Shown here: positions 1-56,458 of the stretch, one piece after another
Layout of the letters: every line of letters starts with the position of its first letter
Numbering within the stretch: position 1 is the first letter of the stretch
Origin: a virus
Reading direction: 5' to 3' (one strand)
DNA length: 56,458 nucleotides
Virus record (IMG/VR): IMGVR_UViG_3300027906_002333
Location: 1-56,458 of that record
Program-made: the position numbers and the translations under genes
The notes under the pieces: generated by a model
Seen by the model: only the letters and a program-made list of their open reading frames with translations
Told to the model about the DNA's origin: nothing
Databases searched by the model: none

Positions 1-642
1 GCAATCAACAAAGAAGTCTCCTGTGACCATATCCCCATTATCTAAATGTACGTGAGCTATTTTGCCATCAATGATAACAGGTGCGTCTATGTGTGCTTTA
101 ATGTGTTTTAGTCTTGGATATTTTTTATTACAATATTCACTTAAGAAGTTTGCCAACTTAATTGCGTCTAAATGATATCCTACGTGAGCTTGTCCACCAT
201 TAGCACTTGTATTGCCTGCAATTTTATTATCTTTAACACTTATGTCGTACCAGGCTGTAAATTCTTCAAAACTTTCAAAAGGAACTTTACCATCAACACA
301 TAAGTCAATTACATCTGCAAAGTTACCTTGTGAAGTTTTTTGTATTGGAAAGTAGAAAGGTTGCCATATGTTTTTATCATCACCTCTCCAGTTTGGAAAA
401 TATGTTCCTAATTTAATTGTAGCATCACAACTTTTTGACCAGAGCTCTGTAGGTATACCACAGTCTGTTAAGAAATGATCGAACCCAAGTATAGTAGCTT
501 CTCCTACTCCTACTGTAGGTACGTTCGGACTTTCTATTAGTGTGATTTGTGCATTGGGTAAATTATATAAAGCATAGGCGGCCGTAAGCCAACCTGCACT
601 TCCTCCACCAACAATTACAATTTTATTTACTGATGTCAACAT
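1..642 (-). CDS. FAD-dependent tryptophan halogenase, 3'-truncated by window edge
   Basis: The reading frame starts at the ATG at 642 and stays open to base 1, so only the first 214 residues are present. The N-terminus has the dinucleotide-binding motif GGGSAGW (residues 12-18) followed by VGVGEAT in the 40s, the flavin-binding signature of flavin-dependent tryptophan halogenases. Family members chlorinate or brominate tryptophan or related substrates using FADH2. The catalytic lysine and WxWxIP motif cannot be fully judged in this fragment. The start overlaps the end of the haem oxygenase gene by 20 bases, so the two are probably cotranscribed. The physiological substrate in a phage is unknown. 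Confidence 0.85.
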   Translation of the reverse strand, partial: MLTSVNKIVIVGGGSAGWLTAAYALYNLPNAQITLIESPNVPTVGVGEATILGFDHFLTDCGIPTELWSKSCDATIKLGTYFPNWRGDDKNIWQPFYFPIQKTSQGNFADVIDLCVDGKVPFESFEEFTAWYDISVKDNKIAGNTSANGGQAHVGYHLDAIKLANFLSEYCNKKYPRLKHIKAHIDAPVIIDGKIAHVHLDNGDMVTGDFFVDC

Positions 643-1168
643 CCATAATTTCCTGAAACGTCTTTGTTGCAAATTCGAAACATACTCTTGCTTCGTCGGC
701 CATGCTATCATCTAAACGTTCTCTAATTAATTCTTTTAGTTTAGCACCGTCTTCAAAGTCATATAGTTTTCCACTTCCAGGAATTTTTCTACGGATCATT
801 TGTCCACCACTTAAATCACCCATGTGTCTTGTATACATATGAGCAAATAATCTTTCTTTGTCTTCTTTAATACTCATAATGTATTCACCGTACTCTTTAG
901 TAACAGGTAATAGTTCTGGTGTATTATCTTTATCTTCCCAAAGTTCTTCGTAGTCAGCCCATATACTTGGAGCTCGTCTAATATCCATTAGACCATTTAG
1001 CAATCCGTGGGCCATACAATTAACTTCTAGAATATCGTATTGATGATGTTGGTTAAACATAAAGGTAGCATAAAGTTTAGGGTCAATCTCTCCACTCATT
1101 AGCACCTTTACAAATGCTTGTCGTTCAGCATCTCTGTGAACGTCTTTTGTTAATTCTTTGAGGCTCAT
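623..1168 (-). CDS. ho1: Haem oxygenase (biliverdin-forming)
   Basis: A 181-residue protein with the proximal haem-ligand region TKDVHRDAE (His11) and the distal-helix motif GDLSGGQ near residues 118-124, both diagnostic of haem oxygenases. The enzyme opens haem to biliverdin, CO and iron using reduced ferredoxin. It is shorter than typical cyanobacterial HO1 (about 240 residues), as in cyanophage forms. It overlaps clpS upstream by 4 bases and the halogenase downstream. With the ALA synthase at 41165 and the HemD-like gene at 47980 it suggests phage control of tetrapyrrole flux. No bilin reductase is visible in the window, so the fate of biliverdin is unknown. Confidence 0.9.
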   Translation of the reverse strand: MSLKELTKDVHRDAERQAFVKVLMSGEIDPKLYATFMFNQHHQYDILEVNCMAHGLLNGLMDIRRAPSIWADYEELWEDKDNTPELLPVTKEYGEYIMSIKEDKERLFAHMYTRHMGDLSGGQMIRRKIPGSGKLYDFEDGAKLKELIRERLDDSMADEARVCFEFATKTFQEIMDVDISK

Positions 1169-1473
1169 TCTTTCTCCACTTTTACTTGCAATGGAAATCC
1201 GTTTGTTCGAGCGAGTGTAGTAGCTTCTACACCTTTTTGTTCTGCTATTTCAAATGTATATACACCAACTATTGCTGAACCTTCTTCGTGTATCTTAACA
1301 GTAAGGTCTCGTGCAGTAGCATCAGTATGTCTAAAAACTTTTACTAAACACTCGATAACAAAGTCCATCGGAGTTAAATCGTCATTTAGGAATACAACTT
1401 TATAGAGATCAGGCTCTATAATCTTTTGCTTGATTTTTTCGTCTATTTGTACGTCCATAATATTACTTATCAT
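1165..1473 (-). CDS. clpS: ClpS-like Clp protease adaptor
   Basis: A 102-residue protein with the ClpS core: YKVVFLNDDLTPMDFV around residues 24-39 (the NDD-TPM-FV substrate-pocket motif) and later GVYTFEIAEQK. ClpS delivers N-degron proteins to ClpAP. The start at 1473 follows a strong GGAGG site. No Clp ATPase or protease is encoded in the window, so the adaptor presumably redirects host ClpAP. It sits between dnaK and the haem oxygenase gene in one minus-strand run. Confidence 0.88.
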   Translation of the reverse strand: MISNIMDVQIDEKIKQKIIEPDLYKVVFLNDDLTPMDFVIECLVKVFRHTDATARDLTVKIHEEGSAIVGVYTFEIAEQKGVEATTLARTNGFPLQVKVEKE

Positions 1474-1503
1474 CGCTTACCTCCGATGGTTTGTTAAGTG
1501 GTG

Positions 1504-3402
1504 TTATTTTACTTCTTCAAAATCAGCGTCAACTACATTGTCATCTTTAGCTTTTTCTTTAGGCTCTTTTGAGTCTGTAGTTTTCTTAGATGCTTCTTCT
1601 TCCTGTTGTTGCTTGTAAATAGCTTCTCCAAGTTTCATAGCATCTTGCGTCAAAGTTTCCGTTTTAGCTTTAATATCATCGCTATTAGAACCTTTAAGTG
1701 CTTCTTTTGTAGCTTCAAGACTAGCTTCTACTTTAGCTTTATCTTCTGCTGATAGTTTATCTCCGTGTTCTTTTAATTGTTTTTCAATATTAGCAACCAT
1801 GCCATCAGCATTGTTACGAGTATCTACTTCTTCACGTTTCTTTTTATCAGCATCTTTATTAGCTTCAGCGTCTTTTACCATTTTGTCGATTTCTTCTTCT
1901 GATAATCCGCCATCTGATTGTATTGTAATCTTTTGTTCTTTACCAGTACCTTTATCTTTAGCACTTACACTTACAATACCATTTGCGTCAATATCAAATG
2001 TTACTTCGATTTGTGGCATACCTCTTGGTGCAGGAGCAATACCGTCTAGCATAAAATTACCTAATGCTTTATTGTCTGCGGCCATTTCTCTTTCACCTTG
2101 AGTTACTACAATGTTTACTCCTGATTGATTATCTTCAGCAGTTGAAAAGACTTGACTCTTATTAGTAGGAATCGTTGTATTCTTTTCAATTAGTTTAGTT
2201 GCAACTCCGCCTAGTGTTTCAATACCAAGTGATAAAGGTGTAACGTCTAATAACAATACATCTTTAACATCACCTTGTAATACTCCACCTTGAATACCAG
2301 CACCTATGGCAACAACCTCATCTGGGTTAACGCCTTTGTGTGGTTCTTTGCCAAAGAAACTTTTTACTGTTTCTTCAACTTTAGGCATACGTGTCATACC
2401 ACCTACTAGGATAACTTCATCAATATCACTTGCAGTAAGTTCTGCATCTTTAAGAGCAGTCTTACAAGGTGTAAGTGTTCTTTCAATCAAGTCTCCTACT
2501 AGAGCTTCAAACTTTGCTCTTGTAAGTTTTACGTTTAAGTGTTTAGGTCCAGATGCATCAGCAGTAACAAACGGCAAACTAATTTCTGTTTGTGTAGCAG
2601 ATGATAGTTCACATTTTGCTTTTTCAGATGCTTCTTTAACACGTTGCATAGCAAGTTTATCTGTTCTTAAGTCCATGCCTGAGTCTTTCATAAACTCATC
2701 ACAAACATAGTTTACAAGAGTGTTATCAAAGTCTTCACCACCTAATGATGTATCACCATTAGTTGACTTAACTTCAAATACTCCTTCGCCGATTTCTAAG
2801 ACAGAAACGTCAAACGTTCCACCACCTAAGTCATAAACTGCAACTGTGCCTGATTTCTTTTTATCTAAACCATATGCAAGTGCGGCCGCGGTTGGCTCGT
2901 TAACTATACGTTCAACTTCAAGTCCTGCAATTTTACCTGCGTCTTTTGTTGCTTGTCTTTGTGAATCGTTAAAGTATGCAGGTACAGTAATAATAGCTTT
3001 ATCTACTTTACTACCTAAATACTCTTCAGCAGTTTCTTTCATCTTCTGTAAAGTGAAAGCAGAGATTTGTGAAGGCGAATACTTTTCACCTTTTGCTTCT
3101 ATCCAAGCATCTCCGTTGTCTGCTTTGATTATTTTGAATGGAGAAGTTTTCATGTCCTTTTGTACGGACTTATCATTAAACTTCTTACCTATTAGTCTTT
3201 TAACTGCAAAGATAGTATTCTCTGGGTTAGTTACTGCTTGTCTTTTTGCCGCAACTCCTACTAGCTTTTCATCGCCAAAAGATACGATTGAAGGCGTTGT
3301 TCTAACTCCTTCACTATTTTCTATGACTTTAGCATCACCACCTTGCATTACTGAAACACAAGAATTAGTAGTACCTAAGTCAATACCAATTATTTTGCTC
3401 AT
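1504..3402 (-). CDS. dnaK: DnaK (Hsp70) chaperone, full length
   Basis: A full-length 632-residue Hsp70. It opens with [13 protein letters not shown], contains the [12 protein letters not shown] phosphate loop, the GGMTRMP helix and the [10 protein letters not shown] segment, then a substrate-binding domain and an acidic tail ending DADFEEVK. The start at 3402 is chosen over an upstream ATG because AAGGAGGAG lies just before it. Its leader (TTAATAAGGAG...AAAAC) is nearly identical to that of the hsp20 gene. A complete DnaK is uncommon in phages; DnaJ and GrpE are not visible, so host cochaperones must serve it. Confidence 0.97.
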
Positions 3403-3469
3403 AGTTTTCTCCTCCTTATTAAGCAAAGAGTAGGGTGTGCATTACACACACCCTATCATTCTTTTTGTT

Positions 3470-3919
3470 TTATTTGATTTCAATAGTTTTAGGTTTTTTA
3501 GACTCTGGAATTATTCTTTCCAAAGAAATTACCAATAAACCATCTTTCAACTCTGCACCTTTAACTTCTACGTCATCAGCAACTGAAAAAGACTTTGTAA
3601 AGTGTCTTTTACTAATGCCTCTGTGTAGTACACCATCGTCTTGGGGTTTAGTACTAGAGTCAGTAATTGACTTAACAGTAATGATGTTATCTTCATACAT
3701 TATGTCAATGTCTTTCTTATTGAATCCAGCTAACGCCAATTCAATATTGTAGGTGTAGTCACCTGTCTTTACAATATTGTATGGTGGAAAGTTAGATTGT
3801 ACCATAGGTGAGTTGAAAACTTCGTTTTCAAACATTTTTTCGAATCTATCAAAGATAGGATCGAAACCTACTGTTACGGGTCTAAGTTGATTAAAAATTG
3901 ATAGGGATTGTTTTGTCAT
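3470..3919 (-). CDS. Small heat-shock protein (Hsp20/alpha-crystallin)
   Basis: A 149-residue protein with an alpha-crystallin domain: YNIELALAGFNKKDI in the middle and the ending GLLVISLERIIPESKKPKTIEI, including an I-P-E C-terminal anchor. Small heat-shock proteins hold unfolding proteins for Hsp70; here dnaK lies immediately downstream. The start at 3919 follows AAGGAG. Two promoters precede it: a sigma70-type one (4003-4031) and a T4-like late one (3984-3991), which would allow expression throughout infection. Hsp20 is common in T4-like marine phages. Confidence 0.93.
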   Translation of the reverse strand: MTKQSLSIFNQLRPVTVGFDPIFDRFEKMFENEVFNSPMVQSNFPPYNIVKTGDYTYNIELALAGFNKKDIDIMYEDNIITVKSITDSSTKPQDDGVLHRGISKRHFTKSFSVADDVEVKGAELKDGLLVISLERIIPESKKPKTIEIK

Positions 3920-3983
3920 TGTTTTCTCCTTATTAAGCAAGTTAAAATTAAAGAACCCTATCAGGCATTCTTTAACATATTAG

Positions 3984-3991
3984 TATTTATA
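3984..3991 (-). promoter_or_regulatory. T4-like late promoter for hsp20-dnaK
   Basis: An exact TATAAATA followed by C on the minus strand, 65 bases upstream of the hsp20 start. T4-type late promoters consist of this single -10 element. Confidence 0.65.
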
Positions 3992-4002
3992 CTAACATAC
4001 AA

Positions 4003-4031
4003 ATTATATGCTAAAATAGGTCAAATATCAA
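4003..4031 (-). promoter_or_regulatory. Sigma70-type promoter for hsp20-dnaK
   Basis: TTGATA, a 17-base spacer and TATAAT on the minus strand, upstream of the late promoter and hsp20. Confidence 0.6.
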
Positions 4032-4049
4032 GTATAAATCTAACCAAAT

Positions 4050-4604
4050 CTACCTAATATGGACAAAAAAGAAGTGATTTAAGCTATAACGACCTGATCC
4101 TTTAATAGGCTTTACTTCGTGTTGTACGAAGCTAGGAAACAGTATTAACGAGTTGTTTTTAAGATGTGGTACATAATTATAGTCAGAAAATGATAGTTGC
4201 CCACCTGTAAATTGTTTTGGCTCTTTGAATAATAATGTTACTGCTGACAATACTCCTAGGTCAGGATGAAGGTCATAACTGCCATCTCCATTATAGCAAT
4301 TAAGTTGAGTAACATCAAAGTTACACATCTTTAAATAATTTGAAAAGATGTTCTCTGACAAGTCTAGATCAAATATCTTTCTATTGTATCTTAGAATACT
4401 GCTTACGTATCTATCTTCTTTGTAGTGTTTATCTAAATGAACTGCGTTCATATTACTACTTTTAGGATCGCCATTGTCTTTTGTATCAGTGGCGTGTTGA
4501 TTTAGATAATCTATTTCAGAAAATACACTAGGAAGTTCTGCGTCTTCAAAGAAATCGTCTATGATAGTGTGTACGAAAGGTTTCTGATGAGTACTAATCT
4601 GCAT
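4050..4604 (-). CDS. 2OG-Fe(II) oxygenase, prolyl-hydroxylase-like
   Basis: A 184-residue single-domain protein. The iron triad is visible as His113-x-Asp115 (HPD) and His162, with Arg172 (GRYSLN) placed to bind 2-oxoglutarate. [10 protein letters not shown] lies between them as in prolyl 4-hydroxylase-type enzymes. Such enzymes hydroxylate proteins or small molecules using O2 and 2-oxoglutarate. The target is unknown. The gene overlaps guaC upstream by 11 bases. It is one of five putative 2OG oxygenases in this window. Confidence 0.85.
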
Positions 4605-5643
4605 TGAACTGATTGAATACTTGGTTAACCTGTTGTGTACATCTTACAAACGTTGTACACTTAGGCATATCTTTTAAACGTCTTGCACCAATGTAAGTAC
4701 AAGCACTTCTAACACCTCCAAGTATTTCAGTAATAGTTGCGTCGACAGGTCCTTTGTGTGGAATCTTAACTACTTTACCTTCAGCACCTCTGTATCCATC
4801 TTTTCTACGACCATGTCTTTGCATAGCTTCATCTGAACTCATACCATAGAACGTAACTTTGCCATCTATAATTTCGCCTTCTGATTCGTCGTGTCCTGCT
4901 AACATACCACCTAGCATAACAAAGTGTGTACCTGCTCCAAAGGCTTTTGCAACATCACCTGGATATACACAACCACCATCAGCAATAATGTGTCCACCTA
5001 TACCATTCGCGGCATCAACACATTCTATTACGCCTGACAGTTGTGGAACTCCTACACCAGTTTGTAATCTAGTTGTACATACTGAACCTGGTCCAATACC
5101 AACTTTAACAATGTCTGCTCCACGTATAATAAGTTCTTCTGTCATCTCTGCGGTAACAACGTTACCAGCAATAATAGTTTTGTCTGGATAGTTATCTCTC
5201 ATTCGAGCAATAAAGTCTCCGAAGTTTTCATGATAAGCATTTGCAACATCAACAGTAATAAATTTAATATCTGGAAATGCTTCTAATACTCTTACCATAG
5301 TGTTATAATCTTTAGCATCTTTATCCCAGATATAACCTGTACCTGTGCATACACTAAGGTACTTCATTTTAATTCCTTGCGACTTTTGTTCCCAGTCTTC
5401 AAATGAATTGTGCTTACCTATTACAGTTAGCATCTTATGATCTTGTAATACTTTAGCCATACTAAATGTACCAACTCCGTCCATATTACTTGACATAATA
5501 GGAACACCAGTCCAGTGATTGCCACTATTGTGGAATTGGAAAGTTCTAATAAGATCAACATCTCTTCGACTTTCTAATTTAGATCTCTTCGGCTTGAATA
5601 AGACGTCTTTGTAGTCTAGTTTAATGTCATCTTCAATTCTCAT
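4594..5643 (-). CDS. guaC: GMP reductase
   Basis: A 349-residue IMPDH/GMPR-family barrel. The catalytic cysteine lies in [12 protein letters not shown], followed by the GHIIADGGC phosphate site, the [16 protein letters not shown] loop, and YRGAEGK near the flap. There is no CBS insert, and the overall motif set fits GMP reductase rather than IMP dehydrogenase. It converts GMP to IMP with NADPH, feeding purine salvage, which fits the phage's ribonucleotide reductase. It overlaps 2OG oxygenase genes on both sides. Confidence 0.92.
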
Positions 5644-6242
5644 TATTTCGCTCCATAGTTAAATGATATTGCTATACGTTCTGCATCCGACCTATTTTGT
5701 TTTACGGCGTGTTTTACCCAAGCTGGGAAAATAACAAGCATACCTGGCTTAGGCGGATACGTAGCCATAGTACTTGTAATAGTATTGTATGAACTTAAAT
5801 TATCTGGAATATAATATTGTGCATCGTCATCTCTATAAAATTGTAAGTCGCCCATATTCTCTGTTGGAACGTCTATATAAAATACTCCACTTAATAAAGC
5901 ATCTTGATGATTATGTAAAGTATGATATGCTCCTGGTGGATTAATATTAATCCAGAAGTTTTGTAACTTCAGCGGAGGAAACCCTACATTGTTTCTAACA
6001 GTATCAATAGCTTTATCAAATTCGATAACCATTTGATTGAAGATAGGTTGTATCTCTGGTGGTAGTAAATCTATATTTTCAATACTACGACTATGCCAAC
6101 CACCTTCATTACTGTTACCAGCAAGTTCAGGTTCTTTATTTTTCCAAGCCTGTGCAATTTGTTTTATAGCACCACGATTAATGTCTTCGTTAATACCTGC
6201 AAATACAATGCTAGGAAACCATAAATCCGCTTTCAGTTCCAT
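5643..6242 (-). CDS. 2OG-Fe(II) oxygenase, phage type (HxH/HxD signature)
   Basis: A 199-residue protein with the hallmark of a phage/bacterial 2OG oxygenase family: [19 protein letters not shown] (residues 96-114), an [10 protein letters not shown] strand, then FPAWVKHAV with His178 and Arg189. His112 and Asp114 are likely iron ligands. The substrate is unknown. It overlaps the guaC start by one base and lies just downstream of the bS21 gene. Confidence 0.85.
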
Positions 6243-6245
6243 ATT

Positions 6246-6485
6246 CTAAAATCCATGCTCCATTAATCTTCTACGTTCTTCTTTTTTAGCACGAGCAATT
6301 CCGGCCGCTTTAGCCCTTGCTCTTTTTTCACTTGGCTTGGAGTAGTATTGTTTGTCTCTATACTCCTGCAAAATACCATCTTGTGCTACCTTCTTTTTAA
6401 ATCTTCTTAATGCTCCATTAAAGTCGTTCCCACGAACTTTAACAGTAAGCCCTTCTTTAGGCTTGTCCTTGTTGAATCTTGAGAT
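6246..6485 (-). CDS. rpsU: Ribosomal protein bS21, apparent AUC start
   Basis: Translation of 6246-6485 gives a 79-residue bS21: GLTVKVRGNDFNGALRRFKKKV, then EYRDKQYYSKPSEKRARAKA and a basic tail ending EERRRLMEHGF. bS21 binds the 30S subunit near the anti-Shine-Dalgarno and is a known phage-carried ribosomal protein. The frame has no ATG, GTG or TTG between an in-frame TAG (6498-6500) and the conserved core. The only well-placed initiator is ATC at 6483-6485, with GGAG seven bases upstream. The gene overlaps the upstream 135-residue ORF. An internal promoter (6541-6570) may drive it. Confidence 0.85.
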   Translation of the reverse strand: MSRFNKDKPKEGLTVKVRGNDFNGALRRFKKKVAQDGILQEYRDKQYYSKPSEKRARAKAAGIARAKKEERRRLMEHGF

Positions 6486-6864
6486 TGTTCTTCTCCTCTA
6501 CAATCGTTCTAACATCATAAATCCTATGATTGTTAATTATATTATAAGGCATTTCCTCTTGATTTGTCAAGTAGTATGTTTTGTCAAAGTTTAAAAGATA
6601 ACCTACTAGCCATGCAAACTCATTGCGAGTAGCATCAACATCTAATATAATATTATCAACTTGATTTACGACATCCAGCAACCAAATACTATTCGGTGAA
6701 TCATTCTGATCAAACAAATAAACATTTAAGTCTTTGCCAATTTGTTTTGCTAACTCATTAAACTGTTCTTTAATAACTTCGCTAGGGTTTACTAACAAGA
6801 AACTCTTATTGTCGTTAAACAGTTTATCAGGTGGCGTGATCAAATTGATTACTGGCTCTTTCAT
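6457..6864 (-). CDS. Hypothetical protein, 135 aa
   Basis: Not recognised by name. It is a soluble alpha/beta-looking protein containing VNPSEVIKEQFNELAKQIG and DNIILDVDATRNEFAWLVG. Its 3' end overlaps the bS21 start region, so translational coupling between the two is plausible. No convincing ribosome binding site is seen before its ATG. Confidence 0.7.
   Translation of the reverse strand: MKEPVINLITPPDKLFNDNKSFLLVNPSEVIKEQFNELAKQIGKDLNVYLFDQNDSPNSIWLLDVVNQVDNIILDVDATRNEFAWLVGYLLNFDKTYYLTNQEEMPYNIINNHRIYDVRTIVEEKNNLKIQQGQA
6541..6570 (-). promoter_or_regulatory. Internal sigma70-type promoter upstream of bS21
   Basis: TTGACA at 6565-6570, an 18-base spacer and TATAAT at 6541-6546, inside the 135-aa ORF and about 55 bases upstream of the bS21 start. 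Confidence 0.5.
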
Positions 6865-6942
6865 ACTATTACTTATTTTCTTGAATCTTTTGCCAAATAG
6901 AGTCTTGGCTTTGTTCTTGGTTTTGGACGTAATTTTCGGATT

Positions 6943-8724
6943 CTATGACTGTTGTGAAGTCGGGTCTGAGTCTTCCGGATTTGTCTGAGCCCGGATTTGC
7001 TTGTTGCTTACCTTTGTTATGTAATTGGTTCCCTTCACCGTTTTTTTTTGAGCTTCGTCTATTTGTTTAACTTCTTCGCCATAAAAGATTCTGTTGACTG
7101 TGTCAGGAAACTCTTTATCTTTTGCTTTTTCTTTATCTTCTTTAGCAACTTCTTCTTCAGCCGCCTCTACCCATTTATTCCATTTTTCAATATCTTGTGC
7201 TTCTTCAATAACATTATCTTCTTTTTCTAAAGCCTCTTGCATTTCTTCATCATCTGGAATTGAAGGTAAAACTTCTGCTACTTTAGGCTCTGGACGAGGT
7301 TCTAGCTCTTCTTCCATCTGTTCGCTTACAGTTTTTTCTTCTTCTTTAGCTTCTTCTTCTATTTCTTCAGCAACTTTTTCTAGGTCTTCTTCTAGTTCTT
7401 GCTTTGTTTCTTCTTCAACTTCTTCTATACGTTTTTCTACTTCACGTTCTACTTCTTCAGTATCTTCTTTTTCTTGTATAGCTTGATTATCAACCTTTGC
7501 CTGAATTACAGGGTGGGTATATGTTTGTTGAATGTCTTCCCCTTGCCATTCATCTTCACCACTTGGGGGGTCGTTAGGATTTTCTGGATCTGGATCGGAC
7601 TTTGGGGGCAACTTCGGGCCCTTGTCCTCTCTAACGTATTGGAATGTATATTGTGAAGCAATTAAAAGTAATACTGCTAATGGATCAAATACAAATATAA
7701 TTATTATAATAACCCAACGTACTGCTGACTCTAGTAAGTCTTGGTTTGCTTGTTCACCATATATAAACTCTGCAATATACTTAATAGGACCTACTTCAGC
7801 TTCAAGTTTTCTGTAAGTCTTTTCGTAAGCAAACTTCTCTTCTCTAACACCATCAATAATAGTTTGTTCTTTATCAATGAATGTTTCTAATTCTGTTACA
7901 CGAGCATCTAAGTCTTCTGTTTTAGCATTAGCTTGACCACGTAAATCTTGTATTCTCTCTTGTATTGCTTTAATATCATCTGCATACTTGGCATCAACTT
8001 TAGCAAGTGCTTCATTTAAGGCCGCATTAATTTTCTTTATTTCTTTTTGGGCATTACTTGCCACACTTAATTCATTAGCTTTAGCTTGAGCTACTGCTTC
8101 ATCAAACTTCGCACCGCCACCAAATGAACCTTCAAATCTATCTTTGGCCGCTTGTATATCTGCGTCTTTACGTTCTTTAGCTTGTATTAGTCTTTGGTTC
8201 TGTAATTCTATTTGTTTATCAAAGTCTATTCTTACATCATCTTTTTCAGATTTAATTAATATATTAATTTTGTCTAATTCTTTTTGTTCACGATCAATTA
8301 AGTTATCAACACGAATATCTTCACCACCTAATAGACGTTCCATTTCTAATGTCCAACGTTCTATTTTACTTTCGGATCGTGCCATCTTATCTTCGATGGT
8401 TTCAATAAGAGCGACTTGCTCTTGACTCATTGATGTTTGTTCTATGTGGGCTTTAGATAAAAAGCCAAAGATACCCATACTTGTAATAAACATTAATACA
8501 AATACTGCTAGGGCAAGATAAGTTCTTAACCACCAGGTTGCTCGTTGCCAATGTCTATGGAGCCATACTGCCGTGACTAGTTTACCGACTTCTAATGATA
8601 CACCCATTATTATAATAGGTATAACAGCCGCCGCGAAAATTGCCGCCAATCCAGCGACCGAATAGTATATAGCTACCGCACTAATCGTTAATGCAGATAG
8701 AAATGTTAGTATTCCTAGTAACAT
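6943..8724 (-). CDS. Membrane protein with long coiled coil and acidic tail
   Basis: A 593-residue protein. The first ~110 residues hold three or four hydrophobic segments (LLGILTFLSALTISAVAI, LAAIFAAAVIPIIIMG, YLALAVFVLMFITSMG). A long charged coiled coil follows (about 120-320), then another membrane segment (VIIIIIFVFDPLAVLLLIAS), then a proline- and glutamate-rich tail. The ATG at 8724 is preferred over 8754 because GAGGGAG precedes it. The architecture suggests a structural or envelope-spanning role; related proteins are common in marine T4-like phages, but the function is not known to me. Confidence 0.8.
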   Translation of the reverse strand: MLLGILTFLSALTISAVAIYYSVAGLAAIFAAAVIPIIIMGVSLEVGKLVTAVWLHRHWQRATWWLRTYLALAVFVLMFITSMGIFGFLSKAHIEQTSMSQEQVALIETIEDKMARSESKIERWTLEMERLLGGEDIRVDNLIDREQKELDKINILIKSEKDDVRIDFDKQIELQNQRLIQAKERKDADIQAAKDRFEGSFGGGAKFDEAVAQAKANELSVASNAQKEIKKINAALNEALAKVDAKYADDIKAIQERIQDLRGQANAKTEDLDARVTELETFIDKEQTIIDGVREEKFAYEKTYRKLEAEVGPIKYIAEFIYGEQANQDLLESAVRWVIIIIIFVFDPLAVLLLIASQYTFQYVREDKGPKLPPKSDPDPENPNDPPSGEDEWQGEDIQQTYTHPVIQAKVDNQAIQEKEDTEEVEREVEKRIEEVEEETKQELEEDLEKVAEEIEEEAKEEEKTVSEQMEEELEPRPEPKVAEVLPSIPDDEEMQEALEKEDNVIEEAQDIEKWNKWVEAAEEEVAKEDKEKAKDKEFPDTVNRIFYGEEVKQIDEAQKKTVKGTNYITKVSNKQIRAQTNPEDSDPTSQQS

Positions 8725-8800
8725 ACTGCTCCCTCTGTATTCTTTGTATAACATATTTAGCCTAATTTCTCCTTCTTCAGAAAATAGTTTAACAGTTAAA

Positions 8801-9244
8801 CTATCTTATAAAACGCCAACCATCATGGCCAGATTCTTTACAAGCGGTCTCTTTAAAGTGTCTTAATTTACCTTTGTAATTTAGTTTACTTAAAACTACT
8901 CTACAATAACCACTTCCCATTGGATAGGTACTTGCAACAATTACCTCTCCGTTTGTTCCTGTATCATTGTTGTACCAACTAGTAGATTGTCCATTCTCAG
9001 CATTGTCTAGTGAGAAGTACATAGCTTGTTCTTGTTTCATTCTATCTGGTGCTGGTAATCTGTACCAATGCCATTTAGTTAAGTTAACAATAACACCTAC
9101 ATAGCCGTTGCTAGGTTGATATGAAGATTGTACACTAGAGTTTGCAGTATCGCTAGTGTTGTACGTCTGTACTCCACTTGTTGAGCTACAAGCACCTAAT
9201 AGACTAATAAGGGCTAGTAACAATATACCATTTACTACTCTCAT
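8801..9244 (-). CDS. Small lipoprotein
   Basis: A 147-residue protein with a lipoprotein signal peptide (hydrophobic ILLLALISLLGAC, lipobox LGAC). The start at 9244 is chosen because the signal peptide begins there and GGGAAGG lies upstream; a longer in-frame start at 9298 would bury the signal. The mature part is rich in Ser, Thr, Asn and Tyr with a few Cys. It overlaps the end of the upstream lipoprotein gene. The function is unknown. Confidence 0.7.
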   Translation of the reverse strand: MRVVNGILLLALISLLGACSSTSGVQTYNTSDTANSSVQSSYQPSNGYVGVIVNLTKWHWYRLPAPDRMKQEQAMYFSLDNAENGQSTSWYNNDTGTNGEVIVASTYPMGSGYCRVVLSKLNYKGKLRHFKETACKESGHDGWRFIR

Positions 9245-9548
9245 AATCCTTCCCTTCAAATAGACAAGCATAGCCTTTTCTGTCAACCATCTTGCCACCT
9301 ATGTTTATACTATACCAATGCTCACGACATTGTTTGCCCATACCCATTTTCGGGGGTAAGAGCTTTTTTACAGGATTGTCTGTGCATTTGGTGATTTGTT
9401 TACTATTTGTACTACCGTTAGTATCAGTAATAGTTTTTTCTGTATCACAATACTGGTGACCGCTTTCTTCTAGTGTTAGCTTATTACCCGTAGCACTACA
9501 GGCGGTACATAGTAATACCAGAGCTAGTGTGTATAGAAGATTTTTCAT
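9204..9548 (-). CDS. Small lipoprotein, Cys-containing
   Basis: A 114-residue protein beginning MKNLLYTLALVLLCTACSAT, a clear lipoprotein signal with lipobox CTAC. The mature part has several cysteines and a KQCREHWYSI segment. It is the second of three consecutive lipoproteins. The function is unknown; surface-exposed phage lipoproteins often exclude superinfection, which is a guess here. Confidence 0.7.
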   Translation of the reverse strand: MKNLLYTLALVLLCTACSATGNKLTLEESGHQYCDTEKTITDTNGSTNSKQITKCTDNPVKKLLPPKMGMGKQCREHWYSINIGGKMVDRKGYACLFEGKDYESSKWYIVTSPY

Positions 9549-9557
9549 TGCGAACTC

Positions 9558-10121
9558 CTAGTCGATTTGTTTAGCAGATTTATTGATTGAGTTAGTGTCT
9601 ACTTTTACATTAGACGACCTAACAGCCACCGCTTCTGCGACTAATTGGTCTACTATCTCTTTATCAATCTTCACCATAATGAAGTGGTAATACTTGCCAT
9701 TTCTTTTATACAAGTAACCTTCATTTGAAGAATAGTGTCTTACTACTGTATCTGTGATTTTATTAACAACTAATACTTGAGATTGAGTAGTAGATACCAT
9801 TCCTTCTTCAGTACCACTATCGTTATACTCAATAGTTGTTCTCTTATTTACTGCACCATTAATTCTGTCAGCAATTTTAGTTTTCGCTAACTGTATGGCT
9901 TTGTCATAAGCGGCTTCTTTAAATCCACTTACTCCACTACCACAAGCATAGTAGTAATCTTTAGACCACCAAAACCAACCTTCGGTTCCAGTATCTTTAC
10001 ACTTCATATACCAATTTGGTACTACGTCGTTTTGTTTTTCTACGACGGTCGTCATTGTTGAACAAGCTGATACTGTGATTGCTAATGCACCAACAAGTAA
10101 CAGATTTTTAATGCCTTTCAT
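9558..10121 (-). CDS. LPP20-like lipoprotein
   Basis: A 187-residue lipoprotein with signal KNLLLVGALAITVSAC. The mature domain has GSGVSGFKEAAYDKAIQLAKTKIADRI followed by a beta-rich part ending YHFIMVKIDKE, the pattern of the LPP20/LPP20-like family. The role is unknown. It is first in the lipoprotein trio and has a good sigma70-type promoter at 10157-10185. Confidence 0.72.
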   Translation of the reverse strand: MKGIKNLLLVGALAITVSACSTMTTVVEKQNDVVPNWYMKCKDTGTEGWFWWSKDYYYACGSGVSGFKEAAYDKAIQLAKTKIADRINGAVNKRTTIEYNDSGTEEGMVSTTQSQVLVVNKITDTVVRHYSSNEGYLYKRNGKYYHFIMVKIDKEIVDQLVAEAVAVRSSNVKVDTNSINKSAKQID

Positions 10122-10156
10122 TTAAGCCTCCGTAAGTTTTTGTTCATTATGTATAT

Positions 10157-10185
10157 ACTATAACACCGAATGTGGCTAGAGTCAA
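10157..10185 (-). promoter_or_regulatory. Sigma70-type promoter for the lipoprotein operon
   Basis: TTGACT, a 17-base spacer and TATAGT on the minus strand, upstream of the gene starting at 10121. Confidence 0.65.
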
Positions 10186-10204
10186 CCTTTATTTTGCCAA
10201 AAAG

Positions 10205-10666
10205 TTAATTTCTTCGCATTGTTGCGATTTCGGTTGCTTGTTTTGATCCTGTCTTATCATCGTCATCTGCAAAAATTGGAACCATATTTGATTTGTGCAT
10301 AGTTGCTATGCCAACCAATCTACGTTCTCCTGTGTATTGCATTGGTTCTCTTTTGAGTGCAGGTTCAAAACCTTTCTTGCTAGTATGTGATTTGATATGT
10401 TCTTTTGGACGTTCAAAGGACTTGCCCGATTGGTGCCATGGTTCCGATATAACTCTTTGCTCTCTATTTTTTGGTTTGTAATTACCTTGACAATAATTAA
10501 TATATTCTTTTATATTCATTACAAGGTTATGACAACCAATTCGTTTCATTTCTTTATTATGCTTTCTCATATTAACTTCATATTTGGATAGCATACTTAA
10601 AGTTACTTTTTTCTTTTTACGTTTTTTGGTATTAAGGGTAGTTAGACCCTGTGCTAAATGAAACAT
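10205..10666 (-). CDS. Hypothetical basic protein, 153 aa
   Basis: Not recognised. It is strongly basic with a KKRKKKK patch near residue 15, and ends in a segment with DDDDKTGSKQATEIATMRRN. It starts one base after the denV stop, so it is probably in the denV operon. A nucleic-acid contact is likely from charge alone, but this is inference. Confidence 0.65.
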   Translation of the reverse strand: MFHLAQGLTTLNTKKRKKKKVTLSMLSKYEVNMRKHNKEMKRIGCHNLVMNIKEYINYCQGNYKPKNREQRVISEPWHQSGKSFERPKEHIKSHTSKKGFEPALKREPMQYTGERRLVGIATMHKSNMVPIFADDDDKTGSKQATEIATMRRN

Positions 10667-10667
10667 A

Positions 10668-11075
10668 TTAAGTTATCCCGTGTTGTGACCAACGATACCA
10701 ATATGGTTTTTGGTTAATACGTTGTTGTATGCGTTCTCTAATAATAGTAATGTCTTGATCTTTAGGTGTCCAATCCTTGTATAACTCATTAGGCCATTGT
10801 TCTGTTTTGAATTTACGAGTAGGATCAGGCTTCATACCTCTACGTTTCATTTCTGTAATAAGCTCTTTGTATCTTTTATGTAGATACTTGCCTTTATTAT
10901 AAAAGAACTTGACGTGTCCTTTGTTTAGTGTGAATTCTTTTGGAATGTCCGTTAATCCGTTTTTGGATTTTAATGATCGTTGTAATGCAGGGCCGACCAT
11001 AAAGATCTCTCTGTATTCTGCAACCAAGTGTTGATCTGACAAATCACCTGGGTCAACTAAATTAATCCTAGTCAT
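10668..11075 (-). CDS. denV: T4 endonuclease V-like pyrimidine-dimer glycosylase
   Basis: A 135-residue protein matching T4 DenV: N-terminal TRINL with catalytic Thr2, DQHLVAEYREI with the catalytic Glu in the 20s, KGHVKFFYNKGKYL, and the C-terminal aromatic RPxWY-type segment (KPYWYRW). DenV cleaves UV-induced cyclobutane pyrimidine dimers in DNA. The length agrees with T4 (138 residues). It lies downstream of a small membrane protein in one operon behind a sigma70-type promoter. Confidence 0.93.
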   Translation of the reverse strand: MTRINLVDPGDLSDQHLVAEYREIFMVGPALQRSLKSKNGLTDIPKEFTLNKGHVKFFYNKGKYLHKRYKELITEMKRRGMKPDPTRKFKTEQWPNELYKDWTPKDQDITIIRERIQQRINQKPYWYRWSQHGIT

Positions 11076-11076
11076 G

Positions 11077-11226
11077 TTACCTACCTATAAGAAATGGTAT
11101 AGCTACAAAAAATGCACCAAAAGTAAGGGCAGTATCATACCATTCATGATCTAATGGCATTGATGTCGTCCAACCTAATAATACAACTCCAGTTAATAAA
11201 GATATTATTCCGAGAAATAGTTCCAT
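11077..11226 (-). CDS. Small two-helix membrane protein, 49 aa
   Basis: A short frame of 49 residues: ELFLGIISLLTGVVLLGW, a short polar linker, then TFGAFFVAIPFLIG. Two predicted membrane segments fill most of it. It starts 9-14 bases after the promoter at 11235-11263 and ends just before denV. The function is unknown. Confidence 0.55.
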   Translation of the reverse strand: MELFLGIISLLTGVVLLGWTTSMPLDHEWYDTALTFGAFFVAIPFLIGR

Positions 11227-11234
11227 TGTTTTAA

Positions 11235-11263
11235 ATATAACATAGTACCTAGTACTTTGTCAA
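11235..11263 (-). promoter_or_regulatory. Sigma70-type promoter for the denV operon
   Basis: TTGACA, a 17-base spacer and TTATAT on the minus strand, directly upstream of the 49-aa gene. Confidence 0.6.
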
Positions 11264-11276
11264 CTAAAATGGTAAA

Positions 11277-11540
11277 CTAAATTTGCAACCCCTTGATAGC
11301 TTTTGGACGGCCTAGCTCTAGTTGTTCTTTTAAACTTTCTTCGGGAACGCAGAACACATTCTCGATTGGTCTTCTGCCATAGTGTTCAGCAGTTTCCATT
11401 ATGATTGGACCAGGATTTGTCATAGCCCATTCTTTACATTCTTCGACGGTTTCAAATACAGGGTCAGTGAAAACGTATAAATCTCTTCCTCCGGTTTCAG
11501 TAACACCTACCATCAACACGACGACAAGTATTTTTAACAT
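11277..11540 (-). CDS. Secreted two-cysteine small protein
   Basis: An 87-residue protein with a short hydrophobic N-terminus, then FETVEECKEWAMTN and later VFCVPEESL. It shares this arrangement (hydrophobic start, Phe-x-(S/T)-x-x-x-Cys, a second Cys before a Pro/acidic patch) with genes at 34634, 34890 and 51834. Probably exported to the periplasm; function unknown. It abuts the nuclease gene. Confidence 0.6.
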   Translation of the reverse strand: MLKILVVVLMVGVTETGGRDLYVFTDPVFETVEECKEWAMTNPGPIIMETAEHYGRRPIENVFCVPEESLKEQLELGRPKAIKGLQI

Positions 11541-11972
11541 TTAAACAGTAACCTTTCCTTCTTTAATTAGGCGTTCTCTATTACTTAAATGTTTCTTTGC
11601 TACTTCGTCTTTATTCTGGCCATGATAAGCAACACCATAACCATCAGTGATCATTTGTTTAGTAAGTTTCTTACCATCGATAATAAAGTCGCCAAGTATG
11701 CGACCAAACTTACCTTTCTTATCCTCGCCACTTCTATCTATTTCTGTTTTAAGGACTTGACTTGAACCAACTGGCATAACATCTTTAACATATTTCTTAG
11801 ATGCTAAACCAAATTTTTTTTCTACTTTATCTCTTGTTCTAGATTCTGGAGTATCAATCCCCATCATTCGAACACGTTCTTTTTTCATCCATACACCAAA
11901 GCCCAAGTCAATGTCCACATCAACTGTATCTCCGTCTACAACTCTAAGAACTTTACATCTGTACTCGTACAT
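11541..11972 (-). CDS. Thermonuclease-like (SNase) nuclease
   Basis: A 143-residue protein with the staphylococcal nuclease core: VVDGDTVDVDIDLGFGV (metal-binding Asp residues), RVRMMGIDTPESR (catalytic Arg and Glu region), and GKFGRILGDF (second catalytic Arg). It lacks an obvious signal peptide, so it likely acts in the cytoplasm on DNA or RNA. The order with the neighbours suggests a role in nucleic-acid turnover. Confidence 0.88.
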   Translation of the reverse strand: MYEYRCKVLRVVDGDTVDVDIDLGFGVWMKKERVRMMGIDTPESRTRDKVEKKFGLASKKYVKDVMPVGSSQVLKTEIDRSGEDKKGKFGRILGDFIIDGKKLTKQMITDGYGVAYHGQNKDEVAKKHLSNRERLIKEGKVTV

Positions 11973-11977
11973 TCTTA

Positions 11978-12124
11978 TTACCTTCCTTGACCTCTATAGA
12001 ACTTAAGGCTTCTTTTTTTACTCTTATTCATAGACGCTAATTTACAAGATCTTTTGCGTCCAGCTTGGGAAGTTTTTTTAGGTTGACTTACGTGTTCAGT
12101 ATATCCACTGTGCATCCTTGCCAT
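11978..12124 (-). CDS. Small basic protein, 48 aa
   Basis: A 48-residue Lys/Arg/Ser-rich protein (for example QAGRKRSCKLASMNKSKKR) preceded by GAAAGGA. Its composition and SCKLASM segment resemble the gene at 47375. Probably nucleic-acid binding; function unknown. Confidence 0.55.
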   Translation of the reverse strand: MARMHSGYTEHVSQPKKTSQAGRKRSCKLASMNKSKKRSLKFYRGQGR

Positions 12125-12192
12125 AATTGTTCCTTTCGATTAACTATGCAGTTATTTACCAAAAAGCAACAGATGTTACGTTAGGACCCATT

Positions 12193-12295
12193 TGGCTCTG
12201 GGGGTAGGACTCGAACCTACACGGTTAAATATATTGCAGTACATTTAGCCATACGAGAAACAATCGTACGTGTCTACCAATTCCACCACCCCAGA
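12193..12295 (-). tRNA. tRNA-Asn(GUU)-like with type II long variable arm
   Basis: A complete 103-base tRNA fold with encoded CCA. The acceptor stem TCTGGGG/CCCCAGA is perfect. The D-arm has the GTGGAATTGGTAGACAC pattern of tRNA-Leu. The anticodon stem TACGA/TCGTA encloses loop TTGTTTC, giving anticodon GUU. The T-arm GTAGG/CCTAC holds loop TTCGAGT. The variable region is 31 bases with an eight-position stem containing one mismatch. U1:A72, G73 and GUU match tRNA-Asn identity, but tRNA-Asn is normally a short-variable-arm tRNA, and U at position 37 is unusual. It follows the AsnRS-like gene by one small ORF. Confidence 0.8.
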
Positions 12296-12298
12296 TCG

Positions 12299-12457
12299 TT
12301 ATTTTACGTTTACTATCCTCTTTAATAGTTCAACGTACTTTTTAATATTTTTACGTTTCCTTTTCTTAACAACTTTTGGGTGTTCTTTCTTTTCAGGCAA
12401 TATAGCACCTGTTGTAATATAGTGTAATGTTAAAGGATTGTTAGGATCGTAAGCCAT
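12299..12457 (-). CDS. Small basic protein, 52 aa, between AsnRS-like gene and tRNA
   Basis: A 52-residue protein whose ATG overlaps the stop of the AsnRS-like gene (TAATG), implying translational coupling. It has a hydrophobic/polar N-terminus (TLHYITTGAILP) and a Lys-rich C-terminal half (KKRKRKNIKKY). Its tail ends four bases before the long-arm tRNA. A role as an RNA-binding partner of the synthetase is attractive but only inferred. Confidence 0.6.
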   Translation of the reverse strand: MAYDPNNPLTLHYITTGAILPEKKEHPKVVKKRKRKNIKKYVELLKRIVNVK

Positions 12458-13332
12458 TAACAAGCCGCCACTGGATCGTGTGTTAACGATGCCATTTGCT
12501 CTACTCTTGTCTCTGGGTTCTCTAGTCTATCTAATGCACTTATCATACGTGTCATTCCTATACCACCACCTACTCTTGGAAAGAAGTCGTGTTTTAAGAA
12601 CGTTTCTAGTTCTTCTTCTACTCTTTCTTTACCAAACTTGTCAAACAGTAAGTTACTGTAAGCACCTTCAGTAATTGTATGGAAAGTATCTCGCATTTGC
12701 TCTACATCAGTTGAACGTTCTGCACTACCTATTGTTTCCATTCCACCTAGTATTACATCTATCTTTTTACTTGTACCATCAGTATTTCTACTCATGTTCC
12801 AGAAAGGACTTGTAAACTCTGGGAAGTCTGTAATCATAGTTGTATAATAGTTTTCAAACATTTTAGTTTCATGCTCTGCCGTTAGCTCTCCTTCAATGCC
12901 GTATTCTTCTTGCCATTCGGCATAAGTCTTTTCTGTGGGCATCTTAAAGCCTAAGTGTTGACATAGTTCGTATTCCATCTTTTTAAGATCATCTATGTCA
13001 CCTGGCATTTCAAATTCAAACATTGGAAATATTATATCATGTCTACCTGGTATTGCATTAGGTTCTTGTCTGTAGGAAGTGGAGACACAAAAAAACCCCT
13101 TCGAAGAGGGGCGTGTAAGTAATTCGTATTCTAGCCACATCTGGCCCGTTTGCGGTAACGGCCAAACTTGTCCTGCATAATTGTATGTTGCTACATTAAA
13201 AGGATCTTCACACGCCGCCAGTATGCTTAATCTGTTTTGTGTGTGTACTTCTTCAAATCCTTTATTCAAAAAAAATGACCTTAAAAGGCCAACTGTCTTC
13301 GTAAATTTACTCGGGTTTATTAATTGCGTCAT
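12457..13332 (-). CDS. Minimal AsnRS/AspRS-like class II synthetase core
   Basis: A 291-residue class II catalytic core. Motif 1 region is SFFLNKGFEEV, motif 2 is STSYRQEP followed by RHDIIFPMFEFEM, and motif 3 is GGGIGMTRMISALDRL with its ATP-contacting Arg. It is closest in pattern to AsnRS/AspRS and their paralogues, but lacks the N-terminal OB-fold anticodon-binding domain. Family alternatives are asparagine synthetase AsnA, an EpmA-like protein ligase, or a tRNA-charging enzyme. The adjacent tRNA with an Asn anticodon favours tRNA aminoacylation. An internal terminator-like hairpin lies at 13089-13111. Confidence 0.75.
   Translation of the reverse strand: MTQLINPSKFTKTVGLLRSFFLNKGFEEVHTQNRLSILAACEDPFNVATYNYAGQVWPLPQTGQMWLEYELLTRPSSKGFFCVSTSYRQEPNAIPGRHDIIFPMFEFEMPGDIDDLKKMEYELCQHLGFKMPTEKTYAEWQEEYGIEGELTAEHETKMFENYYTTMITDFPEFTSPFWNMSRNTDGTSKKIDVILGGMETIGSAERSTDVEQMRDTFHTITEGAYSNLLFDKFGKERVEEELETFLKHDFFPRVGGGIGMTRMISALDRLENPETRVEQMASLTHDPVAAC
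13089..13111 (-). terminator. Intragenic terminator-like hairpin in AsnRS-like gene
   Basis: CCCCT, loop CTTCGA, AGGGG, then seven T on the minus strand, inside the coding region. It has the form of a Rho-independent terminator and could truncate the transcript. Confidence 0.45.
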
Positions 13333-13364
13333 TTCTTTTTCCTTTTTGAGTTATACGTCAAAAA

Positions 13365-13398
13365 AAATTTAAGTCAAAAAAAAACTTGACTGTGTTTC
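13365..13398 (-). terminator. Terminator-like hairpin between tRNA-Asp and AsnRS-like gene
   Basis: AGTCAA and TTGACT arms around a T-rich loop, followed by TAAA and eight T on the minus strand. It lies in the leader of the AsnRS-like gene and could end the upstream tRNA transcript or act as an attenuator. A late-promoter-like ATAAATAC lies just upstream. Confidence 0.4.
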
Positions 13399-13434
13399 TT
13401 CTGTCTAGGTATTTATCATCTAGGCGAAAAAACG

Positions 13435-13511
13435 TGGCGGGAGTGAAGGGACTCGAACCCTCGGCCTTCCGCGTGACAGGCGGACGCTCTAACCAACTGA
13501 GCTACACCCCC
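13435..13511 (-). tRNA. tRNA-Asp(GUC)
   Basis: 77 bases with encoded CCA. The acceptor GGGGGTG pairs with CACTCCC, and loop CTGTCAC in the TCCGC/GCGGA stem gives anticodon GUC. Confidence 0.93.
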
Positions 13512-13521
13512 ACTATTTTAG

Positions 13522-13596
13522 TGGTAGTCCCTAGGAGAATCGAACTCCTCTTTGCGGTATGAAAAACCGCTGTCCTAACCGATAGACGAAGGGACC
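13522..13596 (-). tRNA. tRNA-Glu(UUC)
   Basis: 75 bases with encoded CCA. The anticodon stem GCGGT/ACCGC has loop TTTTCAT, giving anticodon UUC. The acceptor stem GGTCCCT pairs with AGGGACT (one G-U). Confidence 0.93.
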
Positions 13597-13604
13597 ACTT
13601 TAAG

Positions 13605-13680
13605 TGGTGGAGCACGAGGGAATCGAACCCACGACCTCCTGAATGCAAATCAGGCGCTCTCCCAACTGAGCTAGTGCCCC
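13605..13680 (-). tRNA. tRNA-Ala(UGC)
   Basis: 76 bases with encoded CCA. The anticodon stem CCTGA/TCAGG has loop TTTGCAT, giving anticodon UGC. The acceptor GGGGCAC pairs with GTGCTCC. First of the Ala-Glu-Asp trio. Confidence 0.93.
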
Positions 13681-13693
13681 ATAGTTTAATTAG

Positions 13694-13795
13694 TTATCCA
13701 CAGCCTGATATACAGACTATAAGCAAACTTGGATCTATTGCATTTATAACGGCTCCTACCACTATAACGCCCAACCAAATTTCTATAGGTGTCAT
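13694..13795 (-). CDS. Possible 33-aa membrane peptide
   Basis: A short frame reading IEIWLGVIVVGAVI then SLLIVCISGCG, mostly hydrophobic. It lies between the promoter at 13832-13860 and tRNA-Ala, with no clear ribosome binding site. It may be coding or merely tRNA leader. Confidence 0.3.
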   Translation of the reverse strand: MTPIEIWLGVIVVGAVINAIDPSLLIVCISGCG

Positions 13796-13831
13796 GTCAC
13801 ACACTCCATACTAATTGAACTTACTAGAACT

Positions 13832-13860
13832 ATTATAGCAGAGTTGCTATGGCTTGTCAA
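13832..13860 (-). promoter_or_regulatory. Consensus sigma70 promoter for the tRNA/AsnRS-like segment
   Basis: TTGACA, 17-base spacer, TATAAT on the minus strand: a perfect consensus overlapping the stop of the oxygenase gene. Downstream are tRNA-Ala, -Glu, -Asp and possibly the AsnRS-like gene. Confidence 0.75.
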
Positions 13861-14924
13861 CCTAATAATGGATTTGATGGATTAACTTCTAAATACTTAC
13901 CCCATTCGGCGTAATAATGACGCATACCAACTTCATCGTGTATAGTATGATTCTCGTGTCTACCATGTAAAATGTTTCTACGTTCAGTACCTGGAGCCAT
14001 TGATGCACCTTGTCCTGTAACGCCTAACAAGTCTTCGTGTAAGTTTCTACCAAAAGGTCCCCAAATAGTATTATGGTGTCTAATACGAGTTTGTCTTTCT
14101 TCTGGTGTATCTTTCTTTAGTCCGTATCCTCTAAATTCAATTAGTACACTATTAGGTCCTAAAGGAGTTACACTATCTGAACGATATGCACTACCACGTA
14201 GGTTAAAGTTAAAGCCAGGAAATAAGTCAACCATATACCATTGATTGGGCGGTAAGTTAGGAAAACTTAATTCTCCTCTATCACCTTCCTTATCAAACTC
14301 TGTATAGTTGACAGTAAAAGAACTAACATTAACGTGGCCGTTATCGAACGCAATATTCTTACGAGCAAAGTATTCATCATTAAATCCTGTTACACGATTG
14401 AAGTAGTGCATAAAGTCATGATAAAATTCACTGTTAGTATCGTGCCATAGTTTATAGTTAGTAGGAATGATTGCTTTATGATAATGGAATACTTCTAATT
14501 CCTCTGTATCAATAGCATCAGCTATACAATCAAATGCACCTGCTGTCCATTGTTCTACAGTTTGATCAGGTTCAGGGTTTAATGTTACCCATATCATACC
14601 TCCGTGCTTTACTTCCAAATGCAACTGTGGTTCAACAGTTACAATAGGTGCTCCTAATGTTCCTGCTGGTGTTTGATTACCATAGTTACGATATGCTTTA
14701 AATCCTTTGCCTGTATTATATACAAGAACATTAACACCTGCTATCTGTGTTGTTCTAAAGTCTAACTCATTTGGTAGTTCACTTTTATGACACATAGGTA
14801 TCCAAACCTTACTAAAGATTTGTTCTTGTTCTTTATCGTGTATGTCTTGATTGTTATAGCACTCGCTACTAATATATTCTACTTTTGGTTCTGCTAACCA
14901 ATTTCTATGATTGCGTGGTGGCAT
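13857..14924 (-). CDS. Rieske oxygenase alpha-subunit-like protein lacking the Rieske ligands
   Basis: A 355-residue protein with the fold pattern of ring-hydroxylating oxygenases: a beta-rich N-terminal domain (GVNVLVYNTGKGFKAYRN), HGGMIWVTLNPEP, and a C-terminal catalytic domain with NYKLWHDTNSEFYHDFMH (His169, His173) and a late NLHEDLLGVTGQGA acidic segment. At the place where CxH...CxxH should bind the 2Fe-2S cluster it reads NYGNQTPAG, and no CxH or CxxH pair occurs in the N-terminal domain. The His spacing is also one residue shorter than usual. It cannot receive electrons by the normal route. A late-promoter element lies at 14953-14959. Confidence 0.75.
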   Translation of the reverse strand: MPPRNHRNWLAEPKVEYISSECYNNQDIHDKEQEQIFSKVWIPMCHKSELPNELDFRTTQIAGVNVLVYNTGKGFKAYRNYGNQTPAGTLGAPIVTVEPQLHLEVKHGGMIWVTLNPEPDQTVEQWTAGAFDCIADAIDTEELEVFHYHKAIIPTNYKLWHDTNSEFYHDFMHYFNRVTGFNDEYFARKNIAFDNGHVNVSSFTVNYTEFDKEGDRGELSFPNLPPNQWYMVDLFPGFNFNLRGSAYRSDSVTPLGPNSVLIEFRGYGLKKDTPEERQTRIRHHNTIWGPFGRNLHEDLLGVTGQGASMAPGTERRNILHGRHENHTIHDEVGMRHYYAEWGKYLEVNPSNPLLG

Positions 14925-14984
14925 TCTACTTACTCCTTCTCACCTAGCTAGATATTTATTTGTAGTATTCTAAAAGTATTATAG

Positions 14985-15310
14985 GCTTTGTCTATGTAGA
15001 AATAGACGCAACGTTTCTGTTGCTAGGTACGTTGCCAACCCCGAGTGATTATGCCGCTAGGGCAAAATCCTCATTTACCGCAGTTACTGGCGCAGAAAAA
15101 TCTACGAAAGTAACGTTGGTTAGTGCATTATCGTTTGCATCTATAACGTTTGTTCGCGTTAACGGAGCTTACATCCCGGTAATCTCGTTCAACCTTAACA
15201 AGCCAGTCGATCCTATTTCTACCCCGTAGGGGGTGTATTGAAATGGTGGAGTAGCCGGGTATCGCACCCGGGTCCTGCTCTTGTGACATACGTTGCTGTC
15301 ATCAATTACA
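14985..15310 (-). ncRNA. ssrA: Circularly permuted two-piece tmRNA
   Basis: On the minus strand the acceptor piece comes first (T-arm CCGGG/CCCGG, then CTACTCC, A, CCA at 15244-15246), then an 18-base spacer, then the coding piece opening GGGGTAG at 15225. GGGGTAG and CTACTCC form a seven-pair acceptor stem. The tag reading frame resumes at GCA (15138), directly after a TAGAT context like the E. coli TAGTC, and runs 29 codons (ANDNALTNV ... VNEDFALAA) to TAA at 15049. The C-terminal ALAA is the classic protease signal. A hairpin at 14990-15007 probably closes the coding piece; outer ends are approximate. SmpB is not seen and must come from the host. Confidence 0.9.
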
Positions 15311-15336
15311 GTAATATTTAGCCTTAATATGCTACT

Positions 15337-15365
15337 ATTATAGGAAAAGAGATAACTAATGTCAA
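15337..15365 (-). promoter_or_regulatory. Consensus sigma70 promoter for the tmRNA
   Basis: TTGACA, 17-base spacer, TATAAT on the minus strand, placing the transcription start about 20-25 bases before the acceptor piece. Confidence 0.75.
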
Positions 15366-15375
15366 AGGAAAAACA

Positions 15376-15579
15376 ATGCCAAAAAATAGAATATTCAAAT
15401 TCACAGATGGTGAAGAAATAAAAGAAGTAACTGCTATGGGTTGGAAGAAGGCTGTAAAGTCATTCCAAGGCGGTGCAAAGGTTACATCAACAGTTGTATC
15501 CTGGGTCGGCAAAAAAGGTAAAGAGTTAACTAAAACAATTAAGTTACCAATAGGCAGATCTAAAAAAATAGGAAAGTAA
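15376..15579 (+). CDS. Hypothetical basic protein, 67 aa
   Basis: Not recognised. Lys-rich, with GWKKAVKSFQGGAKVTSTVVSW in the middle, preceded by AAAGGAAAAACA. It is divergent from the tmRNA, whose promoter it overlaps, and forms a pair with the next gene. Confidence 0.65.
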   Translation: MPKNRIFKFTDGEEIKEVTAMGWKKAVKSFQGGAKVTSTVVSWVGKKGKELTKTIKLPIGRSKKIGK

Positions 15580-15580
15580 T

Positions 15581-15778
15581 ATGGCTGGGCATAAAGTAAG
15601 AGGGCCAAAGTCCGTTCATTACAAAAGAGAAGCTAAACGTGATGGCGAGATGATTGAAGTTAAACCCGTTAGATATTATGGACCTGGATCAAATGGTCGT
15701 ATGTGTGGAGCATTCGCAGATACTGGCGAAATGATTATGGGCTCAGACGGAACTCCAAAGCCTTTTAAATCGATTTAA
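15581..15778 (+). CDS. Hypothetical basic protein, 65 aa
   Basis: Not recognised. It starts two bases after the previous stop and reads GHKVRGPKSVHYKREAKRDGE early, then YYGPGSNGRMCGAF. Probably cotranscribed with the 67-aa gene. It ends against the convergent cold-shock gene. Confidence 0.65.
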   Translation: MAGHKVRGPKSVHYKREAKRDGEMIEVKPVRYYGPGSNGRMCGAFADTGEMIMGSDGTPKPFKSI

Positions 15779-15781
15779 AAT

Positions 15782-16009
15782 TTATCTATTGAAGTTATCA
15801 GGGCGGACAAGATTTCCTGCTATCATTCTTCCCCTGTTATCAACAAGTTCAAACTCTAATAGCATCTTGTTCGAGATGTTTGTGATCTGTGCACCTTCAA
15901 AAGCAGATATATGTACGAACACGTCTTGTCCGCCATCATCTGGAGTTATAAACCCGTAACCCTTTTTAGCGTCAAACCACTTCAGTTTTCCAACTATTCT
16001 CTCACTCAT
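15782..16009 (-). CDS. Cold-shock-domain protein
   Basis: A 75-residue cold-shock protein with RNP1 KGYGFI and RNP2 DVFVHIS, the single-stranded nucleic acid-binding surface. The length is standard for CspA-type proteins. It likely acts as an RNA chaperone during infection. A late-promoter element (AATAAATAC) lies about 55 bases upstream of its start. Confidence 0.93.
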   Translation of the reverse strand: MSERIVGKLKWFDAKKGYGFITPDDGGQDVFVHISAFEGAQITNISNKMLLEFELVDNRGRMIAGNLVRPDNFNR

Positions 16010-16122
16010 GTTTGTGTCTATTATCCTTAGATTGTTTAGTAGATTTTGTAATACTTCCTACTAGAGTATTTATTAATTTGTTGATGTAATTAAGTGATAT
16101 TTTTATTGTGTGCCTATCACAA

Positions 16123-16156
16123 GTATAGGACTAACCCCAAACGAGGAAGTCCTATA
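16123..16156. other. Hairpin between 59-aa gene and cold-shock gene
   Basis: TAGGACT and AGTCCTA arms surround a C/G-rich loop. There is no T-run on either side, so it is not a clear Rho-independent terminator; it may block readthrough or stabilise the 3' end of the upstream gene. Confidence 0.35.
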
Positions 16157-16172
16157 TTGCAAACCAAAAATC

Positions 16173-16352
16173 TTATAAAGAGTTTTTCTTTTCTTGGATT
16201 TCTTTTCTACGTTCCTTAGAAAGTTTACCTAAGTTACCTAAAGCCTTACGAGCTCTTGCCGCCGCGGCTTTTACATTTTTAGTATCGAATGATTCTGACT
16301 CTTTTACGTAGCTTTCCATTTCAGAAAGTATTTGTTCATGAATAGTTGACAT
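16173..16352 (-). CDS. Small basic helical protein, 59 aa
   Basis: A 59-residue protein with an acidic start (HEQILSEMESYVKESES) and a basic helix (AAAARARKALGNLGKLSKERRKEI) resembling histone-H1-like phage proteins. Probably DNA binding by composition. The start follows AAGGAG. Confidence 0.6.
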   Translation of the reverse strand: MSTIHEQILSEMESYVKESESFDTKNVKAAAARARKALGNLGKLSKERRKEIQEKKNSL

Positions 16353-16439
16353 AATTATTCTCCTTGTTCTTAATTAATTATTTTATTTTATGTTATTTAC
16401 GTTAAATTGTGGCTTGTAGGTGCCGTAATTGGCGAAATA

Positions 16440-16730
16440 CTAGTCGCCAACGAATACATTTGGTGATCCACCTGCTGTATCTGGACCACAATGTGGGGGA
16501 ATTGGACAAAGTGCGTCTGGACTTGCACCATCTGGAGAGTGATTTACTACTGCAATACCTCCAGCAAAGACTTTATTGGATCCAGCACTTAAAGATCCTC
16601 CACCATGTGAATTTGGATCTCCATCTACACTTACTAATAAGTTATTTGCGAAAACTGTACTTTGTCCTGCAACATTTGTACTTGCTCCACAAACTCGAGG
16701 GTCTGTATCTCTATGAATTGGTATTGTCAT
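16440..16730 (-). CDS. PAAR-domain baseplate spike tip
   Basis: A 96-residue PAAR protein: three repeating His/Pro-Gly-type hairpins with GQSTVFANN, DPNSHGGGSLSAGSNKVFAGG and SPNVFVGD, and His/Cys residues for metal binding. PAAR proteins cap the tail spike and pierce the host envelope. The late-promoter element at 16735-16742 ends four bases before the ATG, so the mRNA may be leaderless. Confidence 0.9.
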   Translation of the reverse strand: MTIPIHRDTDPRVCGASTNVAGQSTVFANNLLVSVDGDPNSHGGGSLSAGSNKVFAGGIAVVNHSPDGASPDALCPIPPHCGPDTAGGSPNVFVGD

Positions 16731-16734
16731 GTAA

Positions 16735-16742
16735 GTATTTAT
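16735..16742 (-). promoter_or_regulatory. Late promoter abutting the PAAR gene
   Basis: ATAAATAC on the minus strand, four bases before the PAAR ATG. Confidence 0.6.
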
Positions 16743-17059
16743 TTACGAACTAGATCTGCCATACCAGCGGGTGCTTGTACAATATTACTTGTCTGCTTGG
16801 TATATGCGTCTGCAAATTCTGAACGTGTCTTGTGTACTAAAGTAATCGCTTGATGTTTAATAACATATGATTTACCCATATCGGCAGTAAACAAAAACTG
16901 TTGTAAGCCAATCCCTTTTTCACTAGCAACTAGTGTAAGTGGTTTGTTTACTTTAATAGTCTTGTCGTCATCTGCTTCAAACTTACCTACAAGTTCTTCA
17001 CCTGATGTAAGTTTAATTGTAATAACATCTCCTACTTTGTATGCTGGTTCAATTAACAT
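16739..17059 (-). CDS. Hypothetical protein with Sm-like beta N-terminus
   Basis: A 106-residue protein. VGDVITIKLTSGEELVGKFEADDDKTIKV is the kind of strand pattern seen in Sm-like barrels; the rest is helical. The function is unknown. It lies between the glutaredoxin and PAAR genes. Confidence 0.6.
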   Translation of the reverse strand: MLIEPAYKVGDVITIKLTSGEELVGKFEADDDKTIKVNKPLTLVASEKGIGLQQFLFTADMGKSYVIKHQAITLVHKTRSEFADAYTKQTSNIVQAPAGMADLVRK

Positions 17060-17067
17060 AATTTCTC

Positions 17068-17352
17068 CTAGTGGTTGTGGTTCATTCCTGTATTTTCCAT
17101 AACCTCAACTAATTGTTCATACCCTCCTACATACTTACCGTGTAGTATAATCTGCGGAGCAGTTCTTGGCATAGGTAAGTTATTCAGTTCAAACTCTTTT
17201 ATTAAAGTTTCAACTTGGATATCCTTTCCAATTACACTTTCAGTATAAGGAATCTTCTTGTTATCTAATAACATCTTTGCTTTTACACAAGAAGGACAAT
17301 TAGGTTTAGAATATACAACGGTAGTACTAGGTGTAGCTTGTTTAGTTTCCAT
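17068..17352 (-). CDS. Glutaredoxin, likely NrdC role
   Basis: A 94-residue glutaredoxin with active site CPSC in VYSKPNCPSCVKAK and the cis-Pro region PRTAPQIILHGKYVGGYEQL. It overlaps nrdB by one base, so it probably reduces the phage class Ia ribonucleotide reductase. Confidence 0.92.
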   Translation of the reverse strand: METKQATPSTTVVYSKPNCPSCVKAKMLLDNKKIPYTESVIGKDIQVETLIKEFELNNLPMPRTAPQIILHGKYVGGYEQLVEVMENTGMNHNH

Positions 17353-18455
17353 TATAGTTTAAATCCTTTTAGTGAGTCAGTACTGACATCTTGTTTAATA
17401 CCACCAACAATATAACTTTCAACTTCTGTTTCTTGTGGTGCTACTTGTAATCCTGAAGAACTCAACCAATGCTGTGTCCATGGTAGAGGATTCTGTGTTG
17501 ATGGTGTATCAAATATAGGTTTGTATCCTAATGCTTTAAGTCTTCTGTTAGCAATATATTCTACATAGTTTCCTAATAGTTTTTCATTAAGACCAATAAT
17601 AGATCCATCTTTCATTAAATGATGTGCCCAAGCCTTTTCTTCGTCAACGCAGGTCTTCCACATTTCATAAACTTCAGCTTCACACTCTTTTGCAATAGAG
17701 GCCATTTCTTTATCGTCTTCACCACGCATCCAGTTCTTAATTATGTGTGAACTTAATGCAAGGTGTTGACTTTCATCTCTAGCTATTAAACTAACAATCT
17801 TTGCAGAACCTTCCATAAGTTTTAGTTCACCAAATGCAAAGGTACAAGCAAAAGAAACATAAAAACGTAATCCTTCTAAGATGTTTACGTTCATCATCGC
17901 TAAGAACAACTTCTTCTTAACATCTCTCATTGTGCCTTTCTTTAAGTGTATAAACTTATCCGCGGCTTCTGTGAACGCATCATAGTTTTTAGTAACACTA
18001 ATTGCACGTTCAATAATTTTATCATCTTCTAATATAGTATCTAATACTTCACTAGGGTCAGCATATACGTTCTTCATAATGTGTGTATAAGAACGACTGT
18101 GTATAGTTTCAAAGAAATCCCAAGTAACAATACAACCTTCTAGTTCAGGTATACTTACGTGTGGTAAGAAAGCTAAACATGGTCCTCTACCTTGTACACT
18201 ATCTAATAGTGTTTGGTATTTTAGATTTGCCGTGAAGATGTGTTTTTGCTCAGGACGAAAATTTGCATAATCGCTTCTATCCTTTTGTAATGAAACCTCT
18301 TCAGGTCTCCAAAAGTAACCTAGCATTGTTTGATTTAATTTATCAAATACTGGAAATTTGAATACATCATACCTTTGTGTATTCTGATCGGGTCCAAAGA
18401 ACATGGTGCTCTTTGTAAAGTCTACTTTTTCTCTGTTAAATACTGTTTTTGCCAC
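17352..18455 (-). CDS. nrdB: Ribonucleotide reductase class Ia beta subunit
   Basis: A 367-residue NrdB. The iron ligands and radical tyrosine are in place: TLLDSVQG (Asp84 equivalent), FFETIHSRSYTH (Glu115, His118, Tyr122), LEGLRFY (Glu204) and RDESQHL (Glu238, His241). It supplies the tyrosyl radical for NrdA. It forms a nrdA-nrdB-grx operon. Confidence 0.97.
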   Translation of the reverse strand: MAKTVFNREKVDFTKSTMFFGPDQNTQRYDVFKFPVFDKLNQTMLGYFWRPEEVSLQKDRSDYANFRPEQKHIFTANLKYQTLLDSVQGRGPCLAFLPHVSIPELEGCIVTWDFFETIHSRSYTHIMKNVYADPSEVLDTILEDDKIIERAISVTKNYDAFTEAADKFIHLKKGTMRDVKKKLFLAMMNVNILEGLRFYVSFACTFAFGELKLMEGSAKIVSLIARDESQHLALSSHIIKNWMRGEDDKEMASIAKECEAEVYEMWKTCVDEEKAWAHHLMKDGSIIGLNEKLLGNYVEYIANRRLKALGYKPIFDTPSTQNPLPWTQHWLSSSGLQVAPQETEVESYIVGGIKQDVSTDSLKGFKL

Positions 18456-18468
18456 TTATTGATCCTTC

Positions 18469-20802
18469 CTATATAGCACAACTGTCACATACTTCTTCTT
18501 CATCTTCTAGTGGTTTACCATCTGGAAGTCCAACTTGTGGTTCAAAAGAATTTGTAGTCTCCGTTTTAATTTCCTCTTCACTTGGATCAGACTTGAAATC
18601 GTAAGTGTTTTGATAGTAAGATGTTTTCCAACCATACTTGTAAGTTGTTAACATATCTTGTAACATAACACTCATTGGAACTTCATTGTTCTCAAAGTGA
18701 GTTGGGTTATATGACCAATTACCACTAATGGCTTGATCAAAGAACTTCTGCATTACTGCTACGATATTTATGTAGCCTTCGTTACTAGGCATATCCCATA
18801 ACAAAGTGTAATTATTTTTTAATGTAGTATACTGCGGAACAATCTGCTTAAGAGGCCCTTTTTTACTCTTTTTAACGGACAAGAATCCTCTAGGTGGTTC
18901 GATTCCGTTTGTGGCGTTCGACACAATGGAACTGCTCTCCGAAGGCATTTGTGCGGACAATGTGCTGTGCCGTAGACCATGGGCTGATATGTCCTTGCGA
19001 AGAGAATCCCAATCATATTTTAATGTTATTGAACATACTTCGTCCAACTCCTTTTTATATGTGTCAATCGGCATAATGCCATCACTATATTTAGTGCGAT
19101 CAAAGTACTCACATTTTCCTTTTTCTTTTGCTAATTCGTTACTTGCTACTAACAAATAATATTGAAATGCTTCAGATAGTTCGTGTACTTTAGTAAGTGC
19201 TTTCTTATCTGAATACTTACAACCTTGTTTTGCTAGATAATGTGCAAGTCCAATGTATCCTACTCCTAGTGAACGTCTAGCTTTAGTACTAACCTCTGCG
19301 GCTTTCACTGGATACTTCTGATAATCAATAACTTCGTCTAAAGCTCTTACTGCCAAACCACATAAGTCTTGTAACTCATCTAAGTCTTTTAGTGTTCCAA
19401 CATTAATAGCAGAAAGAATACATAATGCAATTTCTCCTTCTGGGTCATCAATGTGTTGTAAAGGTTTAGTAGGAAGTGTAATCTCTTGACATAAGTTACT
19501 CATATATACTGTGTCTTTAAATGAACTGTGTGTATTAGAATGATCAACGTTCATTAAATAGATACGTCCTGTTTCAGCTCTCTCCTTGATTAGAGCAGAA
19601 AACAATTCCATTGCTTTAATCTTACGTTTCCTCAAAGAAGTTTTACGTTCATATTTTACATATAATTCTTCAAACAACTTTTGGTCGGCATAGAAAGCCT
19701 CATATAAATCTGGTACATCGTGTGGTGAGAAAAGAGTTATGTCGGCGTCTTGTAAGAGCCTTTCGTACATTAATTTATTCAGTTGAATTGAATAATCTAA
19801 TCTACGTACTCTGTTATCCTCTGTACCTTTATTATTTTTTAGTACAAGGATATCATCTATTTCATAATGCCATAAAGGGAAGTGAGTAGTTGCGTTACCA
19901 CCACGTACTCCATTCTGCGTACAACATCTTACAGTTGACTCGAATTTTTTTAGAAACGGAATCAAGCCAGTGTGTGCTACCTCACCACCTCGTATCTTAG
20001 AATTGATAGCTCTAATACGTCCTGCATTAATTCCTATCCCTGCTCTTTGTGCCGTGTATCTACCAATGGCCATATCACTCGAAAAAATAGAATCAAGGGT
20101 GTCATCAGTATCAACAAGAACACATGAAGCAAACTGTCTAAGAGGAGTACGTACACCGGCCATGATTGGCGTCGGGATATTGATTTTAAAAAGTGAGGTC
20201 GCATCATAATATCTCCTTACATATTGCATACGTGTTTCTTTAGGATAGTCAGCAAATAATGTCGCCGCTATCATCATATACATAACTTGTGGTGATTCGT
20301 ATATTTCTCCTGTACTTCTGTCTTGTACAAGGTACTTGTCAACAATTTGTCTTAGCCCTGCATAGGTAAAGTTTTCATCTCTATTATGTTTGATGTATTT
20401 GTTGAGTTGTTTTAATTCTGTTTCAGTATATTTTTCTTTAATAGACTCGTCGTAGACTCCGCCTTTTATATTTCTATCTATAATTTTAAGTAATGAAATC
20501 GGATTGTACTGACCAAACGTTTCTTTATAGATAGGGTAAAGTAATAATCTTGCCGCGGCGTATTGATAGTTGGGATTTTCCAACGTAATCAGATCGTTAG
20601 CAGACTTAATAAGTATCTCTTGTATTTCTTCTGTAGACATTCCATCATAAAATTGAATATTAGCCGTCATTTCAATTTGTGAGGCACTTGTTCCTGTTAG
20701 CCCTTCGGTGGCTTCTTCAACAACAAAATGAATTTTATTAATGTCTAGGGGTTCTACTGAACCATCGCGTTTTTTGATTTGTATACCAACGCCATTTGAC
20801 AT
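18469..20802 (-). CDS. nrdA: Ribonucleotide reductase class Ia alpha subunit
   Basis: A 777-residue NrdA. It has an N-terminal ATP-cone (IKKRDGSVEPLDINKIHF), active-site ASCVLVDT and NLCQEITLP, the radical-transfer tyrosine pair in KTSYYQNT, and a C-terminal CDSCAI redox tail for glutaredoxin. It reduces ribonucleoside diphosphates to deoxy forms for phage DNA synthesis. Confidence 0.97.
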   Translation of the reverse strand: MSNGVGIQIKKRDGSVEPLDINKIHFVVEEATEGLTGTSASQIEMTANIQFYDGMSTEEIQEILIKSANDLITLENPNYQYAAARLLLYPIYKETFGQYNPISLLKIIDRNIKGGVYDESIKEKYTETELKQLNKYIKHNRDENFTYAGLRQIVDKYLVQDRSTGEIYESPQVMYMMIAATLFADYPKETRMQYVRRYYDATSLFKINIPTPIMAGVRTPLRQFASCVLVDTDDTLDSIFSSDMAIGRYTAQRAGIGINAGRIRAINSKIRGGEVAHTGLIPFLKKFESTVRCCTQNGVRGGNATTHFPLWHYEIDDILVLKNNKGTEDNRVRRLDYSIQLNKLMYERLLQDADITLFSPHDVPDLYEAFYADQKLFEELYVKYERKTSLRKRKIKAMELFSALIKERAETGRIYLMNVDHSNTHSSFKDTVYMSNLCQEITLPTKPLQHIDDPEGEIALCILSAINVGTLKDLDELQDLCGLAVRALDEVIDYQKYPVKAAEVSTKARRSLGVGYIGLAHYLAKQGCKYSDKKALTKVHELSEAFQYYLLVASNELAKEKGKCEYFDRTKYSDGIMPIDTYKKELDEVCSITLKYDWDSLRKDISAHGLRHSTLSAQMPSESSSIVSNATNGIEPPRGFLSVKKSKKGPLKQIVPQYTTLKNNYTLLWDMPSNEGYINIVAVMQKFFDQAISGNWSYNPTHFENNEVPMSVMLQDMLTTYKYGWKTSYYQNTYDFKSDPSEEEIKTETTNSFEPQVGLPDGKPLEDEEEVCDSCAI

Positions 20803-20843
20803 TCTACGTGCTCCTAGTTAAAATTTAATTCCTAATTGATAAT

Positions 20844-20851
20844 GTATTTAT
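20844..20851 (-). promoter_or_regulatory. Late-promoter-like element upstream of nrdA
   Basis: ATAAATAC on the minus strand, about 40 bases before the nrdA start and just inside the end of the upstream gene. Confidence 0.5.
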
Positions 20852-21273
20852 TGTAGCCAGGGCATCTTATAAATGCGTTGTGAAACAAAGTTTGTGGGTA
20901 ATTCAGTCTTTTGAACAACCTCATTGTAGTTGTAGCACAAAATATTATTTTCGATACAAACAGGATAACAATACTCCTCATTATCGTGGTCTCTAACAAT
21001 ATGTATCTCGAAATTGCTTCGAGAAAACCTATTAGTTAATTGTAAAGTGTAACATACTCCGAGGCTATTTGTCAAGTCGCAAATGCTGTTTTGAGCAAGT
21101 AGTTCCCAAGGAGTAGGCCAAGTAGCTTGGTCCCATGGGTCAACACTTAACTTTGAACGGGGTAATTTGTTGTAATAGTCTACAACATCTTGATATGGGT
21201 TGAGACTTACCTCTAGTTGTTCTCTAAATTTAGTCCAGTTAACGAGTTTAACCTCGTAATTGTCATTTGGCAT
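20848..21273 (-). CDS. Hypothetical protein, 141 aa
   Basis: Not recognised. It contains VDPWDQATWPTPWELLAQNSIC and then a beta-rich part with YTLQLTNRFSRSNFEIHIV. It starts one base after the tail-fibre gene ends, so it is probably cotranscribed with a virion gene and may be an assembly factor. Confidence 0.7.
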   Translation of the reverse strand: MPNDNYEVKLVNWTKFREQLEVSLNPYQDVVDYYNKLPRSKLSVDPWDQATWPTPWELLAQNSICDLTNSLGVCYTLQLTNRFSRSNFEIHIVRDHDNEEYCYPVCIENNILCYNYNEVVQKTELPTNFVSQRIYKMPWLQ

Positions 21274-21274
21274 A

Positions 21275-22903
21275 TTAAGTTTTGTATCTTACTTTGAATA
21301 ATATATCGCCTGTGTCACTTGTAGTCGTGTTCTTCATTGATATAACTACTGTGTCTCTTGCTCCATTGGAGTCTTCGTCTGTTAATTCACAACTAAATGT
21401 TAAATTTAATTCGTAAGTTGATGCACCTGAGTATGTAAAGTCATCTGTAATCTTTGTTGTATTGTCTGCAAGGTTACATACAATATCTAGTGTACCTTCT
21501 CTAACTGCATTAACTAATGAACTTTTGTAAATGTAGTCAACTACAACACCTCTAGTAGAGTAACCTGGTACTCTTAAAACTCTTGTTGCAGTATTTTGTT
21601 GTGTTACAGGAAATCTGTAACTAAATTCGTTATCAAATACGCCTGGTCCTTCTACTTCTGGAACATAAGCATATCCTGACATAAAGTTTTGATCATAACT
21701 TAAACTAGATGTTCTGTCAAACCAATCAGCAGTAGATGAGTTAGAAAGAGCAGTACCATCTGTAAATTTAATAATACTGTAAGTAGCATTACCTTCGTTA
21801 CCACCATTGTTTCCAACACCTATATATCTATTATTGTGTGAAGTATTAAAGTTTCCTTTATGTACCCAAAGAGCTTGTCTATCTATGTCGTGGAATTCAC
21901 TCGTTGTAACTACGTTACGTTGCGGTCCAGTCGCCATTCCTGTTTGACCTATGTTTGTAGACTCACCCCAAGCAATTCCGTATCTTAACGTATCGAACTC
22001 ACACTTGTCAAAAACGTTTTCTACTACGTCGTAATCTGAACGTACTCCGTAACCATTGCTTTTAAATTTAATATTTTTAAATGTATTTCTATTACAAGAA
22101 ACAGCAGTTGACAAACTAACCATTTTAATACCAATTTGGTTTGCTCCTGGTACTCCGCCACTTGCCCAAGTTCCTTGTATTTCTAAATCTTCGAATGTAC
22201 TTTCTTTACATGAAGTTAGTAATATACCTGTGTTTGTAGTATTTTGTACTAAAGTCATACCCTTTAACAAAATCTTTTGTGCTTGAGTTAACGTTGTACT
22301 TGAACTGTCTTGTGCATAACTTCCTGGTGTTGATCCTGAGTTAACAGTTTCAAATATAGGAACGTTGCCACCTTGTGTAATTTTTACTTTATCTTTTCCT
22401 GCACCAACTAATGTTGCGTAAGGTGGAAGTTTCAAACTTGCACTTAATAAGTATTCACCTGCTGGTATAGTTAATGTTACTCTACTTGCAGTTGAGCCTT
22501 TAGTTGCAGTATTAAGATATAATTGATCAATAGCTCTTTGTAATACTACTGTTTGATCTGATCCATCACCTGTAGCACCATAAGATTTAACACTTACTTC
22601 TTCGTCTAAACGTTCTTGTAGTGTTCTTGTAACAGGCAACATAGCAGTTGCGCCTGTTTGCATTGTAGTAATTTCTTTTTGATATGTATATTGATCTGCG
22701 AAGCTGAATAAGTTATCATGCTGAGTTAGTACTTTTGTATTACCAACTGCTGGAGATCCTTCTGAAACAGATCCGTTACCTATGTAAAGTTCTCTAGTAT
22801 CAACTGCCCAACCAAACTCACCACCTGCTAATTGTGGTACGCCTGATCCAACGTTCTTTTGACCTCTACGTACTTGTATTCTTGAAATTTGTACTATCGC
22901 CAC
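21275..22903 (-). CDS. Tail fibre/spike with beta-helix (pectate-lyase-like)
   Basis: A 542-residue protein. The N-terminus (ISRIQVRRGQKNVGSGVPQLAGGEFGWAVDTRELYIGNG) is a phage fibre attachment segment. The middle reads VKSYGATGDGSDQTVVLQRAIDQL then repeated strand patterns typical of a right-handed beta-helix, as in pectate-lyase-like spikes. It likely recognises or degrades a host surface glycan. A late-type ATAAATAC lies just upstream at 22924-22931. Confidence 0.82.
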   Translation of the reverse strand: MAIVQISRIQVRRGQKNVGSGVPQLAGGEFGWAVDTRELYIGNGSVSEGSPAVGNTKVLTQHDNLFSFADQYTYQKEITTMQTGATAMLPVTRTLQERLDEEVSVKSYGATGDGSDQTVVLQRAIDQLYLNTATKGSTASRVTLTIPAGEYLLSASLKLPPYATLVGAGKDKVKITQGGNVPIFETVNSGSTPGSYAQDSSSTTLTQAQKILLKGMTLVQNTTNTGILLTSCKESTFEDLEIQGTWASGGVPGANQIGIKMVSLSTAVSCNRNTFKNIKFKSNGYGVRSDYDVVENVFDKCEFDTLRYGIAWGESTNIGQTGMATGPQRNVVTTSEFHDIDRQALWVHKGNFNTSHNNRYIGVGNNGGNEGNATYSIIKFTDGTALSNSSTADWFDRTSSLSYDQNFMSGYAYVPEVEGPGVFDNEFSYRFPVTQQNTATRVLRVPGYSTRGVVVDYIYKSSLVNAVREGTLDIVCNLADNTTKITDDFTYSGASTYELNLTFSCELTDEDSNGARDTVVISMKNTTTSDTGDILFKVRYKT

Positions 22904-22927
22904 TTACTTGCTCCTTATACATTGTAT

Positions 22928-23608
22928 TTATGCGAAACGGTCATAGTACATATACACACGATCCCACCATTTTGACTCCCAATGTTTAAAATCGTCTGGC
23001 CATAGGTCAAATTGCTGATACTGTCCATCACGAGAACACATAAAAACGTGGCCTTCTTGTATTTTAGTACCATATACTTCATTGTGGGCTAAGGCATAGG
23101 CGGCTAACTGTAATTTATAGTCATCTACCCATTCTTCTTTTTTAGGCTTGTTTGTTTGTTTAAAGTCCATGATACATTCCACGCCGTTAAACACGCCTAC
23201 GAGGTCTGTAGTACCGGCATAAATCTTCGGGTGGTATAATGCTACCTCAGAACCCCATATTTCGTTAATATTAGCTACTGCGTTATCTTTAATAACACTA
23301 GCCATACTATTTGCTTGTTGACTAAAAGGATTACTACCTGCTTTAGGCCATTCTCCTGTGTCAATATAATCTTCTAAGAATTTGTGCATACGAGTACCAA
23401 CACTTGCGGCTTCTGTAACAATCTCTTGTGCTTTTGCTTCACCTACTCTTTTACGCCAGTTATTAATAGCTGTCATATCTTTAGTTTTGCTTAATATAGT
23501 TGTTACACTTGCAACCTTATTTCCATCGGGACAAGCATAAAGCCTTTTTCCGTCTACGGATTCTCTCTTTAACTCTTTATAGTCAAACTTCTTTTTGATT
23601 AGACTCAT
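22928..23608 (-). CDS. PD-(D/E)XK nuclease, RecB-like
   Basis: A 226-residue protein with a PD-(D/E)XK core: GTRMHKFLEDYI, GTTDLVGVFNGVECIMDFKQ (catalytic Asp and D-x-K) and YKLQLAAYALA (motif IV). Enzymes of this type in phages are exonucleases or repair nucleases. It overlaps the end of the upstream oxygenase gene by 26 bases. Confidence 0.85.
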   Translation of the reverse strand: MSLIKKKFDYKELKRESVDGKRLYACPDGNKVASVTTILSKTKDMTAINNWRKRVGEAKAQEIVTEAASVGTRMHKFLEDYIDTGEWPKAGSNPFSQQANSMASVIKDNAVANINEIWGSEVALYHPKIYAGTTDLVGVFNGVECIMDFKQTNKPKKEEWVDDYKLQLAAYALAHNEVYGTKIQEGHVFMCSRDGQYQQFDLWPDDFKHWESKWWDRVYMYYDRFA

Positions 23609-24137
23609 TAGCCTCGCTCCATTTTGCTTTAAAATTAATTACAAGACAACGTCTTTTGTGCTTGTAAGGATAAGTTGCATGATTAACATTTCCGTTCATA
23701 ATAATAGTCTTTCCTGGACTAGGTGGAAACTCATGAAATTCAATTTGTGTATTAGGGTGTGCCAACATTGTAACAAGACATCCGTCTTGTGTAAACATAT
23801 CTTCTTCTTCTTTATTATCAAAATACATAACTGTACTAATTAAATTTGTTTTGTTAGTGTGATTGTGTATGCCTTGATAACCATATGGGTTATATGTAAT
23901 ATACCAAGACTGGTCTGGTTCAATATGTTCTATTGGAATATTTAATGCTTGTATTTTCTTTAAGACCCACATAACATAATCAAGTGATATAGAATTTAAG
24001 TCTATACTGTTTTGTGTTCTGTCTGGATACTCTGTTGTTTCTGTGAAGGAGTTTAACATTACCTTGTGCATAGTGTCGTAATGTTCGTATTCAGTTTCTA
24101 TTAAAAACTGTCCAGAAGCAAAGTAATTATTGTCCAT
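23583..24137 (-). CDS. 2OG-Fe(II) oxygenase-like protein
   Basis: A 184-residue protein of the same phage oxygenase group as the 5643 gene: WYITYNPYGYQGIHNHTNKTNLISTVMYF with HNH at 91-93, PPSPGKTIIMNGNVNHATYPY with His153, and a basic KRRCLVINF strand. The usual Asp of HxD is replaced by Asn or uses HxH, so activity is not certain. Confidence 0.75.
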   Translation of the reverse strand: MDNNYFASGQFLIETEYEHYDTMHKVMLNSFTETTEYPDRTQNSIDLNSISLDYVMWVLKKIQALNIPIEHIEPDQSWYITYNPYGYQGIHNHTNKTNLISTVMYFDNKEEEDMFTQDGCLVTMLAHPNTQIEFHEFPPSPGKTIIMNGNVNHATYPYKHKRRCLVINFKAKWSEANESNQKEV

Positions 24138-24981
24138 CTTTCATCCAGTCGTGCCTGTCAGGGTCTAGTGTATGTACCATACCAGGAAGTGTTTCATCTG
24201 GTGCAAAGTATTCAAAGTCAAAGTCAACAACAAATGTTCTACGTGGTTTCTTTGCAGGATAAACACCATGCCATACCCTGCCGTCCATAATAACTGTTCT
24301 ACCCGGATAAGGTCCAAACTGTGTCATTACCTGTGTTCCATCTGGGTTAGGCATTAATGTATATAACATACCATTGTCTGCTGATTGTTCGTTAGTACCT
24401 GTTGTAGGTTGTGCGTCCATGGCCATTACCATACTAATACATAGTGGACCATGATTGTGTATTGCTTGATAACCTCCGTCATCATAATCAACACACCAAC
24501 ACTTACTAACTTTAATATTTTTTACTGGAATTCTATTTTTTCTAATCTGTTTCATTACCCAGTCAAGTAACTTATCCCAATTAAGTTTATCAAACTTACT
24601 TTGATCTATTGGTGGAAAGTTTGATCCTTTGTTATCTTTATTAATATCAAATTCTGTTTCGTTTAATGTTTGTGAACTAGGAAAGCCTTTTTGCTCTGGC
24701 GTGTCTGGATTCATTTTATCTGAACGTACTACACTACCTCCCCACTCTGGTAAGTTTTTAGGAGTTACATCATATTGATATCCTCTAAATGTAGTTTTAA
24801 TTCTAGCTTCGTCTTCTCCTCTAAATTCTTCGTTCTCAAATAATGTTAAGAACTCATCATAAAAAGGACATTTCGTATCTATAATCCATTGATTCATTGC
24901 ACTATGAAATTCCGTATTTGAATTAGGATTTCTATTTGCAAAATTCTCAGGTGCTATGTGTTCAGTCTTTTCCGTCGCCAT
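24127..24981 (-). CDS. 2OG-Fe(II) oxygenase-like protein, larger
   Basis: A 284-residue protein. The C-terminal half repeats the HNH-type oxygenase pattern (GGYQAIHNHGPLCISMVMAMD; PGRTVIMDGRVWHGVYPAKKPRRTFVVDF). The N-terminal ~130 residues are extra, with no motif I recognise. The start at 24981 follows AAAGGCGGGA. It overlaps the NifU-like gene. Confidence 0.72.
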   Translation of the reverse strand: MATEKTEHIAPENFANRNPNSNTEFHSAMNQWIIDTKCPFYDEFLTLFENEEFRGEDEARIKTTFRGYQYDVTPKNLPEWGGSVVRSDKMNPDTPEQKGFPSSQTLNETEFDINKDNKGSNFPPIDQSKFDKLNWDKLLDWVMKQIRKNRIPVKNIKVSKCWCVDYDDGGYQAIHNHGPLCISMVMAMDAQPTTGTNEQSADNGMLYTLMPNPDGTQVMTQFGPYPGRTVIMDGRVWHGVYPAKKPRRTFVVDFDFEYFAPDETLPGMVHTLDPDRHDWMKDGQ

Positions 24982-25303
24982 CTTCCCGCCTTTCATCTAC
25001 CCAGGGGTGTTCCCAACTTGTATAATAAGGATCATTAAAGTTAGGATCGTCCATACCTTCAACTCCTTTTACTTCTGGGATATAATGTTTAAGCATATTC
25101 TCTACGCCAAGTTTTAATGTTACTGTACTACTAGCACAGCCTGAACAAGCACCACTTAACAACATAGTCGCTATTCCGGTTTCCTCATTAAAGTTTTGTA
25201 GTTCTATTACTCCTCCATGCCCTGCCACTGCTGGTTTAATTTTAGATTCTACTACTTGTTCTATCTCTTTTATTATTTCTTCTTTTGATCTATCTACTAT
25301 CAT
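24962..25303 (-). CDS. NifU/NfuA C-terminal-type iron-sulfur scaffold
   Basis: A 113-residue protein with VESKIKPAVAGHGGVIELQ and the Fe-S motif ACSGCASSTVTLKLGVENML (CxxC), the NifU C-terminal domain, plus an acidic tail. It transfers Fe-S clusters to target enzymes. It overlaps by ATGA with an upstream 2OG oxygenase gene. Confidence 0.9.
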   Translation of the reverse strand: MIVDRSKEEIIKEIEQVVESKIKPAVAGHGGVIELQNFNEETGIATMLLSGACSGCASSTVTLKLGVENMLKHYIPEVKGVEGMDDPNFNDPYYTSWEHPWVDERREDGDGKD

Positions 25304-25893
25304 AATACTATATTACTTCTGTCTCTACCATCGCAATTGATAGTAAAGGTTATTCTATCTCCGTTATTTTTACTTGCCTGTGTTTTGTGTGTTAACCAGC
25401 CAGGGAAAAGTAACACGTCATTTGTATTTACATTAACTTCTTTCCAGTAGTCATGTATTGTTTTCTCAGGTATACGTGAGTAGTGTGTCCAGTTAGTTCT
25501 CATTAATTGTTCGAACATTAAGTTACCACTATCTTCTGGAACTTGTACATAAGCCGAAACCACTACGTTAGTTGAACCATGATCATGAGGTAATGTATGA
25601 GCATTGATATTATGTATGTTAGTCCAACTACCCGTAGCGACAACGTCTGTATACTGAACGTCCCATTCACGTAAACAAATTTCTATCTTGGGTCGTAACC
25701 AAGTCATAAATTCTTGATTGCACTCCCACATATGAGGTGGGTTAGGATGGCCAGCAGTTGACTTGCCACCATCTGCTTCTGTTTGATGAAACTCCGCTTC
25801 TTTAGATTGGTAATCTAAAAATGAGTCTACATCGAATCCGGGTGTGTAATTATATTTCCAAACTAGGTTTGGAACGATCTTTACTTCGCTCAT
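25300..25893 (-). CDS. 2OG-Fe(II) oxygenase-like protein
   Basis: A 197-residue protein with INAHTLPHDHGSTNVVVSAYVQVPEDSGNLMF (HDH at 103-105) and LLFPGWLTHKTQ (second His) followed by DRITFTINC. Same group as the 5643 oxygenase. It is first after the promoter at 25915-25943 and is coupled to the NifU-like gene. Confidence 0.78.
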   Translation of the reverse strand: MSEVKIVPNLVWKYNYTPGFDVDSFLDYQSKEAEFHQTEADGGKSTAGHPNPPHMWECNQEFMTWLRPKIEICLREWDVQYTDVVATGSWTNIHNINAHTLPHDHGSTNVVVSAYVQVPEDSGNLMFEQLMRTNWTHYSRIPEKTIHDYWKEVNVNTNDVLLFPGWLTHKTQASKNNGDRITFTINCDGRDRSNIVL

Positions 25894-25914
25894 TGTTATA
25901 CCTCATTACCTAAT

Positions 25915-25943
25915 AGTATATAACAAAAAAACTAAAATGTCAA
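25915..25943 (-). promoter_or_regulatory. Sigma70-type promoter for the oxygenase/NifU operon
   Basis: TTGACA, 17-base spacer, TATACT on the minus strand, ending just after the stop codon of the upstream gene. Confidence 0.7.
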
Positions 25944-26285
25944 TTAAAGATTGGCGTTGGTTGCTCGTTTCGCCATTTGGTCTACTTGGTCGGGAGCATT
26001 ACTTTGGACTGGTGCATCAGCATCAGCTTCTTTTTTAGTAGAAAGGCTAACACCTTTTTCATCAAAGTTCTTTACTAGATTTGCTAATTCTGGATTGGCA
26101 TCATATATTTGTTTGAATCCATCATAGTCAAACTGTTGCATATCCATATTTTGCATTAATTGGTTAAGTGCTTCGAATGAAAGATAGGCAGGCTGATCTT
26201 GAGAATCAGCACTACCTATAGTGTTTCTAAAAATTTGAACGAGTGCGTCTTTGGAATTTGTTGCCTCAGTTACTTTACTGAAGTC
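25944..26285 (-). CDS. Frameshift extension domain of the 26270 gene, about 113 aa
   Basis: In the -1 frame relative to the 26270 gene the sequence stays open from its slippery A9 run to the TAA at 25944, reading KDFSKVTEATNSKDALVQ through to KRATNANL. The only ATG-initiated part begins at 26156 and has no ribosome binding site. The simplest reading is that this segment is made as the C-terminus of a ~400-residue frameshift product. It could instead be a weakly translated 70-residue ORF. Confidence 0.55.
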   Translation of the reverse strand, partial: DFSKVTEATNSKDALVQIFRNTIGSADSQDQPAYLSFEALNQLMQNMDMQQFDYDGFKQIYDANPELANLVKNFDEKGVSLSTKKEADADAPVQSNAPDQVDQMAKRATNANL

Positions 26286-27145
26286 TTTTTTTTTGAAGTT
26301 TCGTTAGTCTTTTTTTTTGAGTCAGTAAGCATTTGGCCTAAGCGTCTGCTTCTTTGTACAGATTCACGTTTTTCTCTATCTGCAACTTCTTCACCGCCTG
26401 TTGCTGGTTCACTTGCTCCGAATTCATCTGCTACTGGTTCTTGTTCAGCACCTGCGTCCGCATCAACTGTTGGTTCCATATCTGCAACTGGATCCTCTGC
26501 AGGAGCCTCAGGGTCTGTTCCCATAGTTGCCGGAGCGCCTTCGCCTGTTACGATAGCTACGCCACCTGTCATTGCTTCTCTTGTAGTTTCAAAAACTGTA
26601 TATAGATTTTCTAATGCTGGTTTTACAGTATTAATGAATTCTTCGCTCTTTTCAGAACCAAGTTCGTCTCTGATCTTATCGCCTAATTCTAGCATTGATT
26701 CAGTTTGCATTTCTGCTGTGTCTTCCATCCAGCCTGTAATTCTGTCAACCATGTCTTTAGCCGCCATAACCAAAGTAGCTTCTTCTTCAGCACCTTCTTT
26801 TACTTCTTCTTTAGCTTCTTTGTCTTTGATTGCTTTTTTCATTGGTTCTTTTTTGTCGCCATCTTTGTCAGCGTCAATAAAGTCTGGTTTTGCTTTTGAT
26901 CTTTCTGCAATTTCTTGATTAATAACGTCTAGGAACATTCTGCCTTTTTGGTAAGCATCGCTAGTATGTACAGTATCAAAACTTTCATTAGTTTCAACTG
27001 CTGATAGCTGTGTACGTAATCTATTACGTGCATCTTCTAGCTGTTCATTAGTAAAATCATCTAAACGTAACTTTGTTCCGAATGTTTTTGCTAGTGACTC
27101 ATTTAAGTCTTTAGCTGATACAATTTTAAGTTCTGTTATTTTCAT
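26270..27145 (-). CDS. Structural/internal-protein-like protein with acidic middle and slippery 3' end
   Basis: A 291-residue protein. The N-terminus MKITELKIVSAKDLNESLAK resembles T4 internal head proteins. A helical region with FDTVHTSDAYQKGRMFLDV follows, then a Lys/Glu-rich stretch and a Pro/Ala/Asp/Glu-rich low-complexity part. It ends SKKKTNETSKKKTSVK: the repeat TCAAAAAAAAAGACT occurs twice, each giving the A-AAA-AAG slippery heptamer in frame. A late-type ATAAATA at 27171-27177 and AGGA precede the start. Probably a virion or scaffold protein. Confidence 0.7.
   Translation of the reverse strand: MKITELKIVSAKDLNESLAKTFGTKLRLDDFTNEQLEDARNRLRTQLSAVETNESFDTVHTSDAYQKGRMFLDVINQEIAERSKAKPDFIDADKDGDKKEPMKKAIKDKEAKEEVKEGAEEEATLVMAAKDMVDRITGWMEDTAEMQTESMLELGDKIRDELGSEKSEEFINTVKPALENLYTVFETTREAMTGGVAIVTGEGAPATMGTDPEAPAEDPVADMEPTVDADAGAEQEPVADEFGASEPATGGEEVADREKRESVQRSRRLGQMLTDSKKKTNETSKKKTSVK
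26285..26294 (-). promoter_or_regulatory. dnaX-type -1 frameshift slippery site
   Basis: TCA AAA AAA AAG contains A-AAA-AAG, the strongest known E. coli -1 heptamer. Slipping here enters the open frame running to 25944. An identical copy at 26309-26318 would instead meet a TAA two codons on. Confidence 0.6.
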
Positions 27146-27179
27146 ATCTCTTGTTCCTAACTGTTATAGTTATTTATCA

Positions 27180-27623
27180 TCAATCGTCGAATACATACTC
27201 GTCTAATTGGCAAATATAATCCCAAGTATGGTCTTTAGCTAGTTCAAACCGCATTTCCGCGGCTTCTCTACGGAATTCATCGTCTGTAGACTCTATAGTA
27301 TGCTTATGGAAAATACTGTCCATATAGTGTTTACCCAGGTTTTGATCCAATCTAAGCACCTCTACTTCTAGATTTGGGTTATTTCTAGCTCTTGCTTTAG
27401 AGTATGCTATTGCTCCACGTTTACTAAAGGTTGTAGCAATTCTTTTATGTGTCTTAACATCAAATAGTATGAATCCACCTTCTTTTTTGGATTCTCTAAA
27501 TATCGTATTCTTTATGCGTACTGACTTACCTTTACCTTTTACGTATGGCATATGAACTCTCTTGAGTCCACTTTCCATTATGTCGTCTAAGTCTGCTTTA
27601 AGTTTAGTCGGGTTCATTAGCAA
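27180..27623 (-). CDS. Hypothetical protein, 147 aa
   Basis: Not recognised. Basic N-terminal half (KGKGKSVRIKNTIFRESKKEGGFILFDVKTHKRIATTFSKRGAIAYSKARA) and acidic C-terminal end. The first strand pattern is reproducible of a small alpha/beta unit. It overlaps the upstream 68-aa gene by 20 bases, in the internal-protein cluster. Confidence 0.6.
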   Translation of the reverse strand: MLMNPTKLKADLDDIMESGLKRVHMPYVKGKGKSVRIKNTIFRESKKEGGFILFDVKTHKRIATTFSKRGAIAYSKARARNNPNLEVEVLRLDQNLGKHYMDSIFHKHTIESTDDEFRREAAEMRFELAKDHTWDYICQLDEYVFDD

Positions 27624-27810
27624 CTACCACAATCATTCCATTACGATTAACTTTAGTTATTAGAGCTTTTCTAATAAGTCCTTCGATAACGAATTGTTCT
27701 CTTTCAGGGAAACTGTTCATTGGTAACGGATTTTGTACTTTTGCTAGTACTTCTTTTTCTTCGTTACTTGTTTGAACGGTGAATTCTCCAACTAGATCAT
27801 TTATTTTCAT
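27604..27810 (-). CDS. Small protein, 68 aa, internal-protein-like N-terminus
   Basis: Starts MKINDLVGEF, like neighbouring T4-internal-protein-like N-termini. The rest reads EREQFVIEGLIRKALITKVNRNGMIVVV. The function is unknown; its end overlaps the 147-aa gene and its start abuts the 151-aa gene. Confidence 0.6.
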   Translation of the reverse strand: MKINDLVGEFTVQTSNEEKEVLAKVQNPLPMNSFPEREQFVIEGLIRKALITKVNRNGMIVVVANEPD

Positions 27811-28265
27811 TAGACTACCTTACCTGCCATTGGATTAGTTCCTACGGCTTGGTCTGCTTTCTTTTTGACTATTGAATCTAGTTCTTTTCTATTATATACA
27901 AATGCTTGAGGCTCTCCTGGTTTGGCCTCTGGATTTTTCAATGTTACTTGATCTCCTTTAACATCATCTATATCGAATTCAGTTTCTTTTCCCCCTTGAG
28001 TGGGTATTGCTATTTGTTTACCTTTTTTAAGTATAGCTTGTGAAACTTTGCTTTGTGCTTGTTTTACGGCTTTCACTGCCTTTGCGCCTATGCCTTTTGC
28101 GGCGTTGGCACCGATCTTACCTAATTGAGCTCCCATCTTAACGCCAGCTTTTGCCGCCGCTGATCCCATCTTCGCACCAACACGGCCAGCAACGGCTCCT
28201 ATTGCAGGTACTACTTCAACAATCTCTTGTTCTTTGATAGGTGATGTAAATTCTTTAGCTCTCAT
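27810..28265 (-). CDS. Ala/Gly/Lys-rich protein, 151 aa, internal-protein-like N-terminus
   Basis: Starts MRAKEFTSPIKEQE (IKE cleavage-like), followed by a long low-complexity helical part (GAVAGRVGAKMGSAAAKAG...) and a C-terminal beta piece. Composition suggests a DNA-associated or membrane-associated internal virion protein. The function is inferred only. Confidence 0.55.
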   Translation of the reverse strand: MRAKEFTSPIKEQEIVEVVPAIGAVAGRVGAKMGSAAAKAGVKMGAQLGKIGANAAKGIGAKAVKAVKQAQSKVSQAILKKGKQIAIPTQGGKETEFDIDDVKGDQVTLKNPEAKPGEPQAFVYNRKELDSIVKKKADQAVGTNPMAGKVV

Positions 28266-28627
28266 TATTTTCTTCTCGGTATTTTTCTTCCAGTTCTAAA
28301 TTTCTTTCTTCTTGTTGGAGCTCTTTTATATTTCTTCTGTGTTTGTGGCTTGTTAGCTTTTGTAAGTCGTTTAGTTAATGCTCCTGCTCTTTTAATACGT
28401 GCAGTCTTAACTTTCATTACACTAGCCTTACGTGCCTTAGCTCTCTTTATATTTATAGCACTTCCAACTCTCTTCTGTGCGTTACAGGTTGACGGTTGTG
28501 CTACAATTCTGCCCTTACGTGATCCACTTGTACATCTGTACTTACGAACCATTTTACCTTTATTTCTTCCCCAGATTTGAATAACACCTTCTTTGATAGA
28601 TTCAGTCATAATCTCGTTGATCTTCAT
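28265..28627 (-). CDS. Very basic protein, 120 aa, paralogue of 28627 gene
   Basis: Starts MKINEIMTESIKEG (IMTE). The shared core with the next gene reads QIWGRNKGKMVRKYRCTSGSRKGRIV then Lys/Arg/Ala repeats and a TRRKKFRTGRKIPRRK tail. Charge and length suggest DNA condensation in the capsid. Confidence 0.65.
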   Translation of the reverse strand: MKINEIMTESIKEGVIQIWGRNKGKMVRKYRCTSGSRKGRIVAQPSTCNAQKRVGSAINIKRAKARKASVMKVKTARIKRAGALTKRLTKANKPQTQKKYKRAPTRRKKFRTGRKIPRRK

Positions 28628-28911
28628 TATCTTCTTCCGGCTTTATTCAATGCTTGTACTCTACGTGAAGCTGGGTTAGTACGTTTTGTACGTCTAGCCT
28701 TCCTCATCATACGAGCACCTATTCTGGCTCTAGTTCTTTTTAATGTTAGTCGTGCCTTCATATTAGGAGCCGCAAAGCATTGTGACATCTGTTTAACAAT
28801 ACGTCCTTTACGTCTACCTACAGTACAACGGTACTTACGAACGACCTTTTTACCAGATCGAGCCCAGATTTGTTTTTCATCTATTGGTTCGTATATCTCA
28901 CGTACTAGCAT
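28627..28911 (-). CDS. Very basic protein, 94 aa, paralogue of 28265 gene
   Basis: Starts MLVREIYEPIDEK (IYE), then QIWARSGKKVVRKYRCTVGRRKGRIV, aligning with its neighbour over about 30 residues. A tandem duplication. The late promoter at 28916-28923 ends four bases before the ATG, so a leaderless message is likely. Confidence 0.65.
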   Translation of the reverse strand: MLVREIYEPIDEKQIWARSGKKVVRKYRCTVGRRKGRIVKQMSQCFAAPNMKARLTLKRTRARIGARMMRKARRTKRTNPASRRVQALNKAGRR

Positions 28912-28915
28912 ATAC

Positions 28916-28923
28916 GTATTTAT
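28916..28923 (-). promoter_or_regulatory. Late promoter abutting the 94-aa basic protein gene
   Basis: ATAAATAC on the minus strand, four bases before the ATG at 28911. Confidence 0.6.
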
Positions 28924-28970
28924 GTTTGTTTTGGGTGTTTGTTTTGTTTTAGGAAGGGTGGTAAATTATA

Positions 28971-29204
28971 TTACATATTCATTAGTACGACTACTAAAGT
29001 TGAAAGTAGTCCAGCTATAATAGTGCCTGTTGCACCTATTATAACTTTTACCATTGATTTATTTCCGTTTGTAATATCGGCGTGGATATGCTCTACTTTA
29101 GTCTCTATTTTAGAGAGACGAAGTTCTAAATTATTATATCTTTGTTCGCACAAATCAACGTGTGCTTCTAAGTTTTCTCGTTCTAAAGTTGTGGCTCTTG
29201 CCAT
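28971..29204 (-). CDS. Coiled-coil protein with C-terminal membrane anchor, 77 aa
   Basis: A coiled coil (RYNNLELRLSKIETKVEHIHADI) followed by one membrane helix (VKVIIGATGTIIAGLLSTLVVVL). This layout resembles XhlA-type haemolysin/holin-associated proteins, so a lysis role is possible but unproven. Confidence 0.6.
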   Translation of the reverse strand: MARATTLERENLEAHVDLCEQRYNNLELRLSKIETKVEHIHADITNGNKSMVKVIIGATGTIIAGLLSTLVVVLMNM

Positions 29205-29311
29205 CTTACACTCTCCATTCCGTTAATTATCGTGGAAGGGGCCTATATTCTAATCGCCTAAAATAGATGTAATGTTTGCCTTGTGCCTTTGTATTAATAT
29301 TTATTTAATAC

Positions 29312-29740
29312 CTACGTTTCGTTATCTACTAACTTAAAAATGATATTTCTTGTTGCATCATCTTTAGTTCTAAACGCATTATTATTTATCGTAATAGACT
29401 CTGTAAGACCAGCAATTACTGGCACTAAATCAAAGTCATCTTTAAGAGCTTCTACACTTAAAGCACCTATTTGTTCAATAGTAAATGTGAAATACCACAG
29501 TCTTTGTTTACCTGTATATTCACTGCCAAACTCGCCATTAGTAATATCAACGTCTTCAACACATTTTGGTGAAGCGTCAAAGTATGGGTTTGCTCTCAGG
29601 CCTACAACTTGTAAGAAAGTGTTCCAATTTGCTTGTTGGTTGATAGCTTTCCTATCTTCACTTCTAAATTTGGTTTGTCCTGTTTGAGTTATATCTATTA
29701 ATGTAGCAATCTCAAAGTTCATACTCATACTTATAGTCAT
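29312..29740 (-). CDS. Probable virion protein, 142 aa
   Basis: Reads MNFEIATLIDITQTGQTKFRS near the start, then WYFTFTIEQIGALSVEALKDDFDLVP. Beta-rich, no family recognised. The start is uncertain among 29740, 29728 and 29722: all lack a good ribosome site and sit right after the terminator of the 29819 gene. Confidence 0.6.
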   Translation of the reverse strand: MTISMSMNFEIATLIDITQTGQTKFRSEDRKAINQQANWNTFLQVVGLRANPYFDASPKCVEDVDITNGEFGSEYTGKQRLWYFTFTIEQIGALSVEALKDDFDLVPVIAGLTESITINNNAFRTKDDATRNIIFKLVDNET

Positions 29741-29775
29741 AAAAAAAGGGCGGAACAAATAATGAACCGCCCTTT
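29741..29775 (-). terminator. Rho-independent terminator of the 29819 gene
   Basis: AAAGGGCGG/CCGCCCTTT stem with a 13-base loop, followed by T7 on the minus strand. Confidence 0.85.
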
Positions 29776-29818
29776 AGTGTATTTGTTAACTTAATTAACG
29801 TTTCTAATTAACTATGGA

Positions 29819-30181
29819 TTACGCCGCAGTTAAAGTAGAAGCCGCAACTACGTCTGAACCAGTAACGTCGATGTTGTTTGGTCCTACAGTAGTTCCTAAG
29901 TGTCTAACAGCCGCTTGTAAAGAAGCCGCGTCCCACTGAGATGAATCAACTAACAATGTAGCCGTTCCAGCATTAGAGTCAGTTACTGACATTCCTAATG
30001 TGTTACAAGCCATTGCGATTGCTTCAACTGTTTCGTTAGCCGCGTCGTCTTCAGCTCTGATATCTTGTGCAGAGTTAGATGCGTTTTGTACTGTTAGTAA
30101 GAAAGCGCCGATGTTAGCACTTGTTCTGTATGATCCAACAACGTAGTTGCCGAATCCGTTTACTCTTGTTATTCCAGCCAT
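29819..30181 (-). CDS. Small abundant-looking virion protein, 120 aa
   Basis: An Ala/Thr/Asn-rich protein (GFGNYVVGSYRTSANIGAFLLTVQNASNSAQDI...), low in Lys, with an isolated transcription unit: a perfect late promoter (30239-30246) and its own strong terminator. That arrangement suggests high expression, as for a capsid decoration or head structural protein. The family is not recognised. Confidence 0.65.
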   Translation of the reverse strand: MAGITRVNGFGNYVVGSYRTSANIGAFLLTVQNASNSAQDIRAEDDAANETVEAIAMACNTLGMSVTDSNAGTATLLVDSSQWDAASLQAAVRHLGTTVGPNNIDVTGSDVVAASTLTAA

Positions 30182-30238
30182 TTTATTTCTCCTATTTTCT
30201 AATGACCAACATACTTTTCTCTTGTATGATGTTACTAG

Positions 30239-30246
30239 TATTTATA
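30239..30246 (-). promoter_or_regulatory. Perfect T4-type late promoter for the 29819 gene
   Basis: TATAAATA followed by C on the minus strand, 57 bases before the ATG. Confidence 0.75.
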
Positions 30247-30268
30247 AGATTTGGAAATAAAGTGTGGA

Positions 30269-31135
30269 TTAACGTCTTTTTTTAGCTCGATTTTCTAGGG
30301 ATCGTAGCATTTGAACGTATCCTGGCCCTGCTTTTACTATATTATCTATTATTAGTATTGCAGGTAGGTATTGTTTAACAAATGTACTTGGAATACTTTT
30401 GCCGTCTTTTGCAAGTTCTAAAAACTTTTTAGTACCTACTAAATTCCTTGCACCAACTAAAAATCTATACATAGATAGTTCTTGTCCTGTTACTCCTATG
30501 TCTGGACTTGATACTGTTGGCTCGTTGTCTTTAACTGTTGCTGTTTCTAAATCTCTTTCAGCAACAAGTTCTTCTAGGTAGATAATTATATCACTACTTC
30601 TAAGTTTGGCTCTAGTAGCAAGTGCTAATCTAGTTGCTACTTTTTTCTTTTCCATTGTTGATAGTCTATCAAAGTTGCCTAGGTATCTACGAGTGGCTTT
30701 ATAGTCTGCATTGGAGATATTTAATGCAGTTTCTATACTCATAAATGTTTCACTAGGTCTAGATACCATTCCACTTGATAGTGTTGTTAAGTATCTATTG
30801 ATATTCATTTTTGGTAGTGTAGTTCTACGTGCTATCATTCTAGCACTATCAGGATCTTTAAGTTTTAATAGAGCTTCATCATCTCCATTTACAAAGTAAA
30901 TGAAGTTATGTAAGTCAGTACCATGCATTTGAAAACGTGCATAATTTGTATCTTTAGTTTTCTTTGCATAAGCTCTCGCATATGGTACATACTTTGGATA
31001 TTTGCTCAGAAGCTCAAGAACTAATAAAGACAAGTATAGTCTTTCACAGCAATCGTTATAGGTTAACTTTGCTGTATCGCCCGAGTTACGGGTCATTCTA
31101 GCTTCGTATAGCTCTGATAAGAACTCTAGTTCCAC
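30269..31135 (-). CDS. Hypothetical helical protein, 288 aa, internal-protein-like N-terminus
   Basis: Starts MELEFLSELYEARM (ELYE). The rest is helical, with LTTLSSGMVSRPSETFM and a final RAKKRR. Function unknown; it follows the 152-aa gene in the cluster. Confidence 0.6.
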   Translation of the reverse strand: MELEFLSELYEARMTRNSGDTAKLTYNDCCERLYLSLLVLELLSKYPKYVPYARAYAKKTKDTNYARFQMHGTDLHNFIYFVNGDDEALLKLKDPDSARMIARRTTLPKMNINRYLTTLSSGMVSRPSETFMSIETALNISNADYKATRRYLGNFDRLSTMEKKKVATRLALATRAKLRSSDIIIYLEELVAERDLETATVKDNEPTVSSPDIGVTGQELSMYRFLVGARNLVGTKKFLELAKDGKSIPSTFVKQYLPAILIIDNIVKAGPGYVQMLRSLENRAKKRR

Positions 31136-31147
31136 TTAACTTACTCC

Positions 31148-31606
31148 TTATACAAGTTTAGCTTGATATTGTCCTTCATATGAGCTTTTTGGTTGCTCTT
31201 TAGGACTATACATATCAAAGAACTTTGCTTTCATGTCTTCAGGTGTTTTTGCACCTAATAAAGCACCTAGTACTTCTTTCTTTTTGTTTACATCATCTGT
31301 AAACTTTCTTTTCTGGTCTTGATTATAGTTCGAAGTTAACATAGCCGCGATCATTTTAGCCTGCCAACCAGTTATTGGAAACTTACCACCGTCTTCAGTT
31401 GAAACACTTTTAACTGGGTTAGGATTTCCTTGTGAGTCTATCACTTTGTGAACTTGGTTAATCATCGATACGTGCTTATCACTATATCCTTTATCTAAAT
31501 CCCCATCATCTTTATCAGCAGGATCTATTTGTTTCTTTAAAGAATCAATAGCATCTTGATCTAAGTCATCAGCTTTGATCTCTTTAATAAAATCAGTTGC
31601 TTTCAT
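31148..31606 (-). CDS. Hypothetical protein, 152 aa, internal-protein-like N-terminus
   Basis: Starts MKATDFIKEIKADDL (IKE), then a Lys/Asp-rich part and WQAKMIAAMLTSNYNQDQKRKFTDDV. Function unknown. Confidence 0.6.
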   Translation of the reverse strand: MKATDFIKEIKADDLDQDAIDSLKKQIDPADKDDGDLDKGYSDKHVSMINQVHKVIDSQGNPNPVKSVSTEDGGKFPITGWQAKMIAAMLTSNYNQDQKRKFTDDVNKKKEVLGALLGAKTPEDMKAKFFDMYSPKEQPKSSYEGQYQAKLV

Positions 31607-31615
31607 TTTTATCTC

Positions 31616-32740
31616 CTATCGTTGTACTGCTCTGTTAGCCGCACTAAAGCCAGCACGATTAACAAATTTAATATCACCATCTGGGTGAGCCAGTACATAG
31701 CCTTCCCCACCTGGTTTACTTCCTATTGATGCTTTAACATCAGCAGGTTGATTTTCTAGTTGAGCAATAATATTATTTTTAGTTTTCATTATACCTTCAA
31801 CTACTTGCCATAGAGCACCAAAGGCTCTTATGTTCGTTTTAACATACTCAGTCATCTTAGCTTTCTTCGGAGCCGAAACTGCCGAGTTCTGTAACCATTG
31901 CATAAAGTCTTTGCCTAAGTTGTCTAATCCTGTATCTGTTTTACTATTTACATATTGATATAAAACATTTGAGAAGTCTGTCATCTTCATACTTCTTAAT
32001 TGTTCTTTGTTAAGTAATGAATCTATTGCACTTGCATTCTTTGTAACGATTGCACTAATTTTGTTTATGCCACTCATATCTACTTGTGGTGGCTCTTGTA
32101 CAGTGACTGGCGGTAAAACTAATAATTGTTTACCTTGGAATATATCATAATCGGTTAAAGGTTTTTCACTACCATCTGGGTCAACTATTCTATGAATCAC
32201 AACCCCAGCTTTACTTACTTGAATACGTTTTCCTATGTCACTGTCGGCTACAACTGTATAGGAAACTATATTTGGTTTAAAGGTATATGCTCCGTTACTT
32301 AAATCAGGTGTGTTAAAAAATAATAAGTCGCCTTTGAAGTAGCCTCTAAAGTCTTCTGGTATTGCCTTTTCAAACACAGGAAACACAGATTTCATATTAC
32401 CTGCAAATGCTTTGTAATCATCTGACTTCTCAGATCCTTTTCCTCTGTTTAATAATAATGCTTCTAAGTCATCTCCATTAGTTGCACGGCCATCATAACC
32501 TTTTGCAACAAAACCTGACTTGTCTGTAAATACAAATCTTCCTTCATCGTCTCTTCCAAATATAACTGCTGGAGAGCCGTCCCATTTAACTGTAAGTGAT
32601 TGTGTGTTACCTTTTGTTAATCCAATGATTGAATCAATAACACGTTTTGCACCTGCACTACCTTCCCAAAAGATAACGTCTTCGGCGTGTTGTATACGAG
32701 CATCTTCAAATACTGCTTTTCTAAATTCGTATAATCTCAT
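31616..32740 (-). CDS. Ligase-like nucleotidyltransferase (KxDG) with internal-protein-like N-terminus
   Basis: A 374-residue protein. Residues 49-57 read LTVKWDGSP, matching ligase motif I (KxDG, Lys52). Around 130-140 FRGYFKGDLLFF resembles motif III, and GEGYVLAHPDGDIKFVNR near residue 350 resembles motifs IV and V. The gap between III and IV is long, so an insertion is present. The N-terminus MRLYEFRKAVFE resembles T4 head-targeting sequences. It could be a covalent nucleotidyltransferase sealing nicks in nucleic acid. Similar marine-phage proteins are usually called hypothetical. Confidence 0.55.
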   Translation of the reverse strand: MRLYEFRKAVFEDARIQHAEDVIFWEGSAGAKRVIDSIIGLTKGNTQSLTVKWDGSPAVIFGRDDEGRFVFTDKSGFVAKGYDGRATNGDDLEALLLNRGKGSEKSDDYKAFAGNMKSVFPVFEKAIPEDFRGYFKGDLLFFNTPDLSNGAYTFKPNIVSYTVVADSDIGKRIQVSKAGVVIHRIVDPDGSEKPLTDYDIFQGKQLLVLPPVTVQEPPQVDMSGINKISAIVTKNASAIDSLLNKEQLRSMKMTDFSNVLYQYVNSKTDTGLDNLGKDFMQWLQNSAVSAPKKAKMTEYVKTNIRAFGALWQVVEGIMKTKNNIIAQLENQPADVKASIGSKPGGEGYVLAHPDGDIKFVNRAGFSAANRAVQR

Positions 32741-33438
32741 TACGGTAACTTCAATCCATCTTTTTCAAAGTAGTCTTTAGCATCTTTAACTAGGTTTTCA
32801 TAGTTAGGATCTGTTTTAATTTTTGCATTAATAGTTTCAACACTTCTCATATCATCAGCACTTGCATTGTCACCTAATAAAATTTTAGCTACTTCGTTTG
32901 GATCTTTAGTTACAGGCTCGTTAGTAATTCTATCTACTAATCCGTTTGTTGGTGACCATTTGTAACCTTGTGCTTTTGCAACAGAGGCTATCATAATCAT
33001 TCTGTGTTGTCCTTTAAATTCACTGTCAGCCGCACCACGTAAAGCAAACTGCATAAATTTAGGATCACCAAACATTAAATCTGTTTGTACAAAGCCATTC
33101 TTAGCATCTCCGTTGATAGGTGTTTTAAAGTGTACACTAATACCTGACTTTGCTATCCAGGCTCTATCATCATCTTTAGGTGCGTTCTTATCTTTCCAGG
33201 CTTTTAACTTTCCTACAAGAGCGTCTTTGTTTACTTTCTCTTTATCTACTGCAACGTCTAAATCACCACTAGTAGGTTTAATACCAGTTGAACCTAGCAT
33301 AAAGTCTACGTGATTAATTCCTGTGATTTTTTCAAGCCATTTAAGTGTAGGCTCTACATCAGCTTGGTTTATTCGTTGAGTTGCCTCAGCACCATCTGGT
33401 CCTTTAAATACGTTACCGCCCTCATTGAGTATCTGCAT
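32740..33438 (-). CDS. Polymerase-beta-fold nucleotidyltransferase
   Basis: A 232-residue protein with LGSTGIKPTSGDLDVAVD (GS-x-DxD) and a third Asp in FVQTDLMFGDP, the catalytic set of minimal nucleotidyltransferases. The substrate could be a nucleic-acid end, tRNA or protein. The ATG at 33438 (preceded by GGACGAGGG) is chosen over an upstream TTG. The N-terminus MQILNEGGN resembles a cleavable head-targeting peptide. It is coupled to the ligase-like gene by a one-base overlap. Confidence 0.7.
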   Translation of the reverse strand: MQILNEGGNVFKGPDGAEATQRINQADVEPTLKWLEKITGINHVDFMLGSTGIKPTSGDLDVAVDKEKVNKDALVGKLKAWKDKNAPKDDDRAWIAKSGISVHFKTPINGDAKNGFVQTDLMFGDPKFMQFALRGAADSEFKGQHRMIMIASVAKAQGYKWSPTNGLVDRITNEPVTKDPNEVAKILLGDNASADDMRSVETINAKIKTDPNYENLVKDAKDYFEKDGLKLP

Positions 33439-33700
33439 CGCCCTCGTCCTTTTGTTTAGATTCAATTATTTTGTCTATACCACGTTTAAATTTACGAGGA
33501 TCGCCACTTCTAATACTATTGATAAAACGTCTTTCAATCTCTTGTGCAGTTTCTGGATCATAGCTCTCAGTGATCCTATTTAATAAGTTAATAGCACTTT
33601 CAATAATGTTATTTCCAGTAGATTGAATAAGAGCATCATTATTGGTAGTTCTATGAATGCTATTCAATTCTTCTAGTATTGATCTTGTACGTTTTCTCAT
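33422..33700 (-). CDS. Hypothetical helical protein, 92 aa
   Basis: Helical, starting MRKRTRSILEELNSI. It heads the nucleotidyltransferase-ligase-like operon, overlapping the next gene by 17 bases. Late-like ATAAATAC variant (CTAAATAC) and AAGGAA precede it. Function unknown. Confidence 0.6.
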   Translation of the reverse strand: MRKRTRSILEELNSIHRTTNNDALIQSTGNNIIESAINLLNRITESYDPETAQEIERRFINSIRSGDPRKFKRGIDKIIESKQKDEGDADTQ

Positions 33701-33760
33701 GGCTTTTCGTTCCTTATACTGTATTTAGTGTTATCAAAATAAAAATAACTAACAAACCGG

Positions 33761-33789
33761 TTGACGTAGCTACTAGTATATAGTAATAT
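33761..33789 (+). promoter_or_regulatory. Sigma70-type promoter for tRNA-Gly-Met-Cys
   Basis: TTGACG, 17-base spacer, TAATAT on the plus strand, 21 bases before tRNA-Gly. Confidence 0.7.
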
Positions 33790-33809
33790 AAGTAGTATTA
33801 GACCTAAAA

Positions 33810-33883
33810 GCGGGTGTAGTATAATGGTATTATGACAGCCTTCCAAGCTGATGATAGGGGTTCGATTCCCCTCACCCGCTCCA
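33810..33883 (+). tRNA. tRNA-Gly(UCC)
   Basis: 74 bases with encoded CCA. The acceptor GCGGGTG pairs with CACCCGC; the loop gives anticodon UCC. Confidence 0.92.
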
Positions 33884-33891
33884 TATCCTTT

Positions 33892-33968
33892 GGCAGAGTA
33901 GCTCAGGTGGTTAGAGCACCGGACTCATAAGCCGGGGGTCGCAGGTTCGAATCCTGCCTCTGCTACCA
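33892..33968 (+). tRNA. tRNA-Met(CAU)
   Basis: 77 bases with encoded CCA. Loop CTCATAA gives anticodon CAU. The CCGGA/GCCGG anticodon stem has an A-G mismatch at 31-39. The acceptor stem begins with a G-U pair, as in elongator rather than initiator tRNA. Confidence 0.85.
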
Positions 33969-33970
33969 AT

Positions 33971-34044
33971 GTTACCGTGACAGAGTGGTTATGTAGAGGA
34001 TTGCAAATCCTTGTACGGTGGTTCGATTCCGCCCGGTAACTCCA
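33971..34044 (+). tRNA. tRNA-Cys(GCA)
   Basis: 74 bases with encoded CCA. Loop TTGCAAA gives anticodon GCA; acceptor GTTACCG pairs with CGGTAAC. Confidence 0.92.
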
Positions 34045-34123
34045 TATAACTTTAAGTTATATTACCTCTTGAAAAATATTATGTGTGCAGATAAATATAC
34101 TTGCACAAAGGGGGCAAGAGTAT

Positions 34124-34609
34124 ATGGGAAAATTTAATAATAAAATTATGGCAGAGTTCAATCCGCCTAGAAAATGGGTGTTAGGTCGTGACTTGTCATA
34201 CACTACAAAGGACCTTACAGTAGACGAAATCAAATCACTACAAGATGTTGGTGTTAAAGTTAAACGTGAAACTAATAAAACTGAAACTATTACAGTTAAA
34301 ACAGGTTTTGTTACAGATTTAGCTTCTGTGCCAAGAGCTATGTGGGCCTTTATTGCTCCATTTGACGTAGCAAGAGCGGCAATTATACATGACTTATTAT
34401 ATAAAACAATAAGACAGTATCGTTGGAAACTTAAAGATAAAGAAGATGCAGACTTAATAGCAAGAGCAAAGAAAGCCTCAGATAGAGTTTTTCATTTAGC
34501 TATGCTTGATGCAGATCCTAAAGTAGCAGGATGGAAAATTTACTCATCTTGGAAAGCGGTAGATTTATTTGGGAATAGCTCAATAGTACCTAACAAAGAT
34601 AATATTTAA
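34124..34609 (+). CDS. DUF1353-family protein
   Basis: A 161-residue protein with FVTDLASVPRAMWAFIAPFDVARAAIIHDLLY, the DUF1353 signature (a conserved T-D-x-A-S-x-P then H-D-x-L-Y). DUF1353 proteins are common in phages and of unknown function. The start at 34124 follows AAAGGGGG; an in-frame ATG at 34085 lacks a site. Confidence 0.8.
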   Translation: MGKFNNKIMAEFNPPRKWVLGRDLSYTTKDLTVDEIKSLQDVGVKVKRETNKTETITVKTGFVTDLASVPRAMWAFIAPFDVARAAIIHDLLYKTIRQYRWKLKDKEDADLIARAKKASDRVFHLAMLDADPKVAGWKIYSSWKAVDLFGNSSIVPNKDNI

Positions 34610-34633
34610 CTTTTAACCACAAGAGGTTCAGTA

Positions 34634-34906
34634 GTGAATGTTTGGTTGGTATTTTATTTCTTGATTAATGGCGTTTGGACCCCGGGTGACTTTGCTCAAC
34701 CAGATGGATGGTCGAGCATGAAGTATGAGTCATTTGAAAAGTGCGAAGAACGTAAAGTATTTGCACAAGAGAATTTTATTCCAACTTTAGAAAAAGAAAT
34801 GCAAGGACTAGTTAAAGTTACTTGTCAAACTAATGATCCTAAAATCTTTTGGAAACGTAAAGTACAAATCCCCCAGTTACCTGCAAGTCTTACCAATTCA
34901 GAATAG
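34634..34906 (+). CDS. Secreted two-cysteine small protein, 90 aa
   Basis: Hydrophobic start (NVWLVFYFLINGVW), then YESFEKCEERKVFAQENF and VTCQTNDPKIFW. Same family pattern as the 11277, 34890 and 51834 genes. Probably exported; function unknown. Confidence 0.6.
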   Translation: MNVWLVFYFLINGVWTPGDFAQPDGWSSMKYESFEKCEERKVFAQENFIPTLEKEMQGLVKVTCQTNDPKIFWKRKVQIPQLPASLTNSE

Positions 34907-35078
34907 CAAACTTTTGTTTGTTCCAATGTTCTTCAGTAAAGCAACCAAAGGCCTTATGATTAGGTTGTAGTTGCTCTGCTATTTTTTTTCCTGTATCACA
35001 ATCTTCTACTGAACCTATTATAACAGGGTTCTCGTAGTTATATGATAACCAAACGATAACAATAAATTTACTTAACAT
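34890..35078 (-). CDS. Secreted two-cysteine small protein, 62 aa
   Basis: Reads LSKFIVIVWLSY then IGSVEDCDTGKKIAEQLQP and FGCFTEEHW. Same pattern as the converging 34634 gene, whose 3' end it overlaps. It overlaps the upstream 52-aa gene by 11 bases. Confidence 0.6.
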   Translation of the reverse strand: MLSKFIVIVWLSYNYENPVIIGSVEDCDTGKKIAEQLQPNHKAFGCFTEEHWNKQKFAILNW

Positions 35079-35226
35079 TTGGAAAAGGTGCTACAGGTTT
35101 AGGTGCGACAACAACTTGTTCATTGTCTTGACCGTCAAAGGATTCAGCTAACCAGTCGTGTATCTCTACAAATATATTATATGCTAACCAGCCGAATATA
35201 ACTAATTCTAAACTATAAAGTTTCAT
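35068..35226 (-). CDS. Small membrane-anchored protein, 52 aa
   Basis: One hydrophobic helix (YSLELVIFGWLAYNIFVEI) then a soluble tail with VVVAPKPVAPFP. It lies just after the terminator at 35243-35277, so it would need readthrough or another start. Confidence 0.55.
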   Translation of the reverse strand: MKLYSLELVIFGWLAYNIFVEIHDWLAESFDGQDNEQVVVAPKPVAPFPNVK

Positions 35227-35242
35227 TTTATACGCCTTTCAT

Positions 35243-35277
35243 AAAAAAAGGAGCCTTCCCTATTGTGGGTTGGCTCC
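35243..35277 (-). terminator. Strong Rho-independent terminator downstream of pqqA
   Basis: GGAGCC/GGCTCC with inner CCC/GGG and loop ACAATA, followed by T7 on the minus strand. It sits only about 10-40 bases after a sigma70-type promoter (35292-35320). Confidence 0.85.
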
Positions 35278-35291
35278 GAGTTAATATTATA

Positions 35292-35320
35292 ATAATACTA
35301 TCAATGTATTATAATGTCAA
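35292..35320 (-). promoter_or_regulatory. Sigma70-type promoter immediately before a terminator
   Basis: TTGACA, 17-base spacer, TATTAT on the minus strand, starting right after the pqqA stop. The predicted transcript would be about 50 bases unless the terminator is read through. Confidence 0.6.
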
Positions 35321-35321
35321 C

Positions 35322-35399
35322 CTATATTTCAGCACAGGCATAAGAATTAATTTCTAATCCAATACATACCTCTACGATTTGTGGAGTGTTCCATTGCAT
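35322..35399 (-). CDS. pqqA: PqqA, pyrroloquinoline quinone precursor peptide
   Basis: A 25-residue peptide reading MQWNTPQIVEVCIGLEI followed by NSYACAEI. It has the PqqA arrangement: N-terminal aromatic/basic leader, then Gly-x-Glu-x-x-x-Tyr (Glu16, Tyr20), the two residues cross-linked to make PQQ. It resembles alphaproteobacterial PqqA more than enteric forms. GGAG lies seven bases before the ATG. No other pqq gene is visible, so host enzymes would have to process it. Confidence 0.8.
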   Translation of the reverse strand: MQWNTPQIVEVCIGLEINSYACAEI

Positions 35400-35541
35400 C
35401 GTATGTCTCCAAGTTAGAAGTTACGTGCCGGTTGTCTAACGACCGCGGTCCACAGTACAATAAATGTACTAATAATATATATCTTTTTTAAAATGAACGT
35501 CTTATGAACAGAAAGGATATATACTATACAGGAGAAGAAAA

Positions 35542-36147
35542 ATAGTTTTTGCACATTTATCAACTGTTGCGTTTCTAATTCTTGGCTTTGCATTTGTACG
35601 TATGATGACAAGCATAACAAGTTTAATAGCAATCAATAACAGCACTAATAATGAGAAGGTCACTTTTTACTGGCCACATACATTGTTCTGCTTTATAACA
35701 ATATTCACGATGATACTATTCTGGTGGACAGCAACACCACTTCAAGATGTAAACTTCTATCCTGATAGCAACTGGAATCTATTCACATACATATTATTTC
35801 TTGCAGTTCCAATGCTTATGTTTCTTATAGCAGAAGTAAGTATACCATATAATCACGATAATAAAAGTGTTAATCTACAAGACCATTACTATCAATATCA
35901 CAAGGTAATACTAGGACTTGCTTGGGTATTACAAATATTCTTAATAGCTAACTTCTTTGTATTTTATAACGAAGGTGATATAATAAGTGCTAAAGTAATA
36001 GGTCGTGTTGCTATGTTAATAATAATGTTACCTATGGTGCTATCTCCTAATAAACAGATACACAAAATAGGAATGAGTATATTCTTTGTAGGATTTGTAT
36101 ATACTATACTAAAGTATCACGTCTTTACGGCTTTAGCCACTTCTTAG
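35542..36147 (+). CDS. Four- to six-helix membrane protein, possible AUA start
   Basis: A membrane protein with several hydrophobic segments (TLFCFITIFTMILFWW, ILFLAVPMLMFLI, VILGLAWVLQIFLIANFFV, VAMLIIMLPMVL). The first ATG is 35602, but it has no ribosome site. The frame extends upstream as a hydrophobic stretch (VFAHLSTVAFLILGFAF) to ATA at 35542, with GGAG seven bases before it, matching the bS21 start context. Function unknown. Confidence 0.6.
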   Translation: MVFAHLSTVAFLILGFAFVRMMTSITSLIAINNSTNNEKVTFYWPHTLFCFITIFTMILFWWTATPLQDVNFYPDSNWNLFTYILFLAVPMLMFLIAEVSIPYNHDNKSVNLQDHYYQYHKVILGLAWVLQIFLIANFFVFYNEGDIISAKVIGRVAMLIIMLPMVLSPNKQIHKIGMSIFFVGFVYTILKYHVFTALATS

Positions 36148-36373
36148 ATAGTTCGTACCAATACTGTCCACCTTCACGTAAAGCTTCGTTGTCTTTACGT
36201 AACTTTTCCATTCGACGCATTATAACATCGTGCTGGAATTGTGATAAAGTTTTGTTAGTGGATTGTAGTTTTTCTAAACGTGATAGCACATCGTCAATCG
36301 AGGGACAGGTTATATCAGGAACCTTAGGAGCCTTCCGCTTAATCTTTTGCCATACCTTTTTTTCGAGTGCCAT
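36125..36373 (-). CDS. Hypothetical coiled-coil protein, 82 aa
   Basis: A basic N-terminus (KKVWQKIKRKAPKVP) then a helical RLEKLQSTNKTLSQFQHDVIMRRMEKLRKDNEAL. It converges on and overlaps the end of the plus-strand membrane gene by 23 bases. Function unknown. Confidence 0.6.
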   Translation of the reverse strand: MALEKKVWQKIKRKAPKVPDITCPSIDDVLSRLEKLQSTNKTLSQFQHDVIMRRMEKLRKDNEALREGGQYWYELSKKWLKP

Positions 36374-36415
36374 TAATATTATTTAAAGGCTTACTTCGCC
36401 AAGTTAAAAAGTAAT

Positions 36416-37378
36416 TTAATGAAGTCCGTTTGGAACTATTATATAATGTATTGCTAAAACTATTCCTACTGATGCACCTAAGCCAATCATCATCTTAAAG
36501 AAGTCTTTTGCAATAAAAGGAAACACACCTTTGAACTTTGTTTTGTCTGTAAATGTAGCAATAGCAAGTTCACGTCCTGTTAACAATCCTACAAAGACCC
36601 AAGTAGTTGACATAGGTATATCGTTAATCTCTTTAAAGAATAAAAGTATTACAAAGTAAAACAAGTCTATAAGACAAGCACTTCTAACATATCTTGTATT
36701 ATGTTTCTCTATGACTATCTGTTGTATCTTACCGCCACGTTCCCTAAACATATAACCTAGCCCTAGTACAAATATTAATGATACCATTATCATCATATCT
36801 ATAGGAACTTGTCTAGGTAGGTAAACTGCTATGTTGGCCATGTCATGACTTAACCAAGTCCACCACAATACTCCTGTGGTAATCCATTGTCCTACTCGCC
36901 AATATGCTTTATGACTTTCTTTAACTGAAGCAGACTCGTCCATCACTTTAGTAATACCGTACCATATAGCATAAGCTGATACACCTGCTACTGCATAACC
37001 CATCATGCTTTTCATAAGCATCTTCTCTAATACAAATGTACTAGCGAAAGCACTTAATACTAAAAATGATGTACTTACTGGAACACCTAGTCTTGTTAAT
37101 ATTAATAGTAGTCCTGGAGCGGCCGCATGATACCATTGTATTTCCTGCCACGGTATCCTGTTCAGTCGTCCATATGAAATATCCCCTCCATTAGTATACC
37201 AACCATACCATAGAGCCCATAGCAGGACAGCACTTGCGGCTCCCCACATGATCTTCCAGTCATATCGTTCATGGTTGGATGCAATCCACGTACCAAGGGT
37301 CTGTACGGAATCGTTTGCAATGACAGAGTAGGCCGCGAATAAAAAGCCTATTGCCATCCATAATGTTAATACTTCCAC
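36416..37378 (-). CDS. PiT-family inorganic phosphate permease
   Basis: A 320-residue membrane protein with PiT motifs: IANDSVQTLGT, GVPVSTSFLVL, SHDMANIAVYLPR and PMSTTWVF, which correspond to the paired GANDVAN-type and PVSTTH-type signatures. It imports phosphate with a cation. Somewhat short for PiT (bacterial ones 330-500). Extra phosphate import fits phage nucleotide demand in oligotrophic seas. Confidence 0.88.
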   Translation of the reverse strand: MEVLTLWMAIGFLFAAYSVIANDSVQTLGTWIASNHERYDWKIMWGAASAVLLWALWYGWYTNGGDISYGRLNRIPWQEIQWYHAAAPGLLLILTRLGVPVSTSFLVLSAFASTFVLEKMLMKSMMGYAVAGVSAYAIWYGITKVMDESASVKESHKAYWRVGQWITTGVLWWTWLSHDMANIAVYLPRQVPIDMMIMVSLIFVLGLGYMFRERGGKIQQIVIEKHNTRYVRSACLIDLFYFVILLFFKEINDIPMSTTWVFVGLLTGRELAIATFTDKTKFKGVFPFIAKDFFKMMIGLGASVGIVLAIHYIIVPNGLH

Positions 37379-37566
37379 ATATACTCCTGTCTGAAGTTCG
37401 TATTCAAATATTAAGTTACACTCTTATTTACTTAAAGTCAAGAAAAGTTTTGTTACAGTTTGATTAAGATTTTGCCAAAAGGTCATTAGTTACAAATTTG
37501 CAATTCAGAGTTGCAAAAAAAGTGTAGCTTATTTGCTCAACTAACGCACAGATTTTATACGCAGAT

Positions 37567-37574
37567 TATAAATA
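37567..37574 (+). promoter_or_regulatory. T4-type late promoter before the hairpin leader
   Basis: Exact TATAAATA on the plus strand, about 65 bases before the first hairpin of the 37640-37728 array. Confidence 0.65.
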
Positions 37575-37639
37575 GCTATGTCGACGCAAGAGCTTTTCTA
37601 GTTTTTCCGATGACACACATACACACTGGGATTGACCAG

Positions 37640-37728
37640 GGAGTTGAGAGCACTCCTTAAATAGCAATTGACGATGTCCAAAGGACATTGACGATGGAAA
37701 AGACCATTGACGCCCTGAAAAGACAGGG
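37640..37728 (+). ncRNA. Tandem hairpin array with TTGACG spacers (regulatory RNA or leader)
   Basis: Four consecutive hairpins between a late promoter and the 37771 gene: GGAGT/ACTCC (37640-37656), ATGTCC-AAA-GGACAT (37674-37688), ATGG-AAAAGA-CCAT (37692-37709 with extensions) and CCCTG-AAAAGA-CAGGG (37713-37728). The last three are each preceded by TTGACG (37668, 37688, 37707), making a roughly 20-base repeat with changed stems but conserved loops. No T-run follows. The region 37379-37639 shows no gene. Confidence 0.55.
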
Positions 37729-37770
37729 GGTATTGCTTTCCTTAAGCATCCATGATATAGGAGAAATAAA

Positions 37771-37971
37771 ATGTCACACTTTTGGAGTGGCCTTGTGTCT
37801 TGGATGAATCACAAGTCTGCAAGTAATAGACGAAGTGAAGAGTTTGAGAAATGGGCCAAAACTGAATATAAGAACGATTGGTACTATGCATATAATCATA
37901 TGTTAGCCACCAATGGTAAACCACCCAAAACTACACTTAAACTTAGAGAGGACTATGAAAAATGCTTATAA
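37771..37971 (+). CDS. Hypothetical protein, 66 aa
   Basis: Not recognised. Reads SHFWSGLVSWMNHKSASNRRSEEFEKWAKTEY, aromatic-rich and basic. AGGAG precedes it, downstream of the hairpin array. Overlaps the next gene by 10 bases. Confidence 0.65.
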   Translation: MSHFWSGLVSWMNHKSASNRRSEEFEKWAKTEYKNDWYYAYNHMLATNGKPPKTTLKLREDYEKCL

Positions 37972-38213
37972 TTAGACGTATAGTAAACTTTTGTGAGATA
38001 GTAGGCTACGCCAGAGCGGCTAGTGAATTATCACGCCAAGGGTTTCATGATGAAGCTAAACACTTATTACTTAAGAAACTTGAGCTTCAAACTAAAAAAG
38101 AAACAGCGATTGTACGTTTAGAGAAGTTAAAAGCTATTAAGCGAAGTTATGATCCTTCAAAACATTATCTGAGAGGCAAACAAGTTGCTTTTTGGAAGGG
38201 AAAGGCGGCGTAA
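37962..38213 (+). CDS. Hypothetical basic protein, 83 aa
   Basis: Not recognised. Helical: IVGYARAASELSRQGFHDEAKHLLLKK then a Lys/Arg/Trp tail. Coupled to the 66-aa gene. Confidence 0.65.
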   Translation: MLIIRRIVNFCEIVGYARAASELSRQGFHDEAKHLLLKKLELQTKKETAIVRLEKLKAIKRSYDPSKHYLRGKQVAFWKGKAA

Positions 38214-38214
38214 T

Positions 38215-38268
38215 ATGTGGCCTTATACTAACGAAGAAGCCGAATGGCTATCAGGTAAGAAAAAATAA
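38215..38268 (+). CDS. Tiny acidic/basic peptide, 17 aa
   Basis: Reads MWPYTNEEAEWLSGKKK, starting one base after the previous stop and ending before a terminator. Similar short Trp-Pro-Tyr/Phe peptides occur in marine microbes and phages, which supports it as real. Confidence 0.5.
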   Translation: MWPYTNEEAEWLSGKKK

Positions 38269-38290
38269 ATTTATTTGTGTAAATTGAATA

Positions 38291-38321
38291 TAGGGCAGTA
38301 GAAATACTGCCCTATTTTTTT
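38291..38321 (+). terminator. Rho-independent terminator of the 37771 operon
   Basis: TAGGGCAGTA/TACTGCCCTA with GAAA loop, then T7. Confidence 0.88.
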
Positions 38322-38328
38322 GATTAGA

Positions 38329-38439
38329 TTATTGTGCTACTTCTGGAGCAGGTTGACCTGTCCACATAGTATATCCGAATATAATTACAACTACTGCAAC
38401 TGCTATCCAGAACTTTTTTGATTTCATCATGTCTTTCAT
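38329..38439 (-). CDS. Small membrane peptide, 36 aa
   Basis: One membrane helix (FWIAVAVVVIIFGYTMW) between a Lys-rich start and a short tail. It lies just downstream of the terminator of the beta-barrel gene. Function unknown. Confidence 0.5.
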   Translation of the reverse strand: MKDMMKSKKFWIAVAVVVIIFGYTMWTGQPAPEVAQ

Positions 38440-38455
38440 GTTTTTCCCCTATAAG

Positions 38456-38486
38456 ATAAAAAAAGGAGCAGTAAAACTACTGCCCC
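38456..38486 (-). terminator. Rho-independent terminator of the beta-barrel gene
   Basis: GGGGCAGTA/TACTGCTCC with a short loop, then a T-run on the minus strand. Confidence 0.8.
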
Positions 38487-38505
38487 TAAATTAATTTAAG
38501 TTAAA

Positions 38506-39111
38506 TTAAAACGATACTGAAAATCCTACTGAAGCTTCAGTGTCTGTGGCGTTCCAATCCTTATCCATCTCTCTGTTAACACTCACTCTGATTGAGCTTG
38601 TTTCACTCAATGAAATTGAAGTTCCAACAGATGCGTATGAATCAGCTTGGTCAAAGTCTCTGTAATCACCTTCAAGTGATTTCCAGTCATAACCTAATTC
38701 AACGAATGGTGTAAGGTTTGTACCCATTGATGTTTCAGCACCAACGAACGGAGATAATCTCAACTCGTCTTTAGCCATTGTGTCACCAGTGGTAAAGTGA
38801 ACGTCACCGCCACCGTATACATTCATACTGCCAATTGTGCCTAAATCTTTTTCGCCACCGGCTGTATATCTGTAATCAGTGTTAGTTCCATCATCGATAT
38901 AAGCAACACCTACGTCAATAGTGTTACCGTTAGTGTGGATTTCAATAACTTGAGCATCATCGGCAAAATCACGAGTCGCTCCAGTACCAATTGAAAGTCC
39001 ATATTTTTCTCCCTCAGCACTCATCGAGTAACCAGTATTATCATAGTTCTTTGATAACGCCGGAAAACTAAACAATGCAAGAGAGAGCATTACAAATAAT
39101 AATTTTTTCAT
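38506..39111 (-). CDS. Secreted outer-membrane beta-barrel protein
   Basis: A 201-residue protein with a signal peptide (KKLLFVMLSLALFSFPALS) and alternating amphipathic strands ending in Phe (SVGFSVSF), the beta-barrel insertion signal. Probably about ten strands. A phage-made outer-membrane barrel could be a porin or block receptors against superinfection. It has its own terminator. Confidence 0.82.
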   Translation of the reverse strand: MKKLLFVMLSLALFSFPALSKNYDNTGYSMSAEGEKYGLSIGTGATRDFADDAQVIEIHTNGNTIDVGVAYIDDGTNTDYRYTAGGEKDLGTIGSMNVYGGGDVHFTTGDTMAKDELRLSPFVGAETSMGTNLTPFVELGYDWKSLEGDYRDFDQADSYASVGTSISLSETSSIRVSVNREMDKDWNATDTEASVGFSVSF

Positions 39112-39273
39112 TATTATATTTCTCCTTAAGTCTTACTTTAATAAATTATATAAGTTATTGTTTGTGAGGATTTCTTGAAAACATCTTCACTACTATTTAG
39201 CCTATATAACATTTCGGCTGTGGCAAGATGGTTATTACCCGCTCGCCACAACCTGTTTTAGATTGTTCTTATA

Positions 39274-39507
39274 TTATTTTTTTGTGTAAATTGAATATAG
39301 AACCCAAACTGCAACTAACCCAACTAAACCTTGTGCTGAGAAACCTGCAATTATTTGTTGAACGTTAGAAATAACGCTAATGTTTGGCCAGAACGGTATG
39401 TTCTGTCCAGAAAATAGAACTTCTAGTACTATTCCTAATGCAAGTAAACTAACACCTACATCAGCTAATGCTGAAGCCCAATTTTTTACTTTAGTTAAGA
39501 TATCCAT
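39274..39507 (-). CDS. Small membrane protein, 77 aa
   Basis: Two hydrophobic stretches (ALADVGVSLLALGIVLEVLF and GLVGLVAVWVLYSIY). GAAAGGAGA precedes it. Similar small proteins are frequent in marine myophages, function unknown. Confidence 0.65.
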   Translation of the reverse strand: MDILTKVKNWASALADVGVSLLALGIVLEVLFSGQNIPFWPNISVISNVQQIIAGFSAQGLVGLVAVWVLYSIYTKK

Positions 39508-39710
39508 ATGGATCTCCTTTCTAACTGTTATACAAATTCACTCTAACGTGAATTCGTGTAATATTTAAATACCAAATTCTCGAAGTAAACTGACCATAAA
39601 TGGTCTAAGGTATCAGTTTTGGTGATCTAAATTGTTGATTTTTATAAATAAAAGTGTTATATTAGTATATAATATAGCAACACACACAAACACAGAAAAA
39701 GGAGACAGCT

Positions 39711-40001
39711 ATGTCAAATCAGAAAGATAATGTATCATCTAAGGTACAATTCAATAAAAACGGATACGAAATAAGAACAGATGTTTTGGAGATGGCCAAA
39801 CAGTTCACAGAATTTGAATTTTCAAACAAGTGGATGGGCTGGGAACAAACAACTAAACGTAACAAGGAGACAGGCCAATTGGAAATTAATGTCAAGATGC
39901 CTGATGTTCCAACAACTGATCAAGTTTTGGAAAATGCGGAGAAGTTTTACAATTTCGTAAACGGTAATCCAAAAGAAGAAACAAGCAACAAGAAAGACTA
40001 A
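39711..40001 (+). CDS. Hypothetical soluble protein, 96 aa
   Basis: Reads GYEIRTDVLEMAKQFTEFEFSNKWMGWEQTTKRN and a Lys/Glu-rich tail. AAGGAG precedes it, downstream of a late-like ATAAATA. Not recognised. The 40002-40148 stretch after it has no supported gene. Confidence 0.65.
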   Translation: MSNQKDNVSSKVQFNKNGYEIRTDVLEMAKQFTEFEFSNKWMGWEQTTKRNKETGQLEINVKMPDVPTTDQVLENAEKFYNFVNGNPKEETSNKKD

Positions 40002-40148
40002 CGAAGAACAAAGGACCAACGGTATATTAGCATAATGACTAAAGAACTTTTATTAACGCCAACGTAGTAAAGACACGTAGGCATACGACTTAAAAAACAG
40101 AATGCAAACCTACTCATAGAGAGGTCTATATATACATATAAAGGCGGG

Positions 40149-40186
40149 AGGCCTGTTTCATTTACTTGGAGCAGGCCTTTAATTTT
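40149..40186 (+). terminator. Rho-independent terminator after the 39711 gene
   Basis: AGGCCTG/CAGGCCT with a 16-base loop then TTAATTTT. Confidence 0.7.
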
Positions 40187-40202
40187 CTATAAGTATTTAA
40201 CT

Positions 40203-41021
40203 ATGGGAACACGCGGTATTAGTTCATTAAATAAAAAACAACAAGCTGAATTATTTGCTAAACTTACTTCAGCAAGGTCAGACATTAAAGACATACGAGC
40301 AACTAAAACACAGCTCAACAATCCCCCTATAAACTTATCTAACAACGAACTATTCGAAGAATATGTAAAAGATTTATCGTGGAAACCTATGCAGAATCAC
40401 GGCCTAAATGATTCTAAGATTGTACTTAATGCAGAAGACATGGATTGGCCAATGCAAGTCAGGGCTTACCTTAACCTAGTTAAAGACGTAGATATAAGTG
40501 CTAAACGTATCGTTGATATGGGTTGTGGTTGGGGTCGCGGTGTTAATACTATTGCAAAATATCACAATGTTAGTATAACAGGTATTGACAACGAAGAACA
40601 ATGTATTGAATATGCTAGACAACATTATCCACAACAAAGATTCCTACAAGGCGAAGAACTAAACCAACAATACGATATTATACTATCGATGTGTTCAGCT
40701 CACTTGTTATTTGAAAAGGGTTTCTTTAATACAAAGTATAATAGTACAATTATTGTTAGTGACTTCTTTGATAGAACTAGTATCAATGAGTTTAAAGATG
40801 CAGTTGAAAAGAATTATACAATAGAATTAGAAGAAGATCAAACACAAGAAACAATTTCAGCTATGGAATATGATATAGCAACTATTGATGGTAGGTTCAA
40901 GGATACAATACCACAAGAAGCAATTAATATTTTTAGAGATATTCAACAAAGCAGACTCCATTTATTTAGAATGGGTGGGCAAAGACAATATAAATATATA
41001 CTATATGCTAAAATGGTTTAA
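40203..41021 (+). CDS. Class I SAM-dependent methyltransferase
   Basis: A 272-residue protein with the SAM-binding motif IVDMGCGWGRGVNTIAKY (motif I), then ITGIDNEEQCIEYA (acidic loop for SAM hydroxyls). The substrate is unknown. It is upstream of ALA synthase on the plus strand, but whether it acts in haem metabolism cannot be seen. Confidence 0.85.
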   Translation: MGTRGISSLNKKQQAELFAKLTSARSDIKDIRATKTQLNNPPINLSNNELFEEYVKDLSWKPMQNHGLNDSKIVLNAEDMDWPMQVRAYLNLVKDVDISAKRIVDMGCGWGRGVNTIAKYHNVSITGIDNEEQCIEYARQHYPQQRFLQGEELNQQYDIILSMCSAHLLFEKGFFNTKYNSTIIVSDFFDRTSINEFKDAVEKNYTIELEEDQTQETISAMEYDIATIDGRFKDTIPQEAINIFRDIQQSRLHLFRMGGQRQYKYILYAKMV

Positions 41022-41214
41022 AGTTTTAAAAGATTTTTGGAAACAATGCGATCAAGTCAGTAAAGAATTGCACCAGAATGGCTATCAAGTCCACTATCAT
41101 CACGGAGGAGTGTTTGTTCATCATATAGAGCCTCCAAAGAAAACTACCCACATAAATACTACAGATGATAGACTTAACAAAGTTCAAAGAAAAGATACAA
41201 GAACTAAAAGATAA
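41005..41214 (+). CDS. Hypothetical protein, 69 aa, overlapping both neighbours
   Basis: Starts MLKWFKVLKDFWKQCDQVSKEL, then HHGGVFVHHIEPP. It overlaps the methyltransferase end and the ALA synthase start. No strong ribosome site. May be real given the amphipathic N-terminus. Confidence 0.4.
   Translation: MLKWFKVLKDFWKQCDQVSKELHQNGYQVHYHHGGVFVHHIEPPKKTTHINTTDDRLNKVQRKDTRTKR
41152..41159 (+). promoter_or_regulatory. Late promoter abutting the ALA synthase gene
   Basis: ATAAATAC on the plus strand, five bases before the ATG at 41165. No ribosome site lies between them, so a leaderless message is likely. Confidence 0.6.
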
Positions 41215-42343
41215 CGGTAATTACCGTGTCTTTAACGATATACTCCGCGAGAGGGGAGATTATCCCAATGCGATATGGTACGGGAAGTACGCAATTAAAA
41301 ACATTGTAAATTGGTGTTCTAATGATTATCTTGGAATGGGACAACACAAAGTGGTGCTCGATGCCATGCATACCGCCCTTGATCAAACAGGTGCCGGTTC
41401 GGGTGGAACTAGAAACATCGCTGGAACAAGTCATTATCATGTAGCACTAGAGCACGAGTTAGCCAAATTGCATAGCAAACAGTCAGCTCTACTCTTTACA
41501 TCAGCTTATGTGGCAAATGAATGGTCACTAATTGCTTTGAAACGTATCATTCCCGACATTGTGTTTTTAAGTGATAGCAAGAATCATGCTTCTTTAATAC
41601 AAGGAATAAGACACAGTGGTGCTGAAAAGAAAATTTTCAAGCACAATGATCTAGAGCAATTAGAGGAACTACTGCGAGACGTCAAAGGAACACCTTGCAT
41701 AGTCTTTGAGTCCGTGTATAGCATGGATGGATACGTCAGTAAATTACCAGAAATTGTTGCATTGGCTAAGAAGTACAATGCCATCACGTACCTCGACGAG
41801 GTTCACGCCGTTGGCCTGTATGGTGAAACAGGTGCTGGATATTCAGCAAAGCTAAGATCACAGGATCAAATCGACATACTGAATGGCACATTAGGTAAAG
41901 CCTTTGGAGTTCAGGGCGGATACATAGCAGGGAAGTCTGACGTTATAGACGCAATTCGTTCTGTCTCCTCTGGCTTTATTTTTACAACATCAATGAGTCC
42001 AGTTATTTGTGCAGGAGCATTGGCAAGTGTCAAGTACTTAAAAGATCACAACGACCTAAGAGAAAAACATCAAGAACGTGCTAAAAGATTAAAGAATTTA
42101 TTTAGAAACAGAGGAATTCCAATAATGGAGAACGAAACACACATTGTTCCGGTTACTGTGGGCGATGCCAAAAAGTGTAAACAGATTAGTGATGAATTAA
42201 TAAATGAATATGGAATATATGTTCAGGCAATAAATTATCCAACTGTTGATGTAGGCACAGAACGTCTACGTTTTGCTCCGACTCCATTCCACACGAATGC
42301 AATGATGCATTCACTATGCGATGCTCTAGAAAAAGTATTGTAG
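41165..42343 (+). CDS. hemA: 5-aminolevulinate synthase (ALAS, Shemin pathway)
   Basis: A 392-residue PLP enzyme of the alpha-oxoamine synthase group. WCSNDYLGMGQHKVVL, GAGSGGTRNIAGTSHYHVALEHELA, the SDSKNHASLIQGIRHS stretch, FESVYSMDGYVSKLPEI, TYLDEVHAVGLYG and GTLGKAFGVQGGYI (PLP lysine) match ALAS closely. It condenses glycine and succinyl-CoA to 5-aminolevulinate, the committed step of alphaproteobacterial haem synthesis. Shemin-pathway genes have been reported in aquatic phage sequences. Confidence 0.9.
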   Translation: MIDLTKFKEKIQELKDNGNYRVFNDILRERGDYPNAIWYGKYAIKNIVNWCSNDYLGMGQHKVVLDAMHTALDQTGAGSGGTRNIAGTSHYHVALEHELAKLHSKQSALLFTSAYVANEWSLIALKRIIPDIVFLSDSKNHASLIQGIRHSGAEKKIFKHNDLEQLEELLRDVKGTPCIVFESVYSMDGYVSKLPEIVALAKKYNAITYLDEVHAVGLYGETGAGYSAKLRSQDQIDILNGTLGKAFGVQGGYIAGKSDVIDAIRSVSSGFIFTTSMSPVICAGALASVKYLKDHNDLREKHQERAKRLKNLFRNRGIPIMENETHIVPVTVGDAKKCKQISDELINEYGIYVQAINYPTVDVGTERLRFAPTPFHTNAMMHSLCDALEKVL

Positions 42344-42360
42344 CAACACGAAAGAAAACA

Positions 42361-42780
42361 ATGAATAAAATAAAGAAGTATATGTATATGGGAATAGGTT
42401 TCCTGTGTGTGGGTATTGCTTACATAGGATTTATTACTCCTGGCATACCATTTAGTATATTCTTAGTCATTGCCGCTTGGGCATTTGCCAAAAGTTCTCC
42501 ACGTATGGAGGCTTGGTTATATAATCACCCTTGGTTTGGCAAGTTTCTAACTAACTGGACTAAGAAAAGAGTATTCCCTACTAAAGGGAAATATGCAATG
42601 ATTCTAGTCATGGCATCAACCTTGGTGTTTACCTGGTTCGCAACAGAGAATCTTAAAGCTATTATGTGGAGCGGAGGCTTTATGGCACTCGTGGCTATAT
42701 GGGCTTGGAGATACCCCGGCTCTGTCGAGGAACACTCACGTAGAATAAAAGCAGGCGAAAGAGTTGCCTGGTTAAAGTAA
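42361..42780 (+). CDS. DUF454 (YbaN-like) inner-membrane protein
   Basis: A 139-residue protein with YMGIGFLCVGIAYIGFITPGIPFSIFLVIAAWAFAKSSPRMEAWLYNHPWFG, the DUF454 pattern of two helices and a P-x-L-P-T-x-P loop. The start at 42361 is chosen over 42316. Role unknown; cotranscribed with ALA synthase. Confidence 0.85.
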   Translation: MNKIKKYMYMGIGFLCVGIAYIGFITPGIPFSIFLVIAAWAFAKSSPRMEAWLYNHPWFGKFLTNWTKKRVFPTKGKYAMILVMASTLVFTWFATENLKAIMWSGGFMALVAIWAWRYPGSVEEHSRRIKAGERVAWLK

Positions 42781-43026
42781 AGAGTATTTCTTTAACTTCT
42801 TAATTAAATTAGTCCTGCCAATGCCTAATGCAATGGCTGTCTTTGTTCTATTACCATCATAATGAGCAAGGTTTTCTTTAATAGCCTTGCGTTCTAGCTT
42901 CTCTAATTCTTCAGGTAATGTTTTTTCTTTAAACTCGGGACCGCTAAACCACTTATCGAATTCATCAATAATTGTGTTTTGCTCACGGTAGTTTTTTGCT
43001 AGATCTGTCCACGAAATTTTAGACAT
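42772..43026 (-). CDS. Fis-family helix-turn-helix protein
   Basis: An 84-residue protein ending LERKAIKENLAHYDGNRTKTAIALGIGRTNLIKKLKKY, the Fis/NtrC C-terminal HTH. It likely regulates transcription. It converges with the DUF454 gene, overlapping its end by nine bases. Confidence 0.85.
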   Translation of the reverse strand: MSKISWTDLAKNYREQNTIIDEFDKWFSGPEFKEKTLPEELEKLERKAIKENLAHYDGNRTKTAIALGIGRTNLIKKLKKYSLL

Positions 43027-43191
43027 AAGTCACTCCTTAATTATGTGCCTCTAAGGGTCGCTAATAATATTTAGTTTATTAAGTACGCATTTAAATTAAA
43101 TAGGTACTAAAAGGTGTAACTTTTTTTACATCTGATAAATAATAGTACGAAGGGCACAACTCTACCAGATTAGGGATTACACGGAAAAAAT

Positions 43192-43743
43192 ATGAAATTT
43201 AAAATGTTAAAACTTATATTGACAGTAGCAATACTTGGTTTATTTACGAGCAACCTAGCTTATGCTGAAAATACAGTAACATCTACTGTTACAGGAACAA
43301 CAACTGTCGATAAGACTCCACCAACTGCATCAGCACCAAACGTAATGATTAATAATCAAGATGTTTGTTCGACTGGTACAAGTGCCGCAGTACAAACACA
43401 GGTGTTTGGTATTGCAGGTGGAACTACAATAAGAGACTTAAACTGTGAACGACTAAAGCTATCCAGATCATTATATGGTATGGGTATGAAGGTTGCCGCG
43501 GTCAGTCTATTATGTCAAGATGCACGAGTATTCGAAGCCATGGAGATGGCAGGTACACCTTGTCCGTATAAAGGAAAGATTGGTATTGAGGCCGCTAAGG
43601 CTTGGGCTGAAAATCCAGAGAAACGTCCTGATTATAACAAGTGGTTAAAAGAAAATGATCTTGAAGCATATGAAAAAGAATGGCAGAATAAAGCAACTAC
43701 TTGGAGCATCGGTATTGGTGCTATTCTGTTGCTTTTACTCTAA
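43192..43743 (+). CDS. Secreted protein with C-terminal hydrophobic end, 183 aa
   Basis: Signal peptide (LILTVAILGLFTSNLAYA), then a Thr-rich part and conserved cysteines (QDVCSTGTSA; NCERLKLSRSLYGMG; LLCQDARVFEAM; TPCPYKG), and a C-terminal hydrophobic segment (WSIGIGAILLLLL). Common in marine T4-like phages, function unknown. Overlaps the next gene. Confidence 0.75.
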   Translation: MKFKMLKLILTVAILGLFTSNLAYAENTVTSTVTGTTTVDKTPPTASAPNVMINNQDVCSTGTSAAVQTQVFGIAGGTTIRDLNCERLKLSRSLYGMGMKVAAVSLLCQDARVFEAMEMAGTPCPYKGKIGIEAAKAWAENPEKRPDYNKWLKENDLEAYEKEWQNKATTWSIGIGAILLLLL

Positions 43744-45901
43744 TCCAGCACTAGCATATACCCAACAGTATAACGTAGGCGATACAGGGCCTAATGGTGG
43801 TACAGTAACCTCTAGTACCTTAACCTCAGTAGTAACTAACACAGAGGTAACACTCAACGGTGGCTTTGAAGATACAACAGTTACAACTAACTGGACCGAA
43901 ACAGTAGTTGAAGAAATTAGTACATCTACGACTACCACACAACAAACATCACAGATAACAGCAACAACAACTTCAAACTTTGTACCAACTATTAATTCAA
44001 GTAATTGGTCAACATCAGGTAGAATCAAGTTACAAGGTGCAACACAATGTAGAACAGGTGGATCAAGTCAAACTGTTGGTGCAGGTGAAGCCTGTACAGG
44101 TTATCAAAATAACGTTAATAACAGTCTTGTAGCAAATACCAATAATTATAATGTTAGCACATTGGGTGGTGGACAAATAAATTCAGATAGATTTGAAATG
44201 GGATTAGATATGACCGTCGCGGAAATACAAGCAGGTTTTGATCTCAACTATGGAGTGACTGTTAAATCACATAAGTCAAACCTAACTGTACCTAACTGTT
44301 CAGCAACTAGTAACGACTGTAAGGACGTATTTAGAATAACTGTAAAACTTTATGGCCAGAACACATCAAACCAGGGAGAAGGTCAGTTTCAAACCTTCAC
44401 CAATTACGTAACACTGAATTACAACGGCACACAAACACATTCATTCACGGGTGCTGTTGGATCGGGGGTACTCACTAATAATAATATAACGGAAGTATGG
44501 GGAGATATGGAACTGTGGGGAGTTGACGCAGGATACCACACAAAGTATTATGGTCCTGTGTTTAGCAATCCTTTCATGACACTAACATATGATGCAGTAA
44601 CAACGATCACACAAACAATAACAAACATAGTTTTAAGCAATCAAACAACAGTTTATAATACCAGCGAAGATGTATTAACAAGTGTGTTCATAGGTGACCC
44701 TACAACAGATACAACTATTCCAGAAATAGACTTCACAGAAATAGATTCATTTGAGATAACAATAGCAAATGACGAAACAGGTGGTGGTATTGAAATGGAG
44801 TTTAGTGTTGAAGTAGACGAAACAACTAACGTGGCAACAGTTGAAATGGAAACAACTAACATGGACACAGGTGTTGTTGCAATAGATACTATTGTTGAAA
44901 TAGATCTTAACCTAGACTTTGGTAGCATGGACACAGGTCCTATGGACGTTAATATGCCAAGTGTTGAATCAATTGAAGCAGACATTGGATCACAGATTGA
45001 TACTGCGGTTGCTGATGCTGTCGCAGAAATAGAAATAGACTTACCTGATATGTCAACGGACATGGGAGCACCAAGTACAAATATGGAAATGGCTGATGCT
45101 GGACCAGTAATAGAGATGCCAACTGATACTAGTTCTAGTTCTAACACAGAATCAACTGCTACTACAGAAACAACTACAACAGAACCTGAAGTAGACGCTG
45201 GACCAGAACCTACAACTGAAATAAGTACAAGTGAGGGGAATAATAATGAGTCGTCAACGCAAGAGAATGTTTCCGAAAGCGAAAGCTCAGAGAGTACAGA
45301 AACGTCTGAGTCATCAACAGAAAACGTACAAGAGTCCAGTGAAAATGCTGAACAGCCAGTGGAAAGTAGTAACAGTGAATCAGAGGAATCAGCAGAAGGA
45401 GATACTGACGCTGATGGAGATTCCAGTGAATCAGAAACCGAATCCGAAACCGAAGATACAGGAAATACAGAATCCGATGGGAACAAAGACGAATCTTCTT
45501 CCAGGGGAGAAAAGTCTGAAGGAAAAGACGGAGATTCTAAATCAGACAAAAATAACAAGAGCAAGAACAACAAGTCCAAGTCTGAGAAGAAAAAGGAATA
45601 CGTAGAAAAGAAAGTAGCAGAAGCCAAGCAGAAGATTGCTACTAGAATACTTGCCGCGATGGCAGATACTTATAGTGCTATCAACGAAACAACAAAGATT
45701 GCACTGATCTCAAGTTTAACAGATACTAAGAACTTCCAAGCATACCTAGACAAACAGAACGCATTACCATTAGATTGGTATACAGATGAGCAGATCTATA
45801 CTGAAATGCCTATGCTATTAGATCCAGCAGGCATACTATATGATATGGCACAAGACAAAATTATGGACGAAATGATCATAATGCAATACGATTTAAACTA
45901 A
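43670..45901 (+). CDS. Large secreted protein with acidic Ser/Glu-rich region, 743 aa
   Basis: Signal peptide (RIKQLLGASVLVLFCCFYSNPALA), a Thr/Asn-rich beta domain with FEMGLDMTVAEIQAGF, then a long low-complexity acidic stretch (about residues 480-650), and a C-terminal helical domain. The start at 43670 gives a clean signal. Likely exported; may interact with the envelope or extracellular surface. Function unknown. Confidence 0.72.
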   Translation: MKKNGRIKQLLGASVLVLFCCFYSNPALAYTQQYNVGDTGPNGGTVTSSTLTSVVTNTEVTLNGGFEDTTVTTNWTETVVEEISTSTTTTQQTSQITATTTSNFVPTINSSNWSTSGRIKLQGATQCRTGGSSQTVGAGEACTGYQNNVNNSLVANTNNYNVSTLGGGQINSDRFEMGLDMTVAEIQAGFDLNYGVTVKSHKSNLTVPNCSATSNDCKDVFRITVKLYGQNTSNQGEGQFQTFTNYVTLNYNGTQTHSFTGAVGSGVLTNNNITEVWGDMELWGVDAGYHTKYYGPVFSNPFMTLTYDAVTTITQTITNIVLSNQTTVYNTSEDVLTSVFIGDPTTDTTIPEIDFTEIDSFEITIANDETGGGIEMEFSVEVDETTNVATVEMETTNMDTGVVAIDTIVEIDLNLDFGSMDTGPMDVNMPSVESIEADIGSQIDTAVADAVAEIEIDLPDMSTDMGAPSTNMEMADAGPVIEMPTDTSSSSNTESTATTETTTTEPEVDAGPEPTTEISTSEGNNNESSTQENVSESESSESTETSESSTENVQESSENAEQPVESSNSESEESAEGDTDADGDSSESETESETEDTGNTESDGNKDESSSRGEKSEGKDGDSKSDKNNKSKNNKSKSEKKKEYVEKKVAEAKQKIATRILAAMADTYSAINETTKIALISSLTDTKNFQAYLDKQNALPLDWYTDEQIYTEMPMLLDPAGILYDMAQDKIMDEMIIMQYDLN

Positions 45902-45919
45902 ATACAAACGGAGAAAACA

Positions 45920-46390
45920 ATGGCAGAAATAGAATATAAGGGCATAAAAGTTGGTGGTAGTAAACTATTATTAGTACTGCCGTTAGTAGGTACTATTATT
46001 GGTGGTCTTTGGGGAGGCTTTGAGCTTTTCAATAGATACCAAATGATGGAAGAAAAGATTAATACCTATGTTGCTCCTGATTTAAGCACCTTTGATAAGA
46101 AGTTAGCAACTGTACAAGCAGAGCTTGATATGGTACTAGAAGAAGTAACACTAGTGGCTGACGTAGCCAAAGAGCTTAAAAACGACTTACGTGGTGATGT
46201 AAGACGTATCGAAAAGATCGTTGAAGATGTTGAAAGTAGAGTTAAGAACGACAGTAGAGAACTTAACACAGACATCAGCGATGCAATCAAAGATATCAAG
46301 CAAGAGATGGCTGACCTTGAAGCGAAGATTGAAAAGCAAATTAAACTTGCTTTAGAAAATCCTTTAAGTAATATGGCTACTACGAAATAA
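45920..46390 (+). CDS. Membrane-anchored coiled-coil protein, 156 aa
   Basis: One membrane helix (KLLLVLPLVGTIIGGLWGGFEL) then a long coiled coil (KLATVQAELDMVLEEV through EMADLEAKIEKQIKL). GGAGAAAACA precedes it. Forms an operon with the two secreted proteins. Confidence 0.7.
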   Translation: MAEIEYKGIKVGGSKLLLVLPLVGTIIGGLWGGFELFNRYQMMEEKINTYVAPDLSTFDKKLATVQAELDMVLEEVTLVADVAKELKNDLRGDVRRIEKIVEDVESRVKNDSRELNTDISDAIKDIKQEMADLEAKIEKQIKLALENPLSNMATTK

Positions 46391-46399
46391 CTTTAAACT

Positions 46400-46798
46400 T
46401 TACGTACCGCTATTAGGATTAACTGGGGTAATACCTATACCATTCTGTACGACACAGGCTCCACCTGTTTCTGGGAATAAAGCAACTAATGTCCAAGTTA
46501 ATGTTCTTGTATTCATAAACATAACTCCTGGCTGTTTTAGTATTGTTCCACCTGGTATTTGAATTGATATTTCCATCTGTAAGAAGGGCACTTCTTCGTA
46601 CCTTTTAATCATCTTAAATGTTTCTTCTGCCGTACTACAATCAATTAGCATAGGCAATTTATTAAAAGGTCCTGGTTCAGGTTGTGGCCCTAGTTCAGGT
46701 TGTGGTGTTGGTGTTGGATTAACATCTTCAGATGTACTGGCTAATGCACCAAATGACATAGTGGACACTAGAAATAGTATTGCTAAGAATTTAAACAT
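46400..46798 (-). CDS. Secreted protein, 132 aa
   Basis: Signal peptide (FKFLAILFLVSTMSFGALA), then a Pro/Gln-rich linker (PTPTPQPELGPQPEPGP), then a domain with cysteines (IDCSTAEETFKMIKRYEEVPFLQ). Function unknown. Confidence 0.7.
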   Translation of the reverse strand: MFKFLAILFLVSTMSFGALASTSEDVNPTPTPQPELGPQPEPGPFNKLPMLIDCSTAEETFKMIKRYEEVPFLQMEISIQIPGGTILKQPGVMFMNTRTLTWTLVALFPETGGACVVQNGIGITPVNPNSGT

Positions 46799-46824
46799 GG
46801 TAATATACCTCCTACGTATATTTC

Positions 46825-47403
46825 CTAAATATATTTAGAAAATGTTTGTCTACTGCAAAGTTCAAGAGCTTTTAAGTATTGCTCTTCTTCATTAAAGTCA
46901 AACACACTATGGTTACTAGGCTGTGCAAACAACCAAGCACCTTGTCGTATTTCATTAGCTAATTGGTCTTCAGTCCATACACTCATACCAGCAAACATTC
47001 TCCAACCCTTAGGAGTGTTACCAGTTGATAGTTTTTCTATCATAAGCATATCACTTGTCATAGCTAATTCATTGCCGCTCTTTAATGTGTTAGTACTTTG
47101 CCATTCATTCGTATGTAACAACAGAACTGATGTATCATTAACAGGTCCGCCTTTGTGAACAAATGTTTCTTCCAATGCAGGATCAAAAGGTATATCTTTA
47201 AGAAGTCCTAGACTTGAACATCTAAATTGACTAGGCTTATTTAAAATGACTCCCATGACTTCACCGCCTTCACGGTGTTCATAAATGTAAACAACCGAAC
47301 GAGCAAACACGGGACTATTGTTTAGTACAGGGCCAGCAATTAATAACTGCCCACTATATTTCGTATCCACGTTTCTAACTCCAGTCTGGTAATGGTCCGC
47401 CAT
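46825..47403 (-). CDS. YqgE/AlgH (DUF179)-family protein
   Basis: A 192-residue protein with GQLLIAGPVLNNSPVFARSVVYIYEHREGGEVMGVILNKPS and VHKGGPVNDTSVLLLHT, the DUF179 signature. Biochemical role unknown. It overlaps the 79-aa basic gene. Confidence 0.88.
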   Translation of the reverse strand: MADHYQTGVRNVDTKYSGQLLIAGPVLNNSPVFARSVVYIYEHREGGEVMGVILNKPSQFRCSSLGLLKDIPFDPALEETFVHKGGPVNDTSVLLLHTNEWQSTNTLKSGNELAMTSDMLMIEKLSTGNTPKGWRMFAGMSVWTEDQLANEIRQGAWLFAQPSNHSVFDFNEEEQYLKALELCSRQTFSKYI

Positions 47404-47614
47404 ACTTTTTGCCTTTTATCTTCTTTCCGCCTACCGTTACACGTTTCTTGCCAACCTTATGGCTTTTACTTCCTGATCGTGTTCGTAGACCTTGCGACTT
47501 ACAAGAAGCTAAATTCGATGCACCTAATGAACTATCAGGTCTAGAAGACCTACATAGTTTCTTTGATGCTTGAGCTTCGAGCTCTGCCTTAGTGTCTAAA
47601 TCAACTATTTTCAT
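47375..47614 (-). CDS. Small basic protein, 79 aa, internal-protein-like N-terminus
   Basis: Starts MKIVDLDTKAELEAQASKK, then SLGASNLASCKSQGLRTRSG and a Gly/Lys tail. Resembles the 11978 protein in its Ser/Lys/Cys pattern. A late-like ATAAATA lies just before the start. Confidence 0.55.
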   Translation of the reverse strand: MKIVDLDTKAELEAQASKKLCRSSRPDSSLGASNLASCKSQGLRTRSGSKSHKVGKKRVTVGGKKIKGKKYGGPLPDWS

Positions 47615-47625
47615 TGCAAATATAT

Positions 47626-47841
47626 TTATCTATATTTGTCTGCTGGGTTGTCGTATCTGTCTCCATCGTCACATAGTTTAAATGTTAGCACTTTACGAGG
47701 ACCTTTCGTTGTATTAATAGAAATGTCTCCTGATTTCTCGAAGTATTCGATCTTTGTAATCTTTGCTTTGTCATTGTATTTCCCCACTTGTATTTCTTGC
47801 CCAACCTCTAGGTTGATTGCTAGGTTTCTTAACTGTGTCAT
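47626..47841 (-). CDS. Hypothetical beta-rich protein, 71 aa
   Basis: Reads LAINLEVGQEIQVGKYNDKAKITKIEYFEKSGDISINTTKGPRKVLTFKLCDD, a small beta barrel by pattern. AAGGAGAACTCC precedes it. Function unknown. Confidence 0.65.
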   Translation of the reverse strand: MTQLRNLAINLEVGQEIQVGKYNDKAKITKIEYFEKSGDISINTTKGPRKVLTFKLCDDGDRYDNPADKYR

Positions 47842-47903
47842 TGGAGTTCTCCTTCCGGTACTACTAGAACGTAGTACTGTCTTTCTTGTATTAGTATTTA
47901 ACC

Positions 47904-47917
47904 AAGGCCCCGCTGTA
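47904..47917. repeat. 14-bp direct repeat, copy 1
   Basis: AAGGCCCCGCTGTA, identical to 48577-48590. The two copies flank the HemD-like gene. Confidence 0.6.
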
Positions 47918-47979
47918 CGGTTTTCAAATAACCTATTTTAGTTGTTTAACCTAGAACTTGTAGCTAAATATTTCAGCAT

Positions 47980-48567
47980 ATGATAGTTTATACACAAATA
48001 AACGAACCAAATAACCTAAAAGAGGGTGAAATTTGGCTACCTTGCTTGGAAACTAGCCCAACTAAACACCGACAGAGTTGGAAACAACCACTATTAATTA
48101 CTCATATTGATGCAATTAAGCACTATGACTACGATATAGTACCGTTGTTAGATCAAGTAGTACATTGTATAGGTCCTAAAACTTACGATAGATTAAAGGA
48201 TATGGGCTTTACACAAGTACACTTACACGGTCTAGTTGCAGAGGACATCAAGATAAACCAAATGCCTATAACACCTTGCACGTGGTTACACGGCGATCGT
48301 TACAGTAAAGACTTTAGTACCTATAATGGGGTCACTGCTATAAAAACCTTCACTACTTCATTATGTGAGGGGTCACTATCCAAAATAAAAGAGATGGTCA
48401 CTACTGGAAAACCACCATCTAAAATTTTTGTCTACTCAGATTTAGTTTGCCAGGCCCTCCAAGAATTTGGTGACTGGCCCCAGACTGAATTGGGCTTGAC
48501 AGAGAGTTGTGAAGCAGATTCGTCTAAGTGGTTGAAATTAAACACTTTTTACCCCGGCGAAGAATAA
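47980..48567 (+). CDS. Uroporphyrinogen-III synthase (HemD)-like protein
   Basis: A 195-residue protein whose order of elements resembles HemD: LLITHIDAI, then VVHCIGPKTYDRLKDMGFTQVHLHGLVAE (the G-x-K-T-x-x-x-L-x-x-x-G-F strand-turn), PCTWLHGDRYSKDF, and KIFVYSDLVCQAL near the end. It is shorter than bacterial HemD (about 240-270). If correct it cyclises hydroxymethylbilane. The tetrapyrrole context (ALA synthase, haem oxygenase) supports it, but sequence evidence alone is modest. It is flanked by 14-bp repeats. Confidence 0.5.
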   Translation: MIVYTQINEPNNLKEGEIWLPCLETSPTKHRQSWKQPLLITHIDAIKHYDYDIVPLLDQVVHCIGPKTYDRLKDMGFTQVHLHGLVAEDIKINQMPITPCTWLHGDRYSKDFSTYNGVTAIKTFTTSLCEGSLSKIKEMVTTGKPPSKIFVYSDLVCQALQEFGDWPQTELGLTESCEADSSKWLKLNTFYPGEE

Positions 48568-48576
48568 TTTTACCAA

Positions 48577-48590
48577 AAGGCCCCGCTGTA
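48577..48590. repeat. 14-bp direct repeat, copy 2
   Basis: AAGGCCCCGCTGTA, ten bases after the HemD-like stop. Confidence 0.6.
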
Positions 48591-48698
48591 AGGGTCACCG
48601 CCTGAGACCAAAAACCTTCCATTTTATGGGCGGTACAGCAGGTCAAGGTGTCATCCACAGCCTCTCGATTTATTTTTAACTAACCTTGCCAAAATAGG

Positions 48699-48727
48699 TT
48701 GACTTTTTTAGACGGTGAGCTTATTAT
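48699..48727 (+). promoter_or_regulatory. Early promoter 1
   Basis: TTGACT, 17-base spacer, TATTAT. The ATG at 48738 is only 10 bases beyond the -10 element, so the message may be leaderless. Confidence 0.75.
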
Positions 48728-48737
48728 AAAGTATATG

Positions 48738-48956
48738 ATGAGAACACTTATGATTCTGACATTTGCGGTAGTCGTTGGTATTGCAATGATTTCAAATGTA
48801 AATGCAGAAGAGGAAAACTGGTCTAACAAGATCAATAATTGGGTCGTCACTGAAAAACAGGAGATTATAGAGTACCAAAAAAATAGCTGGGCAGAAGGTA
48901 AAGCTCAATTGGCTAGAAACTGGACTCAAATAAAATCCTTATTTCAAGGCAAATAG
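48738..48956 (+). CDS. Small secreted protein, 72 aa
   Basis: Signal peptide (TLMILTFAVVVGIAMISNVNA) then a helical basic/acidic tail (WSNKINNWVVTEKQEIIEYQKNSW). The start is uncertain (48735, 48738 or 48750); no good ribosome site, directly behind promoter 1. Confidence 0.55.
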   Translation: MRTLMILTFAVVVGIAMISNVNAEEENWSNKINNWVVTEKQEIIEYQKNSWAEGKAQLARNWTQIKSLFQGK

Positions 48957-49003
48957 GCTCAATTAAATTAAACTACTATAAAAGAGGCATTAGGAGGCCC
49001 GTA

Positions 49004-49261
49004 ATGAAAAAATATATTGCAATAATATTGTTAGGAATCTTCACTACGGGTTGCTCCGTTTCCACTATGTCCACTAACCCCAAATATGAATGGCTCACTG
49101 GCTCAACAGCCGCCTATGGTGACAAAGAAGGCGATGTCTGTTATACTTGTGGAGAGAATTTTATCTTTATTCCAAATGAAGATTTAGGCTCTCTGAAGTC
49201 AGCGAAGCGAAACGGCTTCCAATGGGGTTGCAATTCAAAAGATTGTGTCCCAGGTTATTAA
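49004..49261 (+). CDS. Small lipoprotein, 85 aa
   Basis: Lipoprotein signal (KKYIAIILLGIFTTGC), then GDVCYTCGENFIF and NSKDCVPGY with paired cysteines. AGGAGG precedes it. Function unknown. Confidence 0.75.
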   Translation: MKKYIAIILLGIFTTGCSVSTMSTNPKYEWLTGSTAAYGDKEGDVCYTCGENFIFIPNEDLGSLKSAKRNGFQWGCNSKDCVPGY

Positions 49262-49266
49262 ATTAA

Positions 49267-49340
49267 GGGGGAGTGGTATAATGGTATTACACGGGTCTCC
49301 AAAACCCTAGATCAAGGTTCGATTCCTTGCTCCTCTGCCA
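49267..49340 (+). tRNA. tRNA-Trp(CCA)
   Basis: 74 bases with encoded CCA. Loop CTCCAAA gives anticodon CCA. The acceptor GGGGGAG pairs with CTCCTCT with two G-U pairs. Confidence 0.82.
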
Positions 49341-49404
49341 AATCTTTTTTTAATCTTTTTTCAATTATCCAATAAAATCAATGGTTTACAAGGCCAAAAA
49401 AAGG

Positions 49405-49433
49405 TTGACCTTTTGGATCTTTGACCTTATACT
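49405..49433 (+). promoter_or_regulatory. Early promoter 2
   Basis: TTGACC, 17-base spacer, TATACT, 35 bases before the 49468 gene. Confidence 0.75.
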
Positions 49434-49467
49434 ATATATAACAATTAGGAAAAAGAGGGCTTAAAAT

Positions 49468-49983
49468 ATGTTAGAATTACTTCAAGAAATTAAATCCAGA
49501 AACATTAAAACAAAGGCTTGGATCGCGGAAGATCCTAAAAACCGTTGGGCTGGTTTATACCCTGAAGATAAGGCGTATTGGGTGGAAAGAAAAATCACTA
49601 CTCTTGATGAGTTAGAGAGAGATGAGTTGGCCACTTATATATATGATGCCCACAAGACTGCCTTTGGCTGTAAAGGTCGTCATTACGATTTTAATGCTAT
49701 GAGCCTTCAAGAGTTGAAGGACGAAGCCGACTATATTTCTAAGGCTTGTGATGAGCAAATGGAACTTGAAGCCAAGATGGAAAAAGAGGCGGTCGAACGA
49801 TTTGAAACTTCTATCAAAGAATATCTTCCAATGGCAGGTAGCAGGGAAGATGCTATTCGTTGGATACTTCAAGCAGAAGATTTAGATAAGGAATGGGATG
49901 CCGGTTATATTTGTTATAACTTAGGTCTTCCATATAGCATGGAGAAAGAATTTCAACCATTAATAACCAAGGAGGTAGCATAA
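49468..49983 (+). CDS. Hypothetical phage protein, 171 aa
   Basis: Contains LATYIYDAHKTAFGCKGRHYDFNAMSLQELKDEADYI, a helix-rich pattern seen in many phages without known function. Starts the second early unit; the next gene overlaps its stop. Confidence 0.7.
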   Translation: MLELLQEIKSRNIKTKAWIAEDPKNRWAGLYPEDKAYWVERKITTLDELERDELATYIYDAHKTAFGCKGRHYDFNAMSLQELKDEADYISKACDEQMELEAKMEKEAVERFETSIKEYLPMAGSREDAIRWILQAEDLDKEWDAGYICYNLGLPYSMEKEFQPLITKEVA

Positions 49984-50237
49984 TGGCATTTGAAAGAGAA
50001 GCGATGGATTTCGTGAAATTTGATGTGGCTATGGAACATGGCCAAAGAATTAAACCCTGGTTCGAATATGGAACTATGTGGTGCGATCACATTAATGAAG
50101 AAGAGGCAGATACAATAGTTTCTTCATTAGAAACTTTCACTGGCTACAAGGTGAAAAAGTCTTTACTGAGACCTAGCAAGACAGAACCATGGAATCAGTG
50201 GGCATTTGATATTACCAATTTCAATTTACTCGCATAG
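49983..50237 (+). CDS. Hypothetical protein, 84 aa
   Basis: Not recognised. FVKFDVAMEHGQRIKPWFEYGTMWCDHINEEEADTIV. AAGGAGG precedes it; coupled to the previous gene. Confidence 0.65.
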   Translation: MAFEREAMDFVKFDVAMEHGQRIKPWFEYGTMWCDHINEEEADTIVSSLETFTGYKVKKSLLRPSKTEPWNQWAFDITNFNLLA

Positions 50238-50255
50238 ATATTGGTAAAATAATGG

Positions 50256-50284
50256 TTGACTTTTATAGCGACTGGCTTTATTAT
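50256..50284 (+). promoter_or_regulatory. Early promoter 3
   Basis: TTGACT, 17-base spacer, TATTAT, then leader with AGAGAGGCAAAAA before the next ATG. Confidence 0.78.
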
Positions 50285-50321
50285 TAAACAATAGGCAAAC
50301 AAAAAAGAGAGGCAAAAATAT

Positions 50322-50693
50322 ATGATACAAGGGCAAACAATAACACCAGACATGGTACCAAGCATAACTAACGAAGCAGAAATGGCGGCGAAAACAGCCA
50401 TTCTAAATTATCTTAATGATTGGAATGAAAAGACGGGCGGAAACGAATACGGCGAACCAATGTATTGTGGTTTTGCCTGGGTTGAACTTCCACAGATGAA
50501 ATTGTCAACGAAATTAGGCAAGGCATTTGAGGCAGTAGGTTTTAAGAAGTCTTATTCAAGAGGCGTCACTAAATGGAACCCGGGTAATCACAACGGTCAA
50601 TCAATGGATTGTAAAGAAGTTGGTGCTCAGGCTTATGCTGAGGTTTTAGAAAAATACGGCGTGAAGGCGTATATGGGATCGAGGGCAGACTAA
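50322..50693 (+). CDS. Hypothetical protein, 123 aa
   Basis: Not recognised. GEPMYCGFAWVELPQMKLSTKLGKAFEAVGFKKSYSRGVTKWNPG. Starts the third early unit and overlaps the next gene by one base. Confidence 0.65.
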   Translation: MIQGQTITPDMVPSITNEAEMAAKTAILNYLNDWNEKTGGNEYGEPMYCGFAWVELPQMKLSTKLGKAFEAVGFKKSYSRGVTKWNPGNHNGQSMDCKEVGAQAYAEVLEKYGVKAYMGSRAD

Positions 50694-51082
50694 TGTCAGT
50701 AGATACCGAAGTATATTATAATGTCGAAGACCTAGGTAAGAATCTTTACAGAAAGAAAACTTATTATACGGTCTGCGTCGAACAAGATGTTCTTGCTAAA
50801 GACAAGGACGAAGCTGATCAAAAATTCCTAGATGGCGGTGGAATTAATCATAGCGAAATATCTAGAAACATCACAGAAGAAAAAGACGGTGTTGAAACTT
50901 ATATGGTTGATACCAACTATCAGGAATCAGGCGATACTGAATTCATAGGCAAGGTTGCATATGAAGATGATGAATATGCTAAAGAAGATGGCATGGTTGA
51001 AATAGATACCTATGCTGAGGAGCATGAAGCATCGCCAATGAAAGACTTTAAAGAAAAAGTTTTAGAGGGAGAAACAATATGA
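50693..51082 (+). CDS. Hypothetical acidic protein, 129 aa
   Basis: Not recognised. KKTYYTVCVEQDVLAKDKDEADQKFLDGGGINHSEI, then an acidic tail. Overlaps the next gene by ATGA. Confidence 0.65.
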   Translation: MSVDTEVYYNVEDLGKNLYRKKTYYTVCVEQDVLAKDKDEADQKFLDGGGINHSEISRNITEEKDGVETYMVDTNYQESGDTEFIGKVAYEDDEYAKEDGMVEIDTYAEEHEASPMKDFKEKVLEGETI

Positions 51083-51294
51083 TTAGATCGAAAACGACAC
51101 CAAAAGAATTAGTCATCGACCTAACAGGTCCTCAAGGTAATGCTTTCTTCTTGTTAGCCAATGCATCAAAGTTGGCCAAACAATTAGGGCTGAATCCATT
51201 CCAAGTTTTAGAGGAAATGAAGGAAGGCGACTACGAACATTTAATACAAGTCTTTGACAAATATTTCGGAGACTATGTGGTATTAGAAAGGTAA
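51079..51294 (+). CDS. Hypothetical protein, 71 aa
   Basis: Not recognised. KELVIDLTGPQGNAFFLLANASKLAKQLGLNPFQVLEEMKEGDY. Confidence 0.65.
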   Translation: MIRSKTTPKELVIDLTGPQGNAFFLLANASKLAKQLGLNPFQVLEEMKEGDYEHLIQVFDKYFGDYVVLER

Positions 51295-51298
51295 TTGT

Positions 51299-51532
51299 AT
51301 GTGGGAAGATGAATTATTTGATGAAATTCGAAAAGGCGATACCGTTTGGTATAAAGACTCGTCAGGATCGAATCTAAAAGGCAAGGCAATTTTGTTTGGC
51401 CCTATGGGTTGGGTTCTAAAAACTGAATTTGGCACTTCACAGGTAGTAATGGAAGGTGACAATTATTTAGGCCATACGCCTGGCAAAGGCGAACGAGTTG
51501 ACGACCACTTGGGAAAGTTCTTAAATGCCTGA
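51299..51532 (+). CDS. Hypothetical protein, 77 aa
   Basis: Not recognised. A small beta-rich protein: IRKGDTVWYKDSSGSNLKGKAILFGPMGWVLKTEFG, like an SH3-type barrel. Its end overlaps the 38-aa gene. Confidence 0.65.
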   Translation: MWEDELFDEIRKGDTVWYKDSSGSNLKGKAILFGPMGWVLKTEFGTSQVVMEGDNYLGHTPGKGERVDDHLGKFLNA

Positions 51533-51641
51533 TTGGATTATGCTTATATTATATTCCATCTTAATAGTTGGGGTACCATATGGGTTTATAAGTTTATTAT
51601 TATTAAGTTGGAACAAGGAGGACCCGAGTGATAGAAAGTGA
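51525..51641 (+). CDS. Small membrane peptide, 38 aa
   Basis: One long hydrophobic stretch (MLILYSILIVGVPYGFISLLLLSW) then a charged tail. Overlaps both neighbours. Confidence 0.5.
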   Translation: MPDWIMLILYSILIVGVPYGFISLLLLSWNKEDPSDRK

Positions 51642-51837
51642 TATAAATTTACTTTTCAAGGTTTTTATATATTCAAGTCTTTTAGTAGGTTGTGGATATT
51701 TACTAGGAAAAGATAAAGGCGTGAAAGTAGGAGCCGGAAGAGCGGTTGATAGTCTATGTGAGAATGGATATTTGAAGCATAAGAAACAGCCAGACGGAAA
51801 TGTCGAATTAATCAAACTGAACGGAGAAATAGAATGA
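51628..51837 (+). CDS. Small membrane-anchored protein, 69 aa, GTG start
   Basis: GTG start after AAGGAGG. One membrane helix (LLFKVFIYSSLLVGCGYLLG) then a basic tail. Overlaps the next gene by ATGA. Confidence 0.6.
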   Translation: MIESDINLLFKVFIYSSLLVGCGYLLGKDKGVKVGAGRAVDSLCENGYLKHKKQPDGNVELIKLNGEIE

Positions 51838-52070
51838 AATGGTTATTGATTTCGATGGCACTAAATCTACAAGTGACTTATCCAGACCAAAAGGTTTGCA
51901 TGACAGCCCTTGAGCAAGTTAAGACTCAAGATATGGCGGCGATATGTATCCCGGCAGGAGAGGATAAGATTGAAACTCAAATGAACTCTGTTTTCACTAA
52001 TTTTTTAGGATTGGTTAAAGAATTACAGAAAATGGAATTGGAAAACTCCAAAGAAAATGGCACAAATTAG
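51834..52070 (+). CDS. Secreted two-cysteine small protein, 78 aa
   Basis: KWLLISMALNLQVTYPDQKVCMTALEQVKTQDMAAICIPAGED. Same pattern as the 11277, 34634 and 34890 genes. Function unknown. Confidence 0.55.
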   Translation: MKWLLISMALNLQVTYPDQKVCMTALEQVKTQDMAAICIPAGEDKIETQMNSVFTNFLGLVKELQKMELENSKENGTN

Positions 52071-52073
52071 GGG

Positions 52074-52102
52074 TTGACCTTTTGAGCAAGAGGCCTTATA
52101 CT
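52074..52102 (+). promoter_or_regulatory. Early promoter 4
   Basis: TTGACC, 17-base spacer, TATACT. Confidence 0.75.
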
Positions 52103-52153
52103 TAAAGAATAATAAGGCATATTAACATTATGAAAAAGAGAGGCACAAATAAT

Positions 52154-52444
52154 ATGAACAATCTAGTCACAAAGGCAAGCGAACTAATCTACCAAATGGA
52201 CAACGATCAGTTGAACCAGGTTATCGATGCAATTAAATTGAAAAGAACTCACATAGCCAAACAGGCTGTAAGGTCTTTTAGAATTGGTGATATTGTAGGA
52301 TTCACTGGTAAGAGAGGGAACCAGGTTTCAGGTAAGGTTAAAAAGATTAATCAAAAATATGTTTTGATTGATTGTGGTACACAGGGTCAATGGAGAGTTC
52401 CAGGAAACCACCTTACTAAATTAGGCATCGGAGAAGAGGCCTAA
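52154..52444 (+). CDS. Hypothetical protein with small beta-barrel C-terminus, 96 aa
   Basis: The ATG at 52154 follows the conserved GAGAGGCACAAA leader. N-terminal helix (LVTKASELIYQMDNDQLNQVIDAIK), then RIGDIVGFTGKRGNQVSGKVKKINQKYVLIDCG, an SH3/KOW-like barrel. Possibly RNA binding. Confidence 0.65.
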   Translation: MNNLVTKASELIYQMDNDQLNQVIDAIKLKRTHIAKQAVRSFRIGDIVGFTGKRGNQVSGKVKKINQKYVLIDCGTQGQWRVPGNHLTKLGIGEEA

Positions 52445-52445
52445 T

Positions 52446-52607
52446 ATGGATAAATTGGAATTACTAAATCAAATTAGATTGAACGGTATCGACGGTGTCG
52501 ATGGTATTATTGATATGATTATAGACACTATTGATGATGGTGATAAGGAAGGAGCCAAAGATTGGCTTCTTCAATTAAAAGACGAAATTTACGAGGCAAG
52601 TTTATAA
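52446..52607 (+). CDS. Hypothetical acidic protein, 53 aa
   Basis: LELLNQIRLNGIDGVDGIIDMIIDTIDDGDKEGAKDWLLQ. Shares TAATG with the next gene. Function unknown. Confidence 0.55.
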   Translation: MDKLELLNQIRLNGIDGVDGIIDMIIDTIDDGDKEGAKDWLLQLKDEIYEASL

Positions 52608-52813
52608 TGGGACCTTTCTCAGAAGAGAAACAATTTCAAAGAGCCAAGGCTATCGAAAGGCTCATAAAAAATAATCCAGATCTTGATGAGCTGACTCTCA
52701 ATATGTGGAAGACCAAACTTAAGAATCTCGCTCTAGACGAAGAACGATATAATGCTAGGGTGAGATCTATTTTTGAAAATATGAAAAAACACCCACTGGT
52801 CAAATGGAACTAA
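52607..52813 (+). CDS. Hypothetical helical protein, 68 aa
   Basis: FSEEKQFQRAKAIERLIKNNPDLDELTLNMWKTKLKNLALDEERY. Coupled to its neighbours by TAATG at the start and a 10-base overlap at the end. Function unknown. Confidence 0.6.
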   Translation: MGPFSEEKQFQRAKAIERLIKNNPDLDELTLNMWKTKLKNLALDEERYNARVRSIFENMKKHPLVKWN

Positions 52814-53223
52814 AAGAAAATCAATTCATTAAGGTTAAGGTAGAAAATGTAATGTATCCTTATAGGGATCGTTATGCTTTTCATATTCCAGAATTTAATT
52901 ATTACGAAGGTAAGGTAATATATCAACAATGGTTCAAACCCGGAGAGGTTGGAATCACAACCGGAGATCCTAATTTTGAATTTAGGGTTATCCAAAAAGA
53001 AAGGATTGTGGAGGTGAACGATGAAAAATCCGAATTCCCCAAACAATCGCTTTCGGCACGAAAAGATAGTGAAGGACAAAGAATCTCTGTTAAGGGTAAG
53101 ACAGGAAATCTATACGAAGTCCAAATCGGAGGGAGATGGGGATCATCTTGCTCTTGTAAAGGCTATCAATTTCGTAGGACTTGCAGACACATCGCCGAAG
53201 CGGAATCACAGATCGCGGCGTAA
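52804..53223 (+). CDS. SWIM-type zinc-finger protein, 139 aa
   Basis: The C-terminal part reads GNLYEVQIGGRWGSSCSCKGYQFRRTCRHIAEAE, a CxCx(n)CxH SWIM zinc-finger motif. SWIM domains bind DNA or proteins. The N-terminus is beta-rich. An out-of-frame ORF (53021-53239) with its own GGAGG lies inside it. Confidence 0.7.
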   Translation: MELKENQFIKVKVENVMYPYRDRYAFHIPEFNYYEGKVIYQQWFKPGEVGITTGDPNFEFRVIQKERIVEVNDEKSEFPKQSLSARKDSEGQRISVKGKTGNLYEVQIGGRWGSSCSCKGYQFRRTCRHIAEAESQIAA

Positions 53224-53239
53224 AAAAAACCGAAATTAA
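53021..53239 (+). CDS. Possible overlapping basic protein, 72 aa
   Basis: A +1-frame ORF within the SWIM gene, preceded by GGAGGTGAACG, reading KNPNSPNNRFRHEKIVKDKES and ending in a basic KRNHRSRRKKNRN tail. The ribosome site is stronger than that of most neighbours, but the overlap makes coding uncertain. Confidence 0.4.
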   Translation: MKNPNSPNNRFRHEKIVKDKESLLRVRQEIYTKSKSEGDGDHLALVKAINFVGLADTSPKRNHRSRRKKNRN

Positions 53240-53242
53240 TGG

Positions 53243-53271
53243 TTGACTTTATCGGTCAGTGACCTTATAAT
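53243..53271 (+). promoter_or_regulatory. Early promoter 5
   Basis: TTGACT, 17-base spacer, TATAAT. Confidence 0.8.
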
Positions 53272-53299
53272 AAAAGAATAATAAGGAAGAGGCAAAATT

Positions 53300-53473
53300 A
53301 TGGCAAACGAATTAGTTGAACAAATTGCAAGAATGAACTTGGAGCAAAGAGACGATTTTGTAAAGACTCTCGTAAGAAAATGGCCACATATGGCAGAGAG
53401 TTTAGGTAATGGTATCGGTCTAGAACTGATGATCAAATTTAACCAACAAGAGAAGGAGGCATCAAGTGATTAG
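53300..53473 (+). CDS. Hypothetical protein, 57 aa
   Basis: ELVEQIARMNLEQRDDFVKTLVRKWPHMAESLG. The AAGAGGCAAAA leader precedes it. Overlaps the next gene. Confidence 0.6.
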   Translation: MANELVEQIARMNLEQRDDFVKTLVRKWPHMAESLGNGIGLELMIKFNQQEKEASSD

Positions 53474-53609
53474 AGCAATCATTTTTATGGGCTTAGGCGC
53501 TTTGGCTTTTTATCTTTATCAGAACCCGGGTGAAATGGACACGGTAGTTCAACAAGGTAAAGATTTATTGAACCAAGGGGCAACGATAGTTCAAGAAAAA
53601 ACTAATTAA
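53466..53609 (+). CDS. Small membrane peptide, 47 aa, GTG start
   Basis: GTG after AAGGAGG. One hydrophobic segment (AIIFMGLGALAFYLY) then a helical tail. Function unknown. Confidence 0.5.
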   Translation: MIRAIIFMGLGALAFYLYQNPGEMDTVVQQGKDLLNQGATIVQEKTN

Positions 53610-53626
53610 GAACCAGGTAAGGGCAA

Positions 53627-54061
53627 ATGGATATAATATTCGACATCGATGGGACTTTGATGAATATCGAACATCGTAAGAAGTTCGTAGAGCAGAGACC
53701 AAAAGACTGGAAGAGCTTTCGTGAGCTTACGAAAGACGATACTCCAAACGAAGATGTCTTTGCGATAGCCATTGCCTTGCAGAAACAGGGTCATAATATC
53801 TTAATCGCTAGTGGGAGGAACAAGAGTCAACGAGCAATCACTTTGATGCAATTGATGGGCCAGAAGTTGGTCTTCAGAGATATTAAATTAAGAAGTGATA
53901 AAGACTTTCGTCCAGATCATTTTGTGAAGAAAGATATGTTAGATCAGTTTCGAGCAGAAGGATGGAAACCTGAGTTGGTCTTTGATGACAGAACTTCTGT
54001 CGTTGAGATGTGGAGAGAAAACGGTCTTCGTGCAGTTCAAGTCGCACCAGGAGACTTTTAA
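53627..54061 (+). CDS. Stand-alone Pnkp-type polynucleotide 3'-phosphatase (HAD)
   Basis: A 144-residue HAD protein: IIFDIDGTLMNI (catalytic Asp pair), ILIASGR, and LVFDDRTSVVEMWRENGLRAVQVAPGDF, which matches the C-terminal phosphatase domain of T4 polynucleotide kinase (DDRTQVVEMW...QVASGDF). The kinase domain is absent. It likely removes 3' phosphates from broken RNA or DNA ends. Confidence 0.9.
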   Translation: MDIIFDIDGTLMNIEHRKKFVEQRPKDWKSFRELTKDDTPNEDVFAIAIALQKQGHNILIASGRNKSQRAITLMQLMGQKLVFRDIKLRSDKDFRPDHFVKKDMLDQFRAEGWKPELVFDDRTSVVEMWRENGLRAVQVAPGDF

Positions 54062-54127
54062 TCGGTAGTGGAGTAGAAACCCTGTTAGACCTAACACCTA
54101 TGTCAGAAATTAAGTTAGGCGAGTCAC

Positions 54128-54163
54128 AGGGGGGCGACTTTCTAGGAGAGGCCCCCCACCTTT
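54128..54163 (+). terminator. GC-rich hairpin after the 3'-phosphatase gene
   Basis: GGGGGGC ... GGCCCCCC stem then ACCTTTT. May terminate or shield the next ribosome site; the 54062-54182 stretch holds no supported gene. Confidence 0.45.
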
Positions 54164-54182
54164 TAACTGAGAGAGGCAACCA

Positions 54183-54398
54183 ATGGCATATTATATCCTA
54201 CCGTCAATAGACACCAAAAGATACACGAAGATTCCAAATCTAGAAGGACCCTTTATGTGGCGATCCGGAAAGGTGGTCTACTACGACCCAATGGAAGGTA
54301 AGTATTACGATAGAGATACAGATATGTATCTAGACGATTCAGAACGAGAAGCCCACGATGGGTTTGATAGTTTCTTTAAAGGAGAGACCAATGCTTAA
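54183..54398 (+). CDS. Hypothetical protein, 71 aa
   Basis: Reads AYYILPSIDTKRYTKIPNLEGPFMWRSGKVVYYDPMEGKYYDRD. AGAGAGGCAACCA precedes it. Function unknown. Confidence 0.6.
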   Translation: MAYYILPSIDTKRYTKIPNLEGPFMWRSGKVVYYDPMEGKYYDRDTDMYLDDSEREAHDGFDSFFKGETNA

Positions 54399-54663
54399 AC
54401 CAGAAGATATTAAACCAGGCAAATCTTATGCTTGTAAATTTAAGGCTGAGATGATGTTAGACATCTATGGTCGCCCACCAGGATTAAGTGATACACCTTT
54501 GGCTGGCCCAGGGTGGTATGAGAGTTTTGGCTTGATTACAATCCGAGATATGAATACCAAGTTATTCAAAATCACTGATCTAGAAGGTGAAGCGAAGGGT
54601 AAGACATATACCGTTCCTTTCGATCAATGCTGGGATATAGACGAAGCGAATTTGGTAAAATAA
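54391..54663 (+). CDS. Hypothetical protein, 90 aa
   Basis: The ATG at 54391 follows AAAGGAGAG. LKPEDIKPGKSYACKFKAEMMLDIYGRPP, then a beta-rich tail. Overlaps the previous gene by eight bases. Confidence 0.6.
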   Translation: MLKPEDIKPGKSYACKFKAEMMLDIYGRPPGLSDTPLAGPGWYESFGLITIRDMNTKLFKITDLEGEAKGKTYTVPFDQCWDIDEANLVK

Positions 54664-54667
54664 GAAG

Positions 54668-54696
54668 TTGACATTTGAGCTTTCTGGCTTTATAAA
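54668..54696 (+). promoter_or_regulatory. Early promoter 6
   Basis: TTGACA, 17-base spacer, TATAAA. Confidence 0.75.
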
Positions 54697-54729
54697 TTAA
54701 GAATATAAAAAATTAACAGAAAGGCAAGA

Positions 54730-54918
54730 ATGTCAATCCAACCACCAGTAGGCCCATTAGAGCTAGAAGAAAGACAAAGAAAACTTGATGCGATGTTGAA
54801 GGACTTCATCAAGAAGGGCGGTAAAATAGAAATAATCCCACCAGGAATGACCGGCGAAATGTACCGGGAAAATCAAAAAGGCACAAAAAAGAAAAAAGGA
54901 AGGAAAACCAGGAAATGA
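54730..54918 (+). CDS. Hypothetical protein, 62 aa
   Basis: VGPLELEERQRKLDAMLKDFIKKGGKIEIIPPG then a Lys-rich tail (GTKKKKGRKTRK). Overlaps the next gene by ATGA. Confidence 0.6.
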   Translation: MSIQPPVGPLELEERQRKLDAMLKDFIKKGGKIEIIPPGMTGEMYRENQKGTKKKKGRKTRK

Positions 54919-55109
54919 GAATTGTCCTAAATAGACCTAAACTCTTCATCTTTGAGATCGAAGGTAATGAAGAAATAGAAGTCAATGCGATGGATTTCAA
55001 AGATGCTTGTCTTACATTAGAAGAACAGGCTCCAGATCTTAAAATTAATGACATAATTTCAATCCAGGAGATTCATTCTCCTATTCCAGGTGTTGATACT
55101 ATTCATTAA
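54915..55109 (+). CDS. Hypothetical protein, 64 aa
   Basis: IVLNRPKLFIFEIEGNEEIEVNAMDFKDACLTLEEQAPDLKIND. Function unknown. Confidence 0.6.
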   Translation: MRIVLNRPKLFIFEIEGNEEIEVNAMDFKDACLTLEEQAPDLKINDIISIQEIHSPIPGVDTIH

Positions 55110-55126
55110 TTTTGGTAAAATAGTGG

Positions 55127-55155
55127 TTGACTATATGAGTCAAAGGCTATATTAT
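55127..55155 (+). promoter_or_regulatory. Early promoter 7
   Basis: TTGACT, 17-base spacer, TATTAT, then leader with AGAGAGGCAAAAA. Confidence 0.8.
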
Positions 55156-55190
55156 AATATTAACAATAAGGCAAACAGAGAGGCAAAAAT

Positions 55191-55691
55191 ATGTCAACAA
55201 GGGCAAGAATAGGGTTTCAAAAAGCAGACGGATCAATCATAGGTGCTTATCAGCATTTCGACGGATATCCAGGTGGACTTGGATACCTTTTAGTAGATCA
55301 TTGGGAAGATAGCAAAAAGACAGAATCGGCTATTAAGTTAGGCGATGCATCTTTTTGGAGATATCATGAAGGTAAGAAAATAGACTTTGATGATAGAGGT
55401 CATCCTATGTATGAGATTCAGAATCTTTACTATGGTAGAGATAGAGGCGAAAAAGATGTAGGAGCAAAAACCTATAAAGACGAGAAGGAATATTTGTCAA
55501 AGGGTTTTAATAGTGGAGAAGATTATATCTATCTCTTAAAGGATGTAGGCGAGCAAGATTTTTTAGGTAAGCCGAAATATACTTGGTTCTATACGAAGTA
55601 TGACCAAACGGATAGTCTTAAACCTTTAGAAGCTGATGCGATTAAAGATAAGATTGAAATGTTAAAATATCATCTTAAGGAGAACAAATAA
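55191..55691 (+). CDS. Hypothetical phage protein, 166 aa
   Basis: STRARIGFQKADGSIIGAYQHFDGYPGGLGYLLVDHW resembles widespread phage/bacterial proteins beginning Met-Ser-Thr-Arg-x-x-Ile with a Tyr-x-His-x-Asp-Gly-Tyr-Pro motif. Function unknown. Overlaps the next gene by one base. Confidence 0.7.
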   Translation: MSTRARIGFQKADGSIIGAYQHFDGYPGGLGYLLVDHWEDSKKTESAIKLGDASFWRYHEGKKIDFDDRGHPMYEIQNLYYGRDRGEKDVGAKTYKDEKEYLSKGFNSGEDYIYLLKDVGEQDFLGKPKYTWFYTKYDQTDSLKPLEADAIKDKIEMLKYHLKENK

Positions 55692-56128
55692 TGTCAGACC
55701 ATTATGAAGTTAAAGAATTAAGACATACCGACGGAAATTTTGATGTGAAGGTTGGATACTTTTATGAAGACATTCACCCATCGGACTTATTTGATAATTC
55801 ACCTAACCCAGACAATGATGGCAAGCCATATTATGACACGGACGAGATGGCAAAAAGAATTGATTCGGGCAACGATGCTTGGTTTGGCTTTTGGGCGAAA
55901 TATTTTTATAAAGGTCACGAAGTAGGTTATGCTAACCTAGGTGGTCTTTATTATGAGAATGATCATGCAGAAGGCGTTATTGAAAAAGAAGCCAAGTCAG
56001 GAGATCATTGTTGGTATAAAGATGTGGTCGAAGAAGCAAAGGACCAAGCGATTAAGGAAGTTGGCGATCTGCATAGGCAGATGGAGTTAGACTTCGGTAA
56101 AGGATTTTCGACTCAGGCTGTTGGTTAG
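55691..56128 (+). CDS. Hypothetical protein, 145 aa
   Basis: DGNFDVKVGYFYEDIHPSDLFDNSPNPD, acidic and aromatic. Coupled to the 166-aa gene. Function unknown. Confidence 0.65.
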   Translation: MSDHYEVKELRHTDGNFDVKVGYFYEDIHPSDLFDNSPNPDNDGKPYYDTDEMAKRIDSGNDAWFGFWAKYFYKGHEVGYANLGGLYYENDHAEGVIEKEAKSGDHCWYKDVVEEAKDQAIKEVGDLHRQMELDFGKGFSTQAVG

Positions 56129-56175
56129 TCTGGGAAGGAAGGTTTTCGTCCGATGCGGACGGTTTCCCCAGAGCA
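56129..56175 (+). other. Stem-loop after the 145-aa gene
   Basis: CTGGG ... CCCAG enclosing GTCCG-ATG-CGGAC. No T-run; possibly a structured 3' end or regulatory RNA. Confidence 0.35.
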
Positions 56176-56217
56176 TAGCTCAAATAAACCATAAAGCGGC
56201 GAAGTAGAAGTAGGAGA

Positions 56218-56340
56218 ATGGCATTGAACGAACGGATTCTACCAACAGAAGAAGGGGGAGATATTGCTAGAGCTGGGGATACCCAGGGCGACTTCAAAAA
56301 CTCAAGATCCTACAATTATTTTGGTAATATGGCCAGTTGA
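56218..56340 (+). CDS. Possible 40-aa protein
   Basis: LNERILPTEEGGDIARAGDTQGDF. AGGAG is too close to the ATG and its end overlaps promoter 8, so doubtful. Confidence 0.25.
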   Translation: MALNERILPTEEGGDIARAGDTQGDFKNSRSYNYFGNMAS

Positions 56341-56365
56341 CTATTAGGGTGAAAGGTTATATTAT
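56337..56365 (+). promoter_or_regulatory. Early promoter 8
   Basis: TTGACT, 17-base spacer, TATTAT, 46 bases before the last gene. Confidence 0.78.
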
Positions 56366-56410
56366 AAAAGAGTAATAAGGCAAACAAGGCACAAATAAAA
56401 GGAGGGCAAT

Positions 56411-56458
56411 ATGCCAAATTGGTGTAATAATAATATTAAAATTGAAGGACCTAAAGAA
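56411..56458 (+). CDS. Api92-like/DUF1281-type protein, 3'-truncated
   Basis: The 16 visible residues, MPNWCNNNIKIEGPKE, match the N-terminus of the Api92-like ferredoxin-fold family (M-x-N-W-C-x-N-x-L/I-x-I-x-G-P). AGGAGGGCAAT precedes the ATG. The rest is outside the window. Confidence 0.7.
   Translation, partial: MPNWCNNNIKIEGPKE

Follow-up and report, generated by a model that had tools for sequence, protein, structure and literature searches.

A type II tRNA-Asn gene and an adjoining gene for a small AsnRS-like enzyme, encoded in a 56,458-nucleotide stretch of viral DNA (IMG/VR record IMGVR_UViG_3300027906_002333, analyzed at full length and called the window below), may form a metabolic module for pyrimidine synthesis that brings its own tRNA, rather than a pair for decoding; we put the probability of this reading at about 0.5. 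Directly observed were the conservation and linkage of the two genes, the loss of decoding features from the tRNA, the pyrimidine gene neighborhood of the enzyme, and missing CarB and PyrB in cellular genomes that carry it, and from these we infer the role of the tRNA and the reaction chemistry, including a direct use of Asn-tRNA. The tRNA and the AsnRS-like core in the window are genuine (Table 1), and the pair extends more widely, and is stranger, than the initial annotation of this DNA had proposed, though probably for a different reason.

Table 1. Positions of the genes and elements of the window discussed in the text
Feature	Position	Strand	Remarks
Hsp70/DnaK gene	1504-3426	-	Full length; 901 bits
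IMP dehydrogenase/GMP reductase family protein	4594-5643	-	Same strand; nucleotide-metabolism context
Type II tRNA-Asn(GUU)	12193-12295	-	103 nt including encoded CCA; class II D-arm; 31-nt variable arm
Anticodon GUU of this tRNA	12259-12261	-	
52-aa basic ORF	12299-12457	-	Between enzyme and tRNA; stop shortly before tRNA
AsnRS-core "mini-AsnRS"	12457-13332	-	291 aa; phrog_29758; anticodon-binding domain absent
Ring-hydroxylating-dioxygenase-like (Rieske) protein	13857-14924	-	Just upstream of tRNA cluster
tmRNA gene	14958-15369	-	Permuted, two-piece, alphaproteobacterial type; Rfam 125 bits; tag AVNEDFALAA (ARAGORN)
Ribonucleotide reductase small subunit	17352-18455	-	Same strand; nucleotide-metabolism context
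Ribonucleotide reductase large subunit	18469-20802	-	Same strand; nucleotide-metabolism context
Class I/II aminotransferase-fold enzyme	41165-42343	+	Resembles 5-aminolevulinate synthase; close homologue in L109, a related contig

The initial annotation had recognized a class II core of the AsnRS/AspRS type without an anticodon-binding domain, and Pfam, AlphaFold, and Foldseek agree with this description. The enzyme matches Pfam tRNA-synt_2 with 59 bits and phrog_29758, a family annotated as function unknown, with 426 bits. It falls far below the cutoffs for AsnS (TIGR00457; 30.4 bits, cutoff = 342.6) and asparagine synthetase A (NF005055; 18 bits, cutoff = 389), and a Pfam search gave no match to PF03590. 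The AlphaFold model, made with 68 homologues, has a pLDDT of 89 and a pTM of 0.86, and a Foldseek search of the PDB was led by AsnRS structures (best match 1x54 with Asn-adenylate; E = 3e-17; 18% identity), followed by AspRS. The Foldseek matches and the invariant residues, including E68, R206, and those of motifs 2 and 3, point to a class II catalytic core with an Asn pocket, and the core stands alone, without an OB-fold, in both the sequence and the model. E68 (in LPQTGQMWLE) and R206 (in METIGSAERS) are invariant from phages to archaea and align with Asn pocket residues of AsnRS. The phage enzymes are strongly acidic (mean net charge, -19), which is unlike a typical RNA binder and counts against direct handling of the tRNA.

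The first description of the tRNA was correct in each detail (U1:A72, G73, GUU, U37, a Leu-like D-arm, and a 31-base arm), and the full fold that it claimed agrees with a match to the Rfam tRNA model (47 bits, E = 6e-8) and with covariation; ARAGORN run on the window did not call this gene. The acceptor stem (UCUGGGG/CCCCAGA) gives U1:A72, and the 3' end is GCCA, with G73. The Leu-like D-arm, GUGGAAUUGGUAGACAC, is preceded by UG and followed by G, the anticodon stem (UACGA/UCGUA) encloses the loop UUGUUUC, which presents GUU with U37 and C38, and the T-arm, GUAGGUUCGAGUCCUAC, is placed 3' of the variable region. In an alignment of 37 homologous tRNAs, standard pairs make up 99.6% of paired cells, two-sided changes occur at 17 of 23 pairs, and 171 cells are compensatory, versus 37 in shuffles and 5 to 18 in slid controls. 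The excess over shuffles indicates that the fold, including the helix of the variable arm, is under selection.

The suggestion that tRNA and enzyme are a true pair is borne out by their conservation. In nearly all of the first 80 IMG/VR relatives and the Prochlorococcus phages P-SSM7, P-SSM2, and P-SSM5, where the enzyme is annotated as "tRNA ligase" (T4-GC 194), a GUU tRNA lies directly 3' of the enzyme gene. A wider sample held 231 distinct phage enzymes, 219 of them evaluable (with enough downstream sequence), and a type II tRNA-Asn follows the enzyme in 198 of these 219, after a gap of ~10 to 45 nt in most relatives. The remaining 21 comprise ~11 loci where, judged by eye, a tRNA whose variable arm is reduced or whose T-loop has C55 had been rejected or classed as short-armed by the parser and ~10 where the enzyme is truly without this tRNA. 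Two huge phages encode the enzyme at 45 to 49% identity together with an ordinary type I tRNA-Asn elsewhere and without a type II tRNA, and no type II tRNA-Asn was found elsewhere in contigs G001 to G005, which lack an adjacent copy. The 52-aa basic protein, initially taken to be coupled to the enzyme, is not conserved: its homologues are limited to three near-identical contigs, and it is probably outside the module. The three-gene co-occurrence expected in related phages thus holds for enzyme and tRNA and fails for this protein. In the enzyme tree, a single clade (support, 0.93) unites the phage enzymes and lies within cellular enzymes that have no such tRNA, which makes a single gain of the tRNA, on the phage side, probable. 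Three or four bacterial or archaeal MAG contigs within the clade (L110, L111, L112, and L113, the last with the tRNA too) look like misbinned phage DNA.

Comparison of the 198 enzyme-adjacent type II tRNAs with the 89 other tRNAs of the same loci indicates that elements for charging and for amidation by GatCAB were held and those for decoding were not. G73 is present in all 198 and U1:A72 in 197. GUU is constant, partly by construction because the scan selected for this anticodon; no second anticodon was seen beside the enzyme, nor, in this GUU-selected set, the ordinary Leu anticodon that would have contradicted the initial annotation. The bacterial Asn identity set consists of the anticodon and G73, and GatCAB uses U1-A72 as determinant and G1-C72 and U20a as antideterminants (PMC9976931); the same GatCAB rule is given in PMC4206432, which adds that some bacteria make asparagine on tRNA only. 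The D-loops of the phage tRNAs (GGUA) are without U20a. At the decoding end, a purine at position 37 occurs in only 17 of the 198 and U33, which makes the anticodon U-turn, in 173; the other 25 have C, A, or G, and the loss of U33 maps to ~17 changes on the enzyme tree. The comparison tRNAs, in contrast, have U33 in 89/89 cases and purine 37 in 88/89. Loop positions 33, 37, and 38 vary across the family, and the window tRNA has U33 but U37. The variable arm, 31 nt in the window and 13 to 39 nt in the family, shrinks to 5 to 7 nt in one clade (L349, L353, L361, L366, and L417), in which the pairing with the enzyme is kept. The RNA resembles a canonical tRNA-Asn in GUU, G73, and U1:A72 but departs from it in U33 with purine 37 and in the type I variable loop (4 to 5 nt). 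These sequence constraints suggest that the phage tRNA has been kept chargeable and amidatable while its decoding features were released, and it is probably largely non-decoding.

Homologues of the enzyme at 50 to 65% identity are scattered among bacteria and archaea (Patescibacteria, Aureispira and other Bacteroidota, Midichloriaceae, Pasteurella atlantica, Myxococcota, and Woesearchaeota), and no such tRNA was found near these cellular genes. Their recurrent neighbors encode OMP decarboxylase, dihydroorotate dehydrogenase, a phosphoribosyltransferase, and PRPP synthetase. By a profile count, pyrD-, pyrE-, or pyrF-type genes lie within 4 kb of the enzyme gene in 26 of 72 cellular loci, in several phyla; a few of these are cross-hits (e.g., an IMPDH-like protein in L162), so roughly a third of the 72 loci is the safe figure. 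Phages also include the pair in pyrimidine operons, with the order pyrD-enzyme-tRNA-pyrE in L189, L225, and L236 and enzyme-tRNA-pyrF-pyrD in L255, and PRPP synthetase follows the tRNA in L012/L015. A pyr-type gene was present in the searched flank in only 23 of 231 phage loci, and no pyrD, pyrE, or pyrF gene was found in the window, which encodes other proteins of nucleotide metabolism (Table 1).

Presence and absence of pathway genes, scored against profile cutoffs in 27 genomes with the enzyme and 14 control genomes, follow the same direction. PyrB exceeded the cutoff in 1, CarB in 2, PyrC in 1, and PyrF in 23 of the 27 enzyme genomes, whereas PyrB, CarB, and PyrF were each present in 14/14 controls. 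In the family of Aureispira, PyrB was found in 0/2 genomes with the enzyme and 55/59 without it (hypergeometric probability, ~0.008). PyrC had no match at all in 15 of the 27, and eight large Bacteroidota/Myxococcota genomes keep a dihydroorotase-like protein of 198 to 261 bits, below the PyrC cutoff, so the product of the enzyme could be carbamoyl-aspartate. Complementarity to the replaced enzymes is thus seen for PyrB and CarB and is less clear for PyrC. Some of these genomes are small or host dependent and could be those of auxotrophs on imported intermediates. True AsnRS coexists with the enzyme in 15 of the 27 genomes, AsnB-family proteins occur in 16, and AsnA occurs in 3; because AsnRS and asparagine synthetases coexist with it in many genomes, the enzyme does not simply fill either role, and the idea that cells with the enzyme depend on it as their sole AsnRS or asparagine synthetase is not supported. 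Membership of the enzyme family in pyrimidine metabolism is well supported, and we consider a pyrimidine function of the family very likely.

We propose that the enzyme is a paralogue of the class II synthetase core in which an AsnRS-like site for asparagine and ATP would have been retained. In cells, it would replace carbamoyl-phosphate synthetase, aspartate carbamoyltransferase, and probably dihydroorotase and would feed PyrD, PyrE, and PyrF. Asparagine, bicarbonate, and ATP would yield dihydroorotate, or a precursor of it, independently of carbamoyl phosphate, which fits the missing CarB: an asparagine carbamate would be adenylated and the side-chain amide nitrogen would then close the ring, with the side-chain nitrogen becoming N3 and the bicarbonate carbon becoming C2 of dihydroorotate. 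In composition, dihydroorotate equals asparagine plus CO2 minus H2O, and dethiobiotin synthetase, which closes its ureido ring, offers an analogy for the ring closure. This chemistry is a tentative proposal. By acquiring the cellular enzyme, phages would have bypassed the first steps of the host pathway, which are usually under feedback control, and they would have joined to it a tRNA-Asn dedicated to this purpose. This tRNA, in which GUU, G73, and U1:A72 are kept, would receive asparagine through host AspRS/AsnRS and GatCAB, would be excluded from the ribosome by its noncanonical loop, and would be the source from which the enzyme takes its asparagine; where the host makes asparagine only on tRNA, the dedicated tRNA-Asn would tap the AspRS/GatCAB route for the phage. 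That the tRNA serves as an asparagine carrier is a somewhat firmer proposal than the chemistry, at a little less than even odds. Because no such tRNA adjoins the cellular homologues, the reaction does not inherently require it, and the tRNA-less cellular genes, together with the acidic phage enzymes and those without a tRNA, argue against direct tRNA handling. The whole route, a tRNA-dependent pyrimidine synthesis in which asparagine on a non-decoding phage tRNA reacts with bicarbonate and ATP to give dihydroorotate, is rather unlikely to be right in every part. In the open-access literature, we found no known synthetase-like pyrimidine enzyme and no such phage pair.

A private aminoacylation pair, in which the enzyme would charge the type II tRNA with Asn or another amino acid for decoding and would recognize it through the acceptor end or the long arm, would suit the tight adjacency and co-conservation of the two genes and the AsnRS-like active site with intact class II motifs. 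However, U33 has been lost repeatedly, pyrimidine 37 is typical, GUU is invariant yet an anticodon-reading domain is absent from the enzyme, the enzyme is strongly acidic, and the cellular homologues sit beside a true AsnRS in 15/27 genomes and follow pyrimidine genes, not translation. Recognition of the long arm by the enzyme is likewise weakened by the clade in which the arm is reduced and the pairing is kept. We therefore regard this explanation as very unlikely, and of the initial interpretation there remain the pair itself and "amino-acid synthesis on tRNA," which it had listed as an option; the 52-aa partner falls away, and private decoding and long-arm recognition are weakened. Another account that keeps the tRNA in translation has its loop changes escaping host anticodon nucleases and the enzyme ensuring its charging. 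Phage tRNAs with anticodon-loop mutations have been proposed to evade VapC-type nucleases (PMC10264068), and positions 33, 37, and 38 are variable here, but loss of U33 would harm the decoding needed of a replacement tRNA, the remaining phage tRNAs of the same loci retain U33 and R37, and the pyrimidine operons and missing PyrB/CarB stay unexplained, which makes evasion highly improbable.

It is unlikely, too, that an AS-AR/AsnA-like ligase makes free asparagine, with enzyme and tRNA-Asn both relieving an asparagine bottleneck in translation. AsnA and archaeal AS-AR are also class II cores without an anticodon domain, the NCBIfam model of asparagine synthetase A gives a weak match (18 bits), and Asn/Asp pocket residues are conserved; on the other hand, the linkage to pyrD/E/F and the missing CarB/PyrB would be unexplained, enzyme genomes already have AsnB-family proteins (16/27) or AsnA (3/27), the fold search was led by AsnRS and not by AsnA or AS-AR, and the loop of the tRNA has not been maintained for decoding. 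Equally unlikely is a pyrimidine enzyme with a hitch-hiking tRNA-Asn that replaces charged tRNA lost to asparagine consumption. The cellular homologues without a tRNA and the phages with the enzyme only speak for it, but a replacement for use in translation should retain U33 and purine 37, and a normal type I tRNA-Asn would be better suited to that use.

The pyrimidine module with its own tRNA has partial parallels among known systems. AsnRS (AsnS, class IIb) shares the catalytic fold (1x54), motifs 2 and 3, and the pocket-aligned E68 and R206 with the enzyme, which differs in having no OB-fold, in its low similarity (18% identity, 30 versus 343 bits), and in being linked to pyrimidine genes and coexisting with true AsnRS. 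Archaeal AS-AR and E. coli AsnA are likewise metabolic paralogues of the AsnRS/AspRS core without an anticodon domain, but the match is only 18 bits, they are absent from the best 50 fold matches, and the genomic context of the enzyme is pyrimidine synthesis rather than asparagine supply. CarAB-PyrB-PyrC probably represent its functional slot, feeding PyrD/PyrE/PyrF; their folds are unrelated to it, and asparagine and bicarbonate would, if the proposal is right, replace carbamoyl phosphate and aspartate. The staphylococcal cell-wall tRNA-Gly is a dedicated non-translational tRNA that also has chargeability kept and decoding features relaxed, whereas the present tRNA is phage encoded, adjoins a synthetase paralogue, and is sometimes located inside pyrimidine operons. 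GluQ-RS, a truncated synthetase paralogue with a core without an anticodon domain, is similarly tied to a tRNA, but such paralogues belong to another class and another pathway, and we saw no sign of tRNA modification here. A queuosine or GluQ-RS-like modification of G34 is disfavored, as TGT requires a UGU motif and the C33, A33, and G33 variants break it.

De novo pyrimidine synthesis is taught as a single near-universal pathway. If the proposal is true, the replacement of its first steps by a synthetase-derived enzyme in scattered bacteria and archaea would constitute a new route and would account for genomes with PyrF but without PyrB, and marine phages carry this enzyme widely. With a dedicated tRNA that can be charged but has not been maintained for decoding, nucleotide synthesis would join the tasks of tRNA outside translation, and a large class of phage tRNAs would gain a concrete function.

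Several further observations were made along the way. A nearly invariant stretch, UGCAAUAUAUUUA, recurs in the long variable arms of many loci (L021, L030, and L060 among them); it is more conserved than a stem requires and is possibly a protein or processing site. The tRNAs of L400 and L406, 3' of the enzyme, have the T-loop GGUCCGA (C55 for U55) and C33, a further loss of standard tRNA features. In P-SSM2 (NC_006883.2; L082), the annotated tRNA-Asn, PSSM2_199, is ~2 kb off the real tRNA, which lies at L082:5814-5902, directly after the "tRNA ligase" gene. An argininosuccinate-lyase-like gene directly upstream of the cellular enzyme (L119, L135, L183, and L184; Patescibacteria and Cytophagaceae) hints at a further pathway partner. 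Marine viral contigs (L189 to L268) commonly encode a short dihydroorotate dehydrogenase-like protein of ~230 aa; most of the 171 stretches confirmed for it have no copy of the enzyme close by. The window also carries a tmRNA gene, an aminotransferase-fold gene, and an Hsp70/DnaK gene (Table 1), and its Rieske-like gene recurs beside the pair in ~15 related contigs.

Follow-up and report, generated by a model that had tools for sequence, protein, structure and literature searches.

The proteins that phages are known to inject along with their DNA are mainly restriction inhibitors, ADP-ribosyltransferases, and RNA polymerases. In T4, the prohead protease gp21 cuts after L/I-x-E and thereby removes propeptides of 7-65 residues from virion proteins (Alt loses 7 and gp23 loses 65) (PMC9026906). 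The first 10 residues of IPIII are enough for targeting, and replacement of the cleavage Glu by Asp stops processing, not targeting (PMC9026906). Elsewhere, a Pol-beta-fold nucleotidyltransferase, RlaP, is genetically coupled to a covalent nucleotidyltransferase of the RNA ligase type, and tRNA repair by this couple has been proposed as a phage strategy (PMC7824862). The African swine fever virus (ASFV) nucleoid contains DNA polymerase X (O174L) and a DNA ligase (NP419L), for which a role in pre-replication repair has been proposed (PMC12172490). Gap-filling polymerases are also paired with ligases in NHEJ and BER (Pol lambda/mu with LigIV, bacterial LigD). Finally, cyanophages encode fusions of a DUF6267 domain with a cytidylyltransferase (S-PM2 gp138), and cytidylyltransferases have been reported in cyanophage virions (PMC3037559, PMC10665884).

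The locus described here lies in a 56-kb fragment from a marine virus of bacteria, and the whole 56,458-nucleotide stretch is referred to as the window; it carries neither head genes nor a prohead protease gene. On the minus strand, the open reading frames of a ligase-like protein (32740 to 31616) and of a nucleotidyltransferase (NTase; 33438 to 32740) have base 32740 in common, within a TAATG, and the coordinates and one-base overlap given in the original prediction are therefore correct. The NTase start (ATG at 33438, giving MQILNEGGNVFKG) agrees with the starts of its relatives. In our reading, which we consider probable, the two proteins form a gap-filling polymerase and ligase pair that is tagged, trimmed by a gp21-type protease, and injected, and that fills and seals breaks before new protein synthesis (Table 1).

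Table 1. Features of the window bearing on the ligase-NTase pair (arrows mark predicted cleavage sites)
Feature	Positions	Strand	Properties and evidence
291-aa homologue of PA5oct virion protein EST35_0237	26270-27145	-	MKITELKIVSAKDLNE↓S; HMM E 2e-17
151-aa basic protein	27810-28265	-	MRAKEFTSPIKE↓Q; sequence, block statistics
Two Lys/Arg-rich paralogues (28265-28627 and 28627-28911)	28265-28911	-	CTS-like MKINEIMTESIKE↓G and MLVREIYEPIDE↓K
Homologue of PA5oct virion protein EST35_0234	29312-29728	-	no CTS seen; HMM E 3.8e-7
288-aa protein	30269-31135	-	MELEFLSELYE↓A; syntenic homologues in Atu_ph07 and Phosso
152-aa protein	31148-31606	-	CTS-like MKATDFIKE↓I; sequence, block statistics
DUF6267/phrog_455 ligase-like covalent nucleotidyltransferase	31616-32740	-	374 aa; Pfam, AF2, fold search, invariant motifs
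Predicted ligase propeptide, MRLYEFRKAVFE	32740-32705	-	site [LIVM]xE in 37/38 relatives
PolX-like NTase	32740-33438	-	232 aa, MQILNEGGNVFKG...; AF2, Foldseek/VIA, invariant Asp
Predicted NTase propeptide, MQILNE	33438-33421	-	mature protein from GGNVFKG; site ILNE↓GGN conserved
Upstream operon gene, 92 aa	33422-33700	-	MRKRTRSILEELNSI...; phrog_11854 'virion structural protein' (head and packaging), 2.3e-15
PNKP-type HAD 3'-phosphatase	53627-54061	+	144 aa; Pfam HAD_PNKP PF25109 2.9e-30; no kinase domain, no CTS

Each of the described systems resembles this locus in part. As with IPI, IPII, IPIII, and Alt of T4, several different proteins share a short propeptide at the N-terminus that closes with [LI]xE before a small residue, and one relative has T4-type head genes; whereas T4 cargo consists of a restriction inhibitor, an ADP-ribosyltransferase, or small basic proteins, the predicted cargo here is a polymerase-ligase pair, sometimes made as one polyprotein. 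The coupling of a Pol-beta-fold NTase to a ligase of the covalent nucleotidyltransferase type is shared with RlaP and RNA ligase, but the window proteins match neither the RlaP nor the RNA_ligase Pfam family, the NTase has a PolX-like fold that includes a thumb, and no head packaging has been proposed for RlaP in the literature searched. Unlike the NHEJ and BER pairs, the window pair has neither a visible Ku partner nor an 8-kDa lyase domain, and its ligase has no OB fold. S-PM2 gp138-type proteins have a homologous DUF6267 domain but no PolX-like partner and no visible N-terminal tag. The delivery system and the enzyme superfamilies are known, and the cargo is, as far as the literature searched shows, unreported.

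The ligase gene matches Pfam DUF6267 (E 3.5e-31) and, in PHROGs, phrog_455, which is annotated as of unknown function. DUF6267 occurs in 135 sequenced phage records according to one query alone, the S-PM2 fusion of DUF6267 with a cytidylyltransferase has matches in 521 records, and the domain is unmentioned in the literature searched. The KxDG protein with ligase-like motifs that had been predicted was recovered in the family alignment: across 38 relatives K52, D54, G55, D138, E346, G347, and K358 are invariant and map to superfamily motifs I (K52-x-D-G), III (D138, where Glu is usual), IV (E346-G), and V (K358). K52, the Lys of KWDG in the window protein, is the predicted adenylylated residue. 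The AF2 model (pLDDT 89; residues 1-14 below 50) lacks a C-terminal OB domain and motif VI, a single helix ending the chain 16 residues past the motif V Lys, and contains a helical insert (222-330) between motifs III and IV. A comparison with ligase and GTase folds, which the original prediction had suggested, gave modest evidence: the model is confident and the best 50 VIA rows listed are all RNA or DNA ligases, but their Z-scores are only 5.0-7.0, in the chance-match range, and Foldseek matches to the PDB are weak (best E 0.19, a tRNA ligase on top), at a level where chance matches are possible. The closest folds are RNA ligases (Naegleria Rnl, TbREL1, T4 Rnl1). In the viral structure library, the first named row outside DUF6267-like matches is an RNA ligase of Agrobacterium phage Atu_ph07 (E 1.3e-3), whose 324 residues equal the length of the gene adjoining the Atu_ph07 NTase homologue. 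Sequence searches returned less. In Pfam, DUF6267 alone was above the cut-off for the window ligase, with no match to RNA_ligase (PF09414), a family to which the Atu_ph07 ligase shows weak similarity (E 0.002, under the cut-off); a sequence-profile search of the PDB with the family alignment gave no ligase or polymerase match, a phmmer search of the PDB with the Atu_ph07 and Phosso KxDG proteins gave no match, and an NCBIfam scan gave nothing useful.

The predicted Pol-beta fold of the second protein was confirmed by its AF2 model (pLDDT 92.3; residues 1-7 below 50), which matches DNA Pol lambda, beta, mu, and TdT (Foldseek E 1.5e-4; VIA Z about 11). Beyond what had been predicted, the fold is specifically that of a family-X palm plus thumb, since residues 12-201 align to Pol beta 139-335, without the lyase domain. 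S57-G58-D59-x-D61 and D120 are invariant across 37 relatives. By its fold, the NTase would be a family-X DNA polymerase palm plus thumb, and templated gap filling is predicted. In sequence searches, Pfam DNA_pol_B_palm was reached by 1 of the 37 members (E 0.07), and the family alignment gave no polymerase or ligase match in a profile search of the PDB. The assignment of the two proteins as a ligase and a family-X-like polymerase is likely to be correct.

Scans of IMG/VR yielded 77 ligase loci and 301 NTase loci, 80 of the latter being listed. Among the loci listed, 78 distinct ones show both genes, and in every one of them the two share a strand and are either fused or neighbours no more than about 700 bp apart; five other loci with the ligase only are broken off at a contig edge. 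Ten loci are single-ORF NTase-ligase fusions, one of which has the reversed order and still has both cleavage sites. At L147:5801-8678, the swapped fusion consists of the ligase, a second Pol-beta-like domain (GSAAYYIKDLEDKKETQYGDIDMML), and the PolX-like NTase. A different KxDG protein directly adjoins the NTase homologue of Atu_ph07 and that of Sinorhizobium phage Phosso; PA5oct encodes a KxDG protein, EST35_0228, close to its NTase homologue EST35_0231. The partnership therefore persists even where the ligase has been replaced or has diverged extremely.

The substrate of such a pair can be argued in two ways. Incoming phage DNA is favored because the NTase has a PolX fold and because other phages carry DUF6267 within replication clusters. 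The best-surviving alternative keeps the same packaged pair and gives it an RNA substrate, with an RNA ligase and an NTase restoring nucleotides at cleaved tRNAs and thereby countering anticodon-nuclease defence. We regard this as the less likely second choice, kept alive by the RNA-ligase-like fold of the ligase, without an OB fold, and by the RlaP precedent (PMC7824862). It is also in keeping with the viral structure search, in which, DUF6267-like rows aside, the Atu_ph07 protein named RNA ligase came nearest, and with the seven or eight tRNAs and one tmRNA of the phage (Rfam, ARAGORN). Against it, the palm and thumb of the NTase are fold-matched to templated DNA polymerases, and the DUF6267 genes of other phages lie in replication clusters. 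Furthermore, RlaP (PF10127) is matched neither by the window NTase at E<=1 nor by any of the 37 relatives at E<=0.1, and a separate true RlaP is present on the contig of one relative (G005).

Regarding the RNA genes themselves, the tRNA at 12196-12295 (minus strand) was called by Rfam (47 bits), not by ARAGORN. The tmRNA at 15004-15369 (minus strand) is permuted (Rfam alpha_tmRNA 7.4e-34, tmRNA_permuted 1.6e-18), and because it is alphaproteobacterial in type, it hints at an alphaproteobacterial host. By eye, the ORFs at 623-1168 (minus strand) and 41165-42343 (plus strand) are like heme oxygenase and 5-aminolevulinate synthase, respectively.

Both proteins had been predicted to begin with peptides containing (I/L)-x-E or similar T4 prohead protease sites. 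The tag columns were read just before the first conserved domain residue in 38 ligases and 37 NTases, which are related and hence not independent sequences. Among the ligases, P3 is Leu, Ile, Val, or Met in 38/38, P1 is Glu in 37/38, and P1' is mostly Ala, Gly, or Ser, so that [LIVM]xE↓ is found in 37/38; the NTases have Leu or Ile at P3 in 35/37, Glu at P1 in 35/37, and Gly or Ser at P1' in all 37, with the full [LI]xE↓G/S in 35/37. T4 controls show like sites (IPIII, MKTYQEFIAE↓A; gp24, MAKINELLRE↓S). Conservation in both families and an excess over chance uphold the predicted sites, but the window ligase has V-F-E↓D (residues 10-12), which departs from strict L/I-x-E, its relatives having mostly LxE, IxE, or VxE. 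In both models the low-confidence tail (pLDDT <50) stops at about the cleavage site. Upstream of it, the tails vary in length and sequence (MKFNEFNNILRE↓G, MRFSEIKRPLTE↓A, MKFEEFKIVNE↓G, MRYAEFKILKE↓A; the ligase of another relative starts MKFNEFNNILREGARI...), and because they vary so freely, the fold cannot explain the fixed Leu/Ile and Glu. The linkers of the fusions keep the site as well (MQIIVE↓AARIEH in L144, SVIVE↓AARIEH in L140, FLQE↓SAEARIQH in L135); cleavage there would turn one polyprotein into two enzymes. The ligase of relative L066 has LVD↓A at this position and may be packaged uncut, because Asp blocks processing, not targeting, in T4 (PMC9026906).

Tags were seen in the Methylophilales phage Melnitz on its DUF6267 protein (MINFSKYITE↓D), a cytidylyltransferase-like protein (MKKFSEIIE↓ARGDTAVFTFGRF), and a nuclease-like protein (MQGFKTFLSE↓A), and none was seen at the N-termini of cyanophage DUF6267 proteins. 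Nuclease-like proteins with a D...SxK pattern are encoded near DUF6267 or NTase genes at L137:13535-14647, L154:5929-7014, L149:4641-5660, and L155:3997-4896; some bear a CTS-like tag, and they have no Pfam match. In Atu_ph07 (L150:7579-12351), tandem proteins starting M[RK]W(H/D)QLxE or MRLFQLLE lie within the virion-protein cluster; by eye they resemble tagged ADP-ribosyltransferases, and the two that were tested had no Pfam match.

Most neighbours of the pair carry the same kind of tag, which the original prediction had not covered. In the block at 26270-33700, 11 of 13 genes have [LI]xE within residues 3-24, compared with 11 of 54 elsewhere in the window (Fisher p 3e-5, a value that is only a guide, as the block limits and some start codons were picked by the analyst and related sequences are non-independent). 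When the residues of the tails were shuffled, the mean was 3.4 tagged genes, and none of 5000 trials reached 11. From both results it follows that (I/L)-x-E sites in the block exceed chance. Homologues of the upstream operon gene lie near the NTase loci of PA5oct, Atu_ph07, and Phosso, and those of the 288-aa protein adjoin the NTase and ligase in Atu_ph07 and Phosso (HMM E 1.8e-36 and 6.4e-37). Profiles of the two Lys/Arg-rich paralogues each recover 171 members; being very basic, these proteins are candidate DNA-binding or DNA-condensing internal proteins.

Virion data are available for relatives. The PA5oct NTase homologue EST35_0231 (HMM E 2e-19) is a virion protein according to an ESI-MS/MS note in its record, as are EST35_0234 and EST35_0237; the KxDG protein EST35_0228 is without this mark. 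The idea that packaging in PA5oct requires the same tag was dropped, as EST35_0231 has no site and yet was found in virions. The NTase and ligase of Atu_ph07 are gp65 and gp66 (CDS counted from the record start) and fall inside the cluster of CDS 31-76, for which, as a whole, 29 virion proteins were reported. One relative's contig (G048) encodes a T4-type gp20 portal, gp21 protease (PF03420, 1e-23), and gp23, and neighbouring proteins there begin MIKLIDLLKE↓G and MIKLIDILYE↓A. A gp23 search of 50 relative records matched one contig; a gp21 search (PF03420) of 13 other relative fragments gave no match, but as the control was likewise silent, this negative is uninformative. The conserved tags, the fusion-linker sites, the block enrichment, and the NTase in PA5oct virions make it very probable that both enzymes are packaged into the head, and probable that they are matured by the protease and injected; packaging and injection had been suggested for some parts of the kit. 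That they are instead unpackaged cytosolic enzymes of DNA metabolism, with [LIV]xE tails arising by chance or serving another role, for example as a protein-docking peptide, appears improbable. Glu-rich N-termini are common in phage proteins, the control genes also score in 11 of 54 cases, and the tail is missing from cyanophage DUF6267, but two unrelated folds share the P3/P1 pattern where the disordered tail ends, the fusion linkers keep it, and a homologue of the NTase is present in PA5oct virions.

A further observation beyond the original prediction is that an adenylyltransferase of the NadM/NMNAT type is a recurrent third partner in relatives. A cytidylyltransferase/NadM-like domain is fused to or adjoins DUF6267 in cyanophages, Melnitz, and several marine relatives, a similar NadM/NMNAT-type domain is fused after the ligase at L065 and L067, and contig G048 encodes an 829-aa NMNAT-NTase-ligase fusion (L137:5579-8068) with [LI]xE sites at both linkers. 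A motif scan of the window found no NadM-like enzyme. That the tagged module mainly counters NAD+-depleting defence, the NadM-like enzyme making NAD+ and the ligase using or coupling to NAD+/AMP chemistry, would agree with these fusions and with the cytidylyltransferases of cyanophage virions (PMC3037559, PMC10665884), but it is an unlikely reading, as the motif scan found no such adenylyltransferase in the window and the PolX-like partner is left unexplained.

For the injected gap-filling polymerase and ligase, the following course of events can be proposed. T4-type capsid-targeting propeptides would bring both enzymes into the prohead core, where a gp21-type prohead protease would trim them at the [LIVM]xE↓ sites and free them, and both would exit the head with the DNA into the host. 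The PolX-like enzyme would then extend a gap or end by a few nucleotides, and adenylylated K52 would allow the ligase to seal it, so that breaks or gaps would be repaired ahead of any new protein synthesis. Computation shows the catalytic residues, the folds, the strict pairing, the fusions, and the tail-edge sites, and experiments by others show the PA5oct NTase homologue in virions, whereas processing, injection, activity, and substrate in this phage are inferred. As the tag is on both neighbouring genes, the virus probably injects a ready-made repair kit. The end-repair kit that had been predicted included a Pnkp-type 3'-phosphatase at 53627. This enzyme is real and the ligase and Pol-beta-fold protein hold together as a functional pair, but the phosphatase, encoded 20 kb away on the opposite strand and untagged, is no more than a possible partner; it could supply 3'-OH ends after infection starts.

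A broader proposal, which we put forward tentatively and at somewhat less than even chances, is that the PolX-ligase injected by tailed phages, which some relatives join with a NadM-like adenylyltransferase into a single polyprotein, mends the incoming genome and is an independently evolved counterpart of the packaged PolX-ligase of large eukaryotic DNA viruses. The likeness to ASFV, a family-X polymerase and a ligase carried in the virion, is an analogy only; ASFV is a eukaryotic virus, its ligase is of an unrelated type, and it has no gp21-type propeptides. If the reading given here is true, some phages arrive able to mend nucleic acid before any gene expression, which would bear on how marine phages survive sunlight damage and on how DNA- or tRNA-cutting defences are evaded early on. 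It also provides a working hypothesis for the function of DUF6267, and the tag may be used to spot other injected proteins by sequence.

Follow-up and report, generated by a model that had tools for sequence, protein, structure and literature searches.

Marine phages carry solo pqqA genes behind a conserved, covariation-supported leader RNA

The stretch of DNA analyzed here (the window; all 56,458 bases of an IMG/VR virus record) contains a 25-codon gene for the peptide PqqA, the substrate from which PQQ is made, and this gene is preceded by a compact RNA element that is supported by covariation and absent from Rfam. Judged from sequence comparisons, the phage gene is likely to act as an auxiliary gene that supplies substrate to an alphaproteobacterium that makes PQQ. 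A PqqA encoded by a phage has been described before; what is new in substance is the leader RNA, together with the scale on which phages carry pqqA. An earlier note on this DNA had recognized the peptide, but it missed the leader, the stand-alone layout of the gene and its very wide spread among phages.

The pqqA gene is located at 35322..35399 on the minus strand, where the frame from 35399 to 35322 reads MQWNTPQIVEVCIGLEINSYACAEI followed by a stop. The earlier note had given the 25-codon frame with exact coordinates but without its strand, and a plus-strand reading of 35322-35399 is ruled out by the stop that it contains. The good ribosome site claimed for the frame is present in the sequence as the Shine-Dalgarno motif GGAG (35407..35410, minus strand), 7 nt 5' of the ATG, and is kept in all leader-bearing relatives of the window phage family. 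The peptide scored 36.4 bits (E 3e-9) against NCBIfam TIGR02107 and 30.6 bits against Pfam PF08042, above the respective cut-offs of 20 and 21.1 bits, which bears out an alphaproteobacterial-type PqqA on a phage record and answers the concern, raised together with the suggestion to use the TIGR02107 profile, that no homologue might score above it. A TIGR02107 scan of the whole 56,458-base record matched this single place (E 2.4e-9), and the same scan of 14 control genomes gave no match; the pqqA match is confirmed to lie far beyond chance. The Glu-x-x-x-Tyr pair, the target of the PqqE cross-link, corresponds to E16/Y20 in the window peptide, as the earlier note had seen. Both Glu16 and Tyr20 were found in 98/98 distinct viral peptides from 268 loci, an invariance that is partly built in, since part of the set was gathered with a pattern fixing the two residues and the script pattern demands both; they are also kept in peptides reached via the neighbor gene or the leader, which are free of this bias. 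In addition, W3, P6, G14, E16 and Y20 are invariant in 42 diverse phage peptides, all 42 of which are matched by TIGR02107. The possibility that the frame is not conserved, also raised earlier, does not hold either: it is kept in all five close relatives that reach the region, and with a pN/pS of 0.23 across 16 members of the window phage family pqqA is conserved as a protein under purifying selection.

The core of the leader comprises 33 nt (35423..35455, minus strand) and ends 23 nt 5' of the pqqA start codon. Its sequence, GTGGACCGCGGTC-GTTA-GACAACCGGCAC, can be divided into CTGTG GA CC GCG GTC, the loop GTTA, and GAC AACC GG CACGT, which together form a helix P1 with a bulge, the invariant internal loop GCG/AACC and a helix P2. 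Directly 5' of the core, an extra hairpin, AGTAC-loop-GTACT (35454..35470, minus strand), is found in the window phage family only, and its stem is altered to AGTAG/CTACT in L136, L289, L290, L294, L296 and L300. In relatives the leader stretch is kept as well as pqqA itself, and diverged forms precede pqqA in other phage groups (GTGGACTGCGGTC..GACAACCAGCAC, GTGGTCTGCGGCC..GGCAACCAGCAC, GAAGGTCCGCGGTC..GACAACCGGCTTC and TGAGGTCCGCGGTC..GGCAACCGGCTCA). Among 25 sequences found through the window or through the peptide pattern, pairing is seen in 92% of the cells, and both partners vary in 8 of the 10 pairs (27 cells), in a MAFFT alignment that was not structure-guided and whose rows were selected and cut to length with a regular expression allowing either letter on each side of a pair. 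None of 500 shuffles reached the observed level, and slid controls gave at most one such pair. RNAalifold returned the same structure with one more pair, G10-C29, while the outermost pair is weak (9/24). Single-sequence folding was not significant, giving weak folds that differ among sequences, so that the support for the structure is entirely comparative. A search with Rfam 15 at the gathering score yielded no match at the leader in the window or at six other loci, and at a relaxed threshold nothing credible was obtained for the window leader. That the pqqA leader is a structured RNA is well supported by these comparisons.

Approximately 180 leader copies were fetched from several phage groups, and each is followed by pqqA or by a contig end. 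The motif patterns, which were not conditioned on pqqA, matched 30 contigs in one scan and at least 120 in another. A strict PqqA match lies downstream in 160 of 170 leader instances in the fetched loci, which overlap and thus represent fewer independent contigs (46 distinct cores), and the remaining 10 are followed by PqqA with Glu10 changed to Val or by contig ends. P1-agnostic scans added 14 low-GC matches, all of them before pqqA when the downstream listing was read by eye and 13 of them with four or more P1 pairs, as well as 56 chance matches of higher GC content, nearly all of which have 0-2 P1 pairs; in none of these scans was the leader found before a phage gene other than pqqA. The leader covariance model found no match in other-type pqqA phages, methylophages included, and no leader at the fetched host pqqA genes apart from L155 and L189, which were rejected as host leaders because they are phage contigs binned with bacteria. 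Being missing from the fetched host pqqA loci, the leader was rejected as an element of host pqqA genes. When 385 Alphaproteobacteria were searched with stricter filters, the model gave only one match, at two places in one genome, which was taken as chance, being not near pqqA and apparently within a coding region. In one phage contig (L076) the leader begins about 10 nt after the phage tmRNA, and similar tmRNA-like ends precede pqqA, as judged by eye, in L071, L103, L122 and others. Gene callers overlook pqqA genes on account of their length of only 22-26 codons, and the covariance model can also serve to locate such copies.

Downstream of pqqA, 44 nt after the stop codon, lies a hairpin resembling an intrinsic terminator, GGAGCC...GGCTCC followed by seven T (35243..35277, minus strand, with the hairpin itself at 35250-35277), which is conserved in the window phage family; the fold z for 35235-35321 is -4.9. 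Terminator-like structures follow pqqA in 41 of 69 leader-bearing cassettes, compared with 0.3 expected from mononucleotide shuffles, which suggests that pqqA is probably a small stand-alone unit made up of leader, 25 codons and terminator. A strong, near-perfect sigma-70-like promoter, TTGACA-17-TATTAT (11/12; 35320-35292, minus strand), is situated between the pqqA stop and the hairpin, and the hairpin may therefore also belong to the leader of the next gene; the same site may drive a 52-aa frame at 35068-35226. The predicted pqqA transcript would be short and self-contained, with its 5' end near the conserved hairpin leader and its 3' end at the terminator, and the folded core of the leader would control the translation or stability of this short mRNA.

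Outside phages, the leader, together with its spacer and ribosome site, immediately precedes rpoH in the HIMB59-order single-cell genome AG-896-A16 (L414:1503-1527, minus strand; covariance model 45.6 bits); it is 89% identical to a phage copy across 65 bp, and the identity of RpoH was confirmed by TIGR02392 (343 bits). Upstream regions of rpoH examined in other HIMB59-order genomes do not have the leader, which disfavors an ancestral origin before rpoH. Transfer from phage to host would be the simplest reading, although the arrangement may also be an artefact of single-cell amplification.

Two accounts of leader function have to be weighed against these data. A plausible, if tentative, account is that the leader forms a 5'-terminal stabilizing or protein-binding hairpin that confers long life or high translation on a very short mRNA and senses no metabolite. 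In line with this account, P1 is immediately preceded in several groups by a -10-like A+T-rich hexamer, so that the transcript would begin with the hairpin, and a generic element of this kind fits the use before rpoH, whereas the sequence invariance of the internal loop goes beyond the needs of a plain stabilizing stem and the leader is, in phages, found before pqqA only. Somewhat less probable is a metabolite riboswitch through which pqqA output would be adjusted to PQQ, to a pathway intermediate or to another ligand. Such a role would agree with the small conserved fold, in which the internal loop is held between covarying helices, with its position shortly before the ribosome site of a gene for a cofactor precursor, with the occurrence of the phage copies before no other phage gene, and with the precedent of the glutamine riboswitch of Melnitz in related marine phages (PMC9004378). 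However, in one host genome the same leader precedes rpoH, a gene not evidently connected with PQQ, which argues against a strictly PQQ-sensing role, and neither a conserved alternative fold that hides the ribosome site nor consistent single-sequence folding supports a switch. It is rather unlikely that the leader represents a previously undescribed class of riboswitch or ligand-responsive RNA in phages, with which unrelated marine phages meter a cofactor-precursor peptide and which once crossed to rpoH, the gene of the heat-shock sigma factor, in a host.

With regard to the pathway that the peptide would feed, a PqqE profile search of the window and of related pqqA phage records, most of which are fragments, gave no match above the cut-off, the only weak radical-SAM match below it occurring in an unrelated 266-kb record, and the PQQ-type beta-propeller PF13360 was absent from 43 viral records. 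As far as PqqE and a PQQ-binding dehydrogenase, the pathway proteins sought, are concerned, the phage seems to supply only the substrate peptide, in agreement with the earlier note. Linked pqq biosynthesis genes, for which PqqE was sought, are thus lacking in the window and its relatives, but such linkage is usual rather than defining for PqqA, as solo pqqA also occurs in bacteria (PMC9851590, and the genomes fetched here). Among 33 bacterial genomes fetched by the PqqA pattern, PqqA scored above the cut-off in all 33 and PqqE in 27, and several HIMB59/AEGEAN-169-type genomes have 3-5 pqqA genes per one pqqE. Most of these marine alphaproteobacterial relatives of candidate hosts have pqqE, and many combine it with multiple solo pqqA genes, which indicates that hosts already multiply the substrate gene. 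The copies in the HIMB59/AEGEAN-169-type genomes (L153-L270), two to five in each, are dispersed and often encode an identical peptide, MAWTKPMISEISVGLEINSYACAEK; no mention of this arrangement was found in the open-access literature. Of the five pqqA copies reported for a PQQ-producing methylotroph, three are solo, and a cell extract is reported to convert added PqqA into PQQ (both from PMC9851590). Likewise, PQQ rises in Gluconobacter when pqqA alone is overexpressed, according to work cited in PMC7936290, and published work thus agrees that the PqqA peptide can limit PQQ.

The host of the window phage is likely an alphaproteobacterium because of the type of its tmRNA and of its peptide. Host assignment by the window DnaK (about 70%) and aminotransferase (about 57%) was dropped as not specific, both proteins matching many marine alphaproteobacteria equally. 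We infer that the phage gene is expressed in such a host as a functional PqqA peptide, is processed by host enzymes and benefits the phage. In an alphaproteobacterium with PqqB, PqqC, PqqD and PqqE, the phage peptide would be bound by PqqD and cross-linked between Glu16 and Tyr20 by PqqE, and would then be trimmed and finished to PQQ. Since one PqqA is consumed per PQQ, extra peptide would raise or sustain PQQ during infection, and with it the oxidation of alcohols or aldehydes in the periplasm through PQQ dehydrogenases that the host itself provides. PQQ drives lanthanide- and calcium-dependent oxidation of alcohols in methylotrophs and in many alphaproteobacteria of the ocean. In this way the phage would contribute only the starting material of a host pathway and would itself control this supply, and the finding that diverse marine phages, cultured methylophages included, keep only the consumable peptide suggests that the supply of substrate, not of enzyme, is limiting during infection.

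It is improbable that the phage peptide is instead a decoy, as the earlier note had also considered, which occupies PqqD/PqqE, lowers host PQQ and shuts down periplasmic oxidation. A substrate encoded alone, without PqqE, and a phage peptide that is unlike host peptides at several positions would be compatible with a decoy; however, Glu16 and Tyr20, retained in every one of the distinct phage peptides, and the W, P and G positions are kept as for a substrate that needs completion, whereas a blocking peptide could freely lose them, and hosts multiply the same gene. Substrate supply is favored over a decoy because of this multiplication in hosts and because published work indicates that the peptide can limit PQQ.

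The novelty that the earlier note had implied for a phage PqqA does not stand, since viral PqqA was named in 2020 for the Lake Baikal phage VP_266 (PMC7678222) and in 2026 in a reservoir study (PMC13188868). Within the accessible open-access literature, which leaves most subscription journals outside, these were the only two reports naming viral pqqA, and phage PqqA is unmentioned in the Melnitz and MEP301 papers. A degenerate PqqA peptide pattern gave at least 120 matches in IMG/VR, and nearly all of the matches listed are short PqqA-like frames that fall into two main peptide types, alphaproteobacterial, ending in ...GLEIN[SC]YACAE[IKL], and methylophage (example, MWTKPTFEEMRFGFEVTMYVMNK). 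The methylophage type is encoded by the cultured phages Venkman, P19250A, MEP301, MEP401 and MEP402 and by four Melnitz isolates, in which the gene is not annotated or is called a 'hypothetical protein'. Carriers of pqqA thus comprise separate phage groups, namely the window group, several groups whose proteins resemble those of the window slightly or not at all, and the cultured methylophages. At the protein level, neither the window peptide nor a HIMB59-type peptide matched any GenBank phage, while a methylophage-type query matched the cultured phages. Matches to 'Acinetobacter phage MD-2021a' were set aside, since they adjoin a pqqBCD operon with a radical SAM gene, in records of bacterial appearance; one GenBank record of that name (L277, CAKLQF020000010.1) contains ppk, a pqq operon and dnaK, and these records are likely mislabeled pieces of bacterial chromosome.

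A viral origin of the window, probably as a fragment of a larger genome, is well supported. The record encodes a tail assembly chaperone (34085-34609), a tail-fiber protein with Mtd-N and pectate-lyase-like parts (21275-22903), a phage-type ribonucleotide reductase (17352-20802), exonucleases and endonucleases, several 2OG-Fe(II) oxygenases and seven tRNAs. A protein at 31616-32740 shows a low-identity match to T4-like cyanophages and Methylophilales phages, and searches for terminase (phrog_2) and T4 Gp23 gave no placement of the window phage. Divergent from pqqA lies a gene for a 181-aa protein with no assigned function (35602..36147, plus strand), which served as the query for relatives, one of which, at 97%, sits in a record of 81,967 bases. 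In relatives with 77-82% identity in this protein (L007-L010 and L012), the neighbor gene is present and pqqA is not beside it, which indicates that pqqA is not essential. It occupies the same place in more distant group members (L033/L140/L057, L116 and L136; gene neighbors about 75-90% identical) and lies elsewhere in the genome in L102 and L120.

Further genes of the record include a full-length DnaK (1504-3426, minus strand; Pfam Hsp70 901 bits), which is about 70% identical to alphaproteobacterial DnaK, and a GMP reductase (4594-5643, minus strand; NF003470 498 bits, above cut-off). At 12457-13332 and 13857-14924 (both minus strand) lie a short class II aminoacyl-tRNA synthetase-like protein, which has an AsnS/AspS-type catalytic domain only and adjoins tRNA-Asp/Glu/Ala genes, and a protein resembling the alpha subunit of Rieske-type ring-hydroxylating oxygenases. 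Unusual phage cargo is represented by an AlgH/YqgE-like protein (46825-47403, minus strand), a DUF454 protein (42316-42780, plus strand) and a class I/II aminotransferase (41165-42343, plus strand), the latter two being 91-92% identical in the relative L057. Together with DnaK and GMP reductase, these three proteins make up the host-like part of the gene content. The record also contains a permuted tmRNA of alphaproteobacterial type (14958-15369, minus strand; Rfam RF01849, 125 bits; tag AVNEDFALAA), and permuted tmRNA has been described before in marine phages (PMC9004378). An origin of the window from host DNA or a chimera, with a bacterial pqqA, as its dnaK, GMP reductase, AlgH-like and DUF454 genes might suggest, is very improbable given its tail, ribonucleotide reductase and exonuclease genes, the independent viral contigs that carry pqqA and the same leader in the same gene order (75-90% protein identity), and the lack of the leader at host pqqA copies.

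In comparison with known systems, the window peptide agrees with the PqqA family (TIGR02107/PF08042) in its length, its W-x-x-P start and its G-x-E-x-x-x-Y core, and it shares a C-terminal YACAE motif with PqqA of marine alphaproteobacteria, but the window gene is phage-encoded and has no adjoining pqqE. The additional solo pqqA genes in methylotrophs and in marine alphaproteobacteria (PMC9851590) are, like the phage gene, substrate genes away from a pqqABCDE operon; however, they are chromosomal, and the leader is lacking from all host copies fetched, whereas the window pqqA appears as a single-gene unit with a leader RNA of a kind not seen at host pqqA. The Baikal phage VP_266 likewise encodes a solo PqqA that was read as an auxiliary metabolic gene, but it also encodes a methanol dehydrogenase, in contrast to the lack of PF13360 in the viral records tested here, and the accessible part of that report does not mention a leader RNA (PMC7678222). 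No Rfam family, including the glutamine riboswitch found in the Methylophilales phage Melnitz, matches the pqqA leader, but both appear to be structured RNAs associated with a small gene in a marine phage, and a permuted tmRNA is present in Melnitz as well as in the window phage (PMC9004378).
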